Source: Natronorubrum texcoconense (GTDB taxonomy: Archaea > Halobacteriota > Halobacteria > Halobacteriales > Natrialbaceae). From it: 64,000 nt of DNA. The position numbers were made by a program, and so were the translations under genes. Shown here piece after piece: positions 1-64,000 of the stretch. The stretch covers positions 62,001 through 126,000 of the forward strand of contig NZ_FNFE01000003.1 of NCBI RefSeq assembly GCF_900100335.1, written 5' to 3'. Within the stretch, counting starts at the first letter, position 1; every line of letters begins with the position of its first letter. The notes under the pieces were generated by a model. It was not told where the DNA came from, did not search any database, and saw only the letters and a program-made list of their open reading frames with translations.

Positions 1-1395
1 TGCTCTTCTCGAGACCCGAGCCGAGACCGATATTGAAACGACCGACACTGGCTCACTGGTCGCACTCGCCTATCGCGTTCCCTACCTTGTTATCACACGA
101 ACTACTGCCGTCTGCTCGCGAGGAAAGTAAATATTTCACGGAGATCGTGACGGTGTTCGGTCGACGAACTGTTTCGTTGGCCTCACAGTCGGTAGGGGAG
201 ATCCCGTTCCAGACGGCTCGAGCCCGCGTCTGTTCGTCCGTGAACCCGTTCCCCGTCAGTAGTGGTGGACAATCGCCGAGGACGCCTCGAGGCGTTCAGA
301 ACACCACTTCGGAAAGTCAGCGGAACGCGACCCTGCTTGATTCCGCGATGATCTCAGCGTGCTCCGCCGGTTCGACGGAGCCACCGATGAAGATGGAATT
401 GATTCTCGAACACCACCAGAGTACGCGATCTGCCGTCTCGTATCGGTGCTGTATCGCACCAGTCACTCCTAACGTCGCTATATGGCCGCTGAGGCGATTT
501 TATCGATCTCCGAACCTGTGGGGTGTGGAACTGCGTTTCGACGCCCTACGTAACCTCGAGAACGGGCTCAGCTGAGGCCAAGTCGCAGTCAGCCCCCGCC
601 GATCGAAGTGAAATGGGTCGTCCCGAGCCAGGAATGTACACCACATCTACCGCGTAACGTCGTGGACCGACACCGCCGGTTCGCTACGGGTTGGAGATAC
701 GACTCGAGTTGGCTCCGGCCGCCCGAGCATAGGCTGATCGACGCCTCCCGAGCGTCGAACCGGCTCAGTCTCGTTCGAGTGACTCTCGTGAACCGAAAGC
801 CCTCGAGCGCCACGACCGACCGAGCGGCGGATGTGGCGGCCCCGGCCGTGACGATATCGGCCCGTCACGACGAAGTCCTTGACAAGTGGTCTCCCTGGTG
901 TCGGTTCAGTGACGGTCTCGAAATCTCGAGTGAGATTCCGGCCCCATCAGCGGGCTGAATTGGGTCGCGATCGCTCGCCGAAATTCACCGCGAAAACACC
1001 CCACCGTTCTCGCTTGATCGAGAGACGAATCCGAGAATATTTTCTCACATCCATACTTGGAATAATGTGGTAATTTTCACGGATGTTCACGTGCATTTAT
1101 CGCTCGAAAACACACGAGCTACCATATGTATGATAGTTATTTTGGCGCGCTAATCAGGCGTCTATTCTCGAGTTTGCTCGCCCAATAGCCAACTTCAACT
1201 GCCGCAACTACATCTGATATCTCAAACTGTGGCCCCAAAATCACCCGATTTCAATCTCAAACCGTATCCTCTTTCAAGATCCAATCCGAAAAGGTGGGCC
1301 CGCATTTGGCGCAAAACTCGGCCCGCGAGAAGAGATAAAAACACTTAGCCCGAATAATGGGTAGATTGATTATCACCGCGTTTGATTGGTGCCGT
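1..1395. other. Gene-poor region upstream of the recombinase pair
   Basis: No reading frame here looks like a haloarchaeal gene. The open frames at 33-575 and 608-958 are rich in Arg, Ser and Pro, as expected for shadow frames in GC-rich DNA, and have no recognisable motif. From about 1030 to 1340 the composition turns clearly AT-rich, unlike the flanks. This may be regulatory or decayed accessory DNA next to an integrase-like gene. I see no tRNA, attachment site or insertion-sequence end. Confidence 0.55.
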
Positions 1396-1791
1396 ATGAG
1401 CGATTCGGCGGACACCGAACGAACCACCGTCAAGACCTACGTCCCGTCCTACCAGAAATCTGAATGGCAGTCTCACGCCGACGATCTGGGGATGAGTCAG
1501 GCCGAGTTCGTTCGGACGATGGTGCAGGCCGGTCGATCGGGGTTCGATGGCGACCGAGAGGAACCCCATTCTCCGGACTCAGACCCTGGGGGTAACGGCC
1601 TCGAAACACGGGTCCTCAAACTACTCGAGTCTGACACGTATTCGTGGGACGAGTTGCTGGAAGCGGTGTCGGACGACATCGAATCGCGACTCGACGAAAC
1701 GCTCGAAAATCTCCAGGCGAACAACCGGGTTCGATACAGCGGACGCCACGGCGGATACACCGCCGTCGACGGTGGTGTCGATGGCGACTGA
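1396..1791 (+). CDS. DUF5805-like small protein (putative DNA-binding partner of the recombinase)
   Basis: This is a 131-residue acidic protein. The N-terminal part (about residues 9-45, with KTYVPSYQKSEW and a following helix) resembles a ribbon-helix-helix-like unit. The second half (about 70-125) looks like a small winged helix that ends in a RYSGRHGGYTAV segment. Haloarchaeal proteins of this shape are called DUF5805 and are often encoded directly before a XerC-like recombinase. I chose the ATG at 1396 because the sequence before it is AT-rich and non-coding in character. The stop overlaps the start of the recombinase gene by 11 bases, so the two are probably translated together. The function is inferred only from the neighbour and the predicted folds. 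Confidence 0.75.
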   Translation: MSDSADTERTTVKTYVPSYQKSEWQSHADDLGMSQAEFVRTMVQAGRSGFDGDREEPHSPDSDPGGNGLETRVLKLLESDTYSWDELLEAVSDDIESRLDETLENLQANNRVRYSGRHGGYTAVDGGVDGD

Positions 1792-2827
1792 ACGCGGAAC
1801 CGACGTCCCGGCGGACGTGACGGATCCGATCGCGTACTTCCTCGAGGACCAGCGCTATCACGGCAAGAGCGAACGGACACTCGAGGCCTACGAGCGCGTC
1901 CTTCGGCGGTTCGAGGCGTTCGTGAGCGAGCGCTTCGACGTCGATCGGGTGGGATCGGCCCAGCGACGGGAGTGTATGGCCTGGATCCACTCCCTTCGAG
2001 GGGGGTTCGAACCGAGCACGATCGCGACCTACGCCTCGTATCTCAACCGGTTTTACGACTACATGAACCGGGTCGGCGTCTTCGACGACAATCCGATGGC
2101 CCTGGTGATGGAGGAGCTGTCCGAATCGATCGATACGAACCCGACGAGACGGGACATTTCGGTTCCGGAGATGCGCGAGTTCGTCGACGAAATCGACCAC
2201 CCGCTCGAGCGGGCCGTCGTCGTCACGCTGTTGAAAACGGGGATGCGCGTCGGCGAGTGCTGTAACCTCGATTTGCAGGATCTGAACCTCGAGATGCCGG
2301 AAATCGAACGCGAGTGGGACCCCCGCGTCGGCCTCGAGCGGCGACCCTCGTCGGTGTTCGTCGCCGCGGCGCCCGCTCGTGGTGCGACCGTCAACGGCGA
2401 GGAGCGAACGGCGTCGAACAAACGCAAGCGGGATACGGTCGTTCCCGTCGACGACGAACTCCGGCGGGCGCTCCTCGAGTGGCTGGCGATCCGCCCGGAC
2501 CCAGTTTCGGACGCCGACCCGCTCTTTCTCGATACCGGCGAATCGTGGGGTGAGCGCCTGACGCCGTCGGACGTGCGCTATATCGTCGAGAAACACGCTC
2601 GAGAACGCGGCTGGTATCGCACGGGTGGCGGGACACAGGAGAACGTCACTCCCCACTACTTCCGACACTTCTTCACGACTCACCTCCGAGATCGGACGGG
2701 CGATCGAGGTATCGTCCAGTATCTCCGAGGAGACGTCGCCGGTGACGTGATCGATACCTACACCCACAACTGGGGTGATCGCGTTCGAGAGACGTACCTC
2801 GAGCACATTTACTCCGTCAGCCGATAA
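1781..2827 (+). CDS. Tyrosine recombinase/integrase, XerC-like
   Basis: This 348-residue protein should cut and rejoin DNA through a phosphotyrosine intermediate. Residues about 12-105 form the SAM-like core-binding domain. The catalytic domain starts near 125 and shows R156 in TGMRVGE, the H292-x-x-R295 pair in PHYFRHFF, and a candidate nucleophile Y327 in DTYTH. The LGH motif expected before the tyrosine reads LRG-D here, so the third His/Trp position is atypical. An insert of roughly 50 residues rich in Arg and Lys separates R156 from the beta-hairpin lysines (about 213-215). It could be a Xer-type housekeeping enzyme or a domesticated element integrase. No attachment site is visible. The ATG at 1781 overlaps the previous gene. 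Confidence 0.88.
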   Translation: MATERGTDVPADVTDPIAYFLEDQRYHGKSERTLEAYERVLRRFEAFVSERFDVDRVGSAQRRECMAWIHSLRGGFEPSTIATYASYLNRFYDYMNRVGVFDDNPMALVMEELSESIDTNPTRRDISVPEMREFVDEIDHPLERAVVVTLLKTGMRVGECCNLDLQDLNLEMPEIEREWDPRVGLERRPSSVFVAAAPARGATVNGEERTASNKRKRDTVVPVDDELRRALLEWLAIRPDPVSDADPLFLDTGESWGERLTPSDVRYIVEKHARERGWYRTGGGTQENVTPHYFRHFFTTHLRDRTGDRGIVQYLRGDVAGDVIDTYTHNWGDRVRETYLEHIYSVSR

Positions 2828-3180
2828 ATCGCGGAGAGCGCTATCGACCGACCGCGGCGTAGCCCGTAAGCGTCACCGAAGCCCAGACTCTCTCGCGACA
2901 ATTCTCGGCCGATCGACTGTACCAGTTTCATTATTTACTACTACTGTAGTATTTGACCACGGTCGAAAACAGCCTAATAAATTGCATATCGCTATATCTA
3001 ATTGATGGTGAGCTGTTCGACGCTCGAGTGTTCGAAATCGGACGATAGGGGCCACTCTGGTAGCTTCTCGACGAATAACGGAGGTGGCGTGTACCGACGT
3101 TTGGAGTACGTGACTCGTCGGCGGTGTCAGCTGAGTGGAATTAACCGCTCTTCGCGGAAAGGGCAGTTCCGAGGCGTGTT
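2828..3180. other. Convergent intergenic spacer, AT-rich, no gene seen
   Basis: The spacer lies between the converging recombinase and HisG-like genes. The section around 2925-3005 is AT-rich and contains short near-palindromes such as CTACTGTAG, but there is no clear hairpin with a U-run and no credible small reading frame. It probably holds the 3' ends of both transcripts. Confidence 0.5.
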
Positions 3181-4116
3181 CTACTGTTCGACCGCGAGCG
3201 CCGTCTCGAGGTCGGCTCCGTTCAACAGCGCGCGCACGCCGTCGACCGTCTCGCTCACTTCCGGCGTACTCTCCAAGAGCACGGTCTCGCTCGGGAACAG
3301 TTGTTCGCCCAGCAACAGCCCGTGTTCTCGAGCCGTCGATCCCGTCACCGTCAGGTAGACACCGAGCCCGGCGTCGGCGATCGCGGCCTCCTCCTCGCGG
3401 CCCTCCTCGGGATACGTGAAGTCGACGCCGTCGAGCGTTCGGGTTCCGAGAACGGCCTGCACGAGCCGTTCGTATCGCGGTTCGATGCAGAGCGGACCTT
3501 CGTAGGACTCGAGGAAATCCCGGTCGAGCGGTCCCGTCGATGGTGACACCGCAGGGGTGGCCATCAACGTGTGATAGACGGTGTCGCCGAGGCCGGTGAC
3601 GACGCGAACGTCGGTATCGGACGGATCGATTCGGGCGTTGATGTCGGCGATCCGGTCGAGCGGTTCCGGACGGAGTTCGACGACCTCCTCTAAGACGAGA
3701 TCGGCGCTATCGAATCCGAGCGCGAACTCGTGGGTCCGCAGGGCTCGAAACGGTTCCTCACGACCGACGAGCTGGATCTCCGTCTCGTCCGGGACGCCGT
3801 CGATCCCTTCGAGCGGGATCGTGACGCTGTCGAAGACGATCCGTCGGGGTTTACCGGCCCGATCGTCTCGCAGGAGCGTGTACTCGGGCTCGGTGGGATC
3901 CTCGACGGTGCTGTAGTCGGCGAGACGATGGTAGACGTGTTCCTCGGCGTCGTCTTCGGGGTCGACCGTCCCCTTCGTGAGTGCCTTCTCGTGACGAAGC
4001 GTCGACGTGATATCGTCCGCGAGATCGGCCACGTCGAGTCGACGCGCGAATCGGTCGAGCACCGACTCGAGCGGTCGCCCCTTGCGTGGAACAGCGATCG
4101 GTATCGTCTCGCCCAT
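3181..4116 (-). CDS. Conserved-looking hypothetical protein with a HisG-like start
   Basis: This 311-residue protein begins with IPIAVPRKGR followed by a helix, very close to the opening of ATP phosphoribosyltransferase (HisG, typically IAVPNKGR), the first enzyme of histidine synthesis. The rest does not follow HisG: the phosphoribosyl-binding segment is not recognisable. Instead it carries RRIVFDSVTIPLEG and a later segment around VVTGLGDTVYHTLMATPAVSP. It may be a divergent HisG or periplasmic-binding-fold paralogue with another role. HisF is encoded about 18 kb away but not nearby. It is a single-gene unit facing away from the acidic coiled-coil gene. I do not assign an activity. Confidence 0.7.
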   Translation of the reverse strand: MGETIPIAVPRKGRPLESVLDRFARRLDVADLADDITSTLRHEKALTKGTVDPEDDAEEHVYHRLADYSTVEDPTEPEYTLLRDDRAGKPRRIVFDSVTIPLEGIDGVPDETEIQLVGREEPFRALRTHEFALGFDSADLVLEEVVELRPEPLDRIADINARIDPSDTDVRVVTGLGDTVYHTLMATPAVSPSTGPLDRDFLESYEGPLCIEPRYERLVQAVLGTRTLDGVDFTYPEEGREEEAAIADAGLGVYLTVTGSTAREHGLLLGEQLFPSETVLLESTPEVSETVDGVRALLNGADLETALAVEQ

Positions 4117-4291
4117 CGACGAATCCTCGACCGGCGACGGATAAACGCGTTGCGTTTCGAAAACGAGAGTGAGAATTCGGGTCGAGACCGTCCTCGAAAA
4201 ACGGCGTCGTTCGTGTTGACAATTGACAGTCAGTTCTGAAGACCGCGAACCGTCCTGCGGTCACACCGATATCCAGGAACAGTAGCCCATC

Positions 4292-6184
4292 TCAGTCCGT
4301 GAACATCGAGCCGAGCTGATCGCGCCACTCCTGAATGTCGGAAACGTCGGCCTGAACGTCCTCGAGGTCACCTTCGATCGCTTCGACGTCGTCCTCCACG
4401 TCTTCGACGTCGTCGACCACATCGTCGAGATCCTCGGCCACGTCTGCAACGTCGGCTTCGACGTCGTCGAGGTCTTCCTCGAGATCGGTGACGTCGTCCG
4501 CGACCGTCCCGACGTCTGCTTCGATAGCCAAAACGTCCTCCGTGACGTCGTCGAGGTCGTCCCCGAGTTCGTCGACGTCCGTTTCGACGGCGCCGATCCC
4601 GCTTTCGAGGTCGGCGTTCCAGTCGGAGAGATCGCTCACGTCGGCTTCGACGTCGTCGACGGTCGCTGCCGTCTCGTCGAGTCGGTCGTCCATGGCCGAG
4701 AACTCGTCTTCGAGGCTACTGATATCGGCAGTGAGCTCCTCGATGAGCTGTTTCCCGGTCCCGTTCTCCGCTAAGAACTGCTCGAGTGCGTCGGTGTAGG
4801 CGGCGACCTCCTCGACGCGGCGCTGCAGGTGGTCGACTTTGGCAATATCCGGACCCGACGGCTCGAGGTCGAGTTCGGCGCGGAGCGCCTCGAGATCGTC
4901 GTCGTCGACGTCTCCCTCGCGAATTTCCGTCGCGAGTCGGCCAGCGACGGAGCCGTCGAACGCCGTTTCTGAGCTGTCCGTCCCAGAGTCGGCGTCGGTC
5001 GCATCAGTCGCGCCCGTTTCGCCGTCTTGACCGTCGGCTGCGGCGTCTACGGTGTCCGCCTCGGCATCGACGGCCGATTCGTCGACGGCGGTCGATGGCT
5101 CGTCGACGTCCGTCTCTTCGGTCGTCGATTCGTCGTCCTCGAGTTCGGGTTCGTCGACGGACGAGTCGGGCTCCGTGTCGGCGAGGTCGCCATCGTCGGT
5201 CGACGGCGTGTCGACATCGGTCTCGACGTCCTCGCTCGACTCAGCCAGCGGCGGTTCGTCTTCGTCTGCACCGTCGTCGTCCGCTTCGTCTACACCGTCG
5301 TCGATCTCCAAGTCGTCGTCCTCGACGGTGGCTGCAGCGGCTTCGAGATCGAGTTCGATCTCGGGTTCGGCGTCCGTCTCCTCCTCGTCCTCGAGGTCGA
5401 GTTCGTCCGTCGCGTCGTCTTCATCGTCGACACCGAGATCGATCTCGAGATCGGTCTCCTCGTCGTCAGCGTCGTCGGGTTCCGGAATCTCGTCCTCTTC
5501 GAAACCGAGATCGATGTCCGGCGTATCGTCTTCGTCCGTGTCGGTCTCGTCCTCGACCGGCTCCGGTTCGGGATCGACGTCGCCGAGGTCGAGATCGAGT
5601 CCGCCGGCTTCGTCCTCGAGTTCGTCCGCGTCGTCAGCGGCCTCGACGTCGCCGTCGTCTCCGTCGGCTTCGGCCGATTCGTCGTCCTCGAGGCCCGGAA
5701 CGGACTCGGATTCGCCGGCGATCATATCCTTGACGGCCTGATTTCGGTCCTCCGAGACGATGTTTCCGATGACGTCGTCGGCGACCTCTTCGGCCTCCGT
5801 TCCGCCATCGTCGCCGTCGGAACTGACCTCGACGATCTCCGGCTCGGTCAGGAACTGATCGGCATCGCTCTCGTCGTCGATACGGATGCCGTAGACCGTA
5901 ACGAGTTCTTCGTCGGGCTCGAGCGTGCCGGTGAACTCGACGTGGTTGTCCTGAAAGGCGGTCCAGTCGTCGCTGTTGTACTCGGGGTGGAACCCGACTT
6001 TGTCCATCGGGAACGATTCGGGGATCGATTCGGAGAGTCGAAATACAACCTGTTCGTCACGTTCAGATTCGATCTCGAAGCGGATCGCAGGTACGGGAAA
6101 CTCGTCCGCCGCGAACGTTTTCCGGACGGATAACCCGTCAGCATCGACCTCGATCACGTCGTCCGTGTCGGCGGTGCTACTCAT
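4292..6184 (-). CDS. Highly acidic protein with long C-terminal coiled coil
   Basis: This 630-residue protein has three parts. Residues 1 to about 115 form a compact beta-rich domain (it contains VPAIRFEIES and PMDKVGFHPEYN) that looks conserved. Residues about 120-400 are a low-complexity tail of Asp, Glu, Ala and Thr with repeated short D/E-L motifs. Residues about 430-630 are a heptad-repeating coiled coil built from units such as DVEADVADVAEDL, with hydrophobics every third and fourth residue. It has no signal peptide, membrane segment or enzyme motif. The organisation suggests a cytoplasmic scaffold or filament-like protein, but that is inference. The repetitive codons make this gene prone to length change by slippage. 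Confidence 0.8.
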   Translation of the reverse strand: MSSTADTDDVIEVDADGLSVRKTFAADEFPVPAIRFEIESERDEQVVFRLSESIPESFPMDKVGFHPEYNSDDWTAFQDNHVEFTGTLEPDEELVTVYGIRIDDESDADQFLTEPEIVEVSSDGDDGGTEAEEVADDVIGNIVSEDRNQAVKDMIAGESESVPGLEDDESAEADGDDGDVEAADDADELEDEAGGLDLDLGDVDPEPEPVEDETDTDEDDTPDIDLGFEEDEIPEPDDADDEETDLEIDLGVDDEDDATDELDLEDEEETDAEPEIELDLEAAAATVEDDDLEIDDGVDEADDDGADEDEPPLAESSEDVETDVDTPSTDDGDLADTEPDSSVDEPELEDDESTTEETDVDEPSTAVDESAVDAEADTVDAAADGQDGETGATDATDADSGTDSSETAFDGSVAGRLATEIREGDVDDDDLEALRAELDLEPSGPDIAKVDHLQRRVEEVAAYTDALEQFLAENGTGKQLIEELTADISSLEDEFSAMDDRLDETAATVDDVEADVSDLSDWNADLESGIGAVETDVDELGDDLDDVTEDVLAIEADVGTVADDVTDLEEDLDDVEADVADVAEDLDDVVDDVEDVEDDVEAIEGDLEDVQADVSDIQEWRDQLGSMFTD

Positions 6185-6253
6185 GAGGCCAACGTTACCA
6201 CACCATTACTATAAATGATACGGACAGTATCAGATCTGGTTCACGTAGCGAGA

Positions 6254-7087
6254 CTAGAGGTCGACTCGATCGCCGATCTCGACCAGATCGAGTCGCGTCG
6301 GGTACTCGAAGCTCTTCGCGTGGTGGTGGAGCACCTTCGGGTCCGAGGTCAGTCCGCGCCACATATCCCAGTGACTTGGGAGGAGTCGCTCGAGTTGCAG
6401 CGCCGACGCGGCTTCGACGATCTGATTCTCGTCGTTGTACCAGCGGGTTCGTTTGGGCTCGCGGGTCTCCTTGTCCGGAATTCGACCGACGGTGCCGAAG
6501 GCGAGGACGCCGAGGTCGATATCGTACTCGTCACCGAGCCGTTCGAACTCGTCGGACGGCTTCGTATCGCCGCCGTGGAAAACGGTCCCGGCGTCGTGTT
6601 CGAAGACGTAGCTCACGGGGTGGGTCGCGTCGGGATCGTTGGCGTCCTCAACGTGGACGGTGAACTCGCCGATTTCGACGGTGTCGCCCTCGCCGACCTC
6701 GGTGAACTGATCGTCCGCGAGATCCCACTCTGCGGTCCACTCCTCGTCGTCTCGGGCGACGGCGAGGCTGTCGTCGGGTGCGTAGAAGGTGGCCCCGGTC
6801 TGCTCGAGAATCGGCGCCTGACTCGCGCCGTGAACGTGGTCGGTGTGTTCGTGCGTCGCGAGAACGGCGTCGGCTTCGGCGACGTCTTCGGGATCGAACG
6901 GAACGGGAATCATCCGGACGGTTCGCGGCGGATCGCCCAGCCCGAGGTAGGGATCGATGTAGACGGTCGTTCCCTCGTTTCCCTTGAGAACGAAGCCGTT
7001 ACAGCCGAGGTACCAGACTGCGACTCCGTCGGGCGAAGCGTCTTCGATGTCACGAACGAGCCAGTCTCCCCAGTCACTCTGGATCAT
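6254..7087 (-). CDS. UlaG-like metallo-beta-lactamase-fold hydrolase
   Basis: This 277-residue protein has the metal-binding motif HEHTDH at residues 79-84 and later metal-fold residues in VFHGGDTKPSDE. It follows the E. coli L-ascorbate-6-phosphate lactonase UlaG closely: the opening WGDWLVRDIE, then WYLGCNGFVLK, and near the end LPSHWDMWRGLTSDP. UlaG opens a lactone using a divalent metal. Nothing nearby suggests ascorbate use, so the archaeal substrate is unknown and could be another sugar lactone or phosphodiester. I chose the ATG at 7087 because the open frame upstream of it is unlike the family. It is encoded alone between oppositely arranged spacers. Confidence 0.85.
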   Translation of the reverse strand: MIQSDWGDWLVRDIEDASPDGVAVWYLGCNGFVLKGNEGTTVYIDPYLGLGDPPRTVRMIPVPFDPEDVAEADAVLATHEHTDHVHGASQAPILEQTGATFYAPDDSLAVARDDEEWTAEWDLADDQFTEVGEGDTVEIGEFTVHVEDANDPDATHPVSYVFEHDAGTVFHGGDTKPSDEFERLGDEYDIDLGVLAFGTVGRIPDKETREPKRTRWYNDENQIVEAASALQLERLLPSHWDMWRGLTSDPKVLHHHAKSFEYPTRLDLVEIGDRVDL

Positions 7088-7285
7088 GTGCGTTCGTGCG
7101 AGGACCGACTGCGTAAGTGTTGTTGTCTCGACGGACCGTGGGTGCCAACGGCTGGACGAGTGAAAGTCCAAGGAGGTGAGACGAGTGCCGCGAGAAACGA
7201 GGGGAGGGCCGAAGCAACGGGGATCGTGAGTAATCCAATCCCGTGTCGGTCAGTGTGCGATCGGCCGTCGCGACCGTCCGGCGCG

Positions 7286-8494
7286 TTACAGCGGAATTTC
7301 TGACTGCCCGGTTTCGATCGGGACGTCCAGTTGGTCGAGTCTCGAGCCGAGCAACTGTCGCATGAGCACGACGAAACCGTTGTCCGCCCCCTCACCGAGC
7401 AGTGCGGTCTCGTCGTACTCGCCGTCGGCTGCCGGCGTCCCGAGCGTCCCGAGCAGAACCGCTTCGCGGTCCGCAAACACCAGCCGGCCCACGGACTCGC
7501 CGTTCGGTGGCAGATCGAGCCAGTTTTGTTGCGGTTCCCAGAGGACGGCCTCCGGGGCGCGGTCGCGAACGATCTCGCGAACGCGCGGATCCCGCGACCC
7601 GACGTAGACGTCGACCCCGCGATCGATCGCGTCTTCGACCCGACGGAAACAGCCCTCCTCGAGCAGCCCCGTCGTCGTGAACATCATAAACAGTTCGTCC
7701 TCCGCCCGCTCGCAGAGCGACTGGCCGGCCGTGACGATCGACTCGCGTCCACGAAGCGTTCGGACGTCGTCGCTCGAGTCGGACACCGACTCGCCGGACG
7801 TCGACTCGGTGGCCGACTCCACGCGGTCGGATTCGTCCCCGAGCCACTCGACACGCAGTTCCGGGTGGCCCTCGTAGGAGACGCTGCTCGTCTCGGAATC
7901 GTAGCCGACGAGATCGGCGTCGTTCAGTCTCGGCAGGTGGACGTGGACGAGCGACGTCAGTACCGTTTCGAGGCGTTCCCGAGACACGTCACGCTCGGCG
8001 ATCCCCGCCTCGCGAGCCGCGACGTCCCGAGCCAGTGTCTCGGTCGATATCGGGTGGTACTGGTTCGCGAGAACGGCAAGGATCGTTCGACGACGCGAGT
8101 CGGCGAGGGCGCCGAACAGCGCGTCGAGGTCGGCATCTCCGTTGGTCCGGCCGGTGACGACGGCTTCGATCTCTGGGTCGTCGAACGCCCAGTGGTCGGT
8201 CGTCGCGAGCGAACCGTCGTCGGACTCCACGACGAGTCCGGCGTCGATCAGCGCGGGCAGGTACTTGTGCTCGCAGCCGAGGAGCGCTCGCTGGTGGTCC
8301 TCGTCGGACACCGACGCCAGTGGGGTATCGGTGGTTACTGCGGCCAGCCGAAAGGCAAGATCCGATTTCGGGATTTCATCCGACGATCGCTCGTGGATAA
8401 TACGGATTATTTCGCGCCGAGTGCTGTTTGCGAGCGCGTCGAAGACCTCTTCTCGAGATCGCGGCGACCGGTCGCTGACGTCGGGATTACTCAT
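7286..8494 (-). CDS. Transcriptional regulator with two HTH domains and a C-terminal TrmB/PLD-like domain
   Basis: This 402-residue protein repeats a winged-helix unit twice: about residues 12-105 (VFDALANSTRREIIRIIHE) and about 120-220 (LFGALADSRRRTILAVLANQ). Both resemble the haloarchaeal DUF7344-type HTH. A Ser/Asp-rich linker (about 222-245) leads to a C-terminal domain with RGRESIVTAGQSLCERAEDELFMMF and VGRLVFADREAVLLGTL. That pattern is found after HTH domains in TrmB-like and Bat-related regulators, where it may sense a ligand. It is soluble and cytoplasmic. Its targets cannot be inferred from position; the nearest divergent gene is the superoxide dismutase at 8798. Confidence 0.82.
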   Translation of the reverse strand: MSNPDVSDRSPRSREEVFDALANSTRREIIRIIHERSSDEIPKSDLAFRLAAVTTDTPLASVSDEDHQRALLGCEHKYLPALIDAGLVVESDDGSLATTDHWAFDDPEIEAVVTGRTNGDADLDALFGALADSRRRTILAVLANQYHPISTETLARDVAAREAGIAERDVSRERLETVLTSLVHVHLPRLNDADLVGYDSETSSVSYEGHPELRVEWLGDESDRVESATESTSGESVSDSSDDVRTLRGRESIVTAGQSLCERAEDELFMMFTTTGLLEEGCFRRVEDAIDRGVDVYVGSRDPRVREIVRDRAPEAVLWEPQQNWLDLPPNGESVGRLVFADREAVLLGTLGTPAADGEYDETALLGEGADNGFVVLMRQLLGSRLDQLDVPIETGQSEIPL

Positions 8495-8797
8495 CGACTA
8501 CTGATCGGTGGCTATCGGGCAAAAGAACTGCTCCAAATCAGTTTGGAATCAGTCCGAAATTACTAATTGAATGGTGACCTTCTCCCGAATAAATTCAATA
8601 TTCCGTGAACGGTAGCCGTGTATTTCGAGAAAAATACGGGCCGGATAATACCGATCGCCGTATCCAACAGAGTCCGCCATCGACGCTTCTCCTCGATGTA
8701 TCCGTCTCTCGACTGACGTCGCATTGGTCCACTGCTTCCGACGCATTTGCTCGCTGGGGCAACGTTGAGACGATTGCCGACACGTGCGTTCTACTGT
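8495..8797. other. Divergent intergenic region between regulator and superoxide dismutase
   Basis: This spacer of about 300 bases separates two divergent genes. The half next to the regulator (8530-8600) is AT-rich and should hold its promoter. I see no small gene, operator-like palindrome or structured RNA that I can defend. Confidence 0.45.
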
Positions 8798-9691
8798 ATG
8801 TCGAACAAACTACTGGGCTCGAGTCCTCGACGGCGACAGCTCCTCCAGACGCTCGGCGGTGCGGCGGGCGTCGCACTGCTCGGAACCGGTGCGACGACGG
8901 TCGCGGCGGACGAACACGATGCCGACACCGGAGACGGGCAACGAGCCCGGTATCGACTCCCGGAACTGCCGTACGAGTATGACGCACTCGAGCCTCACAT
9001 CGACGAACGGATCATGGAGTTACACCACAGCGAGCACCATCAGGCCTACGTCGATGGCGCGAACGAGGCGCTCGACGAGTTCGAGACGATGCGTGAGACC
9101 GGGGAGTTCGACGGAATTCGCGCCGCAAAGCGCGATTATTCGTTCAACCTTTCGGGCCACGTCAACCATACGATCTTCTGGGAGAACATGAGTCCCGACG
9201 GCGGCGGCGAGCCCGACGGGGACCTCGCGGCCACGATCGACGAGCAGTTCGGCTCGTTCACGAACTTCCAGGACGAGTTCACGGCGACGGCGAACGCCGT
9301 CGAGGGCGACGGCTGGGCGATGCTGTTCTACGAGCCGCTCGTGGACGCGCTCGTGATCGGCCAGGTCGAAGGCCAGAACGAACTGGCCCACCAGCGAGCG
9401 ATTCCGATCCTCGCGCTTGACGTCTGGGAGCACGCCTACTACCTCCAGTACGAGAACGACCGCGAGGCCTACGTCGAGGAGTGGTGGAACGTCGTCGACT
9501 GGGCGGACGTATCCCGGCGATATGAAGTACTTACGGGCGCACGCGGGGCCGACGAGGAAACGGAGTCCGAGGACGGGCCGTCGGAACCCGCGGCTGACGA
9601 GGGCGGGCTGCCCGACGACGAAGCCGAGCCCACTCCCGAGGCTGACGACGGGCCAACGGATCTCGAGCACGGAGACGCAGAAGGAACGTAG
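8798..9691 (+). CDS. sod: Tat-exported Fe/Mn superoxide dismutase
   Basis: This 297-residue protein converts superoxide to hydrogen peroxide and oxygen. The N-terminus has a Tat signal (SSPRRRQLLQTLGG, then a hydrophobic stretch ending near ATTVAAD), so it should act outside the cytoplasmic membrane. There is no lipobox cysteine. The family signatures are present: LPYEYDALEPHID, the ligand helix with LHHSEHHQAYV, SGHVNHTIFWENMSP, and DVWEHAYYLQY with the Asp and His metal ligands. The protein continues past the normal end of the family into a tail of about 50 residues rich in Glu, Asp and Pro. The first ATG that gives a full signal peptide is at 8798. Iron versus manganese cannot be decided from sequence alone. 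Confidence 0.93.
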   Translation: MSNKLLGSSPRRRQLLQTLGGAAGVALLGTGATTVAADEHDADTGDGQRARYRLPELPYEYDALEPHIDERIMELHHSEHHQAYVDGANEALDEFETMRETGEFDGIRAAKRDYSFNLSGHVNHTIFWENMSPDGGGEPDGDLAATIDEQFGSFTNFQDEFTATANAVEGDGWAMLFYEPLVDALVIGQVEGQNELAHQRAIPILALDVWEHAYYLQYENDREAYVEEWWNVVDWADVSRRYEVLTGARGADEETESEDGPSEPAADEGGLPDDEAEPTPEADDGPTDLEHGDAEGT

Positions 9692-9747
9692 CACCGCCGA
9701 GTCGACTGATTCAATCTTTTTCCGAGGCCGACGGGAGCCCGCAGTCG

Positions 9748-10794
9748 TTACCAGGTGCCGTGGAAGGTGTCGAACGAGAGGCTGTCGAGCGGCTCGTCGC
9801 CAACCGCGATCCGGTACTCGCCGGGAGTGAGCATCGGTTTGTGGAACTGCGGCCCGTCGTCGGTGGTGATCCGCGGACAGCCGGTGTTGACGAAGGCGTC
9901 CATATCGAAGTTTCGCAGTCGATCCGGCGTCACCTCGTCCATGGTGATGAGGTAGGCGTTCTCGTTGTCGTCGATGATGTCCTGGGCGATCTCCCAGCGG
10001 CCCTGGCCGATCTTGGTACAGAAGATGACGCCCCACTTCTCGGCGTCCATCGCGCGGTGGACGGCGCCGTAGCGCTGCTTCATGAATTTGTCCGTGTCCG
10101 CTGGTGTGACGACGTTGTTGACCGGATCCGCGATGACGACGTGTTTGTCGGGGTGTTCCATCGCCAGGCCGAGCGGGTGGAACTTCCCGCCGCCGACGTA
10201 GAGCACCTGGTCCGCGGGTACGTCCGCGCTCGCGTAGTTACAACCGAGCACCTGTCCCTCGTGGGTCAATCGTTCGTCGCCGCGGCGGCTCTGGACGTCG
10301 TAGCCCTGTTCTTCTAAGAACTCGCACATCTCCTCGTAGCGGTTCATGTGCTGGGCGGTCGTGACGAGACCGACGCCCTCGGTCTCCTCGGGCGGCTCTA
10401 AGGTGTCGAGCGCTTCCTCCATGATGGGGAGCACCTCGACGTTCGAGAACAGCGGCACGTAGATCACCTTGTCCGTATCCTTCATCGGCGAGTGGCCGAA
10501 GTGGACGAAGACGTCGGTGCGTTTCATCAGGTAGGTGTCGAGGTCGCAGGCGCCGTAACACGGCTGCCCCGAGAGCATGAACGTCACGCCGTCCGTGAGC
10601 TCTCGGAGGTCGTCGGCGACCGCGGGACCGCGTCGCTTCAGTCCCTCGGGAAACTGCAGGCCGACCTTCGTCGCGTCTCGCTCCTCGATGGCGTCGACGA
10701 TCTGCTCGAGTTCGTAGTCCCACTCCCGATCGTGCTTCAACCGCATCCCGGTGTTTCGGAGGTCACCTTCGGTGTACTCCGACTCTTGACTCAT
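9748..10794 (-). CDS. dph2: Diphthamide biosynthesis protein, Dph2/Dph1 type
   Basis: This 348-residue enzyme transfers a 3-amino-3-carboxypropyl group from S-adenosylmethionine to a histidine of elongation factor 2, the first step of diphthamide synthesis. It is an unusual radical SAM enzyme with an Fe-S cluster held by three spaced cysteines. They are visible here as GQPCYGACD, VLGCNYASAD and NTGCPRITTDDG. VGLQFPEGLKRR near the N-terminus and VYVPLFSNVEV-type strands also match the family. The ATG at 10794 gives the normal length; the open frame upstream of it is AT- and Arg-rich non-coding DNA. It is a single-gene unit. Confidence 0.93.
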   Translation of the reverse strand: MSQESEYTEGDLRNTGMRLKHDREWDYELEQIVDAIEERDATKVGLQFPEGLKRRGPAVADDLRELTDGVTFMLSGQPCYGACDLDTYLMKRTDVFVHFGHSPMKDTDKVIYVPLFSNVEVLPIMEEALDTLEPPEETEGVGLVTTAQHMNRYEEMCEFLEEQGYDVQSRRGDERLTHEGQVLGCNYASADVPADQVLYVGGGKFHPLGLAMEHPDKHVVIADPVNNVVTPADTDKFMKQRYGAVHRAMDAEKWGVIFCTKIGQGRWEIAQDIIDDNENAYLITMDEVTPDRLRNFDMDAFVNTGCPRITTDDGPQFHKPMLTPGEYRIAVGDEPLDSLSFDTFHGTW

Positions 10795-11019
10795 TGACCG
10801 TCTTAACGACCACGGACGTAAATACTGCACGCTGTGAGGAATACGGCAGACTGGACGCCGTATCGGCTGAATTCGCGTCTGACTCGAGCGGACCGTATCC
10901 GACCGCACGGTTCGAAGTGACCCAATTTGACGGCGGTAGCTATCACGCCACGACGGCGGTACTATCGAACTGGTAGCGCGACCCAACAGTCATAGTACTG
11001 GAGTATAAACCCGGTAGCA

Positions 11020-11922
11020 ATGCCAGCGGAACAGCCTGCAGACGGGTATCTCTTCGATATCTATCGTCGATACATCGGCGAACCGGAGGACCGAACCGAC
11101 GTCTACGTCGGGTTCAGCCTGTTTCTCGGCGGAATCGGACTCGCGATCGTCGCTCTGTTACTCTTCGTGTGGAGCGGGACTTTCGAGACTCGGTCCGCAT
11201 CGTACATCGCCTGGGTACAACCCGCGTACGCGCTCGTAATGATTTCACTCCCCGTGTTCATGCTCGGGGTCGTGGTGTTGTTGCCGTCGGAACGGCGGAT
11301 GCTGTACACGTCGATCGCCGGCGTCGCGATCACGATCGGTGCGATCATCGGTTTCATCGGTGCGTACCCGGACGACTGGAACGGCTACGGAAACGATTAC
11401 ACAGTCGAAGTCGTCGCGACCTACGCCGTCGGTCTCGCCGGCATCACCGCGTCCACGGGGGCGGCGCTGATCGCCCACTATCTGGATATGGCCCAGCAGG
11501 TCCGGACCGTCGACCCGGACGACGAAACCGACGAGGAAGACGAACTCTCCGATGCGGACGTCCGCAAGGACATCGACGAGGCGATGGAGGACGTCGAACT
11601 CTCCTGGGGTGGCGTCGAAAAGACCGAGCACAAGCGTCTCAGCTTTTCCGAGGACGAGTTCGACGCGGTGTCGGTCAACACGGACGCCGGAACGAAGACG
11701 GCACGTTCGACGGGCGTCGACGCGCAGGTCGCGGGACTCAAGGGACTGAAAGGCGGCGAGACGAAGACTACGACCTCCCAATCGACGGTCGACGATCAGA
11801 CGGCGAAACTCAAGGAACTGCGCGAACAACAGCAAGCGGAGGAGCTGGCGACGGCCGAGGACGACGGCTCACCGCTCTCTGGTCTGCTCGATCGGCTTCG
11901 AGAGCTTTTCGGCCGAAAGTAA
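11020..11922 (+). CDS. Membrane protein (DUF7139-like) encoded beside salactin
   Basis: This 300-residue protein has about four transmembrane segments between residues 28 and 155: IGLAIVALLLFVW, ALVMISLPVFMLGVVVLL, IAGVAITIGAIIGFIGAY, and AVGLAGITASTGAALIAHYL. A charged cytoplasmic tail of about 145 residues follows, containing VELSWGGVEKTEHKRLSF, a KGLKGGETKT segment and a final helix rich in Glu, Gln and Lys. Haloarchaeal proteins of this type are annotated DUF7139. It lies about 100 bases before the actin-like salactin gene on the same strand, so it is a plausible membrane anchor or partner. Salactin probably has its own promoter in the gap. Confidence 0.75.
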   Translation: MPAEQPADGYLFDIYRRYIGEPEDRTDVYVGFSLFLGGIGLAIVALLLFVWSGTFETRSASYIAWVQPAYALVMISLPVFMLGVVVLLPSERRMLYTSIAGVAITIGAIIGFIGAYPDDWNGYGNDYTVEVVATYAVGLAGITASTGAALIAHYLDMAQQVRTVDPDDETDEEDELSDADVRKDIDEAMEDVELSWGGVEKTEHKRLSFSEDEFDAVSVNTDAGTKTARSTGVDAQVAGLKGLKGGETKTTTSQSTVDDQTAKLKELREQQQAEELATAEDDGSPLSGLLDRLRELFGRK

Positions 11923-11990
11923 TCGGCTGCTGCCCTGCGTTAAACCATTCTTATTGTCTAGCAGTCTGAGCTGTAAGTTATTCACATAGA

Positions 11991-11998
11991 TTTATAAT
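11991..11998 (+). promoter_or_regulatory. TATA box of the salactin gene (leaderless start)
   Basis: TTTATAAT lies 23-30 bases before the ATG at 12021, the spacing expected when an archaeal transcript begins at or within a few bases of the start codon. The surrounding 11941-12000 is AT-rich and no ribosome binding site precedes the ATG. Confidence 0.65.
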
Positions 11999-12020
11999 CC
12001 ATCGGCCGCCTTGCCAAACT

Positions 12021-13052
12021 ATGGCGAAAGGCCTAGACGTTGGAACGATGAACATCCTGTCAGCACAGCAGGATGGGAACGATACGGTTTTCGTGCAACA
12101 GCGTAACTCCTTCGTAGAGATCGAATACTCGGATATGGCCGAGCAGATGCTCTCTCGAAGCGAAGTGCTTCACATTCGTAAGGACGATAAGGTGTACGTC
12201 GTCGGCGACGACGCCCTCAACTTTGCGAACATTTTCAACAAGGAAACGCGGCGCCCGATGAAACACGGGATCCTCTCGAACGACGAGAAGAGCGCGATCC
12301 CGATGATGAAGCTCATCATCGAGCAGGTCGTCGGCGAGCCCGCGTATCCGGACGAGAAACTGTACTTCTCCTCGCCCGCGGATCCGATCGACTCGGATCT
12401 CTCGACGCTGTACCACCAGAAGACGATCGAGTCGTTCCTCGACGATATGGGATACGACTCCGAACCGATCAACGAAGGGATGTCCGTCATCTACAGCGAA
12501 CTCGCGGACAACAACTTCACCGGACTCGGCATCTCGTTCGGTGCCGGGATGACGAACGTCTGTCTGGCGTACTACGCGGTGCCGGTCATGAAGTTCTCCG
12601 TCGCCCGCGGTGGCGACTGGGTCGACGAGCAGGCCGCCCGCGCGACGGGCACGCCCGTCGACAAGGTCACCTCCATCAAGGAGGACGACTTCGAACTGGA
12701 CTTCACGACGGACGTCGGCGGCGTCGAGGGTGCGCTCTCGATCTACTACGAGAACTTGCTCGACTACGTCATCGAGAACATCGTCAAGGAGGTCGACGAG
12801 GAGGACGTCGAGGAAGGACTCGACGTTCCCGTCGTCGTCACCGGCGGCACCTCGAGCCCAAGCGGTTTCGAGGCGCTGTTCCGTGACCACTTAGAGGACG
12901 CGAACATTCCGTTCTCGATCAGCGGCGTCTCACACGCCAACGAGCCGCTGTACAGCGTCGCACGCGGTGGCCTCGTCGCTGCGCGTTCCGACGAGGACGT
13001 TGACCACGACACCGGCGCGGACGACGAAGAAGTCGAAGCGGAAGCCGAGTAA
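12021..13052 (+). CDS. Salactin, actin/MreB-like filament protein
   Basis: This 343-residue protein belongs to the actin superfamily and matches salactin, the dynamically unstable filament protein described in Halobacterium salinarum. The nucleotide-binding loops are visible: GLDVGTMNI at residues 4-12 (phosphate 1), [12 protein letters not shown] around 173-184 (phosphate 2) and [13 protein letters not shown] around 271-283 (adenosine loop). In Halobacterium, salactin filaments grow and shrink from the cell poles and help distribute DNA at cell division under phosphate limitation. Here that role is inferred by homology. The protein ends in an acidic tail. It follows the DUF7139-like membrane gene, an arrangement that suggests they work together. 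Confidence 0.92.
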
Positions 13053-13186
13053 GCGACCCGGTTTTTCCGTCTCCTCAGCCTCTCGTGAGAGTCATCACTG
13101 CGTAGCCGCGTTCGATCGCGAGAGAATCAGTCGGCAGCGTCGCCCAGTCAGCCGTCAGCAGCCGCCGCCCCGTTGGCACCGGTCGC

Positions 13187-13354
13187 TCACTGCTCGTAAA
13201 ATCGATTGAACGCGTCTCGCCAGGACTCCGTCTCTTCCCCCTCTTGGACGTGGTCGACCGGGACGTCCGCGAAATCACAGTGTGGACAGGTTACCGTCGA
13301 GGCGTCACCCAGCGAGTATTCCTCCAGCGACCCCTGGCACCGTGGACAGTCCAT
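13187..13354 (-). CDS. Small zinc-ribbon protein (55 residues)
   Basis: A short frame encodes 55 residues with two CxxC pairs, MDCPRCQGSLEEY at the start and VTCPHCDFADVP at residues 21-32. They are spaced to bind one zinc ion as a zinc ribbon. An acidic linker and a helix with SWRDAFNRFYEQ follow. The composition is typical of haloarchaeal coding DNA and the frame is compact between its neighbours. Such tiny zinc proteins are common in haloarchaea, mostly with unknown partners; several are thought to modulate transcription. It faces away from the gene at 13518. Confidence 0.75.
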   Translation of the reverse strand: MDCPRCQGSLEEYSLGDASTVTCPHCDFADVPVDHVQEGEETESWRDAFNRFYEQ

Positions 13355-13517
13355 ACCTATCTCTCACACGGTCTCTCCTTAACTCTATCCACATTTGTCA
13401 TGAAGCCGGCACACTCGAATCGTTCGAGCGACGCGACCGATCCGAGGTACTTCACGCGCCATATTACTACTGAGCATTTACAAAGGTTTTTGTATGCGAC
13501 TCATGTATGTGGTTGCA

Positions 13518-13919
13518 ATGAGTACGTCACCGACCCCCGAAGCCGATCGGACGATCAGCGACTGTCGACCCGCCGACGTGACGCCCGTCACGCTCGAGGC
13601 GCCGACGCTCGAGTCGACGGCGCCCGGCTACCTCCGGGATCTGAAGCGCGACCTGACCGCGGACGGGCTGATTCCGGCGGAGCTGGCCGTCGACGCCTGT
13701 TTCGACGAGGACTGCTCGCTCGCGACCCAGGAGGAGATCGACCGCGTGCGAGGGTACGTGCGGGCCGGTGCCTTCCTCGGCGTCGGAACCGTCACGCTCG
13801 AGATCGACGATATCGCCGATCCGGAGAAAGTGCGTCCCGCGCTGGCCGCCTGTGCCGAACGCGCCGAGCGCGAGGGACTCGCGCTCGAACTCGACGGGGC
13901 TATCACGCTCGACTCCTAA
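13518..13919 (+). CDS. Conserved-looking hypothetical protein upstream of a methyltransferase
   Basis: This 133-residue protein is predicted to be mixed helix and strand: LRDLKRDLTADGLIPAELAVDACF at the centre of the N-terminal half, then a segment with GAFLGVGTVTLEIDDIADPEKVRPALAACAERA. It has no signal, membrane segment or motif I recognise. The stop is 10 bases before the methyltransferase start, so the two probably form one operon and it may serve that enzyme or its rRNA substrate. I chose the ATG at 13518; an in-frame ATG at 13494 would add eight residues and overlaps the likely promoter at about 13480-13500. Confidence 0.7.
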   Translation: MSTSPTPEADRTISDCRPADVTPVTLEAPTLESTAPGYLRDLKRDLTADGLIPAELAVDACFDEDCSLATQEEIDRVRGYVRAGAFLGVGTVTLEIDDIADPEKVRPALAACAERAEREGLALELDGAITLDS

Positions 13920-13929
13920 CGACGCGGTA

Positions 13930-14568
13930 ATGTCCGGCCCGTCGCGACGTACCCTCGCTCGAGCGCTCGAAGCGCTCGCCGACTTTTCCGATCCGTCAGC
14001 CGCGCTCGAGCAGTATCTCACGCCGCCGGAGATCGCCGCCCACGTCTGTCACCAGGCGCGGATGCAGGACGATCTGTCGGGGTGGGTCGTCGATCTCGGC
14101 ACCGGAACCGGGATGCTCGCGATCGGGGCCTCGCTCGCGGGGGCCGAACGCGTCGTCGGCGTCGACGTCGATTCCGACGCGCTCGCACTGGCCGAGGCGA
14201 ACGCCGCACGGATCGACGAGGCGGGGCGTAACGGACTCCTCGAGTGGGTCCGCGGCGACGCGACTCGACCGCCGCTCTCGGTGGGCGATACCAACGTGAC
14301 GGTCGTCTCGAACCCGCCGTTCGGCGCCCAACGCGGCAATCGACACGCCGACCGCGAGTTCCTCGAGACGGCCCGATCGATCGCCGATGTCTCCTACACG
14401 ATCCACAACGAGGGGAGCCAGGAGTTCGTCGAATCGTTCGCCGCGGACGAAGGCGGCGACGTGACACACGCGTTCCGGGCCGAGTTCCCCATCGCCAACC
14501 GGTTCGAGTTCCACACCGACGCCGAGCGAACGCTCGAGGCGGAAGTGTTCCGTATCGAGTGGCAGTGA
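13930..14568 (+). CDS. METTL5-like N6-adenine RNA methyltransferase
   Basis: This 212-residue protein has the SAM-binding loop DLGTGTGMLAIGA at residues 55-67, the acidic end of strand two (VGVDVD) and the catalytic NPPFG motif at 128-132. These are typical of N6-adenine methyltransferases. The overall layout, including the LEQYLTPPEIAAHV entry segment, matches the archaeal relatives of METTL5, which methylates one adenine of small-subunit rRNA. The target is inferred from the family. It is probably co-transcribed with the short gene ending at 13919. Confidence 0.87.
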   Translation: MSGPSRRTLARALEALADFSDPSAALEQYLTPPEIAAHVCHQARMQDDLSGWVVDLGTGTGMLAIGASLAGAERVVGVDVDSDALALAEANAARIDEAGRNGLLEWVRGDATRPPLSVGDTNVTVVSNPPFGAQRGNRHADREFLETARSIADVSYTIHNEGSQEFVESFAADEGGDVTHAFRAEFPIANRFEFHTDAERTLEAEVFRIEWQ

Positions 14569-14621
14569 TCGGCCGGGTTCGTGTGGACGGCTCGAGCGCG
14601 GGGGTGGCTCCGGAGACTCTA

Positions 14622-15875
14622 TTAGCCGCTGAGATGTTGAATTCGCGCGTAGCGACTCGCCCGCCAACCGGTGACGAGCGCGACGACCGTTCCGACGACG
14701 ATGGCCAGCGCGAGTCCGAGCAGGTAGACCTCGAGCGGCGTCTGGAGCAGTTTCCCGAACCCGATAACCGACGACGCGAGGTAGTTCAGCCCGGCCGCGA
14801 GCAGGGGTGTCAGGACGAGCCCGAGGATTCCGCCGAGAACGCCGATGACGAGCCCCTGGACGGCGATCGTTCCCGCGAGCACCCACCGCGAGAGCCCGAT
14901 CGCCCGGAGGGCGGCGAGTTCGTCCCGCTGCTGGTAGGCGACGAGGGCGAACAGGTTGACCGTCAGGACGATCCCGCCGACGACGGCGAGGCCGATCAGC
15001 GTCGCGCCGCTGGCGAGGACGAGCGGCTGTTCTTCGAACATCGCACCGATCTGCTCGTCGCTGGTCCGGACGTCGTAGGCCGCGTACTCCTCGTCCAGTT
15101 CCGCGACGACGACGTCGCGATCGGCGTCGTCCTCGACGCTGGCGGTGATGAACGTCGCCCGATCCGTTCCGGTCGTCCCAGCGATGGCCTGGAGATCCGT
15201 CAGCGGGATCGTCTCCGTGTCCGAGCCCAGATACTGCGAGTAGTACGCGGAGATCCCGACGACGGTGAACTCGTGGTTCGCCGCTGACTCTCGACTGGTC
15301 CCGACGTAGACCGTATCGCCCACGTCGATGTCGTGCGCCTCGGCGGTATCGGGATCGAGCACGATCTCCTCGTTCTCAGGTTCGCTGGGCCGTTCGCCGT
15401 CGGCGTACTCGCCCGAGGAGTGGTTCATCTCCGTCTCGAACCCGCCTCCCTCCTCGAAGCCGAAGCCGTCGTGGGTCTCGTGGACCCCGACCGCGGACGT
15501 TCGCTCGAGCTCGTCGCTCTCGGTCCCGACGTAGATATCGTGCATGGCGATCGGCGCGGCCGAACTGACGTCGTCGCGCTCGCTCATCTCGGCGGCGAGG
15601 GCGTGGGAGCCGACGATCGGGTTTGCCGTGCCGCTGGCCGAGGGATCGATCGGGTCGCTCGAGACCCAGATATCCCGATCGGCGTTGTCGAGTCCGTCCT
15701 CGCCGGTCTGGACGACGCCGACGCCGAGACTCGCGAGCAGCGTCACGGACAGCACCGCGAGCGCGACCGCGAACACGGTGAGTGCGGTCCGTCCGGGCGA
15801 ACGCCGAAGCTGTGCGACCGCCAGTCCGACGACGGCTCGTAGCCGGCGGCCCGCTCGACGGAGCGTCGAGGTCAT
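14622..15875 (-). CDS. ABC transporter permease, FtsX/MacB type
   Basis: This 417-residue membrane protein has an N-terminal transmembrane helix (TALTVFAVALAVLSVTLLASLG), a large extracytoplasmic domain (about residues 60-265) and three C-terminal helices (about 275-410) containing LVALVTGWRASRYARIQHL. That is the layout of FtsX and MacB permeases, which move lipids, lipoproteins or peptides, or transmit force across the membrane. It is the last gene of a three-gene minus-strand operon (ATPase, permease, permease). Its start overlaps the previous permease's stop by four bases. The substrate is unknown. Confidence 0.88.
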   Translation of the reverse strand: MTSTLRRAGRRLRAVVGLAVAQLRRSPGRTALTVFAVALAVLSVTLLASLGVGVVQTGEDGLDNADRDIWVSSDPIDPSASGTANPIVGSHALAAEMSERDDVSSAAPIAMHDIYVGTESDELERTSAVGVHETHDGFGFEEGGGFETEMNHSSGEYADGERPSEPENEEIVLDPDTAEAHDIDVGDTVYVGTSRESAANHEFTVVGISAYYSQYLGSDTETIPLTDLQAIAGTTGTDRATFITASVEDDADRDVVVAELDEEYAAYDVRTSDEQIGAMFEEQPLVLASGATLIGLAVVGGIVLTVNLFALVAYQQRDELAALRAIGLSRWVLAGTIAVQGLVIGVLGGILGLVLTPLLAAGLNYLASSVIGFGKLLQTPLEVYLLGLALAIVVGTVVALVTGWRASRYARIQHLSG

Positions 15876-17152
15876 CGACCCACCTCCTCGAGGACGGAGG
15901 TTCGCGCGGCGACGGCGAGCGGGTAGGGGATGGCGACGAGCCCCGAGACGAGCGCGACGGCGAGCGCGTAGGGGACGAGTATCGGGTGGACGACCGCGAC
16001 GGCACCCGGCGCGACGGTCGCGCTGGCCAGCGCGTTGACGGCGTAGATGCCGCCGACGCCGAGGACGATCCCCACCAGTGCGCCCGCGAGGGTCGTCAGC
16101 AGCGTCGAGACGGCGACGATCGAGAGCCGACTCCGCGCGGGGTAGCCGACGGCCTCGAGGACGGCGAGGGTTCGTCGGTCTTCGGTGACGGTCATCCCCG
16201 CGGTGGTCGCGACGAACGAAGCGCAGATGGCGATGCCGACGACGAACGCGAGCAGGCTCGTCGCGAACGCCAGCCCGTCGCCGAACAGCGCAGACGGATC
16301 GGTTCCGTCGTGGGATTCGATCGCGGCGTCGGGATACTCGTCTGCGGCGGCCGACTCCGCCGCGTCGGTGTCGCCCCAGATCAGCACCTGGTCGGCCAGC
16401 TGGTCGTTATCCGCGCCCGAAAGCGTCTGGAGTTCACTCAGATGGACGAGCGCGACCGGCGTCTCGTCGTCACCGTCACCGGCCTCCTCGACGGCAGTGG
16501 CCGTCACCGTCGGCGCGGACGCGTTCTCCGGCACCTGCGACCCACCCACGGTCAGCTCGTCGTCGGTCTCCGCCTCGAGCCGTTCTGCGGCCGCCTCGGA
16601 GAGCACGAGTTCGCCCTCGCGCGGGCCGTCGTACGACCCGTTGGCGTAGTGTGGATCGCCCGGCTCGAGGGCGTCGGTCGGAAGCCCGCCAACGGTCCGA
16701 GGCTCGTCGTCGGGGACGACGCCGACGAGGAGGACGGTCTTCGGTTCGTCGTCGCCCGCGGATTCGAGTTTCACCGGTTCAACCAGTACCGGCGAGGCGT
16801 GGTCGACGTCGTCGCTCGAGCGAATCGATTCCGCACGCTCGTTCGCGTCGCCGAGTCGCGGCCCCTCCACGCCGTCGACGGCCGACAGCGCACCGCTCTC
16901 TTCGGGAACGATCTGGACGTCGGCGTCGGTGTCGTCGACCGCGCCGCCGCCGGCGAGCCCGAGCGCGACTCCGGTCACGACCACCAGCAGGGCGATCGTC
17001 AGGGCGACGGCACCGACCGTCGCCACGACGCGACTCGAGCGCGTTCGAACCGTACGCTTCCACAGTCTGACGACCGAAATACCGACGAGGCCGCGCCAGC
17101 GCGTTCGGCGGGAGCCGTCGCGCGCGGCGTCGAACTCGTCGTCAGCCTCCAT
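15872..17152 (-). CDS. ABC transporter permease, FtsX/MacB type
   Basis: This protein of about 426 residues shares the layout of its neighbour: one transmembrane helix near residues 40-65 (VVATVGAVALTIALLVVVTG), a long extracellular domain to about 275, then three helices, including SLLAFVVGIAICASFVATTAGMTV. With the second permease and the ATPase it should form a heterodimeric MacB-like transporter. I chose the ATG at 17152; an ATG six codons earlier lies deeper inside the ATPase gene. The start overlaps the ATPase stop and the stop overlaps the next permease start, which indicates tight translational coupling. Confidence 0.86.
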   Translation of the reverse strand: MEADDEFDAARDGSRRTRWRGLVGISVVRLWKRTVRTRSSRVVATVGAVALTIALLVVVTGVALGLAGGGAVDDTDADVQIVPEESGALSAVDGVEGPRLGDANERAESIRSSDDVDHASPVLVEPVKLESAGDDEPKTVLLVGVVPDDEPRTVGGLPTDALEPGDPHYANGSYDGPREGELVLSEAAAERLEAETDDELTVGGSQVPENASAPTVTATAVEEAGDGDDETPVALVHLSELQTLSGADNDQLADQVLIWGDTDAAESAAADEYPDAAIESHDGTDPSALFGDGLAFATSLLAFVVGIAICASFVATTAGMTVTEDRRTLAVLEAVGYPARSRLSIVAVSTLLTTLAGALVGIVLGVGGIYAVNALASATVAPGAVAVVHPILVPYALAVALVSGLVAIPYPLAVAARTSVLEEVGR

Positions 17153-17909
17153 CCGAGACCACCCGTCCATCGCGAAGGGTGACCACGCGGTCGGCGACGG
17201 CGAGCGTCGACTCGTCGTGCGAGGCGACCAGCAGGGCCCGATCGCGGCCGATATCCATCAGGAGGTCGAGCACGTCCTCCCCCGTCGCCGTGTCGAGTTC
17301 GCCCGTCGGCTCGTCGGCGACGATCACGTCCGGGTCGGTGACGAGCGCCCGCGCGATCGCGACGCGCTGTCGTTCACCCCCGCTCAGTTCGCCCGGAAGG
17401 TGGTGAATCCGGTCGCCGAGGCCGACCTTCTCGAGCAGCGTTTCGGCGCGCTCGCGTCGCTTCGCTCGAGGAATTCCAGCCTGCACGAGCGGTAAGGCGA
17501 CGTTCGCGCGGGCCGAGAGCGACGGGAGCAGATGAAAGCGCTGGAAGACGATCCCGACGTGTCGACGTCGCAACCGGGTTCGTTCCCGGTTCGAGCAGGC
17601 CGTGAGATCGGTGTCCAGCAGTTCGACGGCGCCGTCGGAGGGAACCAGCAGTCCCGAAACCGCGTGGAGGATCGTCGACTTGCCGCTTCCGCTCGGTCCC
17701 TCGAGACCGACGATGTCGCCCGCCCGCACGTCGAACGAGACGTTCCGCAGGGCGGTCACGGTTCGATCGTCGCCCGAGCGGCCTCGGCCGCCGTTCGCCC
17801 CGTACTCGTGGGTGACGGACTCGAGCCGAACGGCCGTCGGCGATTCGACGTCGTCGGTACTCGAGTCGTCGTCCGAGGCGGTCGTCTGCCGCAGTGCGTG
17901 GTTGCTCAT
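17142..17909 (-). CDS. ABC transporter ATP-binding protein, MacB/LolD type
   Basis: This 255-residue ATPase has the Walker A motif GPSGSGKST, the Q-loop VGIVFQRFHLLPSLSA, the signature LSGGERQR, Walker B VIVADEPT and the switch histidine in ASHDEST. The sequence around FQRFHLLP and the GELDTATGE D-loop region are typical of the MacB/LolD branch that works with FtsX-like permeases, both encoded directly downstream. I chose the ATG at 17909 because the 41 codons before it show no family similarity. Residues 1-30 are a Ser/Asp-rich haloarchaeal extension. Confidence 0.92.
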   Translation of the reverse strand: MSNHALRQTTASDDDSSTDDVESPTAVRLESVTHEYGANGGRGRSGDDRTVTALRNVSFDVRAGDIVGLEGPSGSGKSTILHAVSGLLVPSDGAVELLDTDLTACSNRERTRLRRRHVGIVFQRFHLLPSLSARANVALPLVQAGIPRAKRRERAETLLEKVGLGDRIHHLPGELSGGERQRVAIARALVTDPDVIVADEPTGELDTATGEDVLDLLMDIGRDRALLVASHDESTLAVADRVVTLRDGRVVSDGG

Positions 17910-18327
17910 CGGTCCAAAGTTCAACTCGATCGAACGAACGTCGGAGCCGGATATTGTTTCTCTCCGGCTTCTCTCGGCCACGTAGCCGTTAACGACTCGA
18001 TCGAAACCGCCAAACTGGTTCTCAGCCACCACAGTAATCGGTACGCGACGGTCTCGAGTTTCGACTGGTTCGCCAGCGTCGATCGGAGGCCTGTCTGGCG
18101 AAACGTCGTTGTAATACTGACTGTCTCGCTCGACTAGCCGTTTCTGTTGGCATCAACTGAGCGAAACCGCGGTCTAATTCGCGATAGAAGCACCAGCACG
18201 CCCGGTTTCATCCCATCGCACTCGCTCTTCCGAACCGGATCGATCGCTGTCACGAACGGACGGCATACGGAGTTCAGGCCGTCGCATCCGTCGGCAGACT
18301 CGTACTCGGTTGCGAAATCGGGAGCGG
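17910..18327. other. Intergenic region before the ABC operon, no gene seen
   Basis: About 420 bases lie between the start of the ABC operon and the end of the rhomboid gene, both on the minus strand. It should contain the ABC operon promoter. The open frames across it are extensions of shadow frames and have no recognisable motif. I found no palindrome or repeat that I can support. Confidence 0.45.
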
Positions 18328-20175
18328 CTACTCCTCGTTCGCGATGGCGATCCGCGTTCCGTCGGCGGCGGCGTAGATGGTGTCGTCCTCCCGCTCGAAG
18401 GCGAGTCCGCCCGCTGTAGTGGACTCGTTCGACTCCGGCACCGTCGTCGTCTCGACCTCTCCGGTCTCGATCGACTCGACCTCGAGGGTGAACTCGCCGT
18501 CCACGGACGACATCGTCACGTTCTGGTCGTCGATCCGGACGTCCGCACGCGACCCGTTCGACTCGTGGGCGAGCTGTGGATCGTCACCTTCGGCCCAGAT
18601 TTCGACCTGGTAGACGCTGTCGTTGCCGACCGGCTCCCAGCCGATCCGCTCGACGTGGACGGTCTCGCGCCAGCCGGGTCCGCCGACGGCGATCGACTCC
18701 TCGCTCGAGAACTCGAGTTGCCGGGCCGGGACCACCTCCGCCCAGAGCTGTCGCTCCTCGCTCGTGACGATCACGCCGCTGGCATCGAGGGCGACGGCGT
18801 CGGACAGCGGCCCGACCCTGACGGGTGAGACGAGTTCGTACTCGACGTCCTCGGCGTACTGAATCGTGTAGTCCTCGATCTCGACGGCCGCGTCCGAGGA
18901 GACGTTCGCGTCGTCCAGCACGAAGAAGTTGACCGGGATCGCCATGCCCGCAAGGACGGCGAGAACCACGAGCACGAGCGTGAACGCGGCCTGTCGCTGT
19001 CCGATACTCGAGAGCCGGCTCGAGTCGCGAGAGTTAGGCGTGGCGGCGAGTTCGCTGATTCGCTCGAGGGGAGCAGTCAGGGCTGTCGCGTCGGTACTGG
19101 TTTCGGACCGATCATCGCTGTTTCGAGCGAGTTCGAGCGGGCGGGCGACGGCTGATTCGGACGGGGGCCCGCGGACCCGAGTGAATCGCCGGCTGATGCG
19201 TTCCGGGACGAGCGGTCGCTCGGTGGCCGTGATCGCGACGGTAACCACGAGCGCGAGCACCGTGACGATCAACACGCCGGGACCCTGGAAGAGGTAGAAG
19301 ACGTTCCCGCCGCCGAACCAGTAGATCTGCCAGAGCCCCTGTGCGAAGCCGAAGATGAGGATCGCGATCCAGATTCGAAGCGCGTCGGGGCGGTGTCCGC
19401 GTCGTCGAAGCAGTGCGATTCCGAGTACGAGACCGATGAAAAATCCGAGCGCGTGGCCCTGAATGGCGATGCCGGCCCACGACGGTGCGGAGGGGGGACT
19501 CGATTCGGCGACGTAGATCCCGATCGGATTCCGGAGCGCGCGGTAGAGCGTCAGCAACACGCCCTGGACGCCGAGGACGCCGACGATCGTCACGATGGGG
19601 TAGTGAACGAGGGCGAACGCGGCGAAGGCGAAGACGACCCCCGAGAAGCCGATCACGGGCCCGAGCGCGAACAGGCTCGTGATGATCGTGATCGCGACGA
19701 CGACGAGCGGAAAGAGCAAGAGCGCGCGGAACCACGGGTCGGTTCGCCACGAGTCGGACGACTCAGCGCCGCGTTCGTCGGGGTAGTGTCCCCAGGCGTA
19801 CTCCGCGATGGGCGCGACGACGACGGCAGCAGCGAGGTTTCCGAGGATGTGGTTCGGTCCGGCGTGCGAGAACGACGCCGTCAGCATCCCCAGCGGATAG
19901 AAGTACGAGTACGCCCGGTAGGGGATCGTCACGGGATCGTCGAACGCCGTGATTCCGTCCTGGACGAACAGGTAGACACACCAGACGAGCGCGATGACGA
20001 TCAGCGACCCCCACGGGACGCCCATCACGAGTCTCGAGCGGGCTACGTCGCCCCACCGAGCGTCGGCTCGATGGAGTCGACTGACGACCGCGACGGAGAG
20101 GAGCACCGTGGCCACCGTGATGATCGGGAGGACGACCGTCAGGAGGACCCACTGGACGGTCTCGAGCGAGGGCAT
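18328..20175 (-). CDS. Rhomboid-family intramembrane serine protease with large C-terminal extension
   Basis: This protein of about 615 residues has a rhomboid core in roughly its first 250 residues. It includes the conserved loop HAGPNHILGN (about 104-113), the nucleophile Ser178 in IGFSGVVFAF and the partner His241 in IQGHALGFF. Rhomboids cleave substrates within the membrane. Further helices (to about 320) and a linker rich in Ser and Arg lead to another transmembrane helix near 415 (FTLVLVVLAVLAGMAI), then an extracellular beta-rich domain of about 190 residues rich in Glu and Val. That domain is additional to the usual rhomboid fold and may recruit substrates. I chose the ATG at 20175; an earlier in-frame ATG adds 22 charged residues. 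Confidence 0.85.
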   Translation of the reverse strand: MPSLETVQWVLLTVVLPIITVATVLLSVAVVSRLHRADARWGDVARSRLVMGVPWGSLIVIALVWCVYLFVQDGITAFDDPVTIPYRAYSYFYPLGMLTASFSHAGPNHILGNLAAAVVVAPIAEYAWGHYPDERGAESSDSWRTDPWFRALLLFPLVVVAITIITSLFALGPVIGFSGVVFAFAAFALVHYPIVTIVGVLGVQGVLLTLYRALRNPIGIYVAESSPPSAPSWAGIAIQGHALGFFIGLVLGIALLRRRGHRPDALRIWIAILIFGFAQGLWQIYWFGGGNVFYLFQGPGVLIVTVLALVVTVAITATERPLVPERISRRFTRVRGPPSESAVARPLELARNSDDRSETSTDATALTAPLERISELAATPNSRDSSRLSSIGQRQAAFTLVLVVLAVLAGMAIPVNFFVLDDANVSSDAAVEIEDYTIQYAEDVEYELVSPVRVGPLSDAVALDASGVIVTSEERQLWAEVVPARQLEFSSEESIAVGGPGWRETVHVERIGWEPVGNDSVYQVEIWAEGDDPQLAHESNGSRADVRIDDQNVTMSSVDGEFTLEVESIETGEVETTTVPESNESTTAGGLAFEREDDTIYAAADGTRIAIANEE

Positions 20176-20549
20176 ATCCAGACGTTCGAGCGAGCGTGTA
20201 TATGGATTTACTTCTGTGACGGTCGGTTCGACTGGTTTCACGACGCTCGTGAGTCGATCGAACCGCGTACTGTGGCGCGTGCTGGCTGCGAGGTAACGGC
20301 GCCTCGCGTCGCGAGCAGACGGGCATAGAGCGCCCGTGAGACGACGGCAAAGCCGTTCCGCAGTGCCCGTGAGAACCGATCTGCCGGGGAGAACGGCCAG
20401 TGTGAGCAGGGGTGCTCAGAGACTCCCAACCACCGCAAACGGGTGCCGGGACGTTCGAACAACTGCAGACGAGCCACTGTCGCCGCGTCTCGCTGACCGC
20501 TCCAGTCCGAACAGAAAGGTACAAGCGGCCGACGACCGGACTCATCGAC
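20176..20549. other. Divergent spacer between rhomboid and Rpo11 genes, no gene seen
   Basis: This spacer of about 370 bases holds the promoters of two divergent genes. AT-rich segments lie at about 20195-20215, next to the rhomboid start. The frames across it are Arg-rich shadows. No structured RNA or repeat was recognised. Confidence 0.4.
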
Positions 20550-20834
20550 ATGGAACTGCGGGTCACCGAGAGCACCGAGAACGAACTCTCGATCGAGATC
20601 GCCGGCGAGGATCACACGTTTATGAACGTCCTGAAGGGGACGCTGCTCGAGCACGACGACATCACGGCCGCCACCTACGACGTCAACCCCGAACAGTCTG
20701 GTGGCCAGACGGAGCCGATTCTGACCATCAAAACAGTCGAAGGTGTCGATCCTCTCGAGGCGCTCGAGGAGGCTGCCGCCGACGTCCGCGGGAAAACGAC
20801 GGCGTTCCGCGACGCGTTCGAAGCGGCCGCCTAA
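20550..20834 (+). CDS. rpo11: DNA-directed RNA polymerase subunit Rpo11 (RpoL)
   Basis: This 94-residue subunit pairs with Rpo3 to nucleate assembly of archaeal RNA polymerase, like bacterial alpha and eukaryotic Rpb11. The family signature is clear: [27 protein letters not shown], then [19 protein letters not shown]. The length is normal. The ATG at 20550 begins MELRVTEST, which matches the family start. It is a single-gene unit between the rhomboid gene and a convergent zinc-ribbon gene. Confidence 0.95.
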
Positions 20835-20870
20835 GCAGGACCGATCGCCGACGCGTCTCGCACTTCTCGT

Positions 20871-21683
20871 TCAACACGTCAGATAGACGCCGTAGAGCGC
20901 GCCGTCGGGACCGACGTGGAGGTCGAGTCCTTCGGACTCGAGTCCGGACTCGTTCAGACGGTCGCTCGCTACTACCGCTTCGACAACAGTCTCGGCGAGC
21001 GCAGCCTCGTCGTCGTAGTCGTCGATCGACCCGGAGATCGGCACGCTCCCGCCGACGAGATCGTTGCGACATTCTACGCCAAAGTCACTCCCATCCACCG
21101 AATCCGGATTCGCGTTCTCGTACGTTCTGGCCACGTCCGCGCGGTTTACGTATTCTGCGTACGCCGCTAGTCCGTCGTCGTAGGACCGCGACTCGTCCGC
21201 GTCCCGTTCTGCCTCGAGTCGATCGTGAACCTCGCCTTCGGTCGCCTCGAGATCGATTCCGGCAGCCTCCGTTCCCTCGCCGGGCGCGTCCGGCGGCGAC
21301 GGCGTTCCGATACCGGGGATGATCGACGTCGAGACGATCCCCGTCGCGAACAGGGCGACGATCAGGGCGAAGCCGACGACGATCGGCGCGTAGGGTTTGG
21401 CGACCTCGAACCAGCTCGGGACCTCGAGGTCCCCGTCGACGTCGCTGTATCGCTGCTCGGTCTTCTCCAGATCGTGGTCGCCACAGCGCGAGCAGGGCGG
21501 GTTGTTCTTCATGTGCTGGCGACCGCAGTTCGAACAGACCCACATGTACTGCGTGCCGGTGTCGACGGTCTCGAACTCCTGTTCGCGGACGACCGCCTCC
21601 TCGAACGTGTTGTGGCCGCAGCTATCGCAGGGCGGATCGTTCGACTCGTGTGGTTTCCCACACCACGTACACCGCCACTTCAC
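20871..21683 (-). CDS. Double zinc-ribbon membrane protein with a CAP-like extracellular domain
   Basis: This 270-residue protein opens with two similar zinc ribbons, WRCTWCGKPH...PCDSCGHNTFEE and WVCSNCGRQH...PCSRCGDHDLEK (residues 4-27 and 48-71). One transmembrane helix follows (PIVVGFALIVALFATGIV, about 104-122), then an external domain of about 120 residues. That domain (VHDRLEAERDADESRSYDDG, then ENANPDSVDG) resembles a degenerate CAP/SCP domain, which normally binds sterols or acts at the cell surface; the usual conserved histidines are not evident. The two ribbons appear to be an internal duplication. The function is unknown. Confidence 0.75.
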   Translation of the reverse strand: MKWRCTWCGKPHESNDPPCDSCGHNTFEEAVVREQEFETVDTGTQYMWVCSNCGRQHMKNNPPCSRCGDHDLEKTEQRYSDVDGDLEVPSWFEVAKPYAPIVVGFALIVALFATGIVSTSIIPGIGTPSPPDAPGEGTEAAGIDLEATEGEVHDRLEAERDADESRSYDDGLAAYAEYVNRADVARTYENANPDSVDGSDFGVECRNDLVGGSVPISGSIDDYDDEAALAETVVEAVVASDRLNESGLESEGLDLHVGPDGALYGVYLTC

Positions 21684-21818
21684 TGGTAGTAGAGCACGAC
21701 CGGGTAGATATAAGCGTATTGGAAGCCGAAACGGATGGAGTGAAAGGAACCGTGGCCTCGAGACGCGGAGTCCCTCAAAATTGGCCGCTGACCACCCTCA
21801 AACCGGTTGGTATCGAAG

Positions 21819-22631
21819 TCAGAGTCGGACCGGCACGCCTCGCTCGTCCAGATATCGTTTGGTTTCCTCGATCGAGTACTCGTCGAAGTGGAAGATCGAC
21901 GCCGCGAGCCCGGCGTCGGCACCGGCCTCGGTGAACACGTCGTACATGTCTTCGGGACCGCCACAGCCCGAGGAGGCGATGACCGGCGTATCCACGGCGT
22001 CACAGACGGCCTTCGTCAGCGGGAGGTCGTAGCCGTCTTTCGTGCCGTCCTTGTCGATCGAGTTGACGAACAGTTCGCCCGCACCGCGGGACTCGGCCTC
22101 GCTGGCCCACTCGAGGACGTCGATCCCCGTCCCCTCGCGGCCGCCTTTCTTCGTACACTCGAACCAGCAGGACTCGCCGTCGATCTCGACGTAGTGCTCA
22201 CCAGCCTCGTCGAAGCGCCGTCTGGCGTCGACGCTGATGACGATACACTGGCTGCCGAAGGCCTTCGCGCCGTCGTTGATGAGTTCGGGTCGCTCGAGCG
22301 CGCCGGTCGTGATCGAGACCTTGTCCGCGCCCGCGCGAAGCGTCTCCTTGATGTCGTCGGTGGTGCGGATGCCGCCGCCGACAGTGAGGGGAATAAAGAC
22401 CTCGTCGGCGACGTCGTTGACGACGTCGAGCATGGTTTCTCGTCCCTCCGCGGAGGCGGTAATGTCGAGGAAGACGAACTCGTCGGCCCCGGACTCGTTG
22501 TACGCCTTGGCCATCTCGACCGGGTCGCCGGTGTATTGCAGGTCCTCGAAGTGAACGCCGGTGTAGACCGCCGGGTTCCCGTCCTCGTCTAAATCTACGT
22601 CGATACACGGGATGATGCGCTTGGTCAACAT
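21819..22631 (-). CDS. hisF: Imidazole glycerol phosphate synthase subunit HisF
   Basis: This 270-residue cyclase subunit joins ammonia from HisH to PRFAR and closes the ring, giving imidazole glycerol phosphate and AICAR for histidine and purine synthesis. It is a TIM barrel with the family start [14 protein letters not shown] (catalytic Asp in CIDVD), the phosphate loops [12 protein letters not shown] and [10 protein letters not shown], and the second catalytic Asp in [12 protein letters not shown]. The ATG at 22631 matches the family start exactly. HisH and the other his genes are not in this window. Confidence 0.95.
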
Positions 22632-22707
22632 GTAGTCGTTAGCCGACCGTTCGCACCGAGGATAGTAAAGGCGTCTGCATCGAACAATTCCGACCGGGCC
22701 GCCCCGA

Positions 22708-24090
22708 TCAGTCCGTGAACCGCGCCCGAAACGCATCGATCGCGTCAGGGAGGACGGCGAGTTCTGCTTCCCGACAAGCGTAGTCGCCGTACTCGTCCTG
22801 GATCGAGACGCTCGCTTCGGGATCGGTATCGGCGGCACGGTGAACGCCGTCGTCGATCCACGCGAGCGACTGCAGCGTTTCGGCGAGTGCGTACGCGCCG
22901 AGGGACGGCTGCGAAAGCTGCTCGCGTGCGGTGGTCGCAGCCTCGAGCGCTCGCTCACGTTCCTCCCGAATCTCGGCGACGGTCTCCGGCGTGGCCACCG
23001 CCCCGTCCGCGATCCGGTCACGAAGTCGCTCGAACGCCCGGAACTGCTGTTCGAACTGGACGGCACCGTAGAGTCCCGTTCCCAGGTTGCCCCCGTCTAC
23101 GGCATCGCGCATCCGGTCTTGGGCGTTCAACACGTCCCTGCCGGCCTGCCAAAGTGTCCACTCCAGTTGCTCGTCTTCTAACTCTCCGACGCCGACCGCC
23201 TCGTACCACTCCTCGCCGTCCTGTGCCGGGAAGTCGACGGTCTCGGTACGGTCGATCGATCGCTCGAGAGCCGTTTCGAAGGCGGATTCGAGCGCGACTC
23301 CGTCGTCGAACGCCGCGTCGTAGCGCTCGTCGAACTGCTCCCAGACACCGGCCGTCGCCGCGCCGAACTCGAGGGTCCCCGCCGACTCGCCGATATCGAG
23401 GACGGTATCGCGCTGGTCTGCACCCGCTCGGCCGAGGCTCCGCTCGGCGTGCTCGAGATCCGCCTCGCGTTGGTAGAAATACAGCGCCCCCCGGAGCCGT
23501 CTCTCGTCGGTATCAGCGCCGCGGTACTCGACCCCCTCGAGTCGATCGGCGATCGCCGACCGAACCGCGTCGCGTTCGTCCCGGAGTTCGCCACCGAGTT
23601 GCTCCGTGTCCGCGTCGACAGCGAGCCACGTGACTGCGGCTGTGCGGGCTGTCTCGCGGACGTCTCGTAGCTCTCGAAGTGCGTGATAGCGCTCCGTCCG
23701 CTCCGCTTCGGCGGCTTCCCCGCGGGCGGTCGCTGATTCGGTTCGCTGCTCCTCGATCGTCTCCCGGACGACGCCGTTCGGAACGTCCTCGCGGCCGATC
23801 GATTCCGGGACCGCGGCCAGCAGTTCGTCGACGCGCTCGAGTTCGCCCTCGAGTGCGCTCGAATCGGGCTGGACCGGAACCGGCCACTCGATCGGTGGCT
23901 CCTCCTCACGCAGGATGGTGCCGACCTCGCCGGCAGGGAACGTCGTGGCGGTCTCGTCGCCGATCAGGGGGAGGTCGCTACAGCCGGCGACGGCGACGCC
24001 GGTGACTGCGCCGACGCCGGCGAGGAACTGACGGCGGTGGGATCCTGTGTCGTCTCGTTCGTGTCCGCCTCGCTCGTCAGATTCCCTCAT
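22708..24090 (-). CDS. Tat lipoprotein of unknown function, helical
   Basis: This 460-residue protein has a Tat signal with RR at 19-20 and a lipobox VAVAGC with Cys37, so it should be exported folded and anchored by lipid on the outer face of the membrane. The mature part is almost entirely helical and rich in Glu, Arg and Ala, with long regular helices such as [20 protein letters not shown]-like segments. It has no catalytic motif I recognise. Its start overlaps the stop of another Tat lipoprotein gene by one base, so they form an operon and may act together. Confidence 0.75.
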
Positions 24091-24785
24091 TATTCGCTCC
24101 CCTCGTTGACGTCAGAGTCGACATCGGCATCAGCGCCAGCATCGGAACGAGTGGCTACGCCCGGCCCGTGACACGACATTCCTTCGGAACTGCCGCGACT
24201 CGAGGGCGACTCCTCGTACCGCCGGTTGACTCTGAAGACGACCGCTTCCATCACCGATTTATCTGCTTCACAGGGCGCGTCGGGGGGTTTGAGGTGCTGG
24301 CAGTAACGTGTCCGGAGACTGTCGCTCTCGGCCAGAATGCCTCGGACGCGGCGTTCGTAGCAGTCCTCGATAGTTCGCTGGTCGACGACGATCGTCTGGG
24401 TGTCGAAGTCGGTCGCATCGACGAACTCCCGAAGCTCTCGTCCGTCGTCGCTGTCGCCCTCGATCCAGAGCGCGTCAGCGTCGTCCTCGTCGAGCACCAA
24501 CTGTAGCGTCCGCCTGTACCGTGAGGGAAGCCCGTCATCGTCGTCTTCAGCCGCCGAGGCCTCGTCTTCGCTCGGGTGAATGAAATGTTCATCGTCGCTC
24601 GAGCGTACCGTCAGTACCTCGTACTCGTGGCTCGATCTGTCCCTGGCTCCATCACTTTCGTCGAACTCGGTCGTCGAACTGCTTTCGCCTTCGCTCTCGT
24701 CGGCACAGCCGGCGAGTACCGCCCCGAGAGCGCCGCTGGTAGTGGCAAGAATCCGCCTGCGAGAGATCGTCCCGTTGGAGGGCAT
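24090..24785 (-). CDS. Tat lipoprotein of unknown function
   Basis: This 231-residue protein has a Tat signal (SRRRILATTSGALG) and a lipobox VLAGC with Cys27. After an acidic linker, a domain of about 130 residues contains YEVLTVRSSDDEHFI, LQLVLDEDDADALW, FDTQTIVVDQRTIEDCYERRV and the cysteine-bearing RTRYCQHLKPPDAPCEAD. The last segment is hydrophilic with a Cys in GMSCHGPG. The cysteines could pair or bind metal. It is the first gene of a two-gene operon with the helical lipoprotein downstream. No family recognised. Confidence 0.75.
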   Translation of the reverse strand: MPSNGTISRRRILATTSGALGAVLAGCADESEGESSSTTEFDESDGARDRSSHEYEVLTVRSSDDEHFIHPSEDEASAAEDDDDGLPSRYRRTLQLVLDEDDADALWIEGDSDDGRELREFVDATDFDTQTIVVDQRTIEDCYERRVRGILAESDSLRTRYCQHLKPPDAPCEADKSVMEAVVFRVNRRYEESPSSRGSSEGMSCHGPGVATRSDAGADADVDSDVNEGSE

Positions 24786-24886
24786 TACACCCCAGTTGTT
24801 GGCCTATTGGTAAATATTTCCTGTTGAAGCGACGGAGATGGACCAACCGACGACCTGGCGACCCGACGCTGGCTCCGTGTAGGTGT

Positions 24887-24896
24887 TTTTAAGGGG
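24887..24896 (+). promoter_or_regulatory. TATA box of the small membrane protein gene
   Basis: The T-rich TTTTTAAGGG element lies about 22-31 bases before the ATG at 24918, the spacing of a leaderless archaeal promoter. No ribosome binding site is seen. Confidence 0.55.
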
Positions 24897-24917
24897 TCGA
24901 GACGCTAACGGACGGGT

Positions 24918-25106
24918 ATGGCAGACGACACGGACCCAGCAGACGAACCGGATACGGCCGCCGACGTCGGCCACGACCTCGAGGCCGAACGGACGACCGC
25001 TCCGATGAGTGAGTTTACCGCACGCGAAGCGGGTATCGGCTTCGTGATCGTGTTGATCGGCGTCGCTATCGCGTTCGGGGTTCCACTGATCGCCGTCGCT
25101 CCCTAA
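24918..25106 (+). CDS. Small membrane protein, 62 residues
   Basis: A hydrophilic acidic half of about 30 residues is followed by APMSEFTAREAGIG and one transmembrane helix, FVIVLIGVAIAFGVPLIAVA. Haloarchaeal proteins with this layout (annotated DUF7550) are common and uncharacterised. The promoter spacing and sequence character support a real gene. It is a single-gene unit convergent with the next gene. Confidence 0.75.
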   Translation: MADDTDPADEPDTAADVGHDLEAERTTAPMSEFTAREAGIGFVIVLIGVAIAFGVPLIAVAP

Positions 25107-25134
25107 GACAGAACGCGGTGCGGAAACGTGGTCG

Positions 25135-25356
25135 TTAGAAGACGTACTCGTCGTCGTGACCCATCATACCGTCGTCTTCGAGGCCGCCAGGGCCACCCTC
25201 GTCTTCGTCCATCGGTCCACTGGTCTTGTAGGCTTTAATACCGGTCGACAGGAGGTCCTCGATCGCCTCTTCGCGATTGACGAACTCGCCGCGTTCGACC
25301 ATCTGGGCGATCTGCATCTCGAGGTGTTCCGGTATGGTGATCTCTACTTTCGGCAT
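25135..25356 (-). CDS. Ribbon-helix-helix (CopG-like) protein, DUF7120-like
   Basis: This 73-residue protein opens with MPKVEITIPEHLEMQIAQMV, a beta strand and helix typical of ribbon-helix-helix DNA-binding proteins, and continues NREEAIEDLLSTGIKAY. A flexible Gly, Asp and Met-rich tail ends in EYVF. It probably binds DNA as a dimer. Its own promoter may hold its target: CCTAAATACC lies about 25-35 bases before the start on the minus strand. Confidence 0.82.
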   Translation of the reverse strand: MPKVEITIPEHLEMQIAQMVERGEFVNREEAIEDLLSTGIKAYKTSGPMDEDEGGPGGLEDDGMMGHDDEYVF

Positions 25357-25654
25357 CTGATTCGGCTTTCGGCGAGGGGGTATTTAGGTTTGACGGGGAC
25401 TGTACGGTGTCCGGAATTGGGCCACCGCGGTGGCTCTCGGCTGGCCGGCGAATCGTCGTCGTTGTACAGAATGTACTGCCCGTGTTGGGTGTGTTACCGC
25501 CACTGTGGGGACCATCGGAACACCGATCTACGAACGTGTCAGTATCGCTCGAGTGAAATCAACGGAGAAAACCGGGGGTCGTCAGTCGGTACGTGGGCCG
25601 GTGATTGCGTCTCGGTGCCACGATCGAAGCGGCGCGATCGGCGTCGGTATCGTC

Positions 25655-25954
25655 TTACTTGTTGCCCATCATCGAGTCGAACGCGTTCTTGAGCGACGTA
25701 CCCGGCTGAGTGACCGTCTCGAGCTGGTTGCGCATCTTTCGCTGGTTGAAGTAGCTCGCGAACGCGAGGATGGTCGGCGGCCAGAGGCCGATGAAGGCGC
25801 CGAGCTGGCGCTCTCCGCGGATGAAGAAGTAGTAGAGCGAGAGCCCGACCGACGCGGCCGACGCGATGAATGCGGGGCCCATGGCCTCTTCGCTGACTTC
25901 TTCTGCTGTCTGTTCGCTTACGTCCCGTTCGGATAGCTGTTGTCTGCTCGCCAT
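25655..25954 (-). CDS. Small membrane protein, 99 residues
   Basis: It has two predicted transmembrane helices, GPAFIASAASVGLSLYYFFI (about 26-45) and GAFIGLWPPTILAFASYF (about 52-69). A basic to neutral tail with NQRKMRNQLETV and FDSMMGNK follows. The N-terminus is a short Gln/Glu-rich stretch. No signal peptide or known motif. I chose the ATG at 25954 over the longer Arg-rich frame upstream. Confidence 0.75.
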   Translation of the reverse strand: MASRQQLSERDVSEQTAEEVSEEAMGPAFIASAASVGLSLYYFFIRGERQLGAFIGLWPPTILAFASYFNQRKMRNQLETVTQPGTSLKNAFDSMMGNK

Positions 25955-26238
25955 ACACTGTGAGGGTGGTCGAGACTGTACTAAGGGGTGGCGAGGGTTT
26001 CGAGAGGAAGGGCGTGAATTGTGATGTCGACTCGACTGTTCCACTCCGTTCCAACCGCGGCGCCGTCCCCGAAAACCGGAGTTACGTGTCGACGATCGTA
26101 TCACTCGAGTCGGGTGTCACCGAGCACGCGGCTCGAGCGGGCGGGAGCGGTGATCGAACGTCGCGCCGCCCAACACGACCGCGGAGACCGGTCGTCGTCG
26201 AGCGTCACATCTACGTCAGTCGGCACTAACACACGCGT

Positions 26239-26886
26239 ATGACTAACGACGTCACCGACGTCACGGAGCTGTACCGGGAGTTCGGCGACGACCGACTCCC
26301 GTCCGGCCAGCGCGAGACCGAGGCGTTTCCCGTCCTCTCGAAGGGCCCCACGCCCGACTGGGACCCCGAAACGTGGGAGTTCACCGTCACCGGTGCGGTC
26401 GAGGAGGAACTGTCCTTCTCCTGGGAGGAGTTTCAGGCGCTCCCCAGTGAGACGCAGCGACAGGACTTTCACTGCGTCACCGGCTGGAGCAAGTTCGACT
26501 GCGAGTTCACGGGCGTCCCGTTCCCGGTGCTCGCCGAGCGAGCGGGGGTCATCGACGACGTCGACGAGCGAGGGTCGTCGGGCAACCCGACGGAGTCCGG
26601 TCAGGCCGTCCACGTGATGTTCTCCGCGCTGGACGGCTACACGACCGACCTCGCGCTCGAGGACTGCCTGCGCGAGGAGGCTCTCTTCGCGTGGGCGTAC
26701 GACGGCGAGTCGCTCCCGCCGGATCACGGGGGCCCGCTTCGGGTCGTCACGCCCCACAAGTACGCCTACAAGGGGGCGAAGTGGGTCGACGGCATCGAGT
26801 TCCTCACCGAGACCGAACGCGGCTACTGGGAGAAACGCGGCTACTCTCAGACGGCGGACCCGTGGCAGGAAGAGCGATACAGCTGA
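26239..26886 (+). CDS. Sulfite-oxidase-family molybdopterin oxidoreductase
   Basis: This 215-residue protein has the molybdenum cofactor fold of sulfite oxidase/MsrP proteins. Cys79 in DFHCVTGWSKFD is in the position that ligands molybdenum. Other family segments are EFTGVPFPVLAERAG, HVMFSALDGYTTDLAL, PLRVVTPHKYAYKGAKWV and GYWEKRGYSQTADPW. There is no heme or dimerisation domain and no signal peptide, so it is probably a cytoplasmic minimal member. Its substrate and electron partner are unknown. Confidence 0.88.
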   Translation: MTNDVTDVTELYREFGDDRLPSGQRETEAFPVLSKGPTPDWDPETWEFTVTGAVEEELSFSWEEFQALPSETQRQDFHCVTGWSKFDCEFTGVPFPVLAERAGVIDDVDERGSSGNPTESGQAVHVMFSALDGYTTDLALEDCLREEALFAWAYDGESLPPDHGGPLRVVTPHKYAYKGAKWVDGIEFLTETERGYWEKRGYSQTADPWQEERYS

Positions 26887-27013
26887 TCGATACCCGTTCG
26901 CCCCCACGCCGCCGTCCGTTTCTGTCGATCGGATACACCGTACGTTCCTGTCAACCCCCACACAGTGACCGGGATAGTTAGGCTGAAGGCACGGCAGTCC
27001 CGAACTGTGTTCG

Positions 27014-28363
27014 ATGGACCAATCGTCGGGTGAGCGTCGACTGGCGGGTGAGACGGGGACCAGGCCAGCCGACGGTCCGACCACCCTCACCAGCCGGAGT
27101 CGCGAACTCGAGGACGTGTCGTTCGGCGCGATCGTCGGCACCACCACCGACTCACGTATTCTGTGGGCCACGCCGGACGGACTGGAAGTCGTCGGTCGCG
27201 GTGTCGCCGCTCGAGTCACCGCCAGCGGGCCGGAGCGTTTCGACCGGATCCGAGCGCAGACCGCTCGGGTGTTCGACGCGCTCGATCACGGTGGCCCTGC
27301 GGTCGCGCGACCCCGTGCGTTCGGCGGCGTTTCGTTTCACGACGGACACGAGTCCGGCCCGCCGTGGACCGGGTTCGGTGCCGCTTCGTTCGTCGTCCCG
27401 CGGACGCTCGTCGTCCGCAGCGACGAGGGCACTTGGCTAACGACCGTCGGAGACGATGCCGACGAGGCGACGGCTCGCCTCGAGCACTGGACCGAGCGAT
27501 TGGACGAGATGCCGACGATGCAACCCAGCGGGACGGCGCCCGGCATCGACTCGACGAAACGGACGACTTCCCGCGAGATCTGGACCGAGCAGGTCGAAAC
27601 CGCACTCGAACGCATCGAACGCGGCGCGCTCACGAAGGTCGTGCTCGCGCAGGCGCTGTCGGTCGAGCTCGACGAGCCGGTCGATATCCCCGGTACGCTC
27701 GAGCGCTTGCGTCGGCGGTATCCGAACTGCTATCGGTTCCTGATCGGCCACGAGGTCGGTGGAACGTTCTTCGGCGCGCCGCCCGAGCGGCTCGTCTCCA
27801 AACGCGGCGCTCGGGTCGAGACCGAAGCCCTCGCGGGTTCGGTGCCCCGAAGCGACGCCCCCGAAGAGGACGAGGCGTACGCGGATCAGATGCGCGACAG
27901 CGAGAAGGTACAGCGCGAGCACGGACTCGTCGTCGAAGCGATCCGCGACCAGCTCGAACCGCTTGCGTCGGCGCTCCGAATTGGCGACCAGACGATCAGG
28001 CGACTGGCGAACATCCAGCACCTCCAGACGCCGATCTCGGCGACGCTCGAGGGGGATCGACACGTCCTCGAGATCGTCGAAGCGCTGCATCCGACGCCGG
28101 CCGTCGGCGGGGTTCCGCCGGCGGCGGCCTGGGAGACGATTCGCGACGCCGAGACGTTCGATCGCGGCTGGTATGCGGCCCCGGTCGGCTGGTTCGACGG
28201 CGACGGCGACGGCGAGTTCGCCGTCGGCATTCGCTCGGGGATCGCGACCGAGGAGACGGTCACGCTCTTTGCGGGCAACGGCATCGTCGCCGACAGCGAC
28301 CCCGACGACGAGTGGGACGAAGTACAGCTGAAGTTCCGCCCGATCCTCGACGAGTTGCGGTGA
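27014..28363 (+). CDS. menF: Isochorismate synthase MenF
   Basis: This 449-residue enzyme converts chorismate to isochorismate, the entry to menaquinone synthesis. The chorismate-binding fold occupies the C-terminal 260 residues: RGALTKVVLAQAL, GTFFGAPPERLVSKRG, ALAGSVPRS, QHLQTPISATL, LHPTPAVGGVP and the final FAVGIRSG stretch. The N-terminal 180 residues are the variable half common in isochorismate synthases. menD follows 24 bases downstream, so the two form an operon. Menaquinone is the main respiratory quinone of haloarchaea. Confidence 0.93.
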   Translation: MDQSSGERRLAGETGTRPADGPTTLTSRSRELEDVSFGAIVGTTTDSRILWATPDGLEVVGRGVAARVTASGPERFDRIRAQTARVFDALDHGGPAVARPRAFGGVSFHDGHESGPPWTGFGAASFVVPRTLVVRSDEGTWLTTVGDDADEATARLEHWTERLDEMPTMQPSGTAPGIDSTKRTTSREIWTEQVETALERIERGALTKVVLAQALSVELDEPVDIPGTLERLRRRYPNCYRFLIGHEVGGTFFGAPPERLVSKRGARVETEALAGSVPRSDAPEEDEAYADQMRDSEKVQREHGLVVEAIRDQLEPLASALRIGDQTIRRLANIQHLQTPISATLEGDRHVLEIVEALHPTPAVGGVPPAAAWETIRDAETFDRGWYAAPVGWFDGDGDGEFAVGIRSGIATEETVTLFAGNGIVADSDPDDEWDEVQLKFRPILDELR

Positions 28364-28387
28364 GACAATGTACGTACAGGTGATCCA

Positions 28388-30205
28388 GTGACCGCACCGA
28401 ATCGCGCGACGCTGTGGGGCCGCGTCCTCGTCGACGAACTCGCGAAGGGCGGCCTCGAGGCCGTCTGTATCGCCCCCGGGAGTCGATCGACGCCGTTGAC
28501 GGTTGCGTTCGCCGATCACCCCGACGTTCGCGTCTTTTCACACCTCGACGAGCGCTCCGCGAGTTACTTCGCGCTCGGGCGCGCGAGGCGAACCGGCGAG
28601 CCGACGGCGCTCGTCTGCACCTCCGGAACCGCGGCGGCGAACTTTCATCCCGCCGTGATGGAGGCCGATCGGGCTCGCGTCCCGATGCTCGTGCTCACGG
28701 CCGATCGACCCCACGAACTCCGCGACAGCGGCGCGAACCAGACCGTCGATCAGGTCGGCCTCTACGGCGACGCGGTTCGGTGGGACGCGGAACTACCGGA
28801 GCCCGAAGCCGAGGAGCGAAAAGTCCGAAGCCTTCGGACGACCGCAGCGCGAGCCTTGTCCGAGACGGGCGGAACCGATCCCGGCCCCGTCCACTTGAAC
28901 TGTCCGTTTCGAAAGCCGCTCGAGCCGCTCGAGGTAGCCGACGCGGTCCCGAATTCCTTTTCGGAGACGCTGGCCGGCAAGGGACGAGACGGCGCGTTCG
29001 TCGAGACGAGTTCCGGGACGGTGACGCTCGAGGACGGCCAGTACCGACCGCTTGTAGCGGCGCTCGAGGAGGCCGACCGCCCGCTGATCGTCGCTGGCCC
29101 GGCCGATCCGGTCGACCTGCCCGAACTCGATCCCGACGCGGTCGTCGCCGTCGCCGAACGCGTCGGCGCGCCGATCCTCGCGGATCCGCTCTCGAGCCTT
29201 CGATTCGGCGATCACGTCCCGGGGACCGCCAGCAGTGGGCCCGTCTACGGCGGGTACGACGGCTATATCACCGATCTCCCGTCGCCGGACGTCGTCGTCC
29301 GCTTCGGCGCGTCGCCGACCTCGAAACCGCTTCGCCACGCCCTGCGCGACAGCGGGGCCCGGCAGTTCCTGCTCGATCCTGCGGGCGCGTGGCGCGAGGC
29401 GACGTTCACCGCGACCGACCTGCTCACGGCGTCGCCCGGGAGCGTGTTCGAGGGGCTGTGCGACCGACTCGCATCCGAATCCGACGACGGCGACCACGGA
29501 GCCACACCCGCACCGAACGACGACTGGCACACTCGGTTCGAGACCGCCGAACGTCGTCACTGGGACGTCTGCGACGACGCGCTCACGGCGGACGCACTCG
29601 AGATCGACCCCTTCGAAGGTGGGATCCTCGCGTCGGTGTTCGCGCACGCGCCAGACCCGGCTACCGTCTTCGTCTCGAACAGCATGCCGATCCGGGACGC
29701 GGATCGGTTCGGGCAGCCGCGAGCGGCGGAGCTGACGGTGCTCGCGAATCGGGGTGCGAGCGGGATCGACGGCATCGCGAGCACGGCGCTGGGTGCCGGG
29801 AGCGCGACCGACGACCCGCTCGTCCTCGTCACCGGCGATCTGGCATTCTACCACGATTCGAACGGCCTGCTCGCGGTCGAACGCTGCGACGTCGACGCCA
29901 CAATCGTCCTGCTGGACAACGACGGCGGCGGGATCTTCCACAAACTCCCCATCGAGGAGTTCGAGCCGCCGTTTACGGACCAGTTCAAGACCCCCCACGG
30001 CCTCGAGTTCGAACACCTGACCGAGCTCTACGGCCTCGAGTACGAGCGCGTCGACCCCGTCGATTTCGTCGACGCCTATTGCGACTCGCTCGAGCGCGAC
30101 GGAACGCAAGTGCTCGCCCTCGAGTTCGACTCGGAAGCGAGCCATCGACGGCGGGAGGCGCTCGAGGATCGGGTTCGTGACGAAGTTCGACGTAAGAGCG
30201 AATAA
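28388..30205 (+). CDS. menD: 2-succinyl-5-enolpyruvyl-6-hydroxy-3-cyclohexene-1-carboxylate synthase MenD
   Basis: This 605-residue thiamine diphosphate enzyme condenses isochorismate with 2-oxoglutarate in menaquinone synthesis. Family signatures are IAPGSRSTPL near residue 32, HLDERSASYFALG, TSGTAAANFHPAVMEA, the SNSMPIRDAD region and the cofactor-binding LLDNDGGGIFHKLP near 520. The start is GTG at 28388. It is the second gene of a menF-menD pair. menB, which is often next in haloarchaea, lies more than 11 kb further on. The spacer after the stop carries a dispersed repeat. Confidence 0.94.
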   Translation: MTAPNRATLWGRVLVDELAKGGLEAVCIAPGSRSTPLTVAFADHPDVRVFSHLDERSASYFALGRARRTGEPTALVCTSGTAAANFHPAVMEADRARVPMLVLTADRPHELRDSGANQTVDQVGLYGDAVRWDAELPEPEAEERKVRSLRTTAARALSETGGTDPGPVHLNCPFRKPLEPLEVADAVPNSFSETLAGKGRDGAFVETSSGTVTLEDGQYRPLVAALEEADRPLIVAGPADPVDLPELDPDAVVAVAERVGAPILADPLSSLRFGDHVPGTASSGPVYGGYDGYITDLPSPDVVVRFGASPTSKPLRHALRDSGARQFLLDPAGAWREATFTATDLLTASPGSVFEGLCDRLASESDDGDHGATPAPNDDWHTRFETAERRHWDVCDDALTADALEIDPFEGGILASVFAHAPDPATVFVSNSMPIRDADRFGQPRAAELTVLANRGASGIDGIASTALGAGSATDDPLVLVTGDLAFYHDSNGLLAVERCDVDATIVLLDNDGGGIFHKLPIEEFEPPFTDQFKTPHGLEFEHLTELYGLEYERVDPVDFVDAYCDSLERDGTQVLALEFDSEASHRRREALEDRVRDEVRRKSE

Positions 30206-30287
30206 CGCTCGTTACAGGGCAGTCGAATTTTCCGGCAAGTGCCAACCGCGGTTCTCTACGTGGTACTCGAGCCGCCGAATTGGTGCA

Positions 30288-30489
30288 GTGGCGCGCGCTG
30301 TCGGCCGTCCGAGCGAAACGAGGTTCGAGCGGAGTGAGAACCTCGGAAGGAGAACGGTGAACGGAGTGAACCGTGAGCGAAAGCGAGGGCGGACGATACT
30401 GACGTGCGAGGGATGAACGAGCGTAGCGAGTGAATCGGCTGGGGAGGACGTGGAAATCATCGCCGCCAGCGTGGGCAGGACACTTGATT
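30288..30489 (+). repeat. Dispersed intergenic repeat, copy A (menD/DnaJ spacer)
   Basis: This is the longest copy of a repeat also found inverted at about 42511-42642 and 51307-51365. It starts with TGGCGCGCGCTGTCG, has a variable middle of short GAGCGGAGTGAG-like units, and ends in a conserved core of about 95 bases (GCGAGGGATGAACGAGC, then GAATCGGCTGGGGAGG, then GCCGCCAGCGTGGGCAGG). Copy A and copy C are nearly identical over about 55 bases of the core. It fills most of the spacer between the converging menD and DnaJ genes. Confidence 0.75.
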
Positions 30490-30521
30490 TGGTCAAAAAC
30501 CGATCCAGGTCTCGCACCCAT

Positions 30522-31595
30522 TCATGGCCGAAGCGCCCACCAGAGCGCGACCGCGTAGCCGAAGGGAACCCAGGCGAAGCCGAGCGCGACCAGTCCGGTG
30601 ATCGAGAACGCCGAAACGGACGCCAACTGATCGATCCCGAGCGGGAACAACACGCTCCAGAACCCGAACACCGCGGTCGCGATACGCGGTCTCGTGAGCA
30701 GATAGCCGACGAAGGCGAACGTGCAGGCGGCGACGATGGCGTTGATCGCGAGCGGAAACAGCGGCGTCACGCTCGCCGCGACGAACAGCGGGTACAGCAG
30801 CCAGAGACAGCCGATCGTCACCGCCGTCGTCTGCGGCATCGCCTGCCCCTCCCACTCGAGGTCGACCTCCCCCTCCCAGTCGTGGACGGTGTACCGAAAG
30901 CCCGAGGAAGCGTCGGCGTCGGACGCGTTCGATCCCGCGGACATCCCTGCGCCACTCGTCGACCCGGAAGCATCGGCCGCCCGGGTACCGGCAGTCGCTC
31001 CGGCGCTGGTCGCTCCTGACGCACCGGCCGCGGACGCCGTGTTGCTGGCAGCCGAGCCGTTATTCGCGGACGACTCGCGACTCGAGTCGCCGCCGCCCTC
31101 GGTCACGAACGTCCATCCGCCACCGGCTCGCTGTTGGGCCGTCTTCCGCTGACGTCTCGCGCGCTGGCGGGCGTGGTGACTTCCGCGTCGCCCGTCCCCG
31201 CGTCGATTACGGCCGTCAGACCCCCCACCGGTGCTCCCTCGCGAGGTGGACCCCGAACGGGTCGACGATGTCGTTTCGGTCTCCGAACTAGAGTCTGGCT
31301 CCCTGGTACTGTCGCCAGTTCCGTCGGACGCACTCGAGTCCGGAGAACTCGCCCCGCTCGAGCGCTCGGCGAGGCGAACGTAGGCGTCGTGGCCGAGGCG
31401 GTCGTACCGCGCTCGTTCGGTGCCGTCAGTAAGGACGGATCTGGCCGTCGAGACGCGTTTGAACTGGGCGGCGGCGTCGGGGGCGTCGTTGTGATCAGGA
31501 TGGGTCTCGAGGACGCGCTCGCGATAGGCCGTCTGAATCTCGGCGCGGGTCGCGTCGGGGTCGACCTCGAGGATATCGTAGTACGTCTGCCCCAT
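30522..31595 (-). CDS. DnaJ-domain protein with four-helix membrane anchor
   Basis: This 357-residue protein starts with a J domain (residues 4-65, HPD motif at 32-34), which stimulates the ATPase of DnaK-type chaperones. A long low-complexity linker rich in Ser, Thr, Gly, Ala and Asp (about 75-235) contains a basic patch (RNRRGDGRRGSHHARQRARR). The C-terminal 120 residues form four transmembrane helices: TTAVTIGCLWLLYPLFVAA, AINAIVAACTFAFVGYL, TAVFGFWSVLFPLGI and TGLVALGFAWVPFGYAVAL. It would bring DnaK to the membrane. I chose the ATG at 31595, directly before YYDILEV. Confidence 0.87.
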   Translation of the reverse strand: MGQTYYDILEVDPDATRAEIQTAYRERVLETHPDHNDAPDAAAQFKRVSTARSVLTDGTERARYDRLGHDAYVRLAERSSGASSPDSSASDGTGDSTREPDSSSETETTSSTRSGSTSRGSTGGGSDGRNRRGDGRRGSHHARQRARRQRKTAQQRAGGGWTFVTEGGGDSSRESSANNGSAASNTASAAGASGATSAGATAGTRAADASGSTSGAGMSAGSNASDADASSGFRYTVHDWEGEVDLEWEGQAMPQTTAVTIGCLWLLYPLFVAASVTPLFPLAINAIVAACTFAFVGYLLTRPRIATAVFGFWSVLFPLGIDQLASVSAFSITGLVALGFAWVPFGYAVALWWALRP

Positions 31596-31894
31596 CGAGT
31601 GCGGTGGAGTTCGGAGCCCAGTCAAAAAACATCACTGATTGACCCATTGTCAATTAATCTGTTTGCTCTCCGAACACGGTGATTCACCTGATTGCGGCTC
31701 TTCGCTCCCACTCGAGCGGTTGTTTCTCAGTTCGTCGACTGACTCTGCTCCGCCAAATGAACTGTATATTGCTATATGGAATGGTGTCTAGCGTGCCCCC
31801 GCTTTCGGAGTACGTCGAACCGCCAGCGGACACCGTCGACGGTGGATTTTATCAGTCGCTGTGGCGGATTCGACGAATACGGTCCGTCACACCA

Positions 31895-32920
31895 ATGGAC
31901 GATTCGACACAGCCACTACCGGCCGATCAGTTCGATGCGCTCCTCGAGGCTGACAGCCACGAGGAAGCCGTTGCGTCCCTCGAACGGCTCACCACAGCCG
32001 ATGCCGAGACGCGGAAGACGGCGCTTCGAGCGTTGCGTACGGGTGCCGAAACGAGGCCAGACGGACTCGAGCCCGTACTGAGCGCGCTCACGCCGTTTCT
32101 TACCGACGAGGAGCGATCGATCCGTCTGACGACCGCGAAACTGTTCGTGACCGCTGCCGAAACTGAACCGGAAGCGGCCTCGTCGCTCGTTCCGGTGCTC
32201 GCCGCCCGGCTGGCTGACGAGGACGAGTTCTACTACGTGCGGGCCCGTTCGGCGGAGGCGTTGGGTTACGTCGCGCTGGAAGCGCCGGATGCAGTCGCCT
32301 CGCACGAAGTGCTGGCGGATCTACGAATCGGGCTGTCGTTCGACGAACCCGAGGTGCGGGAGAAACTGGCGAAAGCGCTCGAGTACCTGGCGCTGGCCGA
32401 CCAGCGTCGACTCCGTCACCACGTCTCGGACCTGACTCGGCACCTCGACGATTCGAACGAACTCGTTCGGTACCACCTCTGTACCGCCCTCGTTGCGATC
32501 GGCTCTACGTATCCGGACGTAGTGTCGGAGTGTACCACCGCCCTGGCTGATCGACTGGACGACGAGAGCCACTTCGTGCGGGGACGGGCGGTCGAGGCGT
32601 TCGGTCTGCTCGCCCGCTCAGATGCCACTGTGTCGGTACCGGACGTCACTCGAGCCGTAGAGCCGGACGTGAGTTCGAACGCGGACGACGAGGCCGAACA
32701 GTTCCTCCGTGACCGTGTTCGGTTCGCGACGCACGCGAGCGAGGAGGAGTCGATCGACATCGGCTCCGGCGGAATCGGGACGGTCGACGGCATTCGCGAT
32801 CGAACTGACGAGATCGTCGATGCTATTACCAGCCCTGACGGCGACGAATGCCCCCACTGCGGGCAGTTGCTGCCCGAGGCGGGGCCGCCGATCTGTCCGC
32901 GATGTGGTGGTCCCCGCTGA
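31895..32920 (+). CDS. HEAT-repeat protein with C-terminal zinc ribbon
   Basis: This 341-residue protein is a helical solenoid of about six HEAT/PBS-lyase-like repeats (residues 30-270): LVPVLAARLADEDEFYYVRARSAEALG, then VREKLAKALEYLALAD, then LADRLDDESHFVRGRAVEAFG. The end (about 318-338) is a zinc ribbon with CPHCGQLLPEAG and CPRCGG. HEAT proteins of this kind are adaptors. The start at 31895 fits the first charged helix; frames further upstream are non-coding in character. It ends just before the first iron-box promoter and may be independent of the iron genes. Confidence 0.8.
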   Translation: MDDSTQPLPADQFDALLEADSHEEAVASLERLTTADAETRKTALRALRTGAETRPDGLEPVLSALTPFLTDEERSIRLTTAKLFVTAAETEPEAASSLVPVLAARLADEDEFYYVRARSAEALGYVALEAPDAVASHEVLADLRIGLSFDEPEVREKLAKALEYLALADQRRLRHHVSDLTRHLDDSNELVRYHLCTALVAIGSTYPDVVSECTTALADRLDDESHFVRGRAVEAFGLLARSDATVSVPDVTRAVEPDVSSNADDEAEQFLRDRVRFATHASEEESIDIGSGGIGTVDGIRDRTDEIVDAITSPDGDECPHCGQLLPEAGPPICPRCGGPR

Positions 32921-32933
32921 TGTGATGACGGTC

Positions 32934-32982
32934 TTAGGCCGACCTAAAAATCGGAACCGTTTTATCTTTTAGGTTGGCCTAA
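32934..32982 (+). promoter_or_regulatory. Paired iron-box operator and promoter of the permease operon
   Basis: Two near-palindromes, TTAGGCCGACCTAA (32934-32947) and TTAGGTTGGCCTAA (32969-32982), flank a TATA-like TTTTATCT (32960-32967). The ATG at 32989 follows the second box by six bases, so transcription is probably leaderless. The boxes resemble operators of DtxR/SirR-family metal-dependent repressors. This layout is almost repeated at 34578-34627. Repression by iron is inferred from the motif type and the genes controlled. Confidence 0.75.
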
Positions 32983-32988
32983 ACCAAT

Positions 32989-33177
32989 ATGGCGGACGAA
33001 CTCCGTGAAATCGACGTGTTGGTTCGACGAGAGTGCAGGATCTCCGAAACGATTGGCGACGTATCGCTTCCGCGACGTTCGGAACCCGCTGGAGCGCGTC
33101 ACGAGCCACCGATCGGTCCGCTCGGCAGCTCCGTGGATACTATCCTGATCGACTCAGTCGATGTGAGTCCGCGATGA
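32989..33177 (+). CDS. Small unknown first gene of the iron operon, 62 residues
   Basis: The ATG lies 6 bases after an iron box and about 22-29 bases after a TATA element. The stop overlaps the permease start as ATGA. Both facts support translation. The peptide begins MADELREIDVLVRRECRISE and ends SVDTILIDSVDVSPR. It has no membrane helix or known motif. It could be a regulatory or assembly peptide coupling translation to the permease, or the remnant of a larger gene. I do not recognise it. Confidence 0.5.
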   Translation: MADELREIDVLVRRECRISETIGDVSLPRRSEPAGARHEPPIGPLGSSVDTILIDSVDVSPR

Positions 33178-34304
33178 GTGGAACGCAACCGGATCTCGAG
33201 ACGGATCAGGCCGAGCGGTCGGTATCGGACGGCACGCGGTTCCGGTGGCTCTTCGATCCGAAACTCCTCACGGTGGTGTTCGGGAGCCTCGTCGTCGTCT
33301 TCGTCGGCGCGCTGATTCAGGTGAGCTACGGCGCGTACTCGATGACGTTCGCCGAGGCGTGGCGGGCGGTGTTCAACCCGAACGTGTTGTTCAATCCGCA
33401 GGCGTGGGACGCGTTTTTGCTCGGCGAACCGATGCCAGACATGAGCACCGAGAGCCTCATCGTCTGGAATATCCGTCTTCCGAGGGTGTTCGTCGCGGTG
33501 CTGGTCGGCATGAACCTCGCCGTGTCGGGGGCGATCTTCCAGGCGGTCACCCGGAACGAACTCGCGAGTCCGTTCATTCTCGGCGTCTCCTCCGGCGCGG
33601 GGCTCATGATCTTGCTCACGCTCGTCGTGTTCGGAAGTCTAACGACGTTTCTGCCGCTGATCGCTGCGCTCGGCGGAGCCATCTCGTTTCTCATCGTCTA
33701 CGTTATCGCCTGGAAAAACGGGACGTCACCGGTTCGACTGGTTCTGGCCGGCGTCATCGTCGGTACGGTTTTCGGATCGCTGCAGACGGGGCTGTTTTTC
33801 TTCGCGGACGACATCGGCGTCGTTCAGTCGGCTATCGCGTGGACCACCGGTTCGCTCACCGGCACCGATTGGGAGCAGGTTCGAATCGTGCTCCCGTGGA
33901 CGATTGCAGTCGTCGTCCTCTCTATCGCCGGCTCGCGCCAGATGAACGTCCTTCTGTTGGGCGAGCAGACCGCGAAATCCCTGGGAATGTCGATCGAGAA
34001 AGTCCGCTTTGCGCTGTCCGGGGTCGCCGTCCTCGCAGCGGCGGCGAGCATCGCCGTCGCCGGCATCGTCGGGTTCGTCGGCCTTATCGTCCCCCACATG
34101 GTCCGGAACCTCGTCGGAAGCGACTCCAAGAAGTTGATCGTCGGCTGTCTGTTCGTCGGTCCGGCGTTGATGGTCAGTGCCGACGTGGGCGCGCGACTGG
34201 CGTTGAGTCCCACTCAGATCCCCGTCGGCATCGTCACCGGACTCATCGGTGGTCCGTACTTCCTCTACTTGATGCGAAAACAGCAGAATATGGGTGAGAT
34301 CTAA
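33174..34304 (+). CDS. FecCD-family ABC permease for ferric siderophore/heme/cobalamin uptake
   Basis: This 376-residue protein has about ten transmembrane helices. FecCD signatures include IRLPRVFVAVLVGMNLAVSG, QAVTRNELASPFILGVSSGAG, the SLGMSIEKVRFALSG coupling helix and GFVGLIVPHMVRNLVGSDSKK, and it ends VTGLIGGPYFLYLMRKQ. It moves an iron complex delivered by a lipoprotein binding protein. It normally needs a FecE-type ATPase. None is intact in this window: the position directly downstream holds only a mosaic remnant. The ATG at 33174 overlaps the small upstream gene. Confidence 0.92.
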   Translation: MSGTQPDLETDQAERSVSDGTRFRWLFDPKLLTVVFGSLVVVFVGALIQVSYGAYSMTFAEAWRAVFNPNVLFNPQAWDAFLLGEPMPDMSTESLIVWNIRLPRVFVAVLVGMNLAVSGAIFQAVTRNELASPFILGVSSGAGLMILLTLVVFGSLTTFLPLIAALGGAISFLIVYVIAWKNGTSPVRLVLAGVIVGTVFGSLQTGLFFFADDIGVVQSAIAWTTGSLTGTDWEQVRIVLPWTIAVVVLSIAGSRQMNVLLLGEQTAKSLGMSIEKVRFALSGVAVLAAAASIAVAGIVGFVGLIVPHMVRNLVGSDSKKLIVGCLFVGPALMVSADVGARLALSPTQIPVGIVTGLIGGPYFLYLMRKQQNMGEI

Positions 34305-34565
34305 ATGGGACGCACCCTCTCCCGGGAGAGGACGTCGCACAGCAGTATCACCGTCGAGGGGCTCGTCGATCACGGCCGCTATCTCCATCGAGGCTTTTTC
34401 GAGACCGTCACTGACGCGGATCGAGAGGCGGTCGAGCGCGGTACCCACGAGGAACTGCTCGCGGGGGACGGCCTGTACGCCAATTTGTGGGGCGTACAAA
34501 CCGGCGAGATCGACGATTTGCCCGAGACGTTCGTCGATACCGTCACTCACGGGACGATCGACGGC
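34305..34565 (+). pseudogene. Mosaic remnant of ABC ATPases (FecE-like start, exporter-like end)
   Basis: The reading frame starts directly after the permease stop. Its first part, ERTSHSSITVEGLVDHGRYL and FFETVTDADREAVER, matches the region after the Q-loop in FecE-type importer ATPases. Without a break it continues GTHEELLAGDGLYANLWGVQ and GEIDDLPETFVD, typical of the C-terminus of ABC exporter ATPases. Walker A, signature and Walker B motifs are all absent. The simplest reading is deletion between two former ATPase genes, joined at an AVER/GTHEELL-like point. The frame then runs without a stop through the next promoter into the binding-protein gene. The end given here is approximate. Confidence 0.7.
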
Positions 34566-34577
34566 GACCGATCACTT

Positions 34578-34627
34578 TTAGGCCAACCTAAAAATCGGAG
34601 CGTTTATTATGTTTTAGGTGGGCCTAA
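34578..34627 (+). promoter_or_regulatory. Paired iron-box operator and promoter of the binding-protein operon
   Basis: TTAGGCCAACCTAA (34578-34591) and TTAGGTGGGCCTAA (34614-34627) flank a TATA-like TTTATTAT (34603-34610). The ATG at 34632 follows by four bases, so the start is probably leaderless. The bases between the boxes also match the promoter at 32934 closely, so the two promoters look like copies of each other. Confidence 0.75.
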
Positions 34628-34631
34628 ATCC

Positions 34632-35825
34632 ATGGGTAGAGAGAAACCGGCACGCGGGGAATCGACGCGGCGGGCGTTCGTCGCGTACGGCAGCACGGCC
34701 ATCGGTAGCGGATTACTGGCCGGCTGTTCGGACATCGTCAATCAGAACGAATCGGAGTCGACGACGGAGACGGACGACGGCTCCTACACCGCGACGCTCG
34801 CGCCGGTCGGTACCGTGACGCTCGAAACGCCGCCGACGAGCGTGTTCACTCACTTCCCGTGGTTCCCGGACATGACCACCGCACTCGGTCGCGGCGAGAG
34901 CGTCAACTATCTCTGGTGGGATGGAACCGCGGCGGCCCTCGAGTACTTCACCGCCGGAATGGACGGCGTCGAAATTGCGTGGAGAGACGAACCGGGAGCG
35001 TACGGGTTCACGAAAGAACAGCTGTACGAACTCGACAGCGACCTCCACCTCGTGGACCCCGCCTGGGTGACGACACAGGACAACTGGACACGAGCTGACG
35101 TCGACGAGATCGCAACCAACGTCGGACCGTGGTTTGGGAACTACTACAGCTCCAATCACGCCACGCCGCCCGAGGAGTGGGCCGACGGCTACGAGTACAA
35201 TACACTGTGGGAACTGTTCGACGGCGTCGCCAGCCTGTACGGCGAACGGTCGCGGTACGAAGCGTTCGCAGCCGTTCACGACGACCTCCTCGAGACCATC
35301 GAAGACCGGCTTCCGCCGGAGTCTGAACGACCGACCGTCGCGTACCTCTCTCTCGAGACGGACCTGTCCGCGATCCACGTGCTCCCGCTGAACGCTCCAG
35401 GATACTGGAACACCCACACCAGGCCGCTCGGTGCCGTCGACGCCTTCGGCGAGCAGGAGTTCGACGGGCCGTTCATCGAAGTCGATTCGGAGGCGCTGTT
35501 GGAGTCTGACCCGGACGTGATACTCGCACTCTGGACGGTCACGGAGACAGTCGACTTCGAACAGCTGGTCCGGAACCTGCGAGACGATCCCGTCGCAAGC
35601 GAGCTAACCGCGGTACAGAACGATCGGGTGTACGTCCAAGGAACGCGGTGGCAGGGACCGCTGATGAACCTCTTTCAGTTGGAGATGACCGCAAAGCAAC
35701 TGTACCCGGAGCAGTTCGGCACGTGGCCGGGGTACGAGGATGGCGATGTCTACCCGGCGTTCGGTCCCGACGAACGACTGTTCGATCACCAGCGGGTCGC
35801 GGATATCATCACCGGGGAGTTCTGA
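34632..35825 (+). CDS. Iron-complex ABC substrate-binding lipoprotein 1
   Basis: This 397-residue protein has a Tat signal (STRRAFVAYG) and lipobox LLAGC with Cys32. The mature part has the two-lobed FecB/BtuF-like fold: it includes KEQLYELDSDLHLVDPAW, ESDPDVILALW and a final FGPDERLFDHQRVADIITGE. It should bind a ferric chelate outside the membrane and pass it to the FecCD permease encoded upstream. It is the first of three tandem paralogues. It starts directly after a double iron box and ends two bases before the next paralogue. Confidence 0.9.
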   Translation: MGREKPARGESTRRAFVAYGSTAIGSGLLAGCSDIVNQNESESTTETDDGSYTATLAPVGTVTLETPPTSVFTHFPWFPDMTTALGRGESVNYLWWDGTAAALEYFTAGMDGVEIAWRDEPGAYGFTKEQLYELDSDLHLVDPAWVTTQDNWTRADVDEIATNVGPWFGNYYSSNHATPPEEWADGYEYNTLWELFDGVASLYGERSRYEAFAAVHDDLLETIEDRLPPESERPTVAYLSLETDLSAIHVLPLNAPGYWNTHTRPLGAVDAFGEQEFDGPFIEVDSEALLESDPDVILALWTVTETVDFEQLVRNLRDDPVASELTAVQNDRVYVQGTRWQGPLMNLFQLEMTAKQLYPEQFGTWPGYEDGDVYPAFGPDERLFDHQRVADIITGEF

Positions 35826-35827
35826 AC

Positions 35828-36994
35828 ATGAGCGACGACACCACCAACACGACACACGAGACGCCGACGCGCAGAGACACGCTGAAATACGGCGGGGCGC
35901 TCGCAACCGGTGCCGCCCTCGCGGGCTGTTCGGAGTTAGTCGGACAGGACGGAGACGAGGCGGCTGAGACGACCGGGGGCGAATCGTACTCGGTGTCGAT
36001 GGAACCGATGGGGAGCGTTGCGTTCGACCGGGTGCCCGAACGCTGGATCGCGTACGACGGCGGCTACGCCGATATGGCCGTCGCACTGGGGCAGGCAGCC
36101 GGTCTGGCGGGTATCGGTGGCGCGGATCGATACTACACCGCCGTCTACGACGAGCTCCCCGGCGTGACCGTCGACCGGGACGTCCTCGAGCAGTATCCGG
36201 AAGTCCGAACCAAAGAGGAGTTCTACGAACTCGAGAGCGACGTCCACCTGTACGATCCCCAGATGCTCGTCAACTGGTTCGATTGGGACGATGACGACGT
36301 CGAGGAAATCGCGTCGAACGTCGCGCCGTTCGTCGGGAATCTGATCTTCCGGCGCTCCGACGAGTGGCACGACTACCGCTACTACACGCTGTACGAAGCC
36401 TTCGAGAAAGTGGCCGAGGTGTTCCAACAGCAAGCGCGCTACGAGGCGTTCAGCGAACTGCACACCGAGTACATCGCGGCGATACAGGAGCGGCTCCCGC
36501 CGAGTGACGAACGGCCGACCGCGTTCCTCACGTTCGAGGGGGCCGACGAGCCGGAAGCGTTCTCGCCGTATCGACTCGACGACGGGGGAACGAGCAAGAA
36601 ACAGTGGCGCGACCTCGGCGTCCACGACGCGCTTGCGGGGACGGGCACCGAGAATCTCAGCACCACGAACCGCGGCAAACTCGATTACGAGAACCTGCTC
36701 GAGGTCGACCCCGACGTAATTCTCGTCCGCGGGCACGAGCGAAAGTCCGCTACGGAGTTCCGCAACACCGTTCTCGAGTACATGCAGAGTCATCCCGTCG
36801 GGAGCGAACTTACCGCCGTCCAGAACGGACGCGTGTATCGCGGCGGCTACCTCAATCAGGGACCAATTCACAACTTCTTCCTGACCGAGCGAGCGGCGAA
36901 GCAACTGTTTCCCGAGGAGTTCGGCGACGTGACCGGCGACGAACGGCTGTTCGACCGCCAGCGGGTTGCGGACATCATCACGGGTGATCGGTGA
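35828..36994 (+). CDS. Iron-complex ABC substrate-binding lipoprotein 2
   Basis: This 388-residue paralogue has a Tat signal (TRRDTLKYGG) and lipobox ALAGC with Cys34. It shares with its neighbours the FYELESDVHLYDPQ region, LLEVDPDVILVRG, the helix QQARYEAFSELHTEYIAAI and the end DERLFDRQRVADIITG. The start is two bases after the previous stop, so it belongs to the same transcript. Different binding-cleft residues among the three paralogues suggest different ferric ligands. A tiny gene begins directly at its stop. Confidence 0.9.
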   Translation: MSDDTTNTTHETPTRRDTLKYGGALATGAALAGCSELVGQDGDEAAETTGGESYSVSMEPMGSVAFDRVPERWIAYDGGYADMAVALGQAAGLAGIGGADRYYTAVYDELPGVTVDRDVLEQYPEVRTKEEFYELESDVHLYDPQMLVNWFDWDDDDVEEIASNVAPFVGNLIFRRSDEWHDYRYYTLYEAFEKVAEVFQQQARYEAFSELHTEYIAAIQERLPPSDERPTAFLTFEGADEPEAFSPYRLDDGGTSKKQWRDLGVHDALAGTGTENLSTTNRGKLDYENLLEVDPDVILVRGHERKSATEFRNTVLEYMQSHPVGSELTAVQNGRVYRGGYLNQGPIHNFFLTERAAKQLFPEEFGDVTGDERLFDRQRVADIITGDR

Positions 36995-37168
36995 ATGCGC
37001 GCTCGAGAGTGGGCGATTGCGGGATCCTTCCGCGTGCCAGCGGACTACGACATCCCCGACCTACCGTCGTGGCGAGTTCGTCGCAACAAGTGTGGCGGGC
37101 TGGCGTTCGCCGACGGGGACGAGGAGCCGTTCATCGCCGCCGATCGACCAGTGACAGTCAGACGATAA
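36995..37168 (+). CDS. Tiny unknown gene between binding proteins, 57 residues
   Basis: An ATG follows the stop of the previous gene with no gap. The peptide is MRAREWAIAGSFRVPADYD at the start, WRVRRNKCGGLAFADGDEEP in the middle and FIAADRPVTVRR at the end. The balanced composition and ordered look (VP-D-YDIP, a CGG turn, a basic end) are those of a real small domain rather than a shadow frame. It may be a small accessory of the uptake system. No family recognised. Confidence 0.6.
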   Translation: MRAREWAIAGSFRVPADYDIPDLPSWRVRRNKCGGLAFADGDEEPFIAADRPVTVRR

Positions 37169-37177
37169 CGACAACCC

Positions 37178-37297
37178 ATGATCGACGCCACCACCGACAC
37201 GACACCTGAAAGACGGCTCTCACGACTGCACGAAGGCGAACAACGAGTCGACCGACAGCAGGCTGGAAACAGCACCAACGGACCCACCGAACCATGA
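37178..37297 (+). CDS. Possible 39-residue leader peptide coupled to binding protein 3
   Basis: A short frame, MIDATTDTTPERRLSRLHEG then a Gln/Asn/Thr-rich end, stops in an ATGA overlap with the start of the third binding-protein gene. The overlap is the main support. The peptide is hydrophilic with no motif and could be chance. Confidence 0.3.
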   Translation: MIDATTDTTPERRLSRLHEGEQRVDRQQAGNSTNGPTEP

Positions 37298-38478
37298 GAG
37301 ACGCTACTGAGAACGCGACAGCGATACTGACACGCAGAGAGACGCTGAAGTACGGCGGAACGATACTTACGGGGAGCGTCCTGGCCGGCTGTTCGGAGCT
37401 GGTCGGACAGGAGGATACCACCGAACGGACTGACACGGGCGGATCGTACGAGGCGTGCCTCGAGCCCGTCGGCTGTCTCTCCTTCGAGGACGTCCCCGAG
37501 ACGTGGATGGCCATCACCGGACCCTGGGCCGATATGGCGATCGCACTCGGTCAGCGTGACGGATTCAAGCCCGCTGGGTGGTACGCGCCATCGTACTTCT
37601 TCGATCGCGTCGGCGTGTCGATGCCGTCGGACGTTCCGTCGCCCCTCTCGAACGGCTGGGACAAGGAACTGTTCTACGAACTCGATCCGGAGGTTATTCT
37701 CTGCGATCCGAACTACTTCCACGGGTCGGGCTTCGACGGCTCGTGGGACGAATCCGATACGCAGGAACTCGTCGACACCGTCGCACCCTTCTTCGGGAAC
37801 AACATCGTGCGGCGGCGGGAGTTTCACACCTACGAACTCCCCTCGCTGTACGAGGCGTTCGACCGACTGGCCGACCTCTTTCAGGAGCGCGAGCGCTACG
37901 AGGCGTTCGCCAGTATCCACGACGAGATGCTGGCGGAGATCGACTCGCGGCTCCCCGCCGGAAGCGAACGGCCCGAAGTCGGGCTCGTGAACTTCGGATC
38001 CGCGCCGAGCGAGGGAACGTTTGCTCCGATGACGACCGAGGGGGAAGGCGTCGAGATGAAGACCTACCGCAACCTCGAGGTGGAGAGCACCTTCACGGCC
38101 GACCAGGGTGAGCTCGACTACGAGTCGATGCTCGAGATCGATCCCGAGATTCTCATCGTTCACGGCGGGGTTCGGCTCACGGACGACGACGGCGAGTACG
38201 ACGCGTCAGCGTTCCACGAGCAGTTCGTCGCGCCGATGGAAGCCGACGCGGTAGGCAGTCAGCTCACCGCGGTTGCAGCGCGAAATATCTATCCGGGTGC
38301 ACACTTCCAGCAGGGGCCGATCGTCAACCTCTTCCAGACGGAGCTGACCGCACGACTGCTGTATCCGGACGAGTTTGGCACGTTCGATCCGGAGAACTTC
38401 CCCGACGTTCCAGCAGACGAACGGCTGTTCGACCGCCAACGGGTTGCGGACATCATCAACGGGGAGATCGACCAATGA
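37294..38478 (+). CDS. Iron-complex ABC substrate-binding lipoprotein 3
   Basis: This 394-residue paralogue has a Tat signal (TRRETLKYGG) and lipobox VLAGC with Cys33. It shares ELFYELDPEVILCDPNYF, YESMLEIDPEILIVHGG and the closing DERLFDRQRVADIINGE with its two neighbours. It is closest to binding protein 2 at the N-terminus. Its stop overlaps the start of the FAD oxidoreductase gene as ATGA, which ties ligand capture to a redox step. Confidence 0.9.
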   Translation: MRDATENATAILTRRETLKYGGTILTGSVLAGCSELVGQEDTTERTDTGGSYEACLEPVGCLSFEDVPETWMAITGPWADMAIALGQRDGFKPAGWYAPSYFFDRVGVSMPSDVPSPLSNGWDKELFYELDPEVILCDPNYFHGSGFDGSWDESDTQELVDTVAPFFGNNIVRRREFHTYELPSLYEAFDRLADLFQERERYEAFASIHDEMLAEIDSRLPAGSERPEVGLVNFGSAPSEGTFAPMTTEGEGVEMKTYRNLEVESTFTADQGELDYESMLEIDPEILIVHGGVRLTDDDGEYDASAFHEQFVAPMEADAVGSQLTAVAARNIYPGAHFQQGPIVNLFQTELTARLLYPDEFGTFDPENFPDVPADERLFDRQRVADIINGEIDQ

Positions 38479-39401
38479 GCGCGCTCGAGTCCACGGGGGC
38501 GGAGACGGCGTTCGATCACGACGTCGTCGTGGTCGGCGGCGGTCCCGCAGGCTGTGCGGCGGGCGTCTTCACGGCTCGGTCCGGCCTGGACACGGCGATC
38601 TTCGACCGCGGACGCTCCTCGATTCAGCGCTGTGCCTACCTCGAGAACTACCTCGGCTTCCCAGCGGGGATCGACATCGAGACGCTGTACGGACTGATGC
38701 ACGACCACGCCGAGACGGCGGGCTGTGAGATCGTTCCCGACCTCGTCGAGTCGCTCGAACGCGTCGAGAGCGGCGAGGGGTTCGTCGTGACTCCACAGGA
38801 GGGAGAGTCGGTCACCGCCCGGCGGGTGGTTGCGGCCACGCGCTACGACGGCGAGTACATGCGCGGTCTCGACGACGAGGCGGCGATGTTCGAGACCCAC
38901 GACCACGACGGCGAGGAACACGAGCATTTCGACAAGAGCTACGCCGAAAGCGACGGGAGGACGCCGGTCGATGACCTGTTCATCGCGTCGCCGTACGGGG
39001 ACACCGGCTATCAGGCGAGCATGGCCGCCGGACACGGCACGCGGGTCGGGATAACCCTCGTCGAAGACGTTCGACGAGAACGGGGCTTACCCGAACCCCT
39101 GGCGAATCACTACGACTGGATGCGTCGGGAGCGGGAACTCGACGACGAGTGGCGCGATCGGAGCCGATGGCGGGAGTACGTCGACACCCAACTCCCCGAC
39201 GATCACGACCTCGAGGAGGCGCGACTCGAGGAGATACGTGAACAGGAGATCGACCGCCGGCTCGCGACCTATCTCTCCGACGACGAAATCGAACGGCGGA
39301 TCGAGCACGGTCACAGGCGGCTGCTCGAGCACATCGAGGACGAGTTGATCCTCGAGGCGGCGCGCGAGATCGACGCCGAACGCGAAATGGGAGGCGAGTA
39401 G
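38475..39401 (+). CDS. Reduced FAD oxidoreductase of the thioredoxin-reductase fold
   Basis: This 308-residue protein has an FAD-binding N-terminus (VVVVGGGPAGCAAGVFTARSG) and the closing FAD motif region VDDLFIASPYGDTGYQASMA, as in thioredoxin reductase. The redox CxxC pair and the middle NADPH-binding domain are missing. In their place is a short His/Asp-rich stretch (ETHDHDGEEHEHFD). The last 110 residues form charged helices rich in Arg and Glu. Its coupling to an iron-binding protein gene suggests a role in releasing or modifying the ferric ligand, perhaps with another electron donor. That is inference. Confidence 0.75.
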   Translation: MSALESTGAETAFDHDVVVVGGGPAGCAAGVFTARSGLDTAIFDRGRSSIQRCAYLENYLGFPAGIDIETLYGLMHDHAETAGCEIVPDLVESLERVESGEGFVVTPQEGESVTARRVVAATRYDGEYMRGLDDEAAMFETHDHDGEEHEHFDKSYAESDGRTPVDDLFIASPYGDTGYQASMAAGHGTRVGITLVEDVRRERGLPEPLANHYDWMRRERELDDEWRDRSRWREYVDTQLPDDHDLEEARLEEIREQEIDRRLATYLSDDEIERRIEHGHRRLLEHIEDELILEAAREIDAEREMGGE

Positions 39402-39549
39402 CATCACGCCCACCATCGAATCGTCGGCTCTCGAAACGCCGGACGACCTCGATCCAGTCGTCCACCCGTTCTCGGCGGTGAGGAACGCTCGCGTCTATAC
39501 GTCGGGTGTCGGATGGTCGGGAGATCATCCGGAGCCGATCCAGTGACAG

Positions 39550-39963
39550 ATGACCGGTGGCCCCCAGTACCTCCTCGTGGTCTTCCTCGTCGAACGACGG
39601 GACGGCCCGCCGGTCTCGTCCGGCGCCGTCGCGGATGCGCTCGGTCGGTCGCCCGCAGCGACGACGGAGATGCTCCAACGACTCGAATCGAGAGGGCTCG
39701 TGACCTACGAGCCGTACGACGGAGCGACGCTCACCGACGAGGGACGAGCCACCGCTGCAGAGCTGTACGAGGCCTACGAGACACTCTCGCGGTTCTTTCG
39801 CGACGTGCTCGAACTCGAGGAGTACGAGCGCGAGGCGATGGAACTCGCGGGAGCGGTCAGTCCAACGGTCATCGACCGTCTCGAGTCGACGCTTCTCACC
39901 GTCGGCGATTCGTCCGGAGAGACACGGGCGTCGCTTCCGTCCGCCCTCTCGGACTCCCGGTAG
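39550..39963 (+). CDS. DtxR/SirR-family regulator with altered metal ligands
   Basis: This 137-residue protein has the N-terminal winged helix of DtxR-family iron/manganese repressors: LLVVFLVERRDGPPVSSGAV, then GRSPAATTEMLQRLESRGLV and YEPYDGATLTDEG. A dimerisation helix (about 75-120) follows. Positions that hold metal in DtxR relatives appear changed: the usual H...E helix reads YEAYETLSRFF, and the C-x-x-E-H segment reads AMELAG. No SH3 domain is present. It lies next to five DtxR-type boxes and is the obvious candidate to bind them, though it may do so without iron sensing. Confidence 0.8.
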   Translation: MTGGPQYLLVVFLVERRDGPPVSSGAVADALGRSPAATTEMLQRLESRGLVTYEPYDGATLTDEGRATAAELYEAYETLSRFFRDVLELEEYEREAMELAGAVSPTVIDRLESTLLTVGDSSGETRASLPSALSDSR

Positions 39964-40027
39964 CGGCTCGCGTGCACCGCGGTCCAACCGGTACCGTCGG
40001 TCCGAGCCAAACCACACGCTTTTTGTT

Positions 40028-40041
40028 TTAGGTCTACCTAA
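40028..40041 (+). promoter_or_regulatory. Single iron-box operator before a tiny gene
   Basis: TTAGGTCTACCTAA is a near-perfect palindrome of the same type as the four boxes at 32934-34627. A T-rich TATA-like element precedes it and the ATG at 40045 follows by three bases. Here only one box is present. Confidence 0.72.
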
Positions 40042-40044
40042 ACA

Positions 40045-40218
40045 ATGGCAATGGCAACCGGTACTCGTTCGGATGGCGACCCTGACTCCGAACCGGCTCC
40101 GAACCACGGACCCGAGATCGCAGTCTGTGAAAGCGGCCCCGACACGCTGGTGTTCATCGAATCCGGGAACACCGAGGGATGGATCTCGAGCAGCCGTATC
40201 GTGGACGTCACTCGGTGA
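40045..40218 (+). CDS. Tiny iron-box-controlled protein, 57 residues
   Basis: After a disordered N-terminal third rich in Asp, Pro and Thr, the peptide has an ordered-looking core: EIAVCESGPDTLVFIESGN then TEGWISSSRIVDV. Haloarchaeal genomes contain short proteins of this pattern (DUF7331 by my recollection), with unknown function. The iron box three bases before the start and the position between the DtxR-like gene and dpsA point to a role in iron stress. An in-frame ATG two codons later is an alternative start. Confidence 0.65.
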   Translation: MAMATGTRSDGDPDSEPAPNHGPEIAVCESGPDTLVFIESGNTEGWISSSRIVDVTR

Positions 40219-40329
40219 GTTCTGACTCCGGCGGACTTCTACGGCGAAAAATCGATACTTAAGCTGAAACGCTCGAGGCGAACCGACGGGACACCACTCG
40301 AGGCACGGCCTCCGTCCGAGGCGTCCGTG

Positions 40330-40875
40330 CTACTTCGTCGCGGACTCGAGGACCAGCGTGTCGTCTTCGAGGTAGTGTTCGATGTGGTGGGTGTGCTCCT
40401 CGATGGTTTCGAGTTGCTCACGAAGCATCTCTCCGGTCGCGTAGTCGCCGAGTCCCTCCGCGAGTTCGATGTGCTGTCGGTAGCTCTCGATGATATCGCC
40501 CATCATCTCGAGGTCGTTGGCGAGCGAGGTCCGGACGTCGTAGACGTCTTCGTCTTCGGGTTCGACCGTCGCGTTGGCCGCGAGGGTCGTCATACTGGCG
40601 TGTGGGACGCCGCCGAGCGCCTGCAGTCGTTCGGCGAGTTCGTCGGCCGCATCTTCGACGTCCTCGTAGACCTCCTGGAGGAAGACGTGGATCTCGAGGA
40701 ACTCGGCCCCTTCGACGTTCCAGTGGTGCTTGTGGAGTTGGTGGTAGAGGACGTACGCGTCGGCGAGGTCGGTGTTGAGCGCGTCGACGATCTGTGCTGC
40801 CTTTTCGGTGTCGAGCCGAAGGGCGTTCGCTTCGACGGTATCTGCGGGCTGTCGGATGGTCTTTTGCGTGTTCAT
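40330..40875 (-). CDS. dpsA: DpsA, ferritin-like DNA-protecting iron-storage protein
   Basis: This 181-residue protein forms a 12-subunit shell that oxidises and stores iron and protects DNA from peroxide damage. It is very close to Halobacterium DpsA: YHQLHKHHWNVEGAEFLEIH and EVYEDVEDAADELAERLQAL (ferroxidase ligands His, Asp and Glu at the subunit interface), LGGVPHAS, DVYDVRTSLANDLEMMGDII and the end HHIEHYLEDDTLV. I chose the ATG at 40875; a GTG one codon earlier is unlikely. It sits beside the iron-uptake locus in the opposite orientation. Confidence 0.94.
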   Translation of the reverse strand: MNTQKTIRQPADTVEANALRLDTEKAAQIVDALNTDLADAYVLYHQLHKHHWNVEGAEFLEIHVFLQEVYEDVEDAADELAERLQALGGVPHASMTTLAANATVEPEDEDVYDVRTSLANDLEMMGDIIESYRQHIELAEGLGDYATGEMLREQLETIEEHTHHIEHYLEDDTLVLESATK

Positions 40876-41065
40876 CACAGCTCATAGTCGGTTCTCTCAC
40901 CTCTTATAACTTTTCAATTTACAAATATTTTTTCGTACTGCCTAAACCATCTCTCTCACCAGTGGAACGGCAACCCAGGATGGAGAGACTGTCGTCACTC
41001 TCGAAGCGAGACGGCTACCGGCGTACGACAGACCGGCCATCGCTGCGGAGCGGGTCGAATATCGC

Positions 41066-41359
41066 CTATTCGATCCGGGGACCCGTCTCGTCGGTCCGAC
41101 CGGGAAGCTCGAGTTCGATCTCGAGTTCCGGCTCGTCCATCCCGTCGAAGTCGATCTCGAGTGCGACCGGGCCGCCGAACGCGAACGGGAGCACCCACTC
41201 GTCGTCGCCGATCGTGAGTTCCTCTTCGTCGCGGAGCTGTTCGCCGAGCGCGATCAGGAACTCGCCGGCGTCGCTCGCGTCGAGGCGGTATTCCCGTTCG
41301 AAGTTACGACCGGCGCGGATCGTCGTCCGCTCGTCGGTGTCGGATTGATCGGCTGTCAT
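41066..41359 (-). CDS. Amphi-Trp-like domain protein, 97 residues
   Basis: An acidic N-terminus leads to a small beta-rich domain: REYRLDASDAGEFLIALGEQ, WVLPFAFGGPVALEIDFDG, and ELEIELELPGR near the end. Haloarchaeal proteins of this form are annotated as amphi-Trp domain proteins, often in pairs, with unknown function. I chose the ATG at 41359, directly before the Ser/Asp/Thr-rich start. It diverges from menB. Confidence 0.7.
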   Translation of the reverse strand: MTADQSDTDERTTIRAGRNFEREYRLDASDAGEFLIALGEQLRDEEELTIGDDEWVLPFAFGGPVALEIDFDGMDEPELEIELELPGRTDETGPRIE

Positions 41360-41516
41360 CGTCCGTGCTACACGACACCGACGGATATGGCGTTCACGGT
41401 GGTTCCGTTCCCATCGCAGCGTCTCGACACCCCAAACCGTTCGTCCGCCCACGCCCTCGACCGGCCTCGAGGCACGACGCGAACCTATTTCACGCGCTGC
41501 CCACCAAACACGAGCA

Positions 41517-42410
41517 ATGGTTTCGGAACTCTTCGATGAGGAACAGTGGGAGCCGGTCGCCGACCTGAACGACGAGCTCGAGGACATCACCTATCACCGA
41601 GCGGTCGACGCCGGCACGGTCCGGATCGCCTTCGATCGACCCGCGGTGCGCAACGCCTTCCGTCCGGGAACGGTCGACGAACTGTACGACGCGCTGGACC
41701 ACGCCAAGCGCCAGACCGACGTCGGCTGTATCCTGTTGACCGGAAACGGCCCGTCGCCGAAAGACGGCGGCTGGGCCTTCTGTTCCGGCGGGGATCAGAC
41801 GATTCGCGGCGAGGACGGCTATCAGTACGAGGGCGACGAGGAACGGGCGTCGGAGCAGGGACGGCTGCACATTCTCGAGGTGCAACGCCTGATTCGACAC
41901 ATTCCGAAAGTCGTCGTCTGCGTCGTCCCCGGCTGGGCCGTCGGCGGCGGCCACTCGCTGCACGTCGTCTGTGACCTCACGCTCGCGAGCGCGGAACACG
42001 CGAAGTTCCTCCAGACCGACCCCGACGTGGCCAGCTACGACGCCGGCTTCGGCTCGGCCTACCTCGCCAAGCAGATCGGCCAGAAAAAGGCTCGAGAGGT
42101 GTTCTTCCTCGGGAAAACCTACTCAGCCGCAGAGGCCGCAGAGATGGGGATGGTCAACGAGGCGGTTCCACACGAGGAGTTAGAGGCGACGGCACTCGAG
42201 TGGGGCGAGCGCATCAATGCGAAGAGTCCGACGGCGATGCGGATGCTCAAGTACGCGTTTAACATGACCGACGACGGGATGGTTGGCCAGCAGGTGTTCG
42301 CCGGCGAGGCGACGCGACTGGGCTACATGACCGACGAGGCGAAGGAGGGCCGGGACGCGTTCGTCGAGGGCCGTGATCCCGAGTTCGACGACTACCCGTG
42401 GCACTACTGA
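41517..42410 (+). CDS. menB: 1,4-dihydroxy-2-naphthoyl-CoA synthase MenB
   Basis: This 297-residue crotonase-fold enzyme closes the naphthoquinone ring in menaquinone synthesis. The signatures are AVRNAFRPGTVDEL, CSGGDQTIRG, VVVCVVPGWAVGGGHSLHVV (oxyanion hole), QTDPDVASYDAGFGSAYLA and the C-terminal DDYPWHY. It is one transcription unit, separated from menF-menD by the iron locus and from menA by a secreted iron/heme operon. It has the length and C-terminus normal for the family. Confidence 0.95.
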   Translation: MVSELFDEEQWEPVADLNDELEDITYHRAVDAGTVRIAFDRPAVRNAFRPGTVDELYDALDHAKRQTDVGCILLTGNGPSPKDGGWAFCSGGDQTIRGEDGYQYEGDEERASEQGRLHILEVQRLIRHIPKVVVCVVPGWAVGGGHSLHVVCDLTLASAEHAKFLQTDPDVASYDAGFGSAYLAKQIGQKKAREVFFLGKTYSAAEAAEMGMVNEAVPHEELEATALEWGERINAKSPTAMRMLKYAFNMTDDGMVGQQVFAGEATRLGYMTDEAKEGRDAFVEGRDPEFDDYPWHY

Positions 42411-42792
42411 GCGTAGCGATTTGATCGGTCACCGTCGCGTTCGGTTGTGAACATTCTGGGTCAGTTTTTGTAGCGAGTGTCTGTCCCCTCTTGAGGGACG
42501 TCTCCTCGAGCGTACTGCTCATGCTGGCGACAGTGAGTACCACGCCCTCCCCAACCGACTCACTCGCGTTGCTCGTTCATCCCTCGCGCAGTATCGTCAT
42601 CCGACCTCGCCGTCGCTCGGTCGGAACGACAGCGCGCGCCACCGCAGAGTGTTTGACCGATCCAGGCAACTTCCTTCTCCAGTACTGCCCGCCGTTGCAT
42701 TCGAGCACGCCCGCTCTATACCTTCGGCACGATCGCGGTAGCATCGTCAGGAAGAGTAACGCTTTGGGTCTTCCAGCACCGACACGCAGCCA
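42411..42792. other. Spacer after menB containing repeat copy B
   Basis: About 380 bases separate menB from the peroxidase operon. The middle third is copy B of the dispersed repeat. The last 70 bases (42720-42792) should hold the operon promoter. I see no gene in it. Confidence 0.5.
42511..42642 (-). repeat. Dispersed intergenic repeat, copy B (after menB)
   Basis: Read on the minus strand this segment starts TGGCGCGCGCTGTCG, has a short variable middle, then GACGATACTGCGCGAGGG, TGAACGAGCAACGCGAGTGA, GTTGGGGAGGGCGTGG and TCGCCAGCATGAGCAG. By eye it is about 75-80 percent like copy A over the 95-base core. The variable middle is shorter than in copy A. Confidence 0.72.
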
Positions 42793-44055
42793 GTGACACT
42801 CCCCGATCGGTCCGCGCTATCCCGTCGGGACTACCTCCGGTCGCTGGTCGCCGTCGGCGGCGCGAGCGCGCTCGCCGCCTGTACCTCCGAGGGCGACGAT
42901 GTCGAAATTCCCTCGGGAACGGACGACCCGGACTCGCTCCCCGAGCGCCAGCACGCCTGGAACGACGCCCTCACGCGGGACGACGACGGCAACGTCCGGC
43001 CGCCGGAACACCACGTCCTGGTCGCGCTCTCGCTGGTCGACGACCCGACCGACGAGGCTCGAGAGCGGGTCGAAGCCGCCCTGCAGGAACTCGAGCGCGC
43101 TTACGAGTGGAGCAACGAGGGGCTGCTCTTTACGCTGGGCTACACGCCGGCGTACTTCGACCGGTTCGACGGCTCGTTACCCGACGAAGTCGACCTCCCG
43201 GAGCCGAGGGCGGTCATCGGCCATGTCGACGCGTTCGACGAGTTCGACGCCCTCCTCCACCTCGCGAGCGATCACTCGCAGGTCGTCCTCGAGGCCGAAG
43301 AGGGACTGTTCGGCGAGGCTGACGAGTTCAACGGCCAAGAGATCGAAACCGATTTAATGGACGTCTTCGAGCGCGTCGACGACCACCGCCGAACCGGCTT
43401 CGTCGGCCCGGGACTCCCCGCGGAGCATACCGACATCTCGGGCGTTCCCGACTCCGTGCCGGAGGACGCCCCGTTCTTCATGGGCTTTCGGTCCGGCTTC
43501 GCGGAGAGCCAGGCCACCGAGGACCGGGTGACGATCGAGGACGGCCCGTTCGCTGGTGCGACGACCCAACACGTCGAATCGATGACCATCCAGCTCCGGA
43601 CCTGGCTCGAGCAGGACAGCCACTACCAGCGGGTCGCGAAGATGTTTAGCCCGGAGCACGCCGACGAGGACCTGACCGGCGACATCGGCGAGGCGCTTGG
43701 TGGCTCGAGCGGGCTGACCGACGAACGGATCGAGGCGACCGAGTCCGACGCTCGCGGCGGCGTCGTCGGCCACGCCCAGAAGGCCGCTCGAGCGAGGGAG
43801 GACGGCGATCCGCTCTTGCTCCGCCGGGACTTCAACACCGTCGACGGCGACACGCCGGGACTCCACTTCCTCTCGCTGCAGGCCGGCATCGAGGAGTTCG
43901 TCCGCGTCCGCGAGGCGATGGAGGGCGACGACCTCGACGCACCAAACGCGAACAACGGGATTCGGAGCTACATCTTTCCGAATCAGCGCGGCAACTACCT
44001 GGTCCCACCCCGGTCGCTGCGAGCGCTTCCGGCGGCGGCGCCCGATGAAGCGTGA
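42793..44055 (+). CDS. Tat-exported Dyp-type heme peroxidase-like lipoprotein
   Basis: This 420-residue protein has a Tat signal (SRRDYLRSLVAVGG) and lipobox ALAAC with Cys30. The body resembles dye-decolorising peroxidases/EfeB: two ferredoxin-like lobes and a heme-proximal region GGVVGHAQKAARAREDGDPL followed by LLRRDFNTVDGDTPGLHFLS. The classic distal GxxDG motif is not evident, so catalysis is uncertain; such proteins are annotated DUF7405. In bacteria EfeB works with EfeO in iron uptake or heme handling. The next gene encodes an iron-binding P19-like lipoprotein, which supports that role. The start is GTG at 42793. The stop overlaps no gene but is 29 bases from the next start. Confidence 0.78.
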   Translation: MTLPDRSALSRRDYLRSLVAVGGASALAACTSEGDDVEIPSGTDDPDSLPERQHAWNDALTRDDDGNVRPPEHHVLVALSLVDDPTDEARERVEAALQELERAYEWSNEGLLFTLGYTPAYFDRFDGSLPDEVDLPEPRAVIGHVDAFDEFDALLHLASDHSQVVLEAEEGLFGEADEFNGQEIETDLMDVFERVDDHRRTGFVGPGLPAEHTDISGVPDSVPEDAPFFMGFRSGFAESQATEDRVTIEDGPFAGATTQHVESMTIQLRTWLEQDSHYQRVAKMFSPEHADEDLTGDIGEALGGSSGLTDERIEATESDARGGVVGHAQKAARAREDGDPLLLRRDFNTVDGDTPGLHFLSLQAGIEEFVRVREAMEGDDLDAPNANNGIRSYIFPNQRGNYLVPPRSLRALPAAAPDEA

Positions 44056-44084
44056 CGATCGGACAGCGAAACCACGAATACACA

Positions 44085-45410
44085 ATGCACGAACGCGATA
44101 TCGACCGGCGGACGTTCGTTCGATCGACAGGTGCGACAGCCGGAGCGCTCGCGCTGGCGGGCTGTGCGGGATTCGGTGCCGATGACTCCGACGAAAACGG
44201 AGCCGACGATTCGACCGGCGACGACGAACTGCCGACGCCGGCATTCCCAGAGGTCGAGGACCCGCCGGACGCGGTCTACCTCCCGACGCACAGGGAGTCG
44301 ATGCGAGTCCTCGAGCCGGTCGAAGCCGGCGACTACACCCTCGCGCCGATGCTCTCCTACCCGCACCCGTTCTGGCTCGTAACCGGCAGCGGCGGCGAAG
44401 ATGGTGTTCAGCGCGTCGACCCCGAGCAGAGCGGCGGCGTCCACCTGATGTTCGTCGTCTGGGACGAGGAGACGAACGTCGTCCTCCCCGTCGACACCGG
44501 CGCCGAGATCGCGGTCTCGCTGGACGGCGAGCGGGTCGGCTCGCCCCAATCCGCGTGGCCGATGATCTCACAGGAGATGGGGTTTCACTTCGGTGACAAC
44601 GTCCCGCTCGAGGAGGAGGGCACCTACGCCATCGAGGTCGAGATTCCGCCGCTTTCGGTCCGAACCACAGGCGATCTCGAGGGCCGATTCACCGAGTCGG
44701 CGACCGCGACGTTCGAGTTCGAGTACGACCGGGAGTTCATGCTCGAGGTGACCGACGGCGTCGAGTATCTCGACGAAGCGGAGTGGGGCGAACCCGGCGC
44801 GCTCGAACCGATGGCCCACGGAGCGCACGCGGACGACGAACACGGCGATGGCGATGGAGACGACGGCGATCACGACCACGATGGGGACGGCCACGGCGAC
44901 GAGCACGATCACGGTGACCACGACCACCACGCCGCAATTCCCTATTCCGCGCTTCCGCCGGCGGAAGCGTATCCGGGGACCCACCTCGAGCCGGTCGACG
45001 ACTCCAATGAATCTAGTTCGCGCGACGACGGCGGCCCCGAGGCGGACGACCTTCCGCGAAGCGGCGACGCGGCGTTCGTCGCGACGCTCCTCGAGTCCGA
45101 CTCCCGTTTAGCTGACGGCGAGGACTACTACGTGCTCGTCTCACCGCGAACGCCGTACAATCGGGTCCCGCTCGCGGATATGTCTCTGCGGGCGGCGGTC
45201 GAGCGCGATGGCGAGACGGTCACGGACGACGCGACACTCGAGCAGACGATCGACGGCGAGTACGATCTGCACTACGGGACGTCGCTCGCCGACGTCCGAT
45301 CGGGTGATTCGGTGGCGATCCAGATCGAGTCGCCGCCGCAGGTGGCTCGCCATCAGGGGTACGAGACGGCGTTTCTCGAGATGCCGCCGATCGAGTTGCG
45401 AGTGCCGTAG
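44085..45410 (+). CDS. P19/Tp34-like iron-binding lipoprotein with His-rich insert
   Basis: This 441-residue protein has a Tat signal (DRRTFVRSTGATAG) and lipobox ALAGC with Cys27. It contains a domain like the bacterial iron transporter P19: YTLAPMLSYPHPFWLVTG, VHLMFVVWDEETNVVLPVD and MISQEMGFHFGDNVPLEEEG carry the expected His and Met metal ligands. Residues 245-282 are an Asp/His-rich loop (about 12 His) that could collect metal. A second beta domain (about 285-441) follows, probably a repeat of the same fold. I chose the ATG at 44085, before the Tat motif. It lies in an operon with a heme peroxidase and a surface protein. Confidence 0.82.
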   Translation: MHERDIDRRTFVRSTGATAGALALAGCAGFGADDSDENGADDSTGDDELPTPAFPEVEDPPDAVYLPTHRESMRVLEPVEAGDYTLAPMLSYPHPFWLVTGSGGEDGVQRVDPEQSGGVHLMFVVWDEETNVVLPVDTGAEIAVSLDGERVGSPQSAWPMISQEMGFHFGDNVPLEEEGTYAIEVEIPPLSVRTTGDLEGRFTESATATFEFEYDREFMLEVTDGVEYLDEAEWGEPGALEPMAHGAHADDEHGDGDGDDGDHDHDGDGHGDEHDHGDHDHHAAIPYSALPPAEAYPGTHLEPVDDSNESSSRDDGGPEADDLPRSGDAAFVATLLESDSRLADGEDYYVLVSPRTPYNRVPLADMSLRAAVERDGETVTDDATLEQTIDGEYDLHYGTSLADVRSGDSVAIQIESPPQVARHQGYETAFLEMPPIELRVP

Positions 45411-45415
45411 CGACG

Positions 45416-46138
45416 ATGACCGAACCACCGACGCCACGCCGGACGGCCGCGCTCGCGGTGATCGTCGCGTGCGCACTCGTCGGCGTCCTGCTCGCGCCGG
45501 TGGTCGTCACCGCCGGAGACAACGCGACGACGTTTCAGTTCGATCCGCACGAACTCGAGGCGGAGCCGGGTGAGACCGTGACCCTCGACCTCGTGGCGAG
45601 CACGCACGGCGGCTACGGCGGCGAAGGGATCGACCAACTGTCGATGGATCTCGCGTACGATTCGGATGCGTTGACCGTCACCGACGTCGAACACGGCCCG
45701 ATGCTGGCGGCCGAGAACGGGGGCGCTGACGCGAACGGCTCGGCTAACGGCGACGTGACCAATGGCGACGACGCGACCGACGGCGGAGGTTCAGCCACCG
45801 TCGACGGCTCGGTCGATATCGACGACGAGCACGGAACGGTGACGATCGAACAGCAGCGCGAGCCCTCGAGTGACGGCGCCATCGGGACGGACACGGCGGC
45901 GACCATCACGCTCGAGGTCGCCGAGGACGCGCCGTCGACGACGACCCTCGAGATCACCGACGCGGAGGCGACCCTCGTCACCGGCTATCCGCAGGCGTCG
46001 CTCGAGCGAGACGCGACCATCACGATCGGTGACGGCGGCGAATCGGACGCCGACGGAGACGACACGATTCCCGGATTCACGGCGCTACTGGCGGTGGCCG
46101 CGATCGTCGCGGCGCTGTTCTGGTTCGGGCGTCGATAG
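45416..46138 (+). CDS. Secreted cohesin-like protein with PGF-CTERM-type anchor
   Basis: This 240-residue protein has an N-terminal signal helix (TAALAVIVACALVGVLLAPV), a beta domain with FDPHELEAEPGETVTLDLVA and MDLAYDSDALTVTDVEHGPM as in cohesin-like domains, a low-complexity Asn/Gly/Asp linker, and the C-terminus IPGFTALLAVAAIVAALFWF-GRR. A PGF motif, a hydrophobic helix and terminal arginines form the archaeosortase ArtA signal (PGF-CTERM), which replaces the tail with a lipid. It starts five bases after the P19-like gene, so it probably presents or holds the iron/heme proteins at the S-layer. Confidence 0.82.
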   Translation: MTEPPTPRRTAALAVIVACALVGVLLAPVVVTAGDNATTFQFDPHELEAEPGETVTLDLVASTHGGYGGEGIDQLSMDLAYDSDALTVTDVEHGPMLAAENGGADANGSANGDVTNGDDATDGGGSATVDGSVDIDDEHGTVTIEQQREPSSDGAIGTDTAATITLEVAEDAPSTTTLEITDAEATLVTGYPQASLERDATITIGDGGESDADGDDTIPGFTALLAVAAIVAALFWFGRR

Positions 46139-46268
46139 GCCGTACTGCTCTCGAGCGTCGGAATTCCGCCAGCTACGCCTATTGGATCGAACGTCGCGAC
46201 TCTGACCGGATCGAGTTGGTCGGCTGCAATGCCAACGTTGACACTCCCGCGAGTCGGACTCTCGAGCA

Positions 46269-47210
46269 ATGAGTACGGCGGAGGTCGACATTTCACGGAC
46301 GAAGGCGTGGCTGATGGCTGCACGCCCCCAGACCTTGCCCGCGGCGGCGGCGCCGATAATCGTCGCCACGGGACTCGCGATCCACGAGGGCGTGTTCGCC
46401 CTGTTGCCGGCGGTGATGGCGTTCGTCGGGGCGGCACTGATCCAGGTCGGCACCAATTTCGCGAACGATTACTACGACGCGATCAAGGGTGCCGACACGG
46501 ACGACCGAGAGGGCTTTACGCGGGTTACGCAGGCGGGAATCATCGAACCCGAACGGGTCAAACTGGCGACGATCGTCACGTTCGCGCTGGCGATCGTCAC
46601 CGGAACGTATCTCGTCTATATTGGCGGCGTCCCGATCCTCGTCGTTGGACTGGTGAGCGTCTTCTGCGGCTGGGCGTACACCGGCGGTCCCTACCCGCTC
46701 GGCTACCACGGTCTCGGGGATCTGTTCGTCTTCGTCTTCTTCGGTATCGTCGCCGTGATGGGCACGTTCTACGTCCAGGCCGCGGCGACGCTCGCGGAAC
46801 CGCTCGCCGTGGGAATTCCGGACGGAACGGTAACCCGCGAGGCGTTCCTCGCGAGTCTTCCGGTCGCCGGGATTTCGACGGCGATTCTGGTGGTGAACAA
46901 CGTTCGGGATCTCGAGACCGACGCGGAGACGGGCAAGCGCACGCTCGCGGTTCGGCTCGGCTACCGGTGGAGTCGCGCCGAGTACGTGGTCATGATCGGG
47001 CTCGGCTACGTCACGCCCGTCTGGCTCTGGCTCGGCGAGGGCTTCGGTCCCGGCGTGTTGCTCCCGCTGGTCACGCTGCCCTACGCGGCCGTGATCGCCC
47101 GAACCGTCTGTACGCGAACCGACGGCGAGGCGCTCAATCCGGCGCTCGAGGGCACCGGGAAACTGCTGGCGATCTACGCGGCTCTGTTCGCCGCGGGGGT
47201 GGTGCTGTGA
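46269..47210 (+). CDS. menA: 1,4-dihydroxy-2-naphthoate polyprenyltransferase MenA
   Basis: This 313-residue UbiA-family membrane enzyme attaches the prenyl tail to dihydroxynaphthoate. The first prenyl-diphosphate/Mg motif is [18 protein letters not shown] and the second is [17 protein letters not shown]. About eight transmembrane helices are visible. The start [21 protein letters not shown] is typical. The stop overlaps the menC start as GTGA. It is the first gene of the menA-menC-menE operon. Confidence 0.95.
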
Positions 47211-48301
47211 GCAACGACTGCGATTACGCTCGAGACCTCGAACTCGAGTACCGGCCGTTCTCGCTGTCGCTTTCCAGCCCGCTCGAGACGGCCGACGGGA
47301 CGATCGAAACACGGGACGGTTTTCTCGTTCGCATTCTAGACACGACGCCCGACGACGGCGACCCGGTGGTCGGCTACGGCGAGGCGACGCCGCTTCCCGG
47401 CTGGACGGAGTCCCGCGCGGACTGCGAGGCCGCCCTCGAACGGGCCAGCGAGGCGATCGGAACCACTCCCGACGCCGCCCTCGAGGCGGTCGAAGACCAG
47501 GTCGCGGCTCGCCACGCCATCACGCTCGCGCTCACGGATCTGCAAGCGACCCGCGAGTCGACCCCGCTGTACCGGTACATCGGCAAGGGGCCGATGGTCG
47601 GCCGGGTGCCGGTGAACGCGACCGTCGGCGACGGTTCGCCGACCGAAACCGCGAGCGAGGCGGCCGCTGCCGTCGGCCGCGGGTTCAATTGCTGTAAGCT
47701 GAAGGTCGGTCGCAGGGACCTCGAAACGGACATCGAGCGCGTGAGACGCACGCGCGAGGCCGTCGGTCCGGACGTCGAACTGCGGGCCGACGCGAACGAG
47801 GCCTGGACCTACGACGAGGCGACGACCGCGCTCGAGGCGTTCGCCGACCTCGACGTCGCGATTCTCGAGCAACCGCTGCCGGCGGGGGCGCTCGAGGGCC
47901 ACGCCGATCTCAGGCGACGGACGGGCGACGACGGCGTCGCGATCGCGCTGGACGAAGGGCTGCTCGAGCACGGCGTCGACGCGATCTGCGACGCGGAGGC
48001 GGCCGACGTGCTCGTGCTCAAGCCGATGGCGCTCGGCGGCGTCGACGTCGCCCGGAAAGTCGCGGCCTGGGTTGGAATGCTCGAGGTTACCCCCATCGTG
48101 ACGACGACGATCGATGCCGTCGTCGCGAGGACCGGTGCAGTTCACCTCGCGGCGTCAATTCCGGACGTGCCGGCCTGCGGCGTGGCTACGGCGGAGTTGC
48201 TGGCCGAGGATCTCGGGCGAGATCCCGTCCTCCTCGAGAAGGGCTCGGCCGTCGTCCCGCAGGCGAAGGGACTCGGCGTCGAGGGGGTGTGGCAGGAGTG
48301 A
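47207..48301 (+). CDS. menC: o-Succinylbenzoate synthase MenC
   Basis: This 364-residue enolase-superfamily enzyme dehydrates SHCHC to o-succinylbenzoate. The catalytic lysines and metal ligands are visible: FNCCKLKVGRRDL (KxK), LRADANEAW (Asp), AILEQPL (Glu), IALDEGL (Asp) and VLKPMALGG (Lys). The N-terminal cap includes VVGYGEATPLPGWTES. The start is GTG at 47207, overlapping the menA stop; the stop overlaps the menE start. Confidence 0.93.
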   Translation: MSNDCDYARDLELEYRPFSLSLSSPLETADGTIETRDGFLVRILDTTPDDGDPVVGYGEATPLPGWTESRADCEAALERASEAIGTTPDAALEAVEDQVAARHAITLALTDLQATRESTPLYRYIGKGPMVGRVPVNATVGDGSPTETASEAAAAVGRGFNCCKLKVGRRDLETDIERVRRTREAVGPDVELRADANEAWTYDEATTALEAFADLDVAILEQPLPAGALEGHADLRRRTGDDGVAIALDEGLLEHGVDAICDAEAADVLVLKPMALGGVDVARKVAAWVGMLEVTPIVTTTIDAVVARTGAVHLAASIPDVPACGVATAELLAEDLGRDPVLLEKGSAVVPQAKGLGVEGVWQE

Positions 48302-49878
48302 CCGGCTCCCCGGTCGAGTGGCCGACGCGGGACCTGCTGTCCCACCGCGCCTCGACGACGCCGGACGCGACGGCCGTAATCGACGCCGATGCGGACGAGT
48401 CGTGGACGTTCGGGGAGTTCGACCAGCGGGTCGGCGTCGTCGCGAAACGGCTCGAGACGGTTCTCTCCGATCCCGAGAGTGGGACGGCCGATACCGAGCG
48501 ACGACTCGGCGTGCTGATGGAGACGCGAGTCGCGTTCGCCGAGGTCTACCTCGCCGCGATGCGCCGCGGGGTGACGGTCGTGCCGCTGAACGTCCGCGAG
48601 ACGGTCACCGAACTCGAGTCGAAAGCAAATCGGACCGATCTCGACGCGATCGTCTGCGAGTCGGGGACGGAGGCGTTGGCGCTCGAGGTCGCGGACTGCC
48701 CGATCCTCTCCGTCGACGAGTCCGGCCGCGACGGCGTTCGTTCGCTCTCCTCGCTCGAGTCGGCGGCCGATGCGAACGCGACACCAGTTCCGCTCGAGCG
48801 CGACCGGACCCACCTGCTCATGTTCACGTCGGGGACCTCTGGCACCCCGAAGGGCGTTCGACTGACGGTCGGCAACCTCGTCGCGAGCGCGACCGCGTCG
48901 GCGTTCCGCCTCGGCGTCACGCCCGCCGATCGGTGGCTCTGCTGTCTGCCGATGTACCACATGGGCGGGCTGGCCCCGGTCGTCCGCTCGATGCTGTACG
49001 GCACACCCGTCGTGATCCAGCGGGCGTTCGATCCCGAGAAAACCGCTCGCGTGATGGGGGAGTTCGATATTACGGGCGTCTCGCTCGTCCCCACGATGTG
49101 CAAACGGCTGCTCGACGCCGGCTGGAATCCGGCGGATTCGTTGCGATTCGTTCTGCTCGGCGGCGCGCCGGCGACGAGCGAGTTTCTCGAGCGCTGTCGG
49201 GCGGCCGACGTGCCCGTCTACCCGACCTACGGGATGACCGAGACGGCCTCTCAGATCGCGACGGCCACTCCGGGGGAGACTGCGACCCACGAGGGAACGG
49301 TCGGCCAGCCCCTCGTCTGTACGGACGTAACGGTCGTCGACGACGCCGGCGAGCGGGTTCCGGCCGGCGAGACCGGCGAACTGGTCGTCTCCGGACCGAC
49401 GGTGACGCCGGGCTATCTCACCGAGGCGCAGACGGAAGCGGCGTTCGGCGAGTACGGGTTGCACACCGGCGATATCGGCTATAGGGACGTAAACGGCCGA
49501 CTGTGGGTGCTCAACCGGCGAAGCGACCGGATCGTCACCGGGGGCGAAAACGTCGATCCCGGCGCGGTGATCGAAGCGTTGCGGTCGCATTCGTCCGTCG
49601 AGGACGCCGCCGTCGTCGGCCTCGAGGACCCCGAGTGGGGCGAGCGCGTGGCGGCGCTCGTCGTGCCCGCAGACGCCGGTGGTGAGTCAGCCGATCCGAG
49701 GACGATCGACCTCGAGTCGCTGCTCGAGCACTGCGAGACGCGCCTCGCCGGGTTCAAACGACCGAAGACGATCAGGGTCGCCGACTCGCTCCCGCGGACG
49801 GCGTCGGGGACGGTCGATCGTGAGGCGGTCCGGGATCGGTTGCTCGAGTCTGGGACGGACGTCTCGGAGCTGTCCTGA
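48298..49878 (+). CDS. menE: o-Succinylbenzoate-CoA ligase MenE
   Basis: This 526-residue AMP-binding ligase activates o-succinylbenzoate with ATP and coenzyme A, giving the substrate of MenB. Motifs are LMFTSGTSGTPKGVRLT (P-loop), YPTYGMTETASQ, LHTGDIGYRDVNGRLW and the C-terminal lysine in LPRTASGTVDREA (here the lysine position reads T, which is unusual). I chose the GTG at 48298, which overlaps the menC stop; another GTG three codons earlier is possible. It is the last gene of the men operon and is followed by an 84-base palindromic element. Confidence 0.92.
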   Translation: MTGSPVEWPTRDLLSHRASTTPDATAVIDADADESWTFGEFDQRVGVVAKRLETVLSDPESGTADTERRLGVLMETRVAFAEVYLAAMRRGVTVVPLNVRETVTELESKANRTDLDAIVCESGTEALALEVADCPILSVDESGRDGVRSLSSLESAADANATPVPLERDRTHLLMFTSGTSGTPKGVRLTVGNLVASATASAFRLGVTPADRWLCCLPMYHMGGLAPVVRSMLYGTPVVIQRAFDPEKTARVMGEFDITGVSLVPTMCKRLLDAGWNPADSLRFVLLGGAPATSEFLERCRAADVPVYPTYGMTETASQIATATPGETATHEGTVGQPLVCTDVTVVDDAGERVPAGETGELVVSGPTVTPGYLTEAQTEAAFGEYGLHTGDIGYRDVNGRLWVLNRRSDRIVTGGENVDPGAVIEALRSHSSVEDAAVVGLEDPEWGERVAALVVPADAGGESADPRTIDLESLLEHCETRLAGFKRPKTIRVADSLPRTASGTVDREAVRDRLLESGTDVSELS

Positions 49879-49883
49879 TCGGC

Positions 49884-49967
49884 TATAGTAGCCACTGAAA
49901 GTCAATGCACACCTGATCGCTGGACTGCGTTGCGATCAGTGTGTAAATCGTTTCAGTTGTTACTATA
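49884..49967. repeat. 84-base imperfect palindromic element
   Basis: The left arm (49884-49920, TATAGTAGCCACTGAAA to TGATCGC) and right arm (49932-49967, GCGATCAGTGTGTAAATCG to TACTATA) pair as an inverted repeat of about 36 bases with a loop of 11 bases. By eye the match is near 75 percent, perfect at both ends. The ends TATAGTA/TACTATA and the size suggest a MITE-like or REP-like mobile element. It may also fold as RNA after menE and act as a terminator. Confidence 0.72.
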
Positions 49968-50024
49968 ACGGCGACTGTAGCCGTCAGAACCGGAGTTAAG
50001 ACGGTCGCGCTGCTAGTAGAGAGC

Positions 50025-50822
50025 GTGTGTACACTCACCCTCGCCTGGCAGGTCTTCGACGACGCGCCGGTCGCCGTCGCCGCGAACAGGGACGAGTCGA
50101 TCGACCGGGATTCTCTCCCTCCGGATCTCTATCGCGAGGAGCCGTCGATCGTCGCCCCGCAGGACGTCGAAGCCGGCGGCACCTGGATCGGATACAACGA
50201 ACACGGGGTCTTCGTCGGCATCACGAACCGGTGGACCGACGCGGACCTCGCCGCCGAGCGATCGCGCGGACTCCTCGTTGCCGACGTGCTCGAGGCCGAA
50301 ACCGCGACTGAGGCGGAGTCGATCGTCGAAGACGCCGTTCGAACCGACGAGTACGACGGATTCTACCTCGTGCTCGCCGACGCCTCGAGCGCCTGTTGCT
50401 ACCGGTGGGACGGGACGCTCTCGTACACGGCGTTCGATCCCGGCGTCCACGTCGTGGTCAACGTCGCCGTCGACGAGACGGTCGACATCCCGGCCGTTCG
50501 CCCCGACGCGGCCCGCGAGCAGGCCGCCAACGCCCGAGCGGTCCGCAAGGCGCTGTCGTCTCCGAACGACGAGTCGGCCGCGGACTGGCTCGAGCGCGCC
50601 GCCGGGGTGCTCGGCGATCACGAGTACGGCGTCTGCGTTCACGGGAACGGGTACGGCACGCGGTCCTCGTCGCTGATCGCGATCGGCGCCGGCCCGACGC
50701 GGCACGCGTTCGCTTCGGGCCCACCCTGTCGAACGCCGTTCGAACCGGTCGTCCTCGAGGCCGCCGGCAGCGCGGAGACTGTCGGCATCGACGGCGAGTG
50801 CGACGCCGAAGGGCACATTTAA
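50025..50822 (+). CDS. NRDE/TANGO2-family protein
   Basis: This 265-residue protein begins MCTLTLAWQ, with the conserved Cys2, then VAVAANRDES, the NRDE motif that names the family, and GGTWIGYNEHGVFVGITNR. In eukaryotes TANGO2 is linked to heme and lipid handling; the archaeal role is unknown. It has the layout of an N-terminal-nucleophile hydrolase with Cys2 as the possible nucleophile. The start is GTG at 50025, required to place Cys second. Confidence 0.85.
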   Translation: MCTLTLAWQVFDDAPVAVAANRDESIDRDSLPPDLYREEPSIVAPQDVEAGGTWIGYNEHGVFVGITNRWTDADLAAERSRGLLVADVLEAETATEAESIVEDAVRTDEYDGFYLVLADASSACCYRWDGTLSYTAFDPGVHVVVNVAVDETVDIPAVRPDAAREQAANARAVRKALSSPNDESAADWLERAAGVLGDHEYGVCVHGNGYGTRSSSLIAIGAGPTRHAFASGPPCRTPFEPVVLEAAGSAETVGIDGECDAEGHI

Positions 50823-50847
50823 GCGCCTCGCTCTATCTCATACGTAC

Positions 50848-50898
50848 ATGGACGCACTTCAGTCCCGAGCGACGAGCACGGAGTGGTGGTCACCGTGA
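50848..50898 (+). CDS. Possible 16-residue upstream peptide overlapping the HTH gene
   Basis: A short frame MDALQSRATSTEWWSP ends in a GTGA overlap with the GTG start at 50895. A TATA-like TTTAAG at 50818-50823 lies 25-30 bases before its ATG, so a leaderless transcript would begin here. It could couple translation to the regulator gene. Chance occurrence is possible. Confidence 0.35.
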   Translation: MDALQSRATSTEWWSP

Positions 50899-51245
50899 GC
50901 GTTTCCACAATCGAAGCCGAACTCTCCGAGGACGAGCGCGCCGGTCTCGAACTCGTCCGCGAAACCGGCGGAATCCACCAGAGCGACTTCTGGAAGGAGC
51001 TGGACGTCTCCTCGCGCAAGGGCAGTCGAATCGTCGAGTCCCTCGTCGAGAAGGAACTGGTCGATCGAGAGGAAACGGTTTACGACGGACACAACACTTA
51101 CCACATCTCACCGACCGCTCGAGACCTCGACTTCACCCTGCTGATGGCCGGCGACATGTTGTCGCCGTTTATCGGCGAGGAGGAGGTCGATCCCAACAGC
51201 GACGCCTTCTCGCAGTGGATCATGAACCTCGCCTACGAGGAATAG
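50895..51245 (+). CDS. Winged-helix HTH transcriptional regulator
   Basis: This 116-residue protein has a winged helix: LSEDERAGLELVRETGGIHQ, then DFWKELDVSSRKGSRIVESL and LVEKELVDREETVYDGHNTY. The C-terminal 45 residues (LDFTLLMAGDMLSPFIGEEE, DAFSQWIMNLAYEE) are highly ordered and typical of a widely conserved haloarchaeal family, related to Lrp/MarR-like regulators. Target genes are unknown. The GTG at 50895 gives the most plausible start (SVSTIEAEL); GTG codons 9 and 12 bases upstream are alternatives. Confidence 0.8.
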   Translation: MSVSTIEAELSEDERAGLELVRETGGIHQSDFWKELDVSSRKGSRIVESLVEKELVDREETVYDGHNTYHISPTARDLDFTLLMAGDMLSPFIGEEEVDPNSDAFSQWIMNLAYEE

Positions 51246-51306
51246 CTCGGACCCGATCGGCGTCGGATTTCGCTTCTTGAAGCTATTTTGGGTGAGCGAC
51301 GAGTGA

Positions 51307-51365
51307 ATCGAGTGTCCTGCTCACGCTGGCGGCGACGATTTCCACGCCCTCCAGCCGATTCACCG
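51307..51365 (-). repeat. Dispersed intergenic repeat, copy C (short)
   Basis: On the minus strand this segment reads GTGAATCGGCTGGAGGGC, then GTGGAAATCGTCGCCGCC and AGCGTGAGCAGGACACTCG, almost the same as the 3' half of copy A. The 5' half is absent. It lies between two converging genes. Confidence 0.72.
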
Positions 51366-51381
51366 TGACAAAAAACCGCTG

Positions 51382-51795
51382 TCAGTCGTACGGATCGAAT
51401 CGCTCGATGAGCACGAACGGGTCGCGCTCGCGGTTGTAGTAGGAAACGTCGCCGTCGATCGCCTCGATGAGGCGCCTGTGGACCTCGCGTGCGGCACGGC
51501 CCTCGTCTGCCCCCAGGTGGTGACGACCGCGCATATCCGTCCAGAATCCGCCGTCGAGCCAGAGCAACGTCTCGTCGTTCGACTGGTAGACGACGTCGCC
51601 CTTCTCCGTCAGGCCGTCGATCGCGAGCTGGCGGCCCGAGAGCTGTGCCCGCGCGAGCACGGCGACGAGCTGGCGACGCGAGACCGGCGCGTGGAGCGCG
51701 ACGTCGTCGATGGAGTCGCCGAAATACTCCTCGACGAGATCACACGCGCGGGAGAACTCGTCGAATTCGACCTCGTGTTCTTGCGTAATCTTCAT
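51382..51795 (-). CDS. Hypothetical protein, 137 residues
   Basis: It is an acidic soluble protein beginning MKITQEHEVEFDEFSRACDL. It contains VSRRQLVAVLARAQLSGRQL, DVVYQSNDETLLWLDGGFW and TDMRGRHHLGADEGRAAREV, and ends VLIERFDPYD. The WLDGGFW and RGRHH segments look ordered, but I do not recognise the family. I chose the ATG at 51795 because the earlier 15 codons lie in an AT-rich promoter-like stretch (51830-51865). Confidence 0.68.
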   Translation of the reverse strand: MKITQEHEVEFDEFSRACDLVEEYFGDSIDDVALHAPVSRRQLVAVLARAQLSGRQLAIDGLTEKGDVVYQSNDETLLWLDGGFWTDMRGRHHLGADEGRAAREVHRRLIEAIDGDVSYYNRERDPFVLIERFDPYD

Positions 51796-51890
51796 TGGAC
51801 GATCACCGAGCGACCGGTTCGGTATGGGTACTGTTAGCAAAAATAGTATAAAAACCTATCTTTCAATTCAGCGAGTGAGCCGCGCTCGAG

Positions 51891-53165
51891 TCAGGCCAGC
51901 GCACTTGCGGCCCGAATTAGGCGCTCCTCGCCGAAGGCCGGACCGACCAGCTGCAGGCCGACGGGGAGCCCGTCGGTTTCGCCGGCCGGCACCGAAATCG
52001 CGGGCAGATCGGCGAGGTTCACGGGAACGGTGTTCGCGTCGGCCAGGTACATCTGCAGGGGGTCGTCGAGGCTCTCGCCCAGTTCGAACGGCGGGACGGG
52101 CATCGTCGGCGACGCGAGCACGTCGGCTTCCGAAAGCGCCTCGTCGAAGTCCTGCTTGACCCAGGCCCGAGCGTCCTGGGCCTTCTTGTAGTACTTGTCG
52201 TGGTAGCCCGCCGAGAGGGCGTACGTCCCGAGTAGGATGCGGCGTTTGACCTCGTCGCCGAACCCTTCCTTGCGAGTCTGGGCGAAGCGCTCGTTCCAGT
52301 TGCCCTCGGCGTCGCTCGAGTGTCCGTAGCGAACGCCGTCGAACCGAGCGAGGTTCGAGGACGCTTCGGACATCGCGATCACGTAGTAGGCTTCGACGGC
52401 GTGTTCGACCGAAGGCAGCGAGACCTCGTGGGACTCCGCGCCGCGGTCCTCGAGGTCGGCGATGGCGCCCCAGAACGTCTCGACGACGCCCTCGTCGGCC
52501 CCCTCGAGCAGTTCCGTCGGAACGCCGATGGAGAGCCCGTCGACGTCGCCGGTGGCGGCGTCGGCGTAGCTCGCGTCGTCCTCGATGGGCACCTCGTGTG
52601 TGGTCGCGTCCCGCTCGTCGTGTCCCGAAATCACGTCGAGCAGCGCTGCGGCGTCCTCGACGGTCTCGCCGAAGGGACCGATCTGCTCGAGGCTGTTGCC
52701 GTAGGCGACCAGTCCGTACCGCGAGACCAGCCCGTAGGTGGGTTTGATGCCGACGACGCCGCAGAACGCGGCGGGACAGCGGATCGAGCCACCCGTGTCG
52801 GAGCCGAGTGCGACGTCGGCTTCACCCGCGGCGACGGCGGCGGCCGAACCACCCGAGGAGCCGCCGGGGACGTGGCCGGGTGCGGCGGGGTTCTCGGTCG
52901 AGCCGAAGTGGGAGGTCTCGGTCGTCGACCCCATTCCGAACTCGTCCATGTTCGCCTTACCGACGATGGTTGCACCCGCCTCTTTCAACCGGCTCACGAC
53001 CGTCGCATCGTACGGCGGGACGTATTCGGCTAGCATCTTCGACCCGCAGGTCGTCCGGACGCCCTCGGTCGAGATGTTGTCTTTGACGGCGACGGTCGTC
53101 CCGGCGAGGGGTCCGTCGTCGTCGCCGTGGATCGTCTCCTCGGTGATGAAAATATCGTCGCTCAT
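51891..53165 (-). CDS. gatA: Glutamyl-tRNA(Gln) amidotransferase subunit A
   Basis: This 424-residue amidase subunit releases ammonia from glutamine and, with GatB and GatC, turns misacylated Glu-tRNA(Gln) into Gln-tRNA(Gln). The catalytic Ser-cisSer-Lys triad is visible in VAVKDNI (Lys), PGGSSGGSAAAVAAG and SDTGGSIRCPAAFCG. ANMDEFGMGSTTETSHFG and PTYGLVSRYGLVAYGNSLEQ are family segments. The ATG at 53165 gives a compact start; the longer upstream frame overlaps gatC. It is coupled to gatC, two bases away. gatB is not in this window. Confidence 0.95.
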   Translation of the reverse strand: MSDDIFITEETIHGDDDGPLAGTTVAVKDNISTEGVRTTCGSKMLAEYVPPYDATVVSRLKEAGATIVGKANMDEFGMGSTTETSHFGSTENPAAPGHVPGGSSGGSAAAVAAGEADVALGSDTGGSIRCPAAFCGVVGIKPTYGLVSRYGLVAYGNSLEQIGPFGETVEDAAALLDVISGHDERDATTHEVPIEDDASYADAATGDVDGLSIGVPTELLEGADEGVVETFWGAIADLEDRGAESHEVSLPSVEHAVEAYYVIAMSEASSNLARFDGVRYGHSSDAEGNWNERFAQTRKEGFGDEVKRRILLGTYALSAGYHDKYYKKAQDARAWVKQDFDEALSEADVLASPTMPVPPFELGESLDDPLQMYLADANTVPVNLADLPAISVPAGETDGLPVGLQLVGPAFGEERLIRAASALA

Positions 53166-53167
53166 GA

Positions 53168-53443
53168 TCAGGAAACGTTCGGCCCCTTGAAGTAGCCGTC
53201 CTCGGTCTCGGATGCGTTCTCGAGTGCCGCCTCGCGGTCGAGGGAGTCGCGCTCCTCGTCCGGTCGCATCACGTTCGTCAGGTCGGCCTCGCGGTCGACC
53301 TCGGGCACCTCGTCCAGCGTCTCGAAGTACTCGAGGATGTCCGCGAACTGTCGCGTGAACTGGTCGACCTCGTCGTCCGCGAGGTCGACGCGAGCCAGCT
53401 CCGCGACGTGGCGGACCTCCTCGGCACTGACGGCGTCGCTCAT
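53168..53443 (-). CDS. gatC: Glutamyl-tRNA(Gln) amidotransferase subunit C
   Basis: This 91-residue subunit wraps around GatA and stabilises the complex with GatB. The family pattern is VSAEEVRHVAELARVDLADD, then FADILEYFETLDEVPEVDRE and MRPDEERDSLDREAALENA, with YFKGPNV at the end. The start is the ATG at 53443. It is followed by gatA with a two-base gap. Confidence 0.93.
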   Translation of the reverse strand: MSDAVSAEEVRHVAELARVDLADDEVDQFTRQFADILEYFETLDEVPEVDREADLTNVMRPDEERDSLDREAALENASETEDGYFKGPNVS

Positions 53444-53707
53444 GGGTGCACGCACTGGCCAGCGGGGAGTAAGGGTTTCGATACGCACACCGTTCGGTCT
53501 CGATAGCCGAACTCCCCCGTACGCTCTCGGTATCGGACACGCGCGCCGGCAACCCGCTGTCGGGGGCGACAGACACGTCCGACAGTCTCACACGATAGTC
53601 TAGCATTCATCTCACGACACGATCGAAGAATTTAAGCGTCGTCAGTCCGTCGGTGTATCTTACGATAACACGTTTTCCAGCGAGCGTTGTGATCGATTTC
53701 CAACACA

Positions 53708-54685
53708 ATGTCAGACACCACCATCCAAACACGGAGCGGTGAGCGACGTCAGCAGGAGTCCGAGGAGTCACCAGAACGATCAGTCGAGCGGGAGGAGTGT
53801 CCCGAGTGCAGCGGTCGCCTCATTTCCGACACCGAGCACGCGGAAACGGTCTGTGAGGACTGCGGGCTCGTCGTCGACGAAGGCGAGATCGACCGCGGTC
53901 CCGAGTGGCGCGCCTTCGACGCCGGCGAGAAGGACGAAAAGTCCCGTGTCGGCGCGCCCACGACGAACATGATGCACGACCAGGGGCTGTCGACCAACAT
54001 CGGCTGGCAGGACAAAGACGCCTACGGTCGGTCGCTCTCGAGTCGCCAGCGCCAGAAAATGCAGCGGCTTCGCACCTGGAACGAGCGCTTCCGCACCCGC
54101 GACTCCAAGGAGCGCAATCTCAAGCAGGCGTTGGGCGAGATCGACCGCATGGCCAGCGCGCTCGGCCTGCCCGAAAACGTCCGCGAGACCGCCAGCGTGA
54201 TCTATCGGCGCGCCCTCGAGGAGGATCTCCTCCCGGGTCGCTCGATCGAGGGCGTCGCGACGGCCTCGCTGTACGCCTCCGCACGGCAGGCCGGCACCCC
54301 GCGCAGCCTCGACGAGATCTCAGCCGTTTCCCGCGTCGAGAAGGACGAAGTGGCACGCACCTACCGCTACGTCGTTCGGGAACTCGGTCTCGAGGTCAAA
54401 CCCGCCGATCCCGAGCAGTACGTGCCGCGCTTCGCGAGCGACCTCGACCTCTCGGACGAGACCGAACGGCGCGCACGGAGCCTCCTCTCGACGGCCAAAG
54501 AGCAAGGGCTCCACAGCGGCAAGTCGCCGGTCGGTCTCGCCGCCGCCGCCGTCTACGCCGCGGCGCTCCTGACGAACGAGAAGGTCACCCAGAACGACGT
54601 CAGCGAGGTCGCGAGCATCTCCGAGGTCACCATCCGCAATCGGTACCACGAGTTGCTCGAGGCCGAAGAGGGCGCACCGGCCTGA
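53708..54685 (+). CDS. tfb: Transcription initiation factor IIB (TFB)
   Basis: This 325-residue factor bridges TBP at the TATA box and RNA polymerase. The N-terminal zinc ribbon has Cys31, Cys34, Cys49 and Cys52 (ECPECSGRL, VCEDCGLVVDEGE). The B-reader region is RVGAPTTNMMHDQGLSTNIG. Two cyclin folds follow: LPENVRETASVIYRRALEED to EISAVSRVEKDEVARTYRYV, and LLSTAKEQGLHSGKSPVGLA to VTQNDVSEVASISEVTIRNR. Haloarchaea have several TFB copies with different targets; which one this is cannot be told here. Confidence 0.95.
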   Translation: MSDTTIQTRSGERRQQESEESPERSVEREECPECSGRLISDTEHAETVCEDCGLVVDEGEIDRGPEWRAFDAGEKDEKSRVGAPTTNMMHDQGLSTNIGWQDKDAYGRSLSSRQRQKMQRLRTWNERFRTRDSKERNLKQALGEIDRMASALGLPENVRETASVIYRRALEEDLLPGRSIEGVATASLYASARQAGTPRSLDEISAVSRVEKDEVARTYRYVVRELGLEVKPADPEQYVPRFASDLDLSDETERRARSLLSTAKEQGLHSGKSPVGLAAAAVYAAALLTNEKVTQNDVSEVASISEVTIRNRYHELLEAEEGAPA

Positions 54686-54827
54686 TCGAAACCCACTTCA
54701 GCCGCGTTCTCGACGGCGATTTCGGCACCCGTCAACGACAGGTTGACGCCAGTTATTTCTCCACTAACCGTTTCGAATCGATTATAGTCTCTTCATAGTG
54801 AATATCCCACACCGATACGATTCGGGT

Positions 54828-54953
54828 ATGAGCTGTGACAACTGTCCGTCGGAGCAGGTCGCCTACACCCTGACGACTCACGTTTCGGATAGCCCTGGCG
54901 AGCAGATCGATCTGCACTTCTGTTCGAACGAGTGTCTGCGCGTCTGGACGTAA
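54828..54953 (+). CDS. Tiny zinc-finger protein, 41 residues
   Basis: The peptide starts MSCDNCPSEQVAYTLTTHVS and ends QIDLHFCSNECLRVWT. Two CxxC/CxxxC pairs are spaced to hold one zinc ion. Tiny zinc fingers of this FCSNEC type recur in haloarchaea and some are regulators. The gene follows tfb in the same direction. It is too short for routine detection but is coding in composition. Confidence 0.7.
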   Translation: MSCDNCPSEQVAYTLTTHVSDSPGEQIDLHFCSNECLRVWT

Positions 54954-55032
54954 CGAGTATACGACCGGACGCAAGCGGCGTCCGTCGGTCGATCACAACT
55001 GAAAAAGGAACGAGAGTCGGCGGAATCGACTC

Positions 55033-56112
55033 TCACAGGTCGTCGTCGTAGATCTCGGGATTCGGTTCGCCCTGGACGTCGATGACGCCGATCATTCCCC
55101 TCTGGGTCACCCGCGAGAGGGCGTGGTCGACGATCTTGATCGGGCCGGGCACGTGGAGTTCCATTTCGCCCGCGGTGACGGTCCCGGGTGCGACCGGCGA
55201 CGTTTCGACGTTCCTGCCGGGTTCGCTCAGGAGGTCGCCGTCGCGGTAGTAGCGGCTCCAGACGTTGCCGATGGGGTGAAGCGCGCTGGTGAGGTTCGGT
55301 CCGCCGTTGGCGAAGTACACCCGAACCGTCTCACCGACTTCCGCGATGACCGGACCGTGTCCGTCTTCGGTGATCGCGCCCACCTCGCCGTTGAGGAGGA
55401 CGTAGGTCGGGTCCTCGTCGGCGGCCGCGTCGAAGTCGAACTCGTGGTGTCCGTCCTCGCCGGTGTCACCCGTGGTGTAGAGTTCGTGCTGGCCGAAGTA
55501 GAACTCCCGGTCGACTTCGGGGAGGCCGTCTTCGGGTTCGACGAGGATCGCGCCGAACATGCCCAGGCTGATGTGTTGGTCCATCGCCGGGACCGCACAG
55601 TGGTAGATGTGCACGCCGGGATACATCGCCTTGAAGCGGACGCGGGCGGTGTCGTCTCCGGGCCCGAGCGTCGTCGCGACGGCGCCGCCGCCGGGACCGT
55701 AGACCGCGTGGGAGTCGACGTTGTGCATCGCGTCGTTGTGCTCGCCGGGCACTTTGAAGGTGAGTTCGACCGTGTCACCCTCACGAACTCGGTACATCGG
55801 GCCCGGGATCTGGCCTTCGTAGGTCATGAAGTCGATCGTGACGCCGGGTTCGACTTCCGCCGTGACCTCGATACTCTCGAGCGTGATCTCGTGCGTCCGT
55901 GGCTCGTCCCAGTCGACGGGGGGTGGAAGGTCGGCTGGATCGGCCGCGATGCGGTCGATGTCGACGGCCTTCGCCGCCTCGAGTCCGCCCTCGTCGGCCG
56001 CCGCTGGGTTCGGGTCGTTCTCGGCGAGGCAACCGGCCAGTGCTACCGCACCGGTTGCGCCGAGTGCTTGGAGTACTGTTCGCCGGGTCGGGGCTGCGGT
56101 AGCGGTAGTCAT
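55033..56112 (-). CDS. nirK: Copper-containing nitrite reductase NirK, Tat-exported
   Basis: This 359-residue enzyme reduces nitrite to nitric oxide in denitrification, outside the membrane. It has a Tat signal (RR at 10-11) and a lipobox VALAGC with Cys28. All copper ligands are in place: type 1 His130, Cys172, His180 and Met185; type 2 His135, His171 and His330; active-site Asp133 and His279. Electrons probably come from a halocyanin-like copper protein. The promoter has a TATA element (TTTATTATAG) directly preceded by the palindrome CGAATATATTCG, the pattern expected for an upstream activator. It is encoded alone and diverges from an alpha/beta hydrolase. Confidence 0.95.
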   Translation of the reverse strand: MTTATAAPTRRTVLQALGATGAVALAGCLAENDPNPAAADEGGLEAAKAVDIDRIAADPADLPPPVDWDEPRTHEITLESIEVTAEVEPGVTIDFMTYEGQIPGPMYRVREGDTVELTFKVPGEHNDAMHNVDSHAVYGPGGGAVATTLGPGDDTARVRFKAMYPGVHIYHCAVPAMDQHISLGMFGAILVEPEDGLPEVDREFYFGQHELYTTGDTGEDGHHEFDFDAAADEDPTYVLLNGEVGAITEDGHGPVIAEVGETVRVYFANGGPNLTSALHPIGNVWSRYYRDGDLLSEPGRNVETSPVAPGTVTAGEMELHVPGPIKIVDHALSRVTQRGMIGVIDVQGEPNPEIYDDDL

Positions 56113-56188
56113 TAGTTTTCTCCTCGGTTATCAGTACGACATCCCACCATACACCCGCAGCGGTAATTCCCACTCTATAATAAATTGG

Positions 56189-56200
56189 CGAATATATTCG
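56189..56200 (-). promoter_or_regulatory. Palindromic operator upstream of nirK
   Basis: CGAATATATTCG is a perfect 12-base palindrome. On the nirK strand it lies four bases upstream of an AT-rich TATA element and 77 bases before the ATG. It is a variant of the CGAAC-NN-GTTCG sites found before the DUF2249 genes, the cupin gene and the Fe-S/NrfD operon. Confidence 0.6.
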
Positions 56201-56356
56201 GCTAAAGAAGGTCGTTACCGGCGGTTCGGATCAGCCCCGGTACGGACCGAACGCGACTCCAGTCTGCGAAACGGCGATTCGACGCTCGAGAACCAGCCGC
56301 CGTTCGTCGCGTCTCAGCCCCCAACGGATTTCACGCACCGCGTGGCCAGCGTACGT

Positions 56357-57271
56357 ATGGCTGTGTGCACGTCCGAGCGCCTCGAGACGGCCGCGGAACT
56401 CCCGTCGTCGCTCGAGGCGGAATCGACCGTCCGAACCGTCAACGGGATCGAGTTACACGTCGTCGCGGCCGGCGACGAAGGGGATCCGCTGGTCGTTCTC
56501 CTGCACGGCTTTCCGGAGTTCTGGTACGGCTGGCGCCACCAGATCGAGCCGCTCGTCGACGCCGGTTATCGCGTGCTCGTCCCCGATCAGCGCGGCTACA
56601 ACCTGAGCGAGAAGCCCGATGGCGTGCGTCCGTACCGCACCAGGGAGTGTTCGCGGGACGTCGTCGAGCTGATCGCGAGCGAGGGTCGCGATAGCGCTCG
56701 CGTCGTCGGCCACGACTGGGGCGGTGCGGTGGCCTGGGACCTCGCGCTCCGACATCCTGGCGTCCTCGACCGTCTCGCGATCATCAACGCGCCCCATCCG
56801 GTCGTCTACCGCCACCACCTGCTCTCGAACCCGGAGCAGCTGCGCCGGAGCTGGTACGCGTTTACCTTCCAGCTACCGTGGCTCCCCGAACTCGCCTCCC
56901 GTGCTGGGAACTTCGCGCTGCTCGAGCGAGCGCTCCGGGAGATGGCCGCGCCGGGTACCTTCACCGACGACGACCTCGCCCGATACCGTCGCGCCTGGGG
57001 ACAGGACGGGGCGCTCACGGCGATGCACAACTGGTACCGGGCGGCCGCTCGATACCCGCCCACGTTTCCCCGAGAACGAGTCGACGTTCCGACGCTGATC
57101 GTCTGGGGCACGGACGACGTCGCGCTGACGACCGAACTGGCGATCGACGCCGACCAGTACTGCGACCGCAGCCGGCTCGAACTCCTCTCCGAGACGAGCC
57201 ACTGGGTCCAGCACGAACGACCGGAGCGGCTGACCGACCTGCTGCTCGAGTCGTTCGCGGACGATCCGTGA
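56357..57271 (+). CDS. Alpha/beta hydrolase, epoxide-hydrolase-like
   Basis: This 304-residue enzyme has VVLLHGFPEFWYGWRHQIEP (oxyanion HGFP), VPDQRGYNLSEKPDGV, the nucleophile elbow VVGHDWGGAVAWDLA with Asp, and the C-terminal acid and base in VWGTDDVALTTEL and SETSHWVQHERPE. The HGFPE and GHDWGG motifs are those of soluble epoxide hydrolases and haloalkane dehalogenases. The substrate is unknown. I chose the ATG at 56357. There is no signal peptide. Confidence 0.87.
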   Translation: MAVCTSERLETAAELPSSLEAESTVRTVNGIELHVVAAGDEGDPLVVLLHGFPEFWYGWRHQIEPLVDAGYRVLVPDQRGYNLSEKPDGVRPYRTRECSRDVVELIASEGRDSARVVGHDWGGAVAWDLALRHPGVLDRLAIINAPHPVVYRHHLLSNPEQLRRSWYAFTFQLPWLPELASRAGNFALLERALREMAAPGTFTDDDLARYRRAWGQDGALTAMHNWYRAAARYPPTFPRERVDVPTLIVWGTDDVALTTELAIDADQYCDRSRLELLSETSHWVQHERPERLTDLLLESFADDP

Positions 57272-57300
57272 ACTGACGGCCCTGACCGGCCCGCCGGGGC

Positions 57301-57564
57301 TCACTCCCGCCAAATGATCGTCACGATCTCGTCCGCGCGTTCGACGGTTTCGTAAGCGTAGCCGCGGTCCTCGAGTTTCGGGTAGAGAAACTGCGGAACC
57401 CGATCGTTCCGCTGGACCAGGACGATATCGTCGGAACGGTCGGTCAGCGTCTCGAGGGTCTTCGCGAGCGGTCCGGGCGGGCCGAGCGAGCGCACGTCGA
57501 GGATCTCCCGTGGTCGGTCGCTCGGCGCATCGGTTCGTTCGACGACGGCGTCGTAGGTCTGCAT
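57301..57564 (-). CDS. DUF2249 domain protein 1
   Basis: This 87-residue single-domain protein has the pattern PREILDVRSLGPPGPLAKTL, DDIVLVQRNDRVPQFLYPKL and EDRGYAYETVERADEIVTII. DUF2249 proteins have a SirA/TusA-like fold and often sit beside denitrification or hemerythrin genes, where they may handle sulfur, redox carriers or cofactors. The start ATG at 57564 lies 39 bases after a near-perfect copy of the local palindrome. It is one of three DUF2249 genes in a row, each with its own site. Confidence 0.82.
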   Translation of the reverse strand: MQTYDAVVERTDAPSDRPREILDVRSLGPPGPLAKTLETLTDRSDDIVLVQRNDRVPQFLYPKLEDRGYAYETVERADEIVTIIWRE

Positions 57565-57602
57565 ACGCGGTGCTTCGCGACGACGCCACCTCGGTTTCGT
57601 CC

Positions 57603-57614
57603 CGTACGTGTTCG
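57603..57614 (-). promoter_or_regulatory. Palindrome upstream of DUF2249 gene 1 (one mismatch)
   Basis: On the minus strand the site reads CGAACACGTACG, one base different from CGAACACGTTCG. It lies 39 bases before the ATG at 57564, the same position as at the other two DUF2249 genes and the cupin gene. Confidence 0.6.
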
Positions 57615-57676
57615 GTCGCACAGAAGAAGTGAGAACAGGGGTGTGGGTGGTGTGTCGTGGTACCTCGGTCGTGGTG

Positions 57677-57910
57677 TCAGGCGGTCGCTTTCGGGAACCG
57701 GGCGACGAACTCCTCGGGACCGACGCGTTCGACCTCGTAGCCGTCGGCGTCGAACGCGTCGACCTCGGCCTGGAACTCGTAAAACAACGGCTTGGGCTCG
57801 TGGTCGTTGACGATGGTCAGCGTCTCGCCTGGCTCGAGGTCGTCGAACGCATCGTGGATTTTCGGGTGACGGTTCACCGGTGGGATCTCCCTGACGTCGA
57901 GTCGTGTCAT
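57677..57910 (-). CDS. DUF2249 domain protein 2
   Basis: This 77-residue protein starts MTRLDVREIPPVNRHPKIHD and contains GETLTIVNDHEPKPLFYEFQ, the DHEPKPL core shared by this family, then YEVERVGPEEFVARFP. The HEPKPL segment faces the putative active cleft of the SirA-like fold. It has its own promoter and perfect palindrome. Its role in respiration is inferred from family context and from the shared site with nirK. Confidence 0.87.
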   Translation of the reverse strand: MTRLDVREIPPVNRHPKIHDAFDDLEPGETLTIVNDHEPKPLFYEFQAEVDAFDADGYEVERVGPEEFVARFPKATA

Positions 57911-57950
57911 GCAACTGGATCTGGATCGCGCGGCCGCAAGGGTATTCGTC

Positions 57951-57962
57951 CGAACGTGTTCG
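57951..57962 (-). promoter_or_regulatory. Palindromic operator upstream of DUF2249 gene 2
   Basis: CGAACACGTTCG on the minus strand (CGAACGTGTTCG on plus) lies 41 bases before the ATG at 57910. A weak TATA-like GAATACC follows within five bases. Confidence 0.68.
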
Positions 57963-58006
57963 CTCTTCGAACGCTCGGGCGGGGGCCACTCGCCCTCGTG
58001 GCCCTT

Positions 58007-58237
58007 CTACGCGTGTTCGATGCGGACGTGCCAGACGTCGTCGCGCTGTTCGCTCTCGTGGGCGAACCCGCGGGCCTCGAGGACCTCGTACAGCGGCTTC
58101 GGTTCGAACGTCGCGATCAGTCGCAGTCGTTCGTCGGCCGGGAGCGACTCGAGTGCAGCCACGATGTCGTCGAACGGCGGGCCGTCGATCTCGCGGACGT
58201 CGAGCGTCGTCTCGGTGGCAGTGTGTTCGGATGGCAT
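58007..58237 (-). CDS. DUF2249 domain protein 3
   Basis: This 76-residue protein contains TTLDVREIDGPPFDDIVAAL, ERLRLIATFEPKPLYEVLEA and RDDVWHVRIEHA. The FEPKPLYEVL core matches that of gene 2, so the two are close paralogues, while gene 1 is more distant. The ATG at 58237 is preceded 40 bases upstream by a perfect palindrome. It diverges from the Bat-type regulator gene. Confidence 0.87.
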   Translation of the reverse strand: MPSEHTATETTLDVREIDGPPFDDIVAALESLPADERLRLIATFEPKPLYEVLEARGFAHESEQRDDVWHVRIEHA

Positions 58238-58276
58238 ACGTCGATGTTCCGTGCGGACGAGCGTGGAGATTCGGGC

Positions 58277-58288
58277 GAACGTGTTCGA
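58277..58288 (-). promoter_or_regulatory. Palindromic operator upstream of DUF2249 gene 3
   Basis: CGAACACGTTCG on the minus strand lies 40 bases before the ATG at 58237 and is followed by a CCCGAATC element, nearly as at gene 2. The match in sequence and spacing between the two promoters is the strongest evidence that the site is functional. Confidence 0.7.
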
Positions 58289-58359
58289 ACGCGTCGGCAT
58301 TCCCACGGGCTGGGAACGGTCGCGACTATATTCGACGGCACGGGTACATAGTGCTACAC

Positions 58360-58371
58360 GGAACACGTTCC
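58360..58371 (+). promoter_or_regulatory. Variant palindrome at the start of the regulator gene
   Basis: GGAACACGTTCC ends one base before the ATG at 58373. It has the same AACACGTT core as the DUF2249 sites, with the outer base of each arm changed. Its position would fit repression or self-regulation of the regulator. Confidence 0.5.
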
Positions 58372-58372
58372 T

Positions 58373-59047
58373 ATGGCTCAGGCGACACTCACAATCACGA
58401 TGCCCGAACAGGTCTGGATTCAACAGCTCTCGACGGCGTATCCGGCGGCGAGCTTTCGAGTGCTGGCCGCGGTCCCCGGCTCCGAGACGGGCTTCGCCCT
58501 CGTTCGGATCGCCGGCCCGGAGGTCGCCGATATCGTCGAGGAGATGCGCGACCACCCCCAGATCACCGAACTCTCGCTCGCCCAGTGGAGCGAGAACGAG
58601 GTGACCGTTCACTTCGAGACGACCGCCCCGCTGTTGCTCTTCTCGTCGCGAGACTCCGGCATGCCGATCGAACTCCCCGTCGAGATCGTCGACGGCGAGG
58701 CGACGGTCGAAGTGACCGGCTCGCGGAGTCGGCTCGCCGAACTGGCCGAACAGCTCGAGCACTTCGGGCTCCAGTACCGGATCGAACACGTCCGCGAGCG
58801 ACTCCACGAGAGCCAGTTGCTCTCGGACCGACAGCTCGAGGTCGTCGTCGCCGCCGTCGACGAGGGCTACTACGACACGCCTCGACGCAGTTCGCTGACG
58901 GAGCTCGCGGAGCATCTCGACATCGCGAAGTCGACCTGCAGCGAGACGCTTCACCGGGCCGAGGAGGCGATCATCAAACGGTTCGTCGAGGATCTGCCGG
59001 GCGTCGATACCAAGGAGCCGGTCGAGGACCCGCTCGCGAGCGATTGA
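58373..59047 (+). CDS. Bat-type HTH_10 transcriptional regulator
   Basis: This 224-residue protein has the C-terminal HTH_10 domain of bacterio-opsin activators: LLSDRQLEVVVAAVDEGYYD, then SLTELAEHLDIAKSTCSETL and HRAEEAIIKRFVED. The N-terminal 150 residues form a sensor-like domain (ASFRVLAAVPGSETGFALVR, ELPVEIVDGEATVEVTG). Haloferax NarO and DmsR, which activate denitrification and DMSO respiration under low oxygen, have the same C-terminal domain. Unlike NarO, this protein has no evident N-terminal cysteine cluster. Its place amid nirK, DUF2249 genes and an Fe-S/NrfD operon makes it the prime candidate to read the shared palindromes. Confidence 0.87.
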   Translation: MAQATLTITMPEQVWIQQLSTAYPAASFRVLAAVPGSETGFALVRIAGPEVADIVEEMRDHPQITELSLAQWSENEVTVHFETTAPLLLFSSRDSGMPIELPVEIVDGEATVEVTGSRSRLAELAEQLEHFGLQYRIEHVRERLHESQLLSDRQLEVVVAAVDEGYYDTPRRSSLTELAEHLDIAKSTCSETLHRAEEAIIKRFVEDLPGVDTKEPVEDPLASD

Positions 59048-59374
59048 TCAGTCGGTCCGCCGCGCCAACACGAGCAGTGCCGTCGTGTCCGCCTGTGCTT
59101 TCGGAGAGATATCCTGTGCCCCGTCGAATCGAACGACGCCGCCTTCGTGAACGTCGTACTCGTCGTCGCCGAGTGACATCGTGAGGTGGCCCTCGAGGAC
59201 GTGGAGGACGATTTCGCGGTCGGGGTGTCGATGCGTCGGAATCCGTTCGCCGTCTGCGAGCGCGAGTCGAATGGTCTGCGGTTCGCCGTCGAACAGGTGT
59301 GCGTGTGGCGTTTCCTCGAGCGCCTCGAGACGGCGTCGCTCCGTCGGCGTCGGCGGTTGATCGGAATCGGTCAT
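59048..59374 (-). CDS. Small cupin-domain protein
   Basis: This 108-residue protein has the two cupin motifs: GERIPTHRHPDREIVLHVLE-GH (metal-binding His and Glu) and then GGVVRFDGAQDISPKAQADT. The second motif lacks the usual final histidine, which reads as a Lys/Ala region here. It may bind a metal or a small effector. The ATG at 59374 is preceded by a perfect CGAACCGGTTCG 39 bases upstream, which places it in the local regulon. Confidence 0.82.
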   Translation of the reverse strand: MTDSDQPPTPTERRRLEALEETPHAHLFDGEPQTIRLALADGERIPTHRHPDREIVLHVLEGHLTMSLGDDEYDVHEGGVVRFDGAQDISPKAQADTTALLVLARRTD

Positions 59375-59412
59375 ACTCAAGTCTCAGCGCTCCCCGGGCG
59401 TAGGTACTGAGC

Positions 59413-59424
59413 CGAACCGGTTCG
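59413..59424 (-). promoter_or_regulatory. Palindromic operator upstream of the cupin gene
   Basis: CGAACCGGTTCG is a perfect palindrome, 39 bases before the cupin ATG at 59374. The arms match the DUF2249 sites and only the central two bases differ. Confidence 0.65.
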
Positions 59425-59641
59425 GTCGCCGCCGTTCACTCGACATCGTGCGCACAGCCAGTTGCGGACGTGGGGTTCGATAGTTAACATTTGACTGATA
59501 TATGTACCGAGGCAAACGTTCAGAAACCTACTCAGTTGTTGTCTCTATTGCAACTGTTCTGTTTCTGGACCGCGTGTATCTCAACCGATCTTCCGTACCT
59601 GACAGTACAGGTAGTAGCTATTATCCTCTCTTAAATATGGG

Positions 59642-59653
59642 CGAACATATTCG
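59642..59653 (+). promoter_or_regulatory. Palindromic operator upstream of the Fe-S/NrfD operon
   Basis: CGAACATATTCG differs from the nirK site by one base and shares the flanking GG on its left. It lies 155 bases before the ATG at 59809, so the operon has a long leader or uses a downstream TATA element near 59696. Confidence 0.55.
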
Positions 59654-59808
59654 CGTCAATTCTCACGTCGTGGAAATCGGCTCAACACTTGAACGTTATC
59701 TAGTTATGAGTGCGGTACAGAGGATCCACAGATGACCGTATTCAATTGCGTGTCGGCGTGTAATTACTTCGCATCGAGCGGATTCTCGTCCAGAGGTGTT
59801 CGATCGGA

Positions 59809-61629
59809 ATGAGCACGGACGACGAATCTTTCCACCCGCTCGGTCAAGAGTGGGAAACTGAACTAGAGGGGATGCTCGACGAGACCGAGTACGATTCTGA
59901 TCTCGGTATGCAGATGGCCCAGGACGCGATGCGGGTCACCAAAGGCGAACTCTCGGAAGCCGAATTCCACGAGAAGTATCACGACGACGTGATGGACGAG
60001 TTCGGCGTCGACGACCGCCCGACCGAAGCCGCCTACGATCAGGCTCAGGAGGAGTCGAGCGGCGCCATGGGCCGAATGCTTTCGGCCTTCGACGGCGACG
60101 GCGAGGAAAGTCGCCGCGACGTCATGAAGAAGATGGGCGTCGGTGCAGCTGCCGTCGGTCTCGGTGCGTGGGGCACCGTCGACGACAGCCAGCCCAGTCT
60201 CGGTATTTCTCAGGAGGGTGACAACGACGAGGGAGACGGCGATTTCCAGTGGGGGATGGCCATCGACCTCGAGCGATGTGACGGCTGTCTCTCTTGTGTC
60301 GAAGCCTGCGCCGAGGAGAACAACCTCGACCAGGGTGTCAACTGGATGTACGTCCTCGAGTACGACGAACCCAGAGCGGGCACCCCCGAGACGAGCCGCA
60401 ACCGGCTCGTTCGACCGTGCCAACACTGTACCGACGCACCCTGCGAGAAGGTCTGTCCGACGACGGCCCGCCACACCCGGGATTCGGACGGGCTCGTCCT
60501 GACCGACTACGACGTCTGTATCGGCTGCCGATACTGTCAGGTCGCCTGTCCGTACGGCGTCAACTACTTCCAGTGGGACGAACCGGACATCACGACCGAC
60601 GAGATCGCCGAACAGGCCGACGATATGGGCATGGACGGCGACCACATGGTCGACGAACGCGAGCGCTGGGTCGACAGTCGCGCCCCGCGTGGCACGATGA
60701 GCAAGTGTACGATGTGTCCGACCCGACAGGACGGCCTGTCGGGCGACGACAGAGTCGGTACGACGGCGTGTCAGGAAGCCTGTCCGCCGGACGCGATCAA
60801 CTTCGGGAACATGCACGACGAGACCAGCGATCCGCAGGTCTACGCGTCGAACCCGAGCCGCGGTCGCACGCTGTCGCTGCTCTCCGTCGGCGAAGAGTTC
60901 GCCGAATCCCTCGAGGAGGACCTCGACGGCGAGGACGACGACCTCGAATCCGTCCTCGAGGCGACCGATCTGGACGAGGACACCCTCGGTCTGTTGCTCG
61001 CGACCGAGATCACCGCCGAGTCCGAGATGGGCGCCGGCGACGGCACCATCGCCGATTACGAGCAAGACGTTATGAGCACCCTCGAGGTGCTTTCGGACCA
61101 CGGACTCGATCTCGAGAGCGAAGAGGTGCTCTCGGAACTCGGCCTCGCCGACGCGCCCGACCCCGAGGAAGATGGGCTCGGCGATGAGGACGAGAACGGC
61201 GACGACGAAGAGGAAGAGAACGGCGACGACGAGAACGGTGACGACGAAGAGGAAGCCGAAACCGACTCGTTCATCCAAGACGACGAGGATGAGGAGGAGG
61301 ACGACGAAGACGACGAAGAGGAGGACGAAGACGAGTTCGACGGCCCGGACGTCGAGGCCGCACAGAACCTCCTCGAGGCGTTCGCCGGCGTACCGTCGTC
61401 GAACTTCCGACTGCTCGAGGATATGGGAACCAACCCGAACGTCATCTACCTCGGCAACGAGCCCGGTCCGAACGCCGAACAGCGTGAGCCGACCGGTACG
61501 GGTGTCGACTACGAAAACATCTCCTACCAGCGAGCGGACGGCGAACGCGTAGAGCTCGTCGATAACCGAAAAGACGTGCTCGACGAGAAGACCGTCGGTG
61601 ACACGGGACTGAACCTCGGAGGGTGGTAA
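59809..61629 (+). CDS. Four-cluster Fe-S subunit of an NrfD-type membrane oxidoreductase
   Basis: This 606-residue protein has four cysteine groups for four [4Fe-4S] clusters: CDGCLSCVEAC (157-167), CQHCTDAPCEKVC (204-216), CIGCRYCQVAC (237-247) and CTMC...CQEAC further on. The pattern is that of DmsB/NrfC/PsrB subunits, which carry electrons between a quinol-binding NrfD subunit and a catalytic subunit. A Tat motif, SRRDVMKKMG, lies unusually far inside, at residue 101, after a helical N-terminal extension. From about residue 450 there is an extreme Asp/Glu tract (nucleotides about 61165-61340). The next gene encodes NrfD. The partner molybdoenzyme may lie beyond the window end. Confidence 0.85.
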   Translation: MSTDDESFHPLGQEWETELEGMLDETEYDSDLGMQMAQDAMRVTKGELSEAEFHEKYHDDVMDEFGVDDRPTEAAYDQAQEESSGAMGRMLSAFDGDGEESRRDVMKKMGVGAAAVGLGAWGTVDDSQPSLGISQEGDNDEGDGDFQWGMAIDLERCDGCLSCVEACAEENNLDQGVNWMYVLEYDEPRAGTPETSRNRLVRPCQHCTDAPCEKVCPTTARHTRDSDGLVLTDYDVCIGCRYCQVACPYGVNYFQWDEPDITTDEIAEQADDMGMDGDHMVDERERWVDSRAPRGTMSKCTMCPTRQDGLSGDDRVGTTACQEACPPDAINFGNMHDETSDPQVYASNPSRGRTLSLLSVGEEFAESLEEDLDGEDDDLESVLEATDLDEDTLGLLLATEITAESEMGAGDGTIADYEQDVMSTLEVLSDHGLDLESEEVLSELGLADAPDPEEDGLGDEDENGDDEEEENGDDENGDDEEEAETDSFIQDDEDEEEDDEDDEEEDEDEFDGPDVEAAQNLLEAFAGVPSSNFRLLEDMGTNPNVIYLGNEPGPNAEQREPTGTGVDYENISYQRADGERVELVDNRKDVLDEKTVGDTGLNLGGW

Positions 61630-61631
61630 CG

Positions 61632-62999
61632 ATGAGCACGAAATCACCGACCGAGGCCGACATCCTCCGCCCGGTCAACAACGTCTCGAAACAGTACTTC
61701 ATCCTGTTCGGGCTCTGTACCCTGGCGTTTGGCGCATTCCTCGTCGGCTGGATGTACCAGCTGGCCGAAGGGATGGCCGTCACCGGACTCTCCGACTGGG
61801 GGAGCGGTGGCGGTGTGACCTGGGGGCTGTACATCGGCGCGTTCATCTGGTGGGTCGGGATCGCTCACGGCGGGATCATCCTCTCCGCGGCGGTCCGACT
61901 GCTCGGCATGGATCGCTACATGCCGGTCGCCCGCCTCGCCGAACTGCTGACGATCGCTGGCCTCTCCGCGGCCGGCTTCTACATTCTGGTCCACATGGGC
62001 CGTCCGGACCGGATGGTCACGAGCGTGCTGGGCCACTACCACATCACGGTGAACAACTCGCCGCTGGTGTGGGACGTTACCGTCATCACGGCCTACTTCG
62101 TGCTGACGGCGACCTACCTCGCACTGACGCTTCGGTACGACATCACGCGTCTCCGCGACGATCTGCCGGGCTACTTCTCGCCCGTCTACGACGTCTTGAC
62201 CCTCGGCTACACCGAGGACGAGGACGAGGTCGTCGAGCGGATGGTCTGGTGGCTCGCGCTCGCGATCATCATCATGGCCCCGCTCCTGCTTCACGGCGGT
62301 GTGATTCCGTGGCTGTTCGCGGTGCTCCCCGGCATGCCGGCCTGGTTCAGCGCGGTGCAGGGACCACAGTTCCTGACGATCGCGCTGACCTCGGCCATCA
62401 GCGGCGTCATCATCGTCGCCTACGCGTTCCGTCGCGCCTACGACTGGGACCACATCATGACGGACGACGTCTTCCGCGGGCTGCTCCTGTGGCTCGGCTT
62501 CTTCTGTCTGCTGTTCCTCTGGCTGCAGCTCCAGCAGAACGTCGTCGGACTGTTCGCTGCACCGGTGAGCACGGCGGTCGCACAGGAAGCGACGATCACG
62601 CACCCGATCTACATCACCGCGATGGTGCTCGTCTTCGCGACGCTCGTCTACATCTTCGCACAGACGATCCGACCGTCGCTGTTCACGAAGGGACGAGCGC
62701 TCGTCGCCTCGTTTGCGGTGTTGTTCGCGACGCTCATCGAAAAGCTGATCTTCGTCGTCGAAGGATTCCTGCACCCCGAGTTCGAGATCTACGCGGCGAC
62801 GCCCGGGGCGTACTTCCCGAGCGCCATCGAACTGCTCTCGCTGCTCGGAACGATCGGCATGGTAACGCTGATCTTCCTCGTCGTCTCGAAGGTCGTTCCG
62901 GTCGTCGAACTCCACGCGGTCGAACACCTTCGCGGCGATCACGGGCACGGACACGAAGAGACGGATGAAACGGCAACCGAACCGGAGGTGAAAGCATGA
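61632..62999 (+). CDS. NrfD/PsrC-family membrane subunit
   Basis: This 455-residue protein has about ten transmembrane helices and the family segments WWVGIAHGGIILSAAVRLLG, ILVHMGRPDRMVTSVLGHYH and NNSPLVWDVTVITAYFVLTA. NrfD-type subunits exchange electrons with menaquinone and may move protons. It ends in a short His/Glu/Asp-rich tail (DHGHGHEETDE). I chose the ATG at 61632, directly after the Fe-S gene. The stop overlaps the next gene as ATGA. Confidence 0.92.
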   Translation: MSTKSPTEADILRPVNNVSKQYFILFGLCTLAFGAFLVGWMYQLAEGMAVTGLSDWGSGGGVTWGLYIGAFIWWVGIAHGGIILSAAVRLLGMDRYMPVARLAELLTIAGLSAAGFYILVHMGRPDRMVTSVLGHYHITVNNSPLVWDVTVITAYFVLTATYLALTLRYDITRLRDDLPGYFSPVYDVLTLGYTEDEDEVVERMVWWLALAIIIMAPLLLHGGVIPWLFAVLPGMPAWFSAVQGPQFLTIALTSAISGVIIVAYAFRRAYDWDHIMTDDVFRGLLLWLGFFCLLFLWLQLQQNVVGLFAAPVSTAVAQEATITHPIYITAMVLVFATLVYIFAQTIRPSLFTKGRALVASFAVLFATLIEKLIFVVEGFLHPEFEIYAATPGAYFPSAIELLSLLGTIGMVTLIFLVVSKVVPVVELHAVEHLRGDHGHGHEETDETATEPEVKA

Positions 63000-63331
63000 G
63001 TACCATCGCCGCACTCGCCGAACCGCTCTACCACGGCTACAGCGGAACCGACGGTCTCACCGGATTCCCCAACATCGGGACCTACCTGATCTTCGGGGTT
63101 ATCCTGGTGCCGATCTACGTCATGGTCGTCTCCTGGTTCGCCGGCGAACCCCGCGACACGAAGACCGGGATGCTCGGCGTCTCCTATCTCGTCGCCATCA
63201 CGGCACAGATGTGGATCGGGATGTTCATCCTGACCGTCATCATCGGCTTCGTGTTCTACGGCGGCCTGCCGGAGCCCCTCGGCTCCCCCGGCCCCACCGG
63301 CGACATTCCGATTTTCGGGTTCCTGTTCTAA
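62996..63331 (+). CDS. Small membrane subunit 1 of the Fe-S/NrfD complex
   Basis: This 111-residue protein has two transmembrane helices, YLIFGVILVPIYVMVVSWF and MWIGMFILTVIIGFVFYGGL, joined by the loop AGEPRDTKTGMLGVSYLV. It begins with a segment containing EPLYHGYSGTDGLTGFPN. The start overlaps the NrfD stop, so it is probably a true subunit. It is a tandem paralogue of the gene at 63525, from which it differs mainly by a C-terminal tail rich in Pro and Gly. Confidence 0.82.
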   Translation: MSTIAALAEPLYHGYSGTDGLTGFPNIGTYLIFGVILVPIYVMVVSWFAGEPRDTKTGMLGVSYLVAITAQMWIGMFILTVIIGFVFYGGLPEPLGSPGPTGDIPIFGFLF

Positions 63332-63524
63332 CCCGATCGATCGACCCGATCTCCGCATTCTCTCGGCTCGACGTTTTTGCTGATTGGCAGCGCTACTCGC
63401 CGAGAGGCAACTCTTCGTGGTCTCACTCTCGAGCGTCCTCGCTGCTCGCGACGGTGATCACGGCCCGCCGTCATGAGGCCCATGCACAGTCAGGGGAAAC
63501 CACGACCCCAACGGCTGATCAAAC
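63332..63524. other. Spacer between the paralogues with a possible degraded repeat copy D
   Basis: Part of this spacer (about 63427-63470, CTCGAGCGTCCTCGCTGCTC then GCGACGGTGATCACGGCCCG) resembles the 3' end of dispersed repeat copy B, with gaps. It separates the two paralogous membrane genes, so the second may have its own promoter. Confidence 0.35.
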
Positions 63525-63818
63525 ATGCCTATGACACTCGTTGACATTCTGTCGGCGGTCCTCTATCACGGCTACGAGGCGAACGAGGGGTGGACCGGGT
63601 TTCCGAACGAGGGAACCTACATCATCTTCGGGATCGTCCTGCTCCCGGTCTACGTCATGGTCATCGCATGGTTCGCCGGCGAGCCGCGCGATACGAAGAC
63701 CGGACTGCTCGGCGTCACTTATCTCGTCGGCATCGCGACCAGCATGTGGGTCTCGATGCTCATCATGACGGTCTTGATCGGCATCATCTTCTACGGGCAG
63801 GCGCCCAGCCTCTCCTGA
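63525..63818 (+). CDS. Small membrane subunit 2, paralogue of subunit 1
   Basis: This 97-residue protein has two transmembrane helices (IIFGIVLLPVYVMVIAWF and SMWVSMLIMTVLIGIIFYG) and the same loop AGEPRDTKTGLLGVTYLV as subunit 1. It begins LSAVLYHGYEANEGWTGFPN. By eye over half the aligned positions are identical to subunit 1. An ATG two codons later is an equally possible start. Its role is probably structural within a quinone-linked respiratory complex. Confidence 0.8.
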   Translation: MPMTLVDILSAVLYHGYEANEGWTGFPNEGTYIIFGIVLLPVYVMVIAWFAGEPRDTKTGLLGVTYLVGIATSMWVSMLIMTVLIGIIFYGQAPSLS

Positions 63819-64000
63819 TACGGTTTCCTGTACCGATTTTCCGGTGGGACCGTCGGACGGGTCACGGCTCCACCGGAGACGACTTACAGCAGACAGTATG
63901 AGGGCCGGCCTCGAGTTCGAGTTCGACATCGCGAACCGGTGGTCACCGGCGGGTTCGAACGCCGAACCATCACACGTATCCCGTTCGGCTCCCTTATGCT
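63819..64000. other. Window end, no supported gene
   Basis: An open frame begins at the ATG at 63898 (MRAGLEFEFDIANRW...) and runs to the window edge without a stop, for 34 codons. This is too short to call. It may be the start of the next gene of the respiratory locus. Confidence 0.3.

Follow-up and report, generated by a model that had tools for sequence, protein, structure and literature searches.

What does a haloarchaeal cell do with three exported proteins that are encoded side by side, two of which recall parts of bacterial iron-uptake systems? The question is raised by a 64-kb stretch of the Natronorubrum texcoconense genome (hereafter the window), in which positions 42793-46138 hold three tightly spaced open reading frames on the plus strand (genes A-C, Table 1). 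A first-pass annotation had read them as closely packed exported genes, which their coordinates, Tat motifs, lipoboxes and a PGF-CTERM match confirmed, and had proposed that they capture iron or heme at the cell surface. The twin-arginine motifs and lipobox cysteines of genes A (C30) and B (C38) are visible in the sequence itself; the SRR...ALxAC pattern of gene A is conserved in the alignment of its family, and gene B, the real start of which may be the ATG at 44085, also matches a Tat-signal profile. Gene C exceeded the cut-offs for a cohesin domain (PF00963, 25.0 versus 24.1 bits) and for the PGF-CTERM signal of archaeosortase substrates (TIGR04126, 25.7 versus 24.5 bits).

The trio is located between an enoyl-CoA-hydratase-type gene (menB by context) and a UbiA-type gene (menA), with an enolase-superfamily gene (menC by context) and an AMP-binding gene (menE by context) also flanking. 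A function in the men operon was considered and dropped, since this context occurs in Natrialbaceae only while the pair formed by the gene A and B families is found class-wide. A neighbouring multi-TM protein was considered as a permease and gave no Pfam or NCBIfam match. Also in the window, less than 10 kb from the trio, are a ferritin-like/Dps gene at 40330-40878 and, from 33174 onward, a FecCD-type ABC cluster. Among named relatives, Natronolimnohabitans innermongolicus is the nearest, with 79% identity for gene A.

Table 1. Features of the three-gene locus, with positions in the window.
Feature	Position	Strand	Basis
Gene A: DUF7405 protein, Tat lipoprotein, DyP/EfeB fold	42793..44055	+	PF24152 E 2.7e-148; AF2 model
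Gene A Tat signal peptide, RR at residues 11-12, lipobox Cys30	42793..42882	+	read from sequence
Gene A Ser234, where DyPs have the distal Asp of GXXDG	43492..43494	+	EfeB GFKDG vs GFRSG (hhalign)
Gene A Glu243, acidic and invariant, close to the missing Asp	43519..43521	+	131/131
Gene A His327, predicted proximal heme ligand	43771..43773	+	aligned with His of EfeB DSHIRLA; 131/131
Gene A Arg344-Arg345, including the predicted distal Arg (EfeB LRRGYS)	43822..43827	+	both 131/131
Gene B: P19-like domain + DUF7350, Tat lipoprotein, lipobox Cys38	44052..45410	+	PF24041 E 1.1e-52; PF10634
Gene B P19/FetP/FtrA-fold domain, residues 82-236	44295..44759	+	VIA-align Z 12.4 to FetP 5i0x
Gene B H131-L-M133, equivalent of P19 H-x-E, Glu replaced by Met	44442..44450	+	HMMER alignment VHLEA / vHLMa
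Gene B M171, M176, H179, metal-site loop (P19 M..HYG) with one extra Met	44562..44588	+	109/109 where present
Gene B His/Asp-rich loop, residues 255-295, 41 residues	44814..44936	+	composition count
Gene B DUF7350 C-terminal domain, beta/Ig-like, conserved H407 and H434	45048..45398	+	PF24041 residues 333-449; model
Gene C: secreted cohesin-domain protein, PGF-CTERM anchor	45416..46138	+	PF00963, TIGR04126
Gene C PGF-CTERM sorting signal	46058..46138	+	TIGR04126, residues 215-240

Single-sequence searches of the PDB returned nothing useful, and profiles and structures were required. For gene A, an AF2 model built on 36 family members (pLDDT 87.8) bore out the Dyp-like peroxidase fold that had been proposed. 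Its best PDB matches were DyP/EfeB proteins, among them EfeB of Sphingomonas, Pseudomonas and E. coli (Foldseek E 1.6e-16; VIA-align Z 27.6 with 321 residues aligned), and the best 50 rows of the structure search all belonged to this group, as expected of the dimeric alpha+beta barrel of DyPs. Support from sequence alone was weak (best profile match to a DyP, E 0.019), and the EfeB equivalog model TIGR01412 did not recognise the protein (11.9 bits versus a cut-off of 428). Alignment of E. coli EfeB (MG1655) with DUF7405 by hhalign gave a low probability as a test of homology, but the motifs line up. The proximal His and distal Arg of DyPs are matched by H327, R344 and R345, which are invariant among 131 distinct DUF7405 sequences, whereas the distal Asp of GXXDG was found in none of them, position 234 being Ser in 99, Ala in 27, Asn in 4 and Thr in 1. 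This Asp is credited with the deprotonation of peroxide, although in some DyPs Arg can matter more (PMC7611857, PMC8197335). Because His and Arg are invariant and the Asp is lost, DUF7405 likely binds heme, judging from residues and model, while ordinary peroxidase activity appears doubtful.

The P19-like assignment of gene B held as well. The protein matches PF10634 (Iron_transport/P19) weakly but over the cut-off (24.5 versus 21 bits), and a profile search retrieved FtrA (8vv5, E 8.8e-8). In a model from 35 sequences (pLDDT 82.1), residues 82-236 adopt the Ig-like fold of the family, with Z scores of 11.4-12.4 to structures of P19, FetP, FtrA, HftA and Tp34 against 9.7 for the next other family; each of the best 22 structural rows was a P19-family member or a design based on its fold. 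The predicted metal site is conserved in an altered form. Five residues (H131, M133, M171, M176 and H179) show no variation among 113 DUF7350 proteins wherever the position is present. The Met (M88/M90) and the His of HYG known from P19 proteins are kept as M171 and H179 (109/109), whereas the metal-site Glu (E44 of P19, E46 of FetP) is Met133, next to H131, in all 110 proteins that have a residue there. A stand-alone P19 protein of another haloarchaeon retains HLE, and Met at the Glu position is therefore special to DUF7350. According to PDB entry titles the solved P19 proteins bind copper, and the titles include copper-bound variants E44Q/M88I (P19) and E46Q/M90I (FetP), that is, the residues that the depositors tested as site residues. 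The Met/His sites of DUF7350 suggest a protein suited to copper.

A His/Asp-rich loop of 38 residues had been reported; it is present in gene B with 41 residues, consists of H, D, E, G and A only and contains 11 His and 14 Asp. With related genomes treated as independent, such a His-rich loop occurs in 26 of 31 cohesin-linked but in 5 of 82 other DUF7350 proteins (p 8e-16), and, counted in the same way, Met-x-Met motifs occur in 51 of the 82 DUF7350 proteins that lack the loop, against 2 of 31 that carry it. The median Met fraction in this comparison was 3.0%, against 1.2% for all genes. The idea that the loop forms part of a capture machine was not supported, as it mainly marks the cohesin-linked subset while most others carry Met-x-Met. 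Of 80 named loci, 28 have a gene C homologue after the DUF7405-DUF7350 pair. They include most Natrialbaceae and additionally Halorubrum, Natronocalculus and Salinarchaeum, and the homologue usually overlaps the DUF7350 stop by 4 bases. The trio is the form that a class-wide pair takes in a limited set of lineages.

This pair is both widespread and linked. DUF7405 was found in 101 and DUF7350 in 97 of 116 genomes of the class, and all 15 genomes without the former also lack the latter (Fisher 1.4e-15, related genomes being counted as independent here and in the neighbour statistics). At least 83 of 115 DUF7405 copies of the main subfamily have DUF7350 within 6 kb, where chance would give about 0.4% per copy, and at least 59 of these neighbours show the arrangement of the window (same strand, DUF7405 first). 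A diverged second DUF7405 subfamily served as internal control, with 0 of 28 copies near DUF7350. These counts led us to reject chance or artefact. Joint conservation, which the annotation had named as a check on the trio, held class-wide for genes A and B but not for gene C. The 15 pair-less genomes include all three that lack COX2 (p 0.0018); these three come from two related genera and do keep FecCD.

Gene neighbourhoods give a further indication of function. Among 150 SCO1 places listed, SCO1 lay within 5 kb of the two families in 19 genomes against an expectation of 0.72. These genomes span 6 genera from 3 families, but most come from two genera, so that the cases are non-independent. The SCO1 clusters examined also contain TlpA-like thiol-redox and CcdA/DsbD-like genes. 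A precedent is known from Streptomyces lividans: DtpA, a DyP exported by Tat, acts there together with Sco and ECuC, both copper chaperones, and is proposed to oxidise Cu(I) (PMC4736821). Copper-loaded P19-type FtrA, as cited in PMC11966278, is reported to oxidise Fe(II). Several observations count against a copper reading. Thirteen of 18 SCO1 neighbours are beside DUF7350 copies without adjacent DUF7405, and in this genome SCO1 adjoins a DUF7350 paralogue on contig C8 and not the trio of the window. The FecCD-type cluster and the ferritin-like/Dps gene within 10 kb of the trio weigh on the same side. Moreover, P19 proteins employ copper in the service of iron uptake, and a copper site is therefore compatible with an iron role.

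We consider the trio best explained as a haloarchaea-specific module for metal handling at the membrane surface, with the DUF7405 and DUF7350 lipoproteins as its core. Residues and gene neighbours point more to copper than to iron uptake, an iron role remaining a rival. Specifically, we favour over iron capture an extracytoplasmic copper-trafficking pair that would work like Sco-ECuC-DtpA of Streptomyces, with a probability of roughly 0.45.

The main rival, and the one closest to the first-pass annotation, is iron capture independent of FTR1, in which DUF7405 would oxidise ferrous iron or extract iron from heme, as proposed for EfeB, and the P19 domain and the His/Asp loop would pass the iron to Nramp, ZIP or another permease. 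Both folds occur in bacterial proteins with a known part in iron uptake (PMC6083913, PMC8197335), the TlpA-like/redox gene clusters are reminiscent of the Campylobacter P19 operon with its thioredoxins (PMC6083913), and the FecCD cluster and Dps-like gene near the trio fit as well. A check for divalent-metal permeases, as the annotation had advised, found Nramp (contigs C7 and C3) and ZIP homologues elsewhere in this genome; FeoB was not found in it. However, the FTR1/EfeU permease, noted as missing from the window, proved absent from the rest of the genome and from all 116 genomes of the class, with positive controls, and so did EfeB-type proteins recognised by TIGR01412 (0/116). An iron-uptake role might lead one to expect iron transporters near the pair, but among 150 FecCD places listed only 1 lay within 8 kb of the families (0.8-1.3 expected), and no DtxR-like TTAGG-n-CCTAA operator was found upstream of 81 DUF7405 genes. 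Word enrichment in these upstream regions picked out the end of menB and AT-rich words that look like promoters. With the DyP distal Asp and the P19-site Glu replaced throughout, and with SCO1 rather than FecCD enriched beside the families, the step to capture of iron or heme was not supported, and we regard this rival as less likely than copper trafficking.

Less probable still is a surface defence against peroxide or hypochlorite, in which DUF7405, as a heme protein, would remove oxidants and DUF7350 would sequester redox-active metal against Fenton chemistry, with no uptake or delivery. Such a role would agree with an aerobic distribution, as seen in the lack of the pair in the three COX2-less genomes, and with the His- and Met-rich sequestering sequences, but the residue that deprotonates peroxide in DyPs (PMC7611857) is missing throughout, so that peroxidase activity may be low, and the SCO1 linkage would be left unexplained. 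The invariant heme-ligand His and Arg together with the lost catalytic Asp would also suit a DyP-derived carrier of heme or porphyrin that binds or transfers its ligand non-catalytically, with DUF7350 as receptor or partner. The recurrent neighbours include no heme-uptake permease or heme-biosynthesis gene, however, and the invariant P19 metal-site residues indicate metal and not heme as the cargo of DUF7350; this is the least probable of the explanations considered.

In the copper-trafficking reading, DUF7405 and DUF7350 would be exported by the Tat system and lipid-anchored, as their signal sequences predict. DUF7405 would hold heme, in keeping with its conserved residues and fold, and DUF7350 would hold a metal in its P19 site through the conserved His and Met. 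This metal, bound outside the membrane, would be copper, a step of moderate strength, and the Met-x-Met motifs, or the His-rich loop in the trio form, would help to retain it. More speculatively, DUF7405 could alter the redox state of the copper or shield it from peroxide, the copper could be handed to SCO1 or straight to cuproproteins, and the PGF-CTERM cohesin protein could be a scaffold at the surface, or a partner, of the His-loop form. A more far-reaching version, which we hold only tentatively, is that haloarchaea rebuilt two bacterial iron-uptake parts, an Asp-less DyP/EfeB and a P19 with Met for Glu, into an FTR1-free copper relay at the surface, existing in two forms, one with Met motifs and one with the His loop and a PGF-CTERM partner of its own.

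Neither DUF7405 nor DUF7350 is named in the open-licence literature that we searched, and neither has a described function. Two near-universal haloarchaeal families can now be described as relatives of DyP and P19 proteins whose active sites are altered and which are always FTR1-free, and this assignment gives each a testable function. It bears on the copper supply of haloarchaeal oxidases and halocyanins, and on whether DyP-fold proteins function without the peroxidase Asp.

Compared with known systems, the trio has a DyP or P19 component in common with EfeUOB, FetMP-FetABCDEF and FtrABCD, and thioredoxins occur in the Fet operon too; the FTR1-family permease that defines these systems is absent in 116 of 116 haloarchaea. 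With the DyP superfamily (E. coli EfeB, B. subtilis YwbN, S. lividans DtpA) gene A shares the fold (Z 26-27.6), Tat export, the proximal His and the distal Arg, but it is a lipoprotein with only 17-18% identity and has the distal Asp replaced in 131 of 131 sequences. Residues 82-236 of gene B share the fold of P19/FetP/FtrA/Tp34 (PF10634), and His131, Met171 and His179 match the H-x-E, M and H of the copper site; gene B differs in the Glu to Met exchange, the extra Met176, a C-terminal ligand place without His, the fusion to a second domain (DUF7350) and the lack of an FTR1 partner. Finally, although the haloarchaeal carrier is P19-like and not ECuC, its DyP partner has lost the distal Asp, and SCO1 is adjacent only in some lineages and absent at the trio of the window, the pair resembles the Sco-ECuC-DtpA operon of S. 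lividans in combining an exported DyP-fold protein with a copper-type carrier lipoprotein, often with SCO1 nearby.

Menaquinone genes in the window form two separate groups, and menB and menA flank the trio encoding DUF7405 (DyP/EfeB fold), DUF7350 (P19-like domain) and a cohesin/PGF-CTERM protein. This layout is kept in 23-24 of the 80 named loci, almost all of which are from Natrialbaceae. The DNA upstream of the trio carries an ABC cluster and a ferritin-like gene. One other genome with menaquinone context, G077, was checked, and there the closest FecCD among the matches listed is about 51 kb off.

Coordinates of features in the window and of the stand-alone P19 protein
Feature	Position	Remark
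Menaquinone genes, one group	window 27014-30205	
FecCD-type ABC cluster with two lipoproteins	window 33174-39401	upstream of trio
Ferritin-like (Dps-type) gene	window 40330-40878	upstream of trio
Menaquinone genes, other group	window 41517-49878	
Stand-alone haloarchaeal P19 protein	G053:C1:2734377-2734670	locus L059

Immediately upstream of the DUF7405-DUF7350 pair, an HVO_0163-like HTH regulator and a DUF7471 membrane protein form a two-gene set in 13-15 of the 80 loci, among them Haloarcula-type ones (e.g. L112, L119, L123, L126, L131), and this set is a possible regulator. An unnamed multi-spanning membrane protein (alignment A3) frequently adjoins DUF7350 (L055, L056, L052, L046, L054 and others); it matched nothing in Pfam and NCBIfam, carries invariant His, Glu and Asp, and is possibly a permease. 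Oligopeptide-type ABC transporters (OppA/B/D/F-like) adjoin DUF7405 in several genomes (L069, L040, L042).

Another 28 DUF7405 copies belong to a diverged second subfamily (seen at loci L036, L039 and L041), which neighbours genes for a Nitrate_red_del-type chaperone and a FlpD/ferredoxin-type protein, at L036 also for an aldehyde ferredoxin oxidoreductase; DUF7350 adjoins none of the 28. The stand-alone P19 protein retains the H-x-E metal site, whereas DUF7350 has Met in place of Glu.
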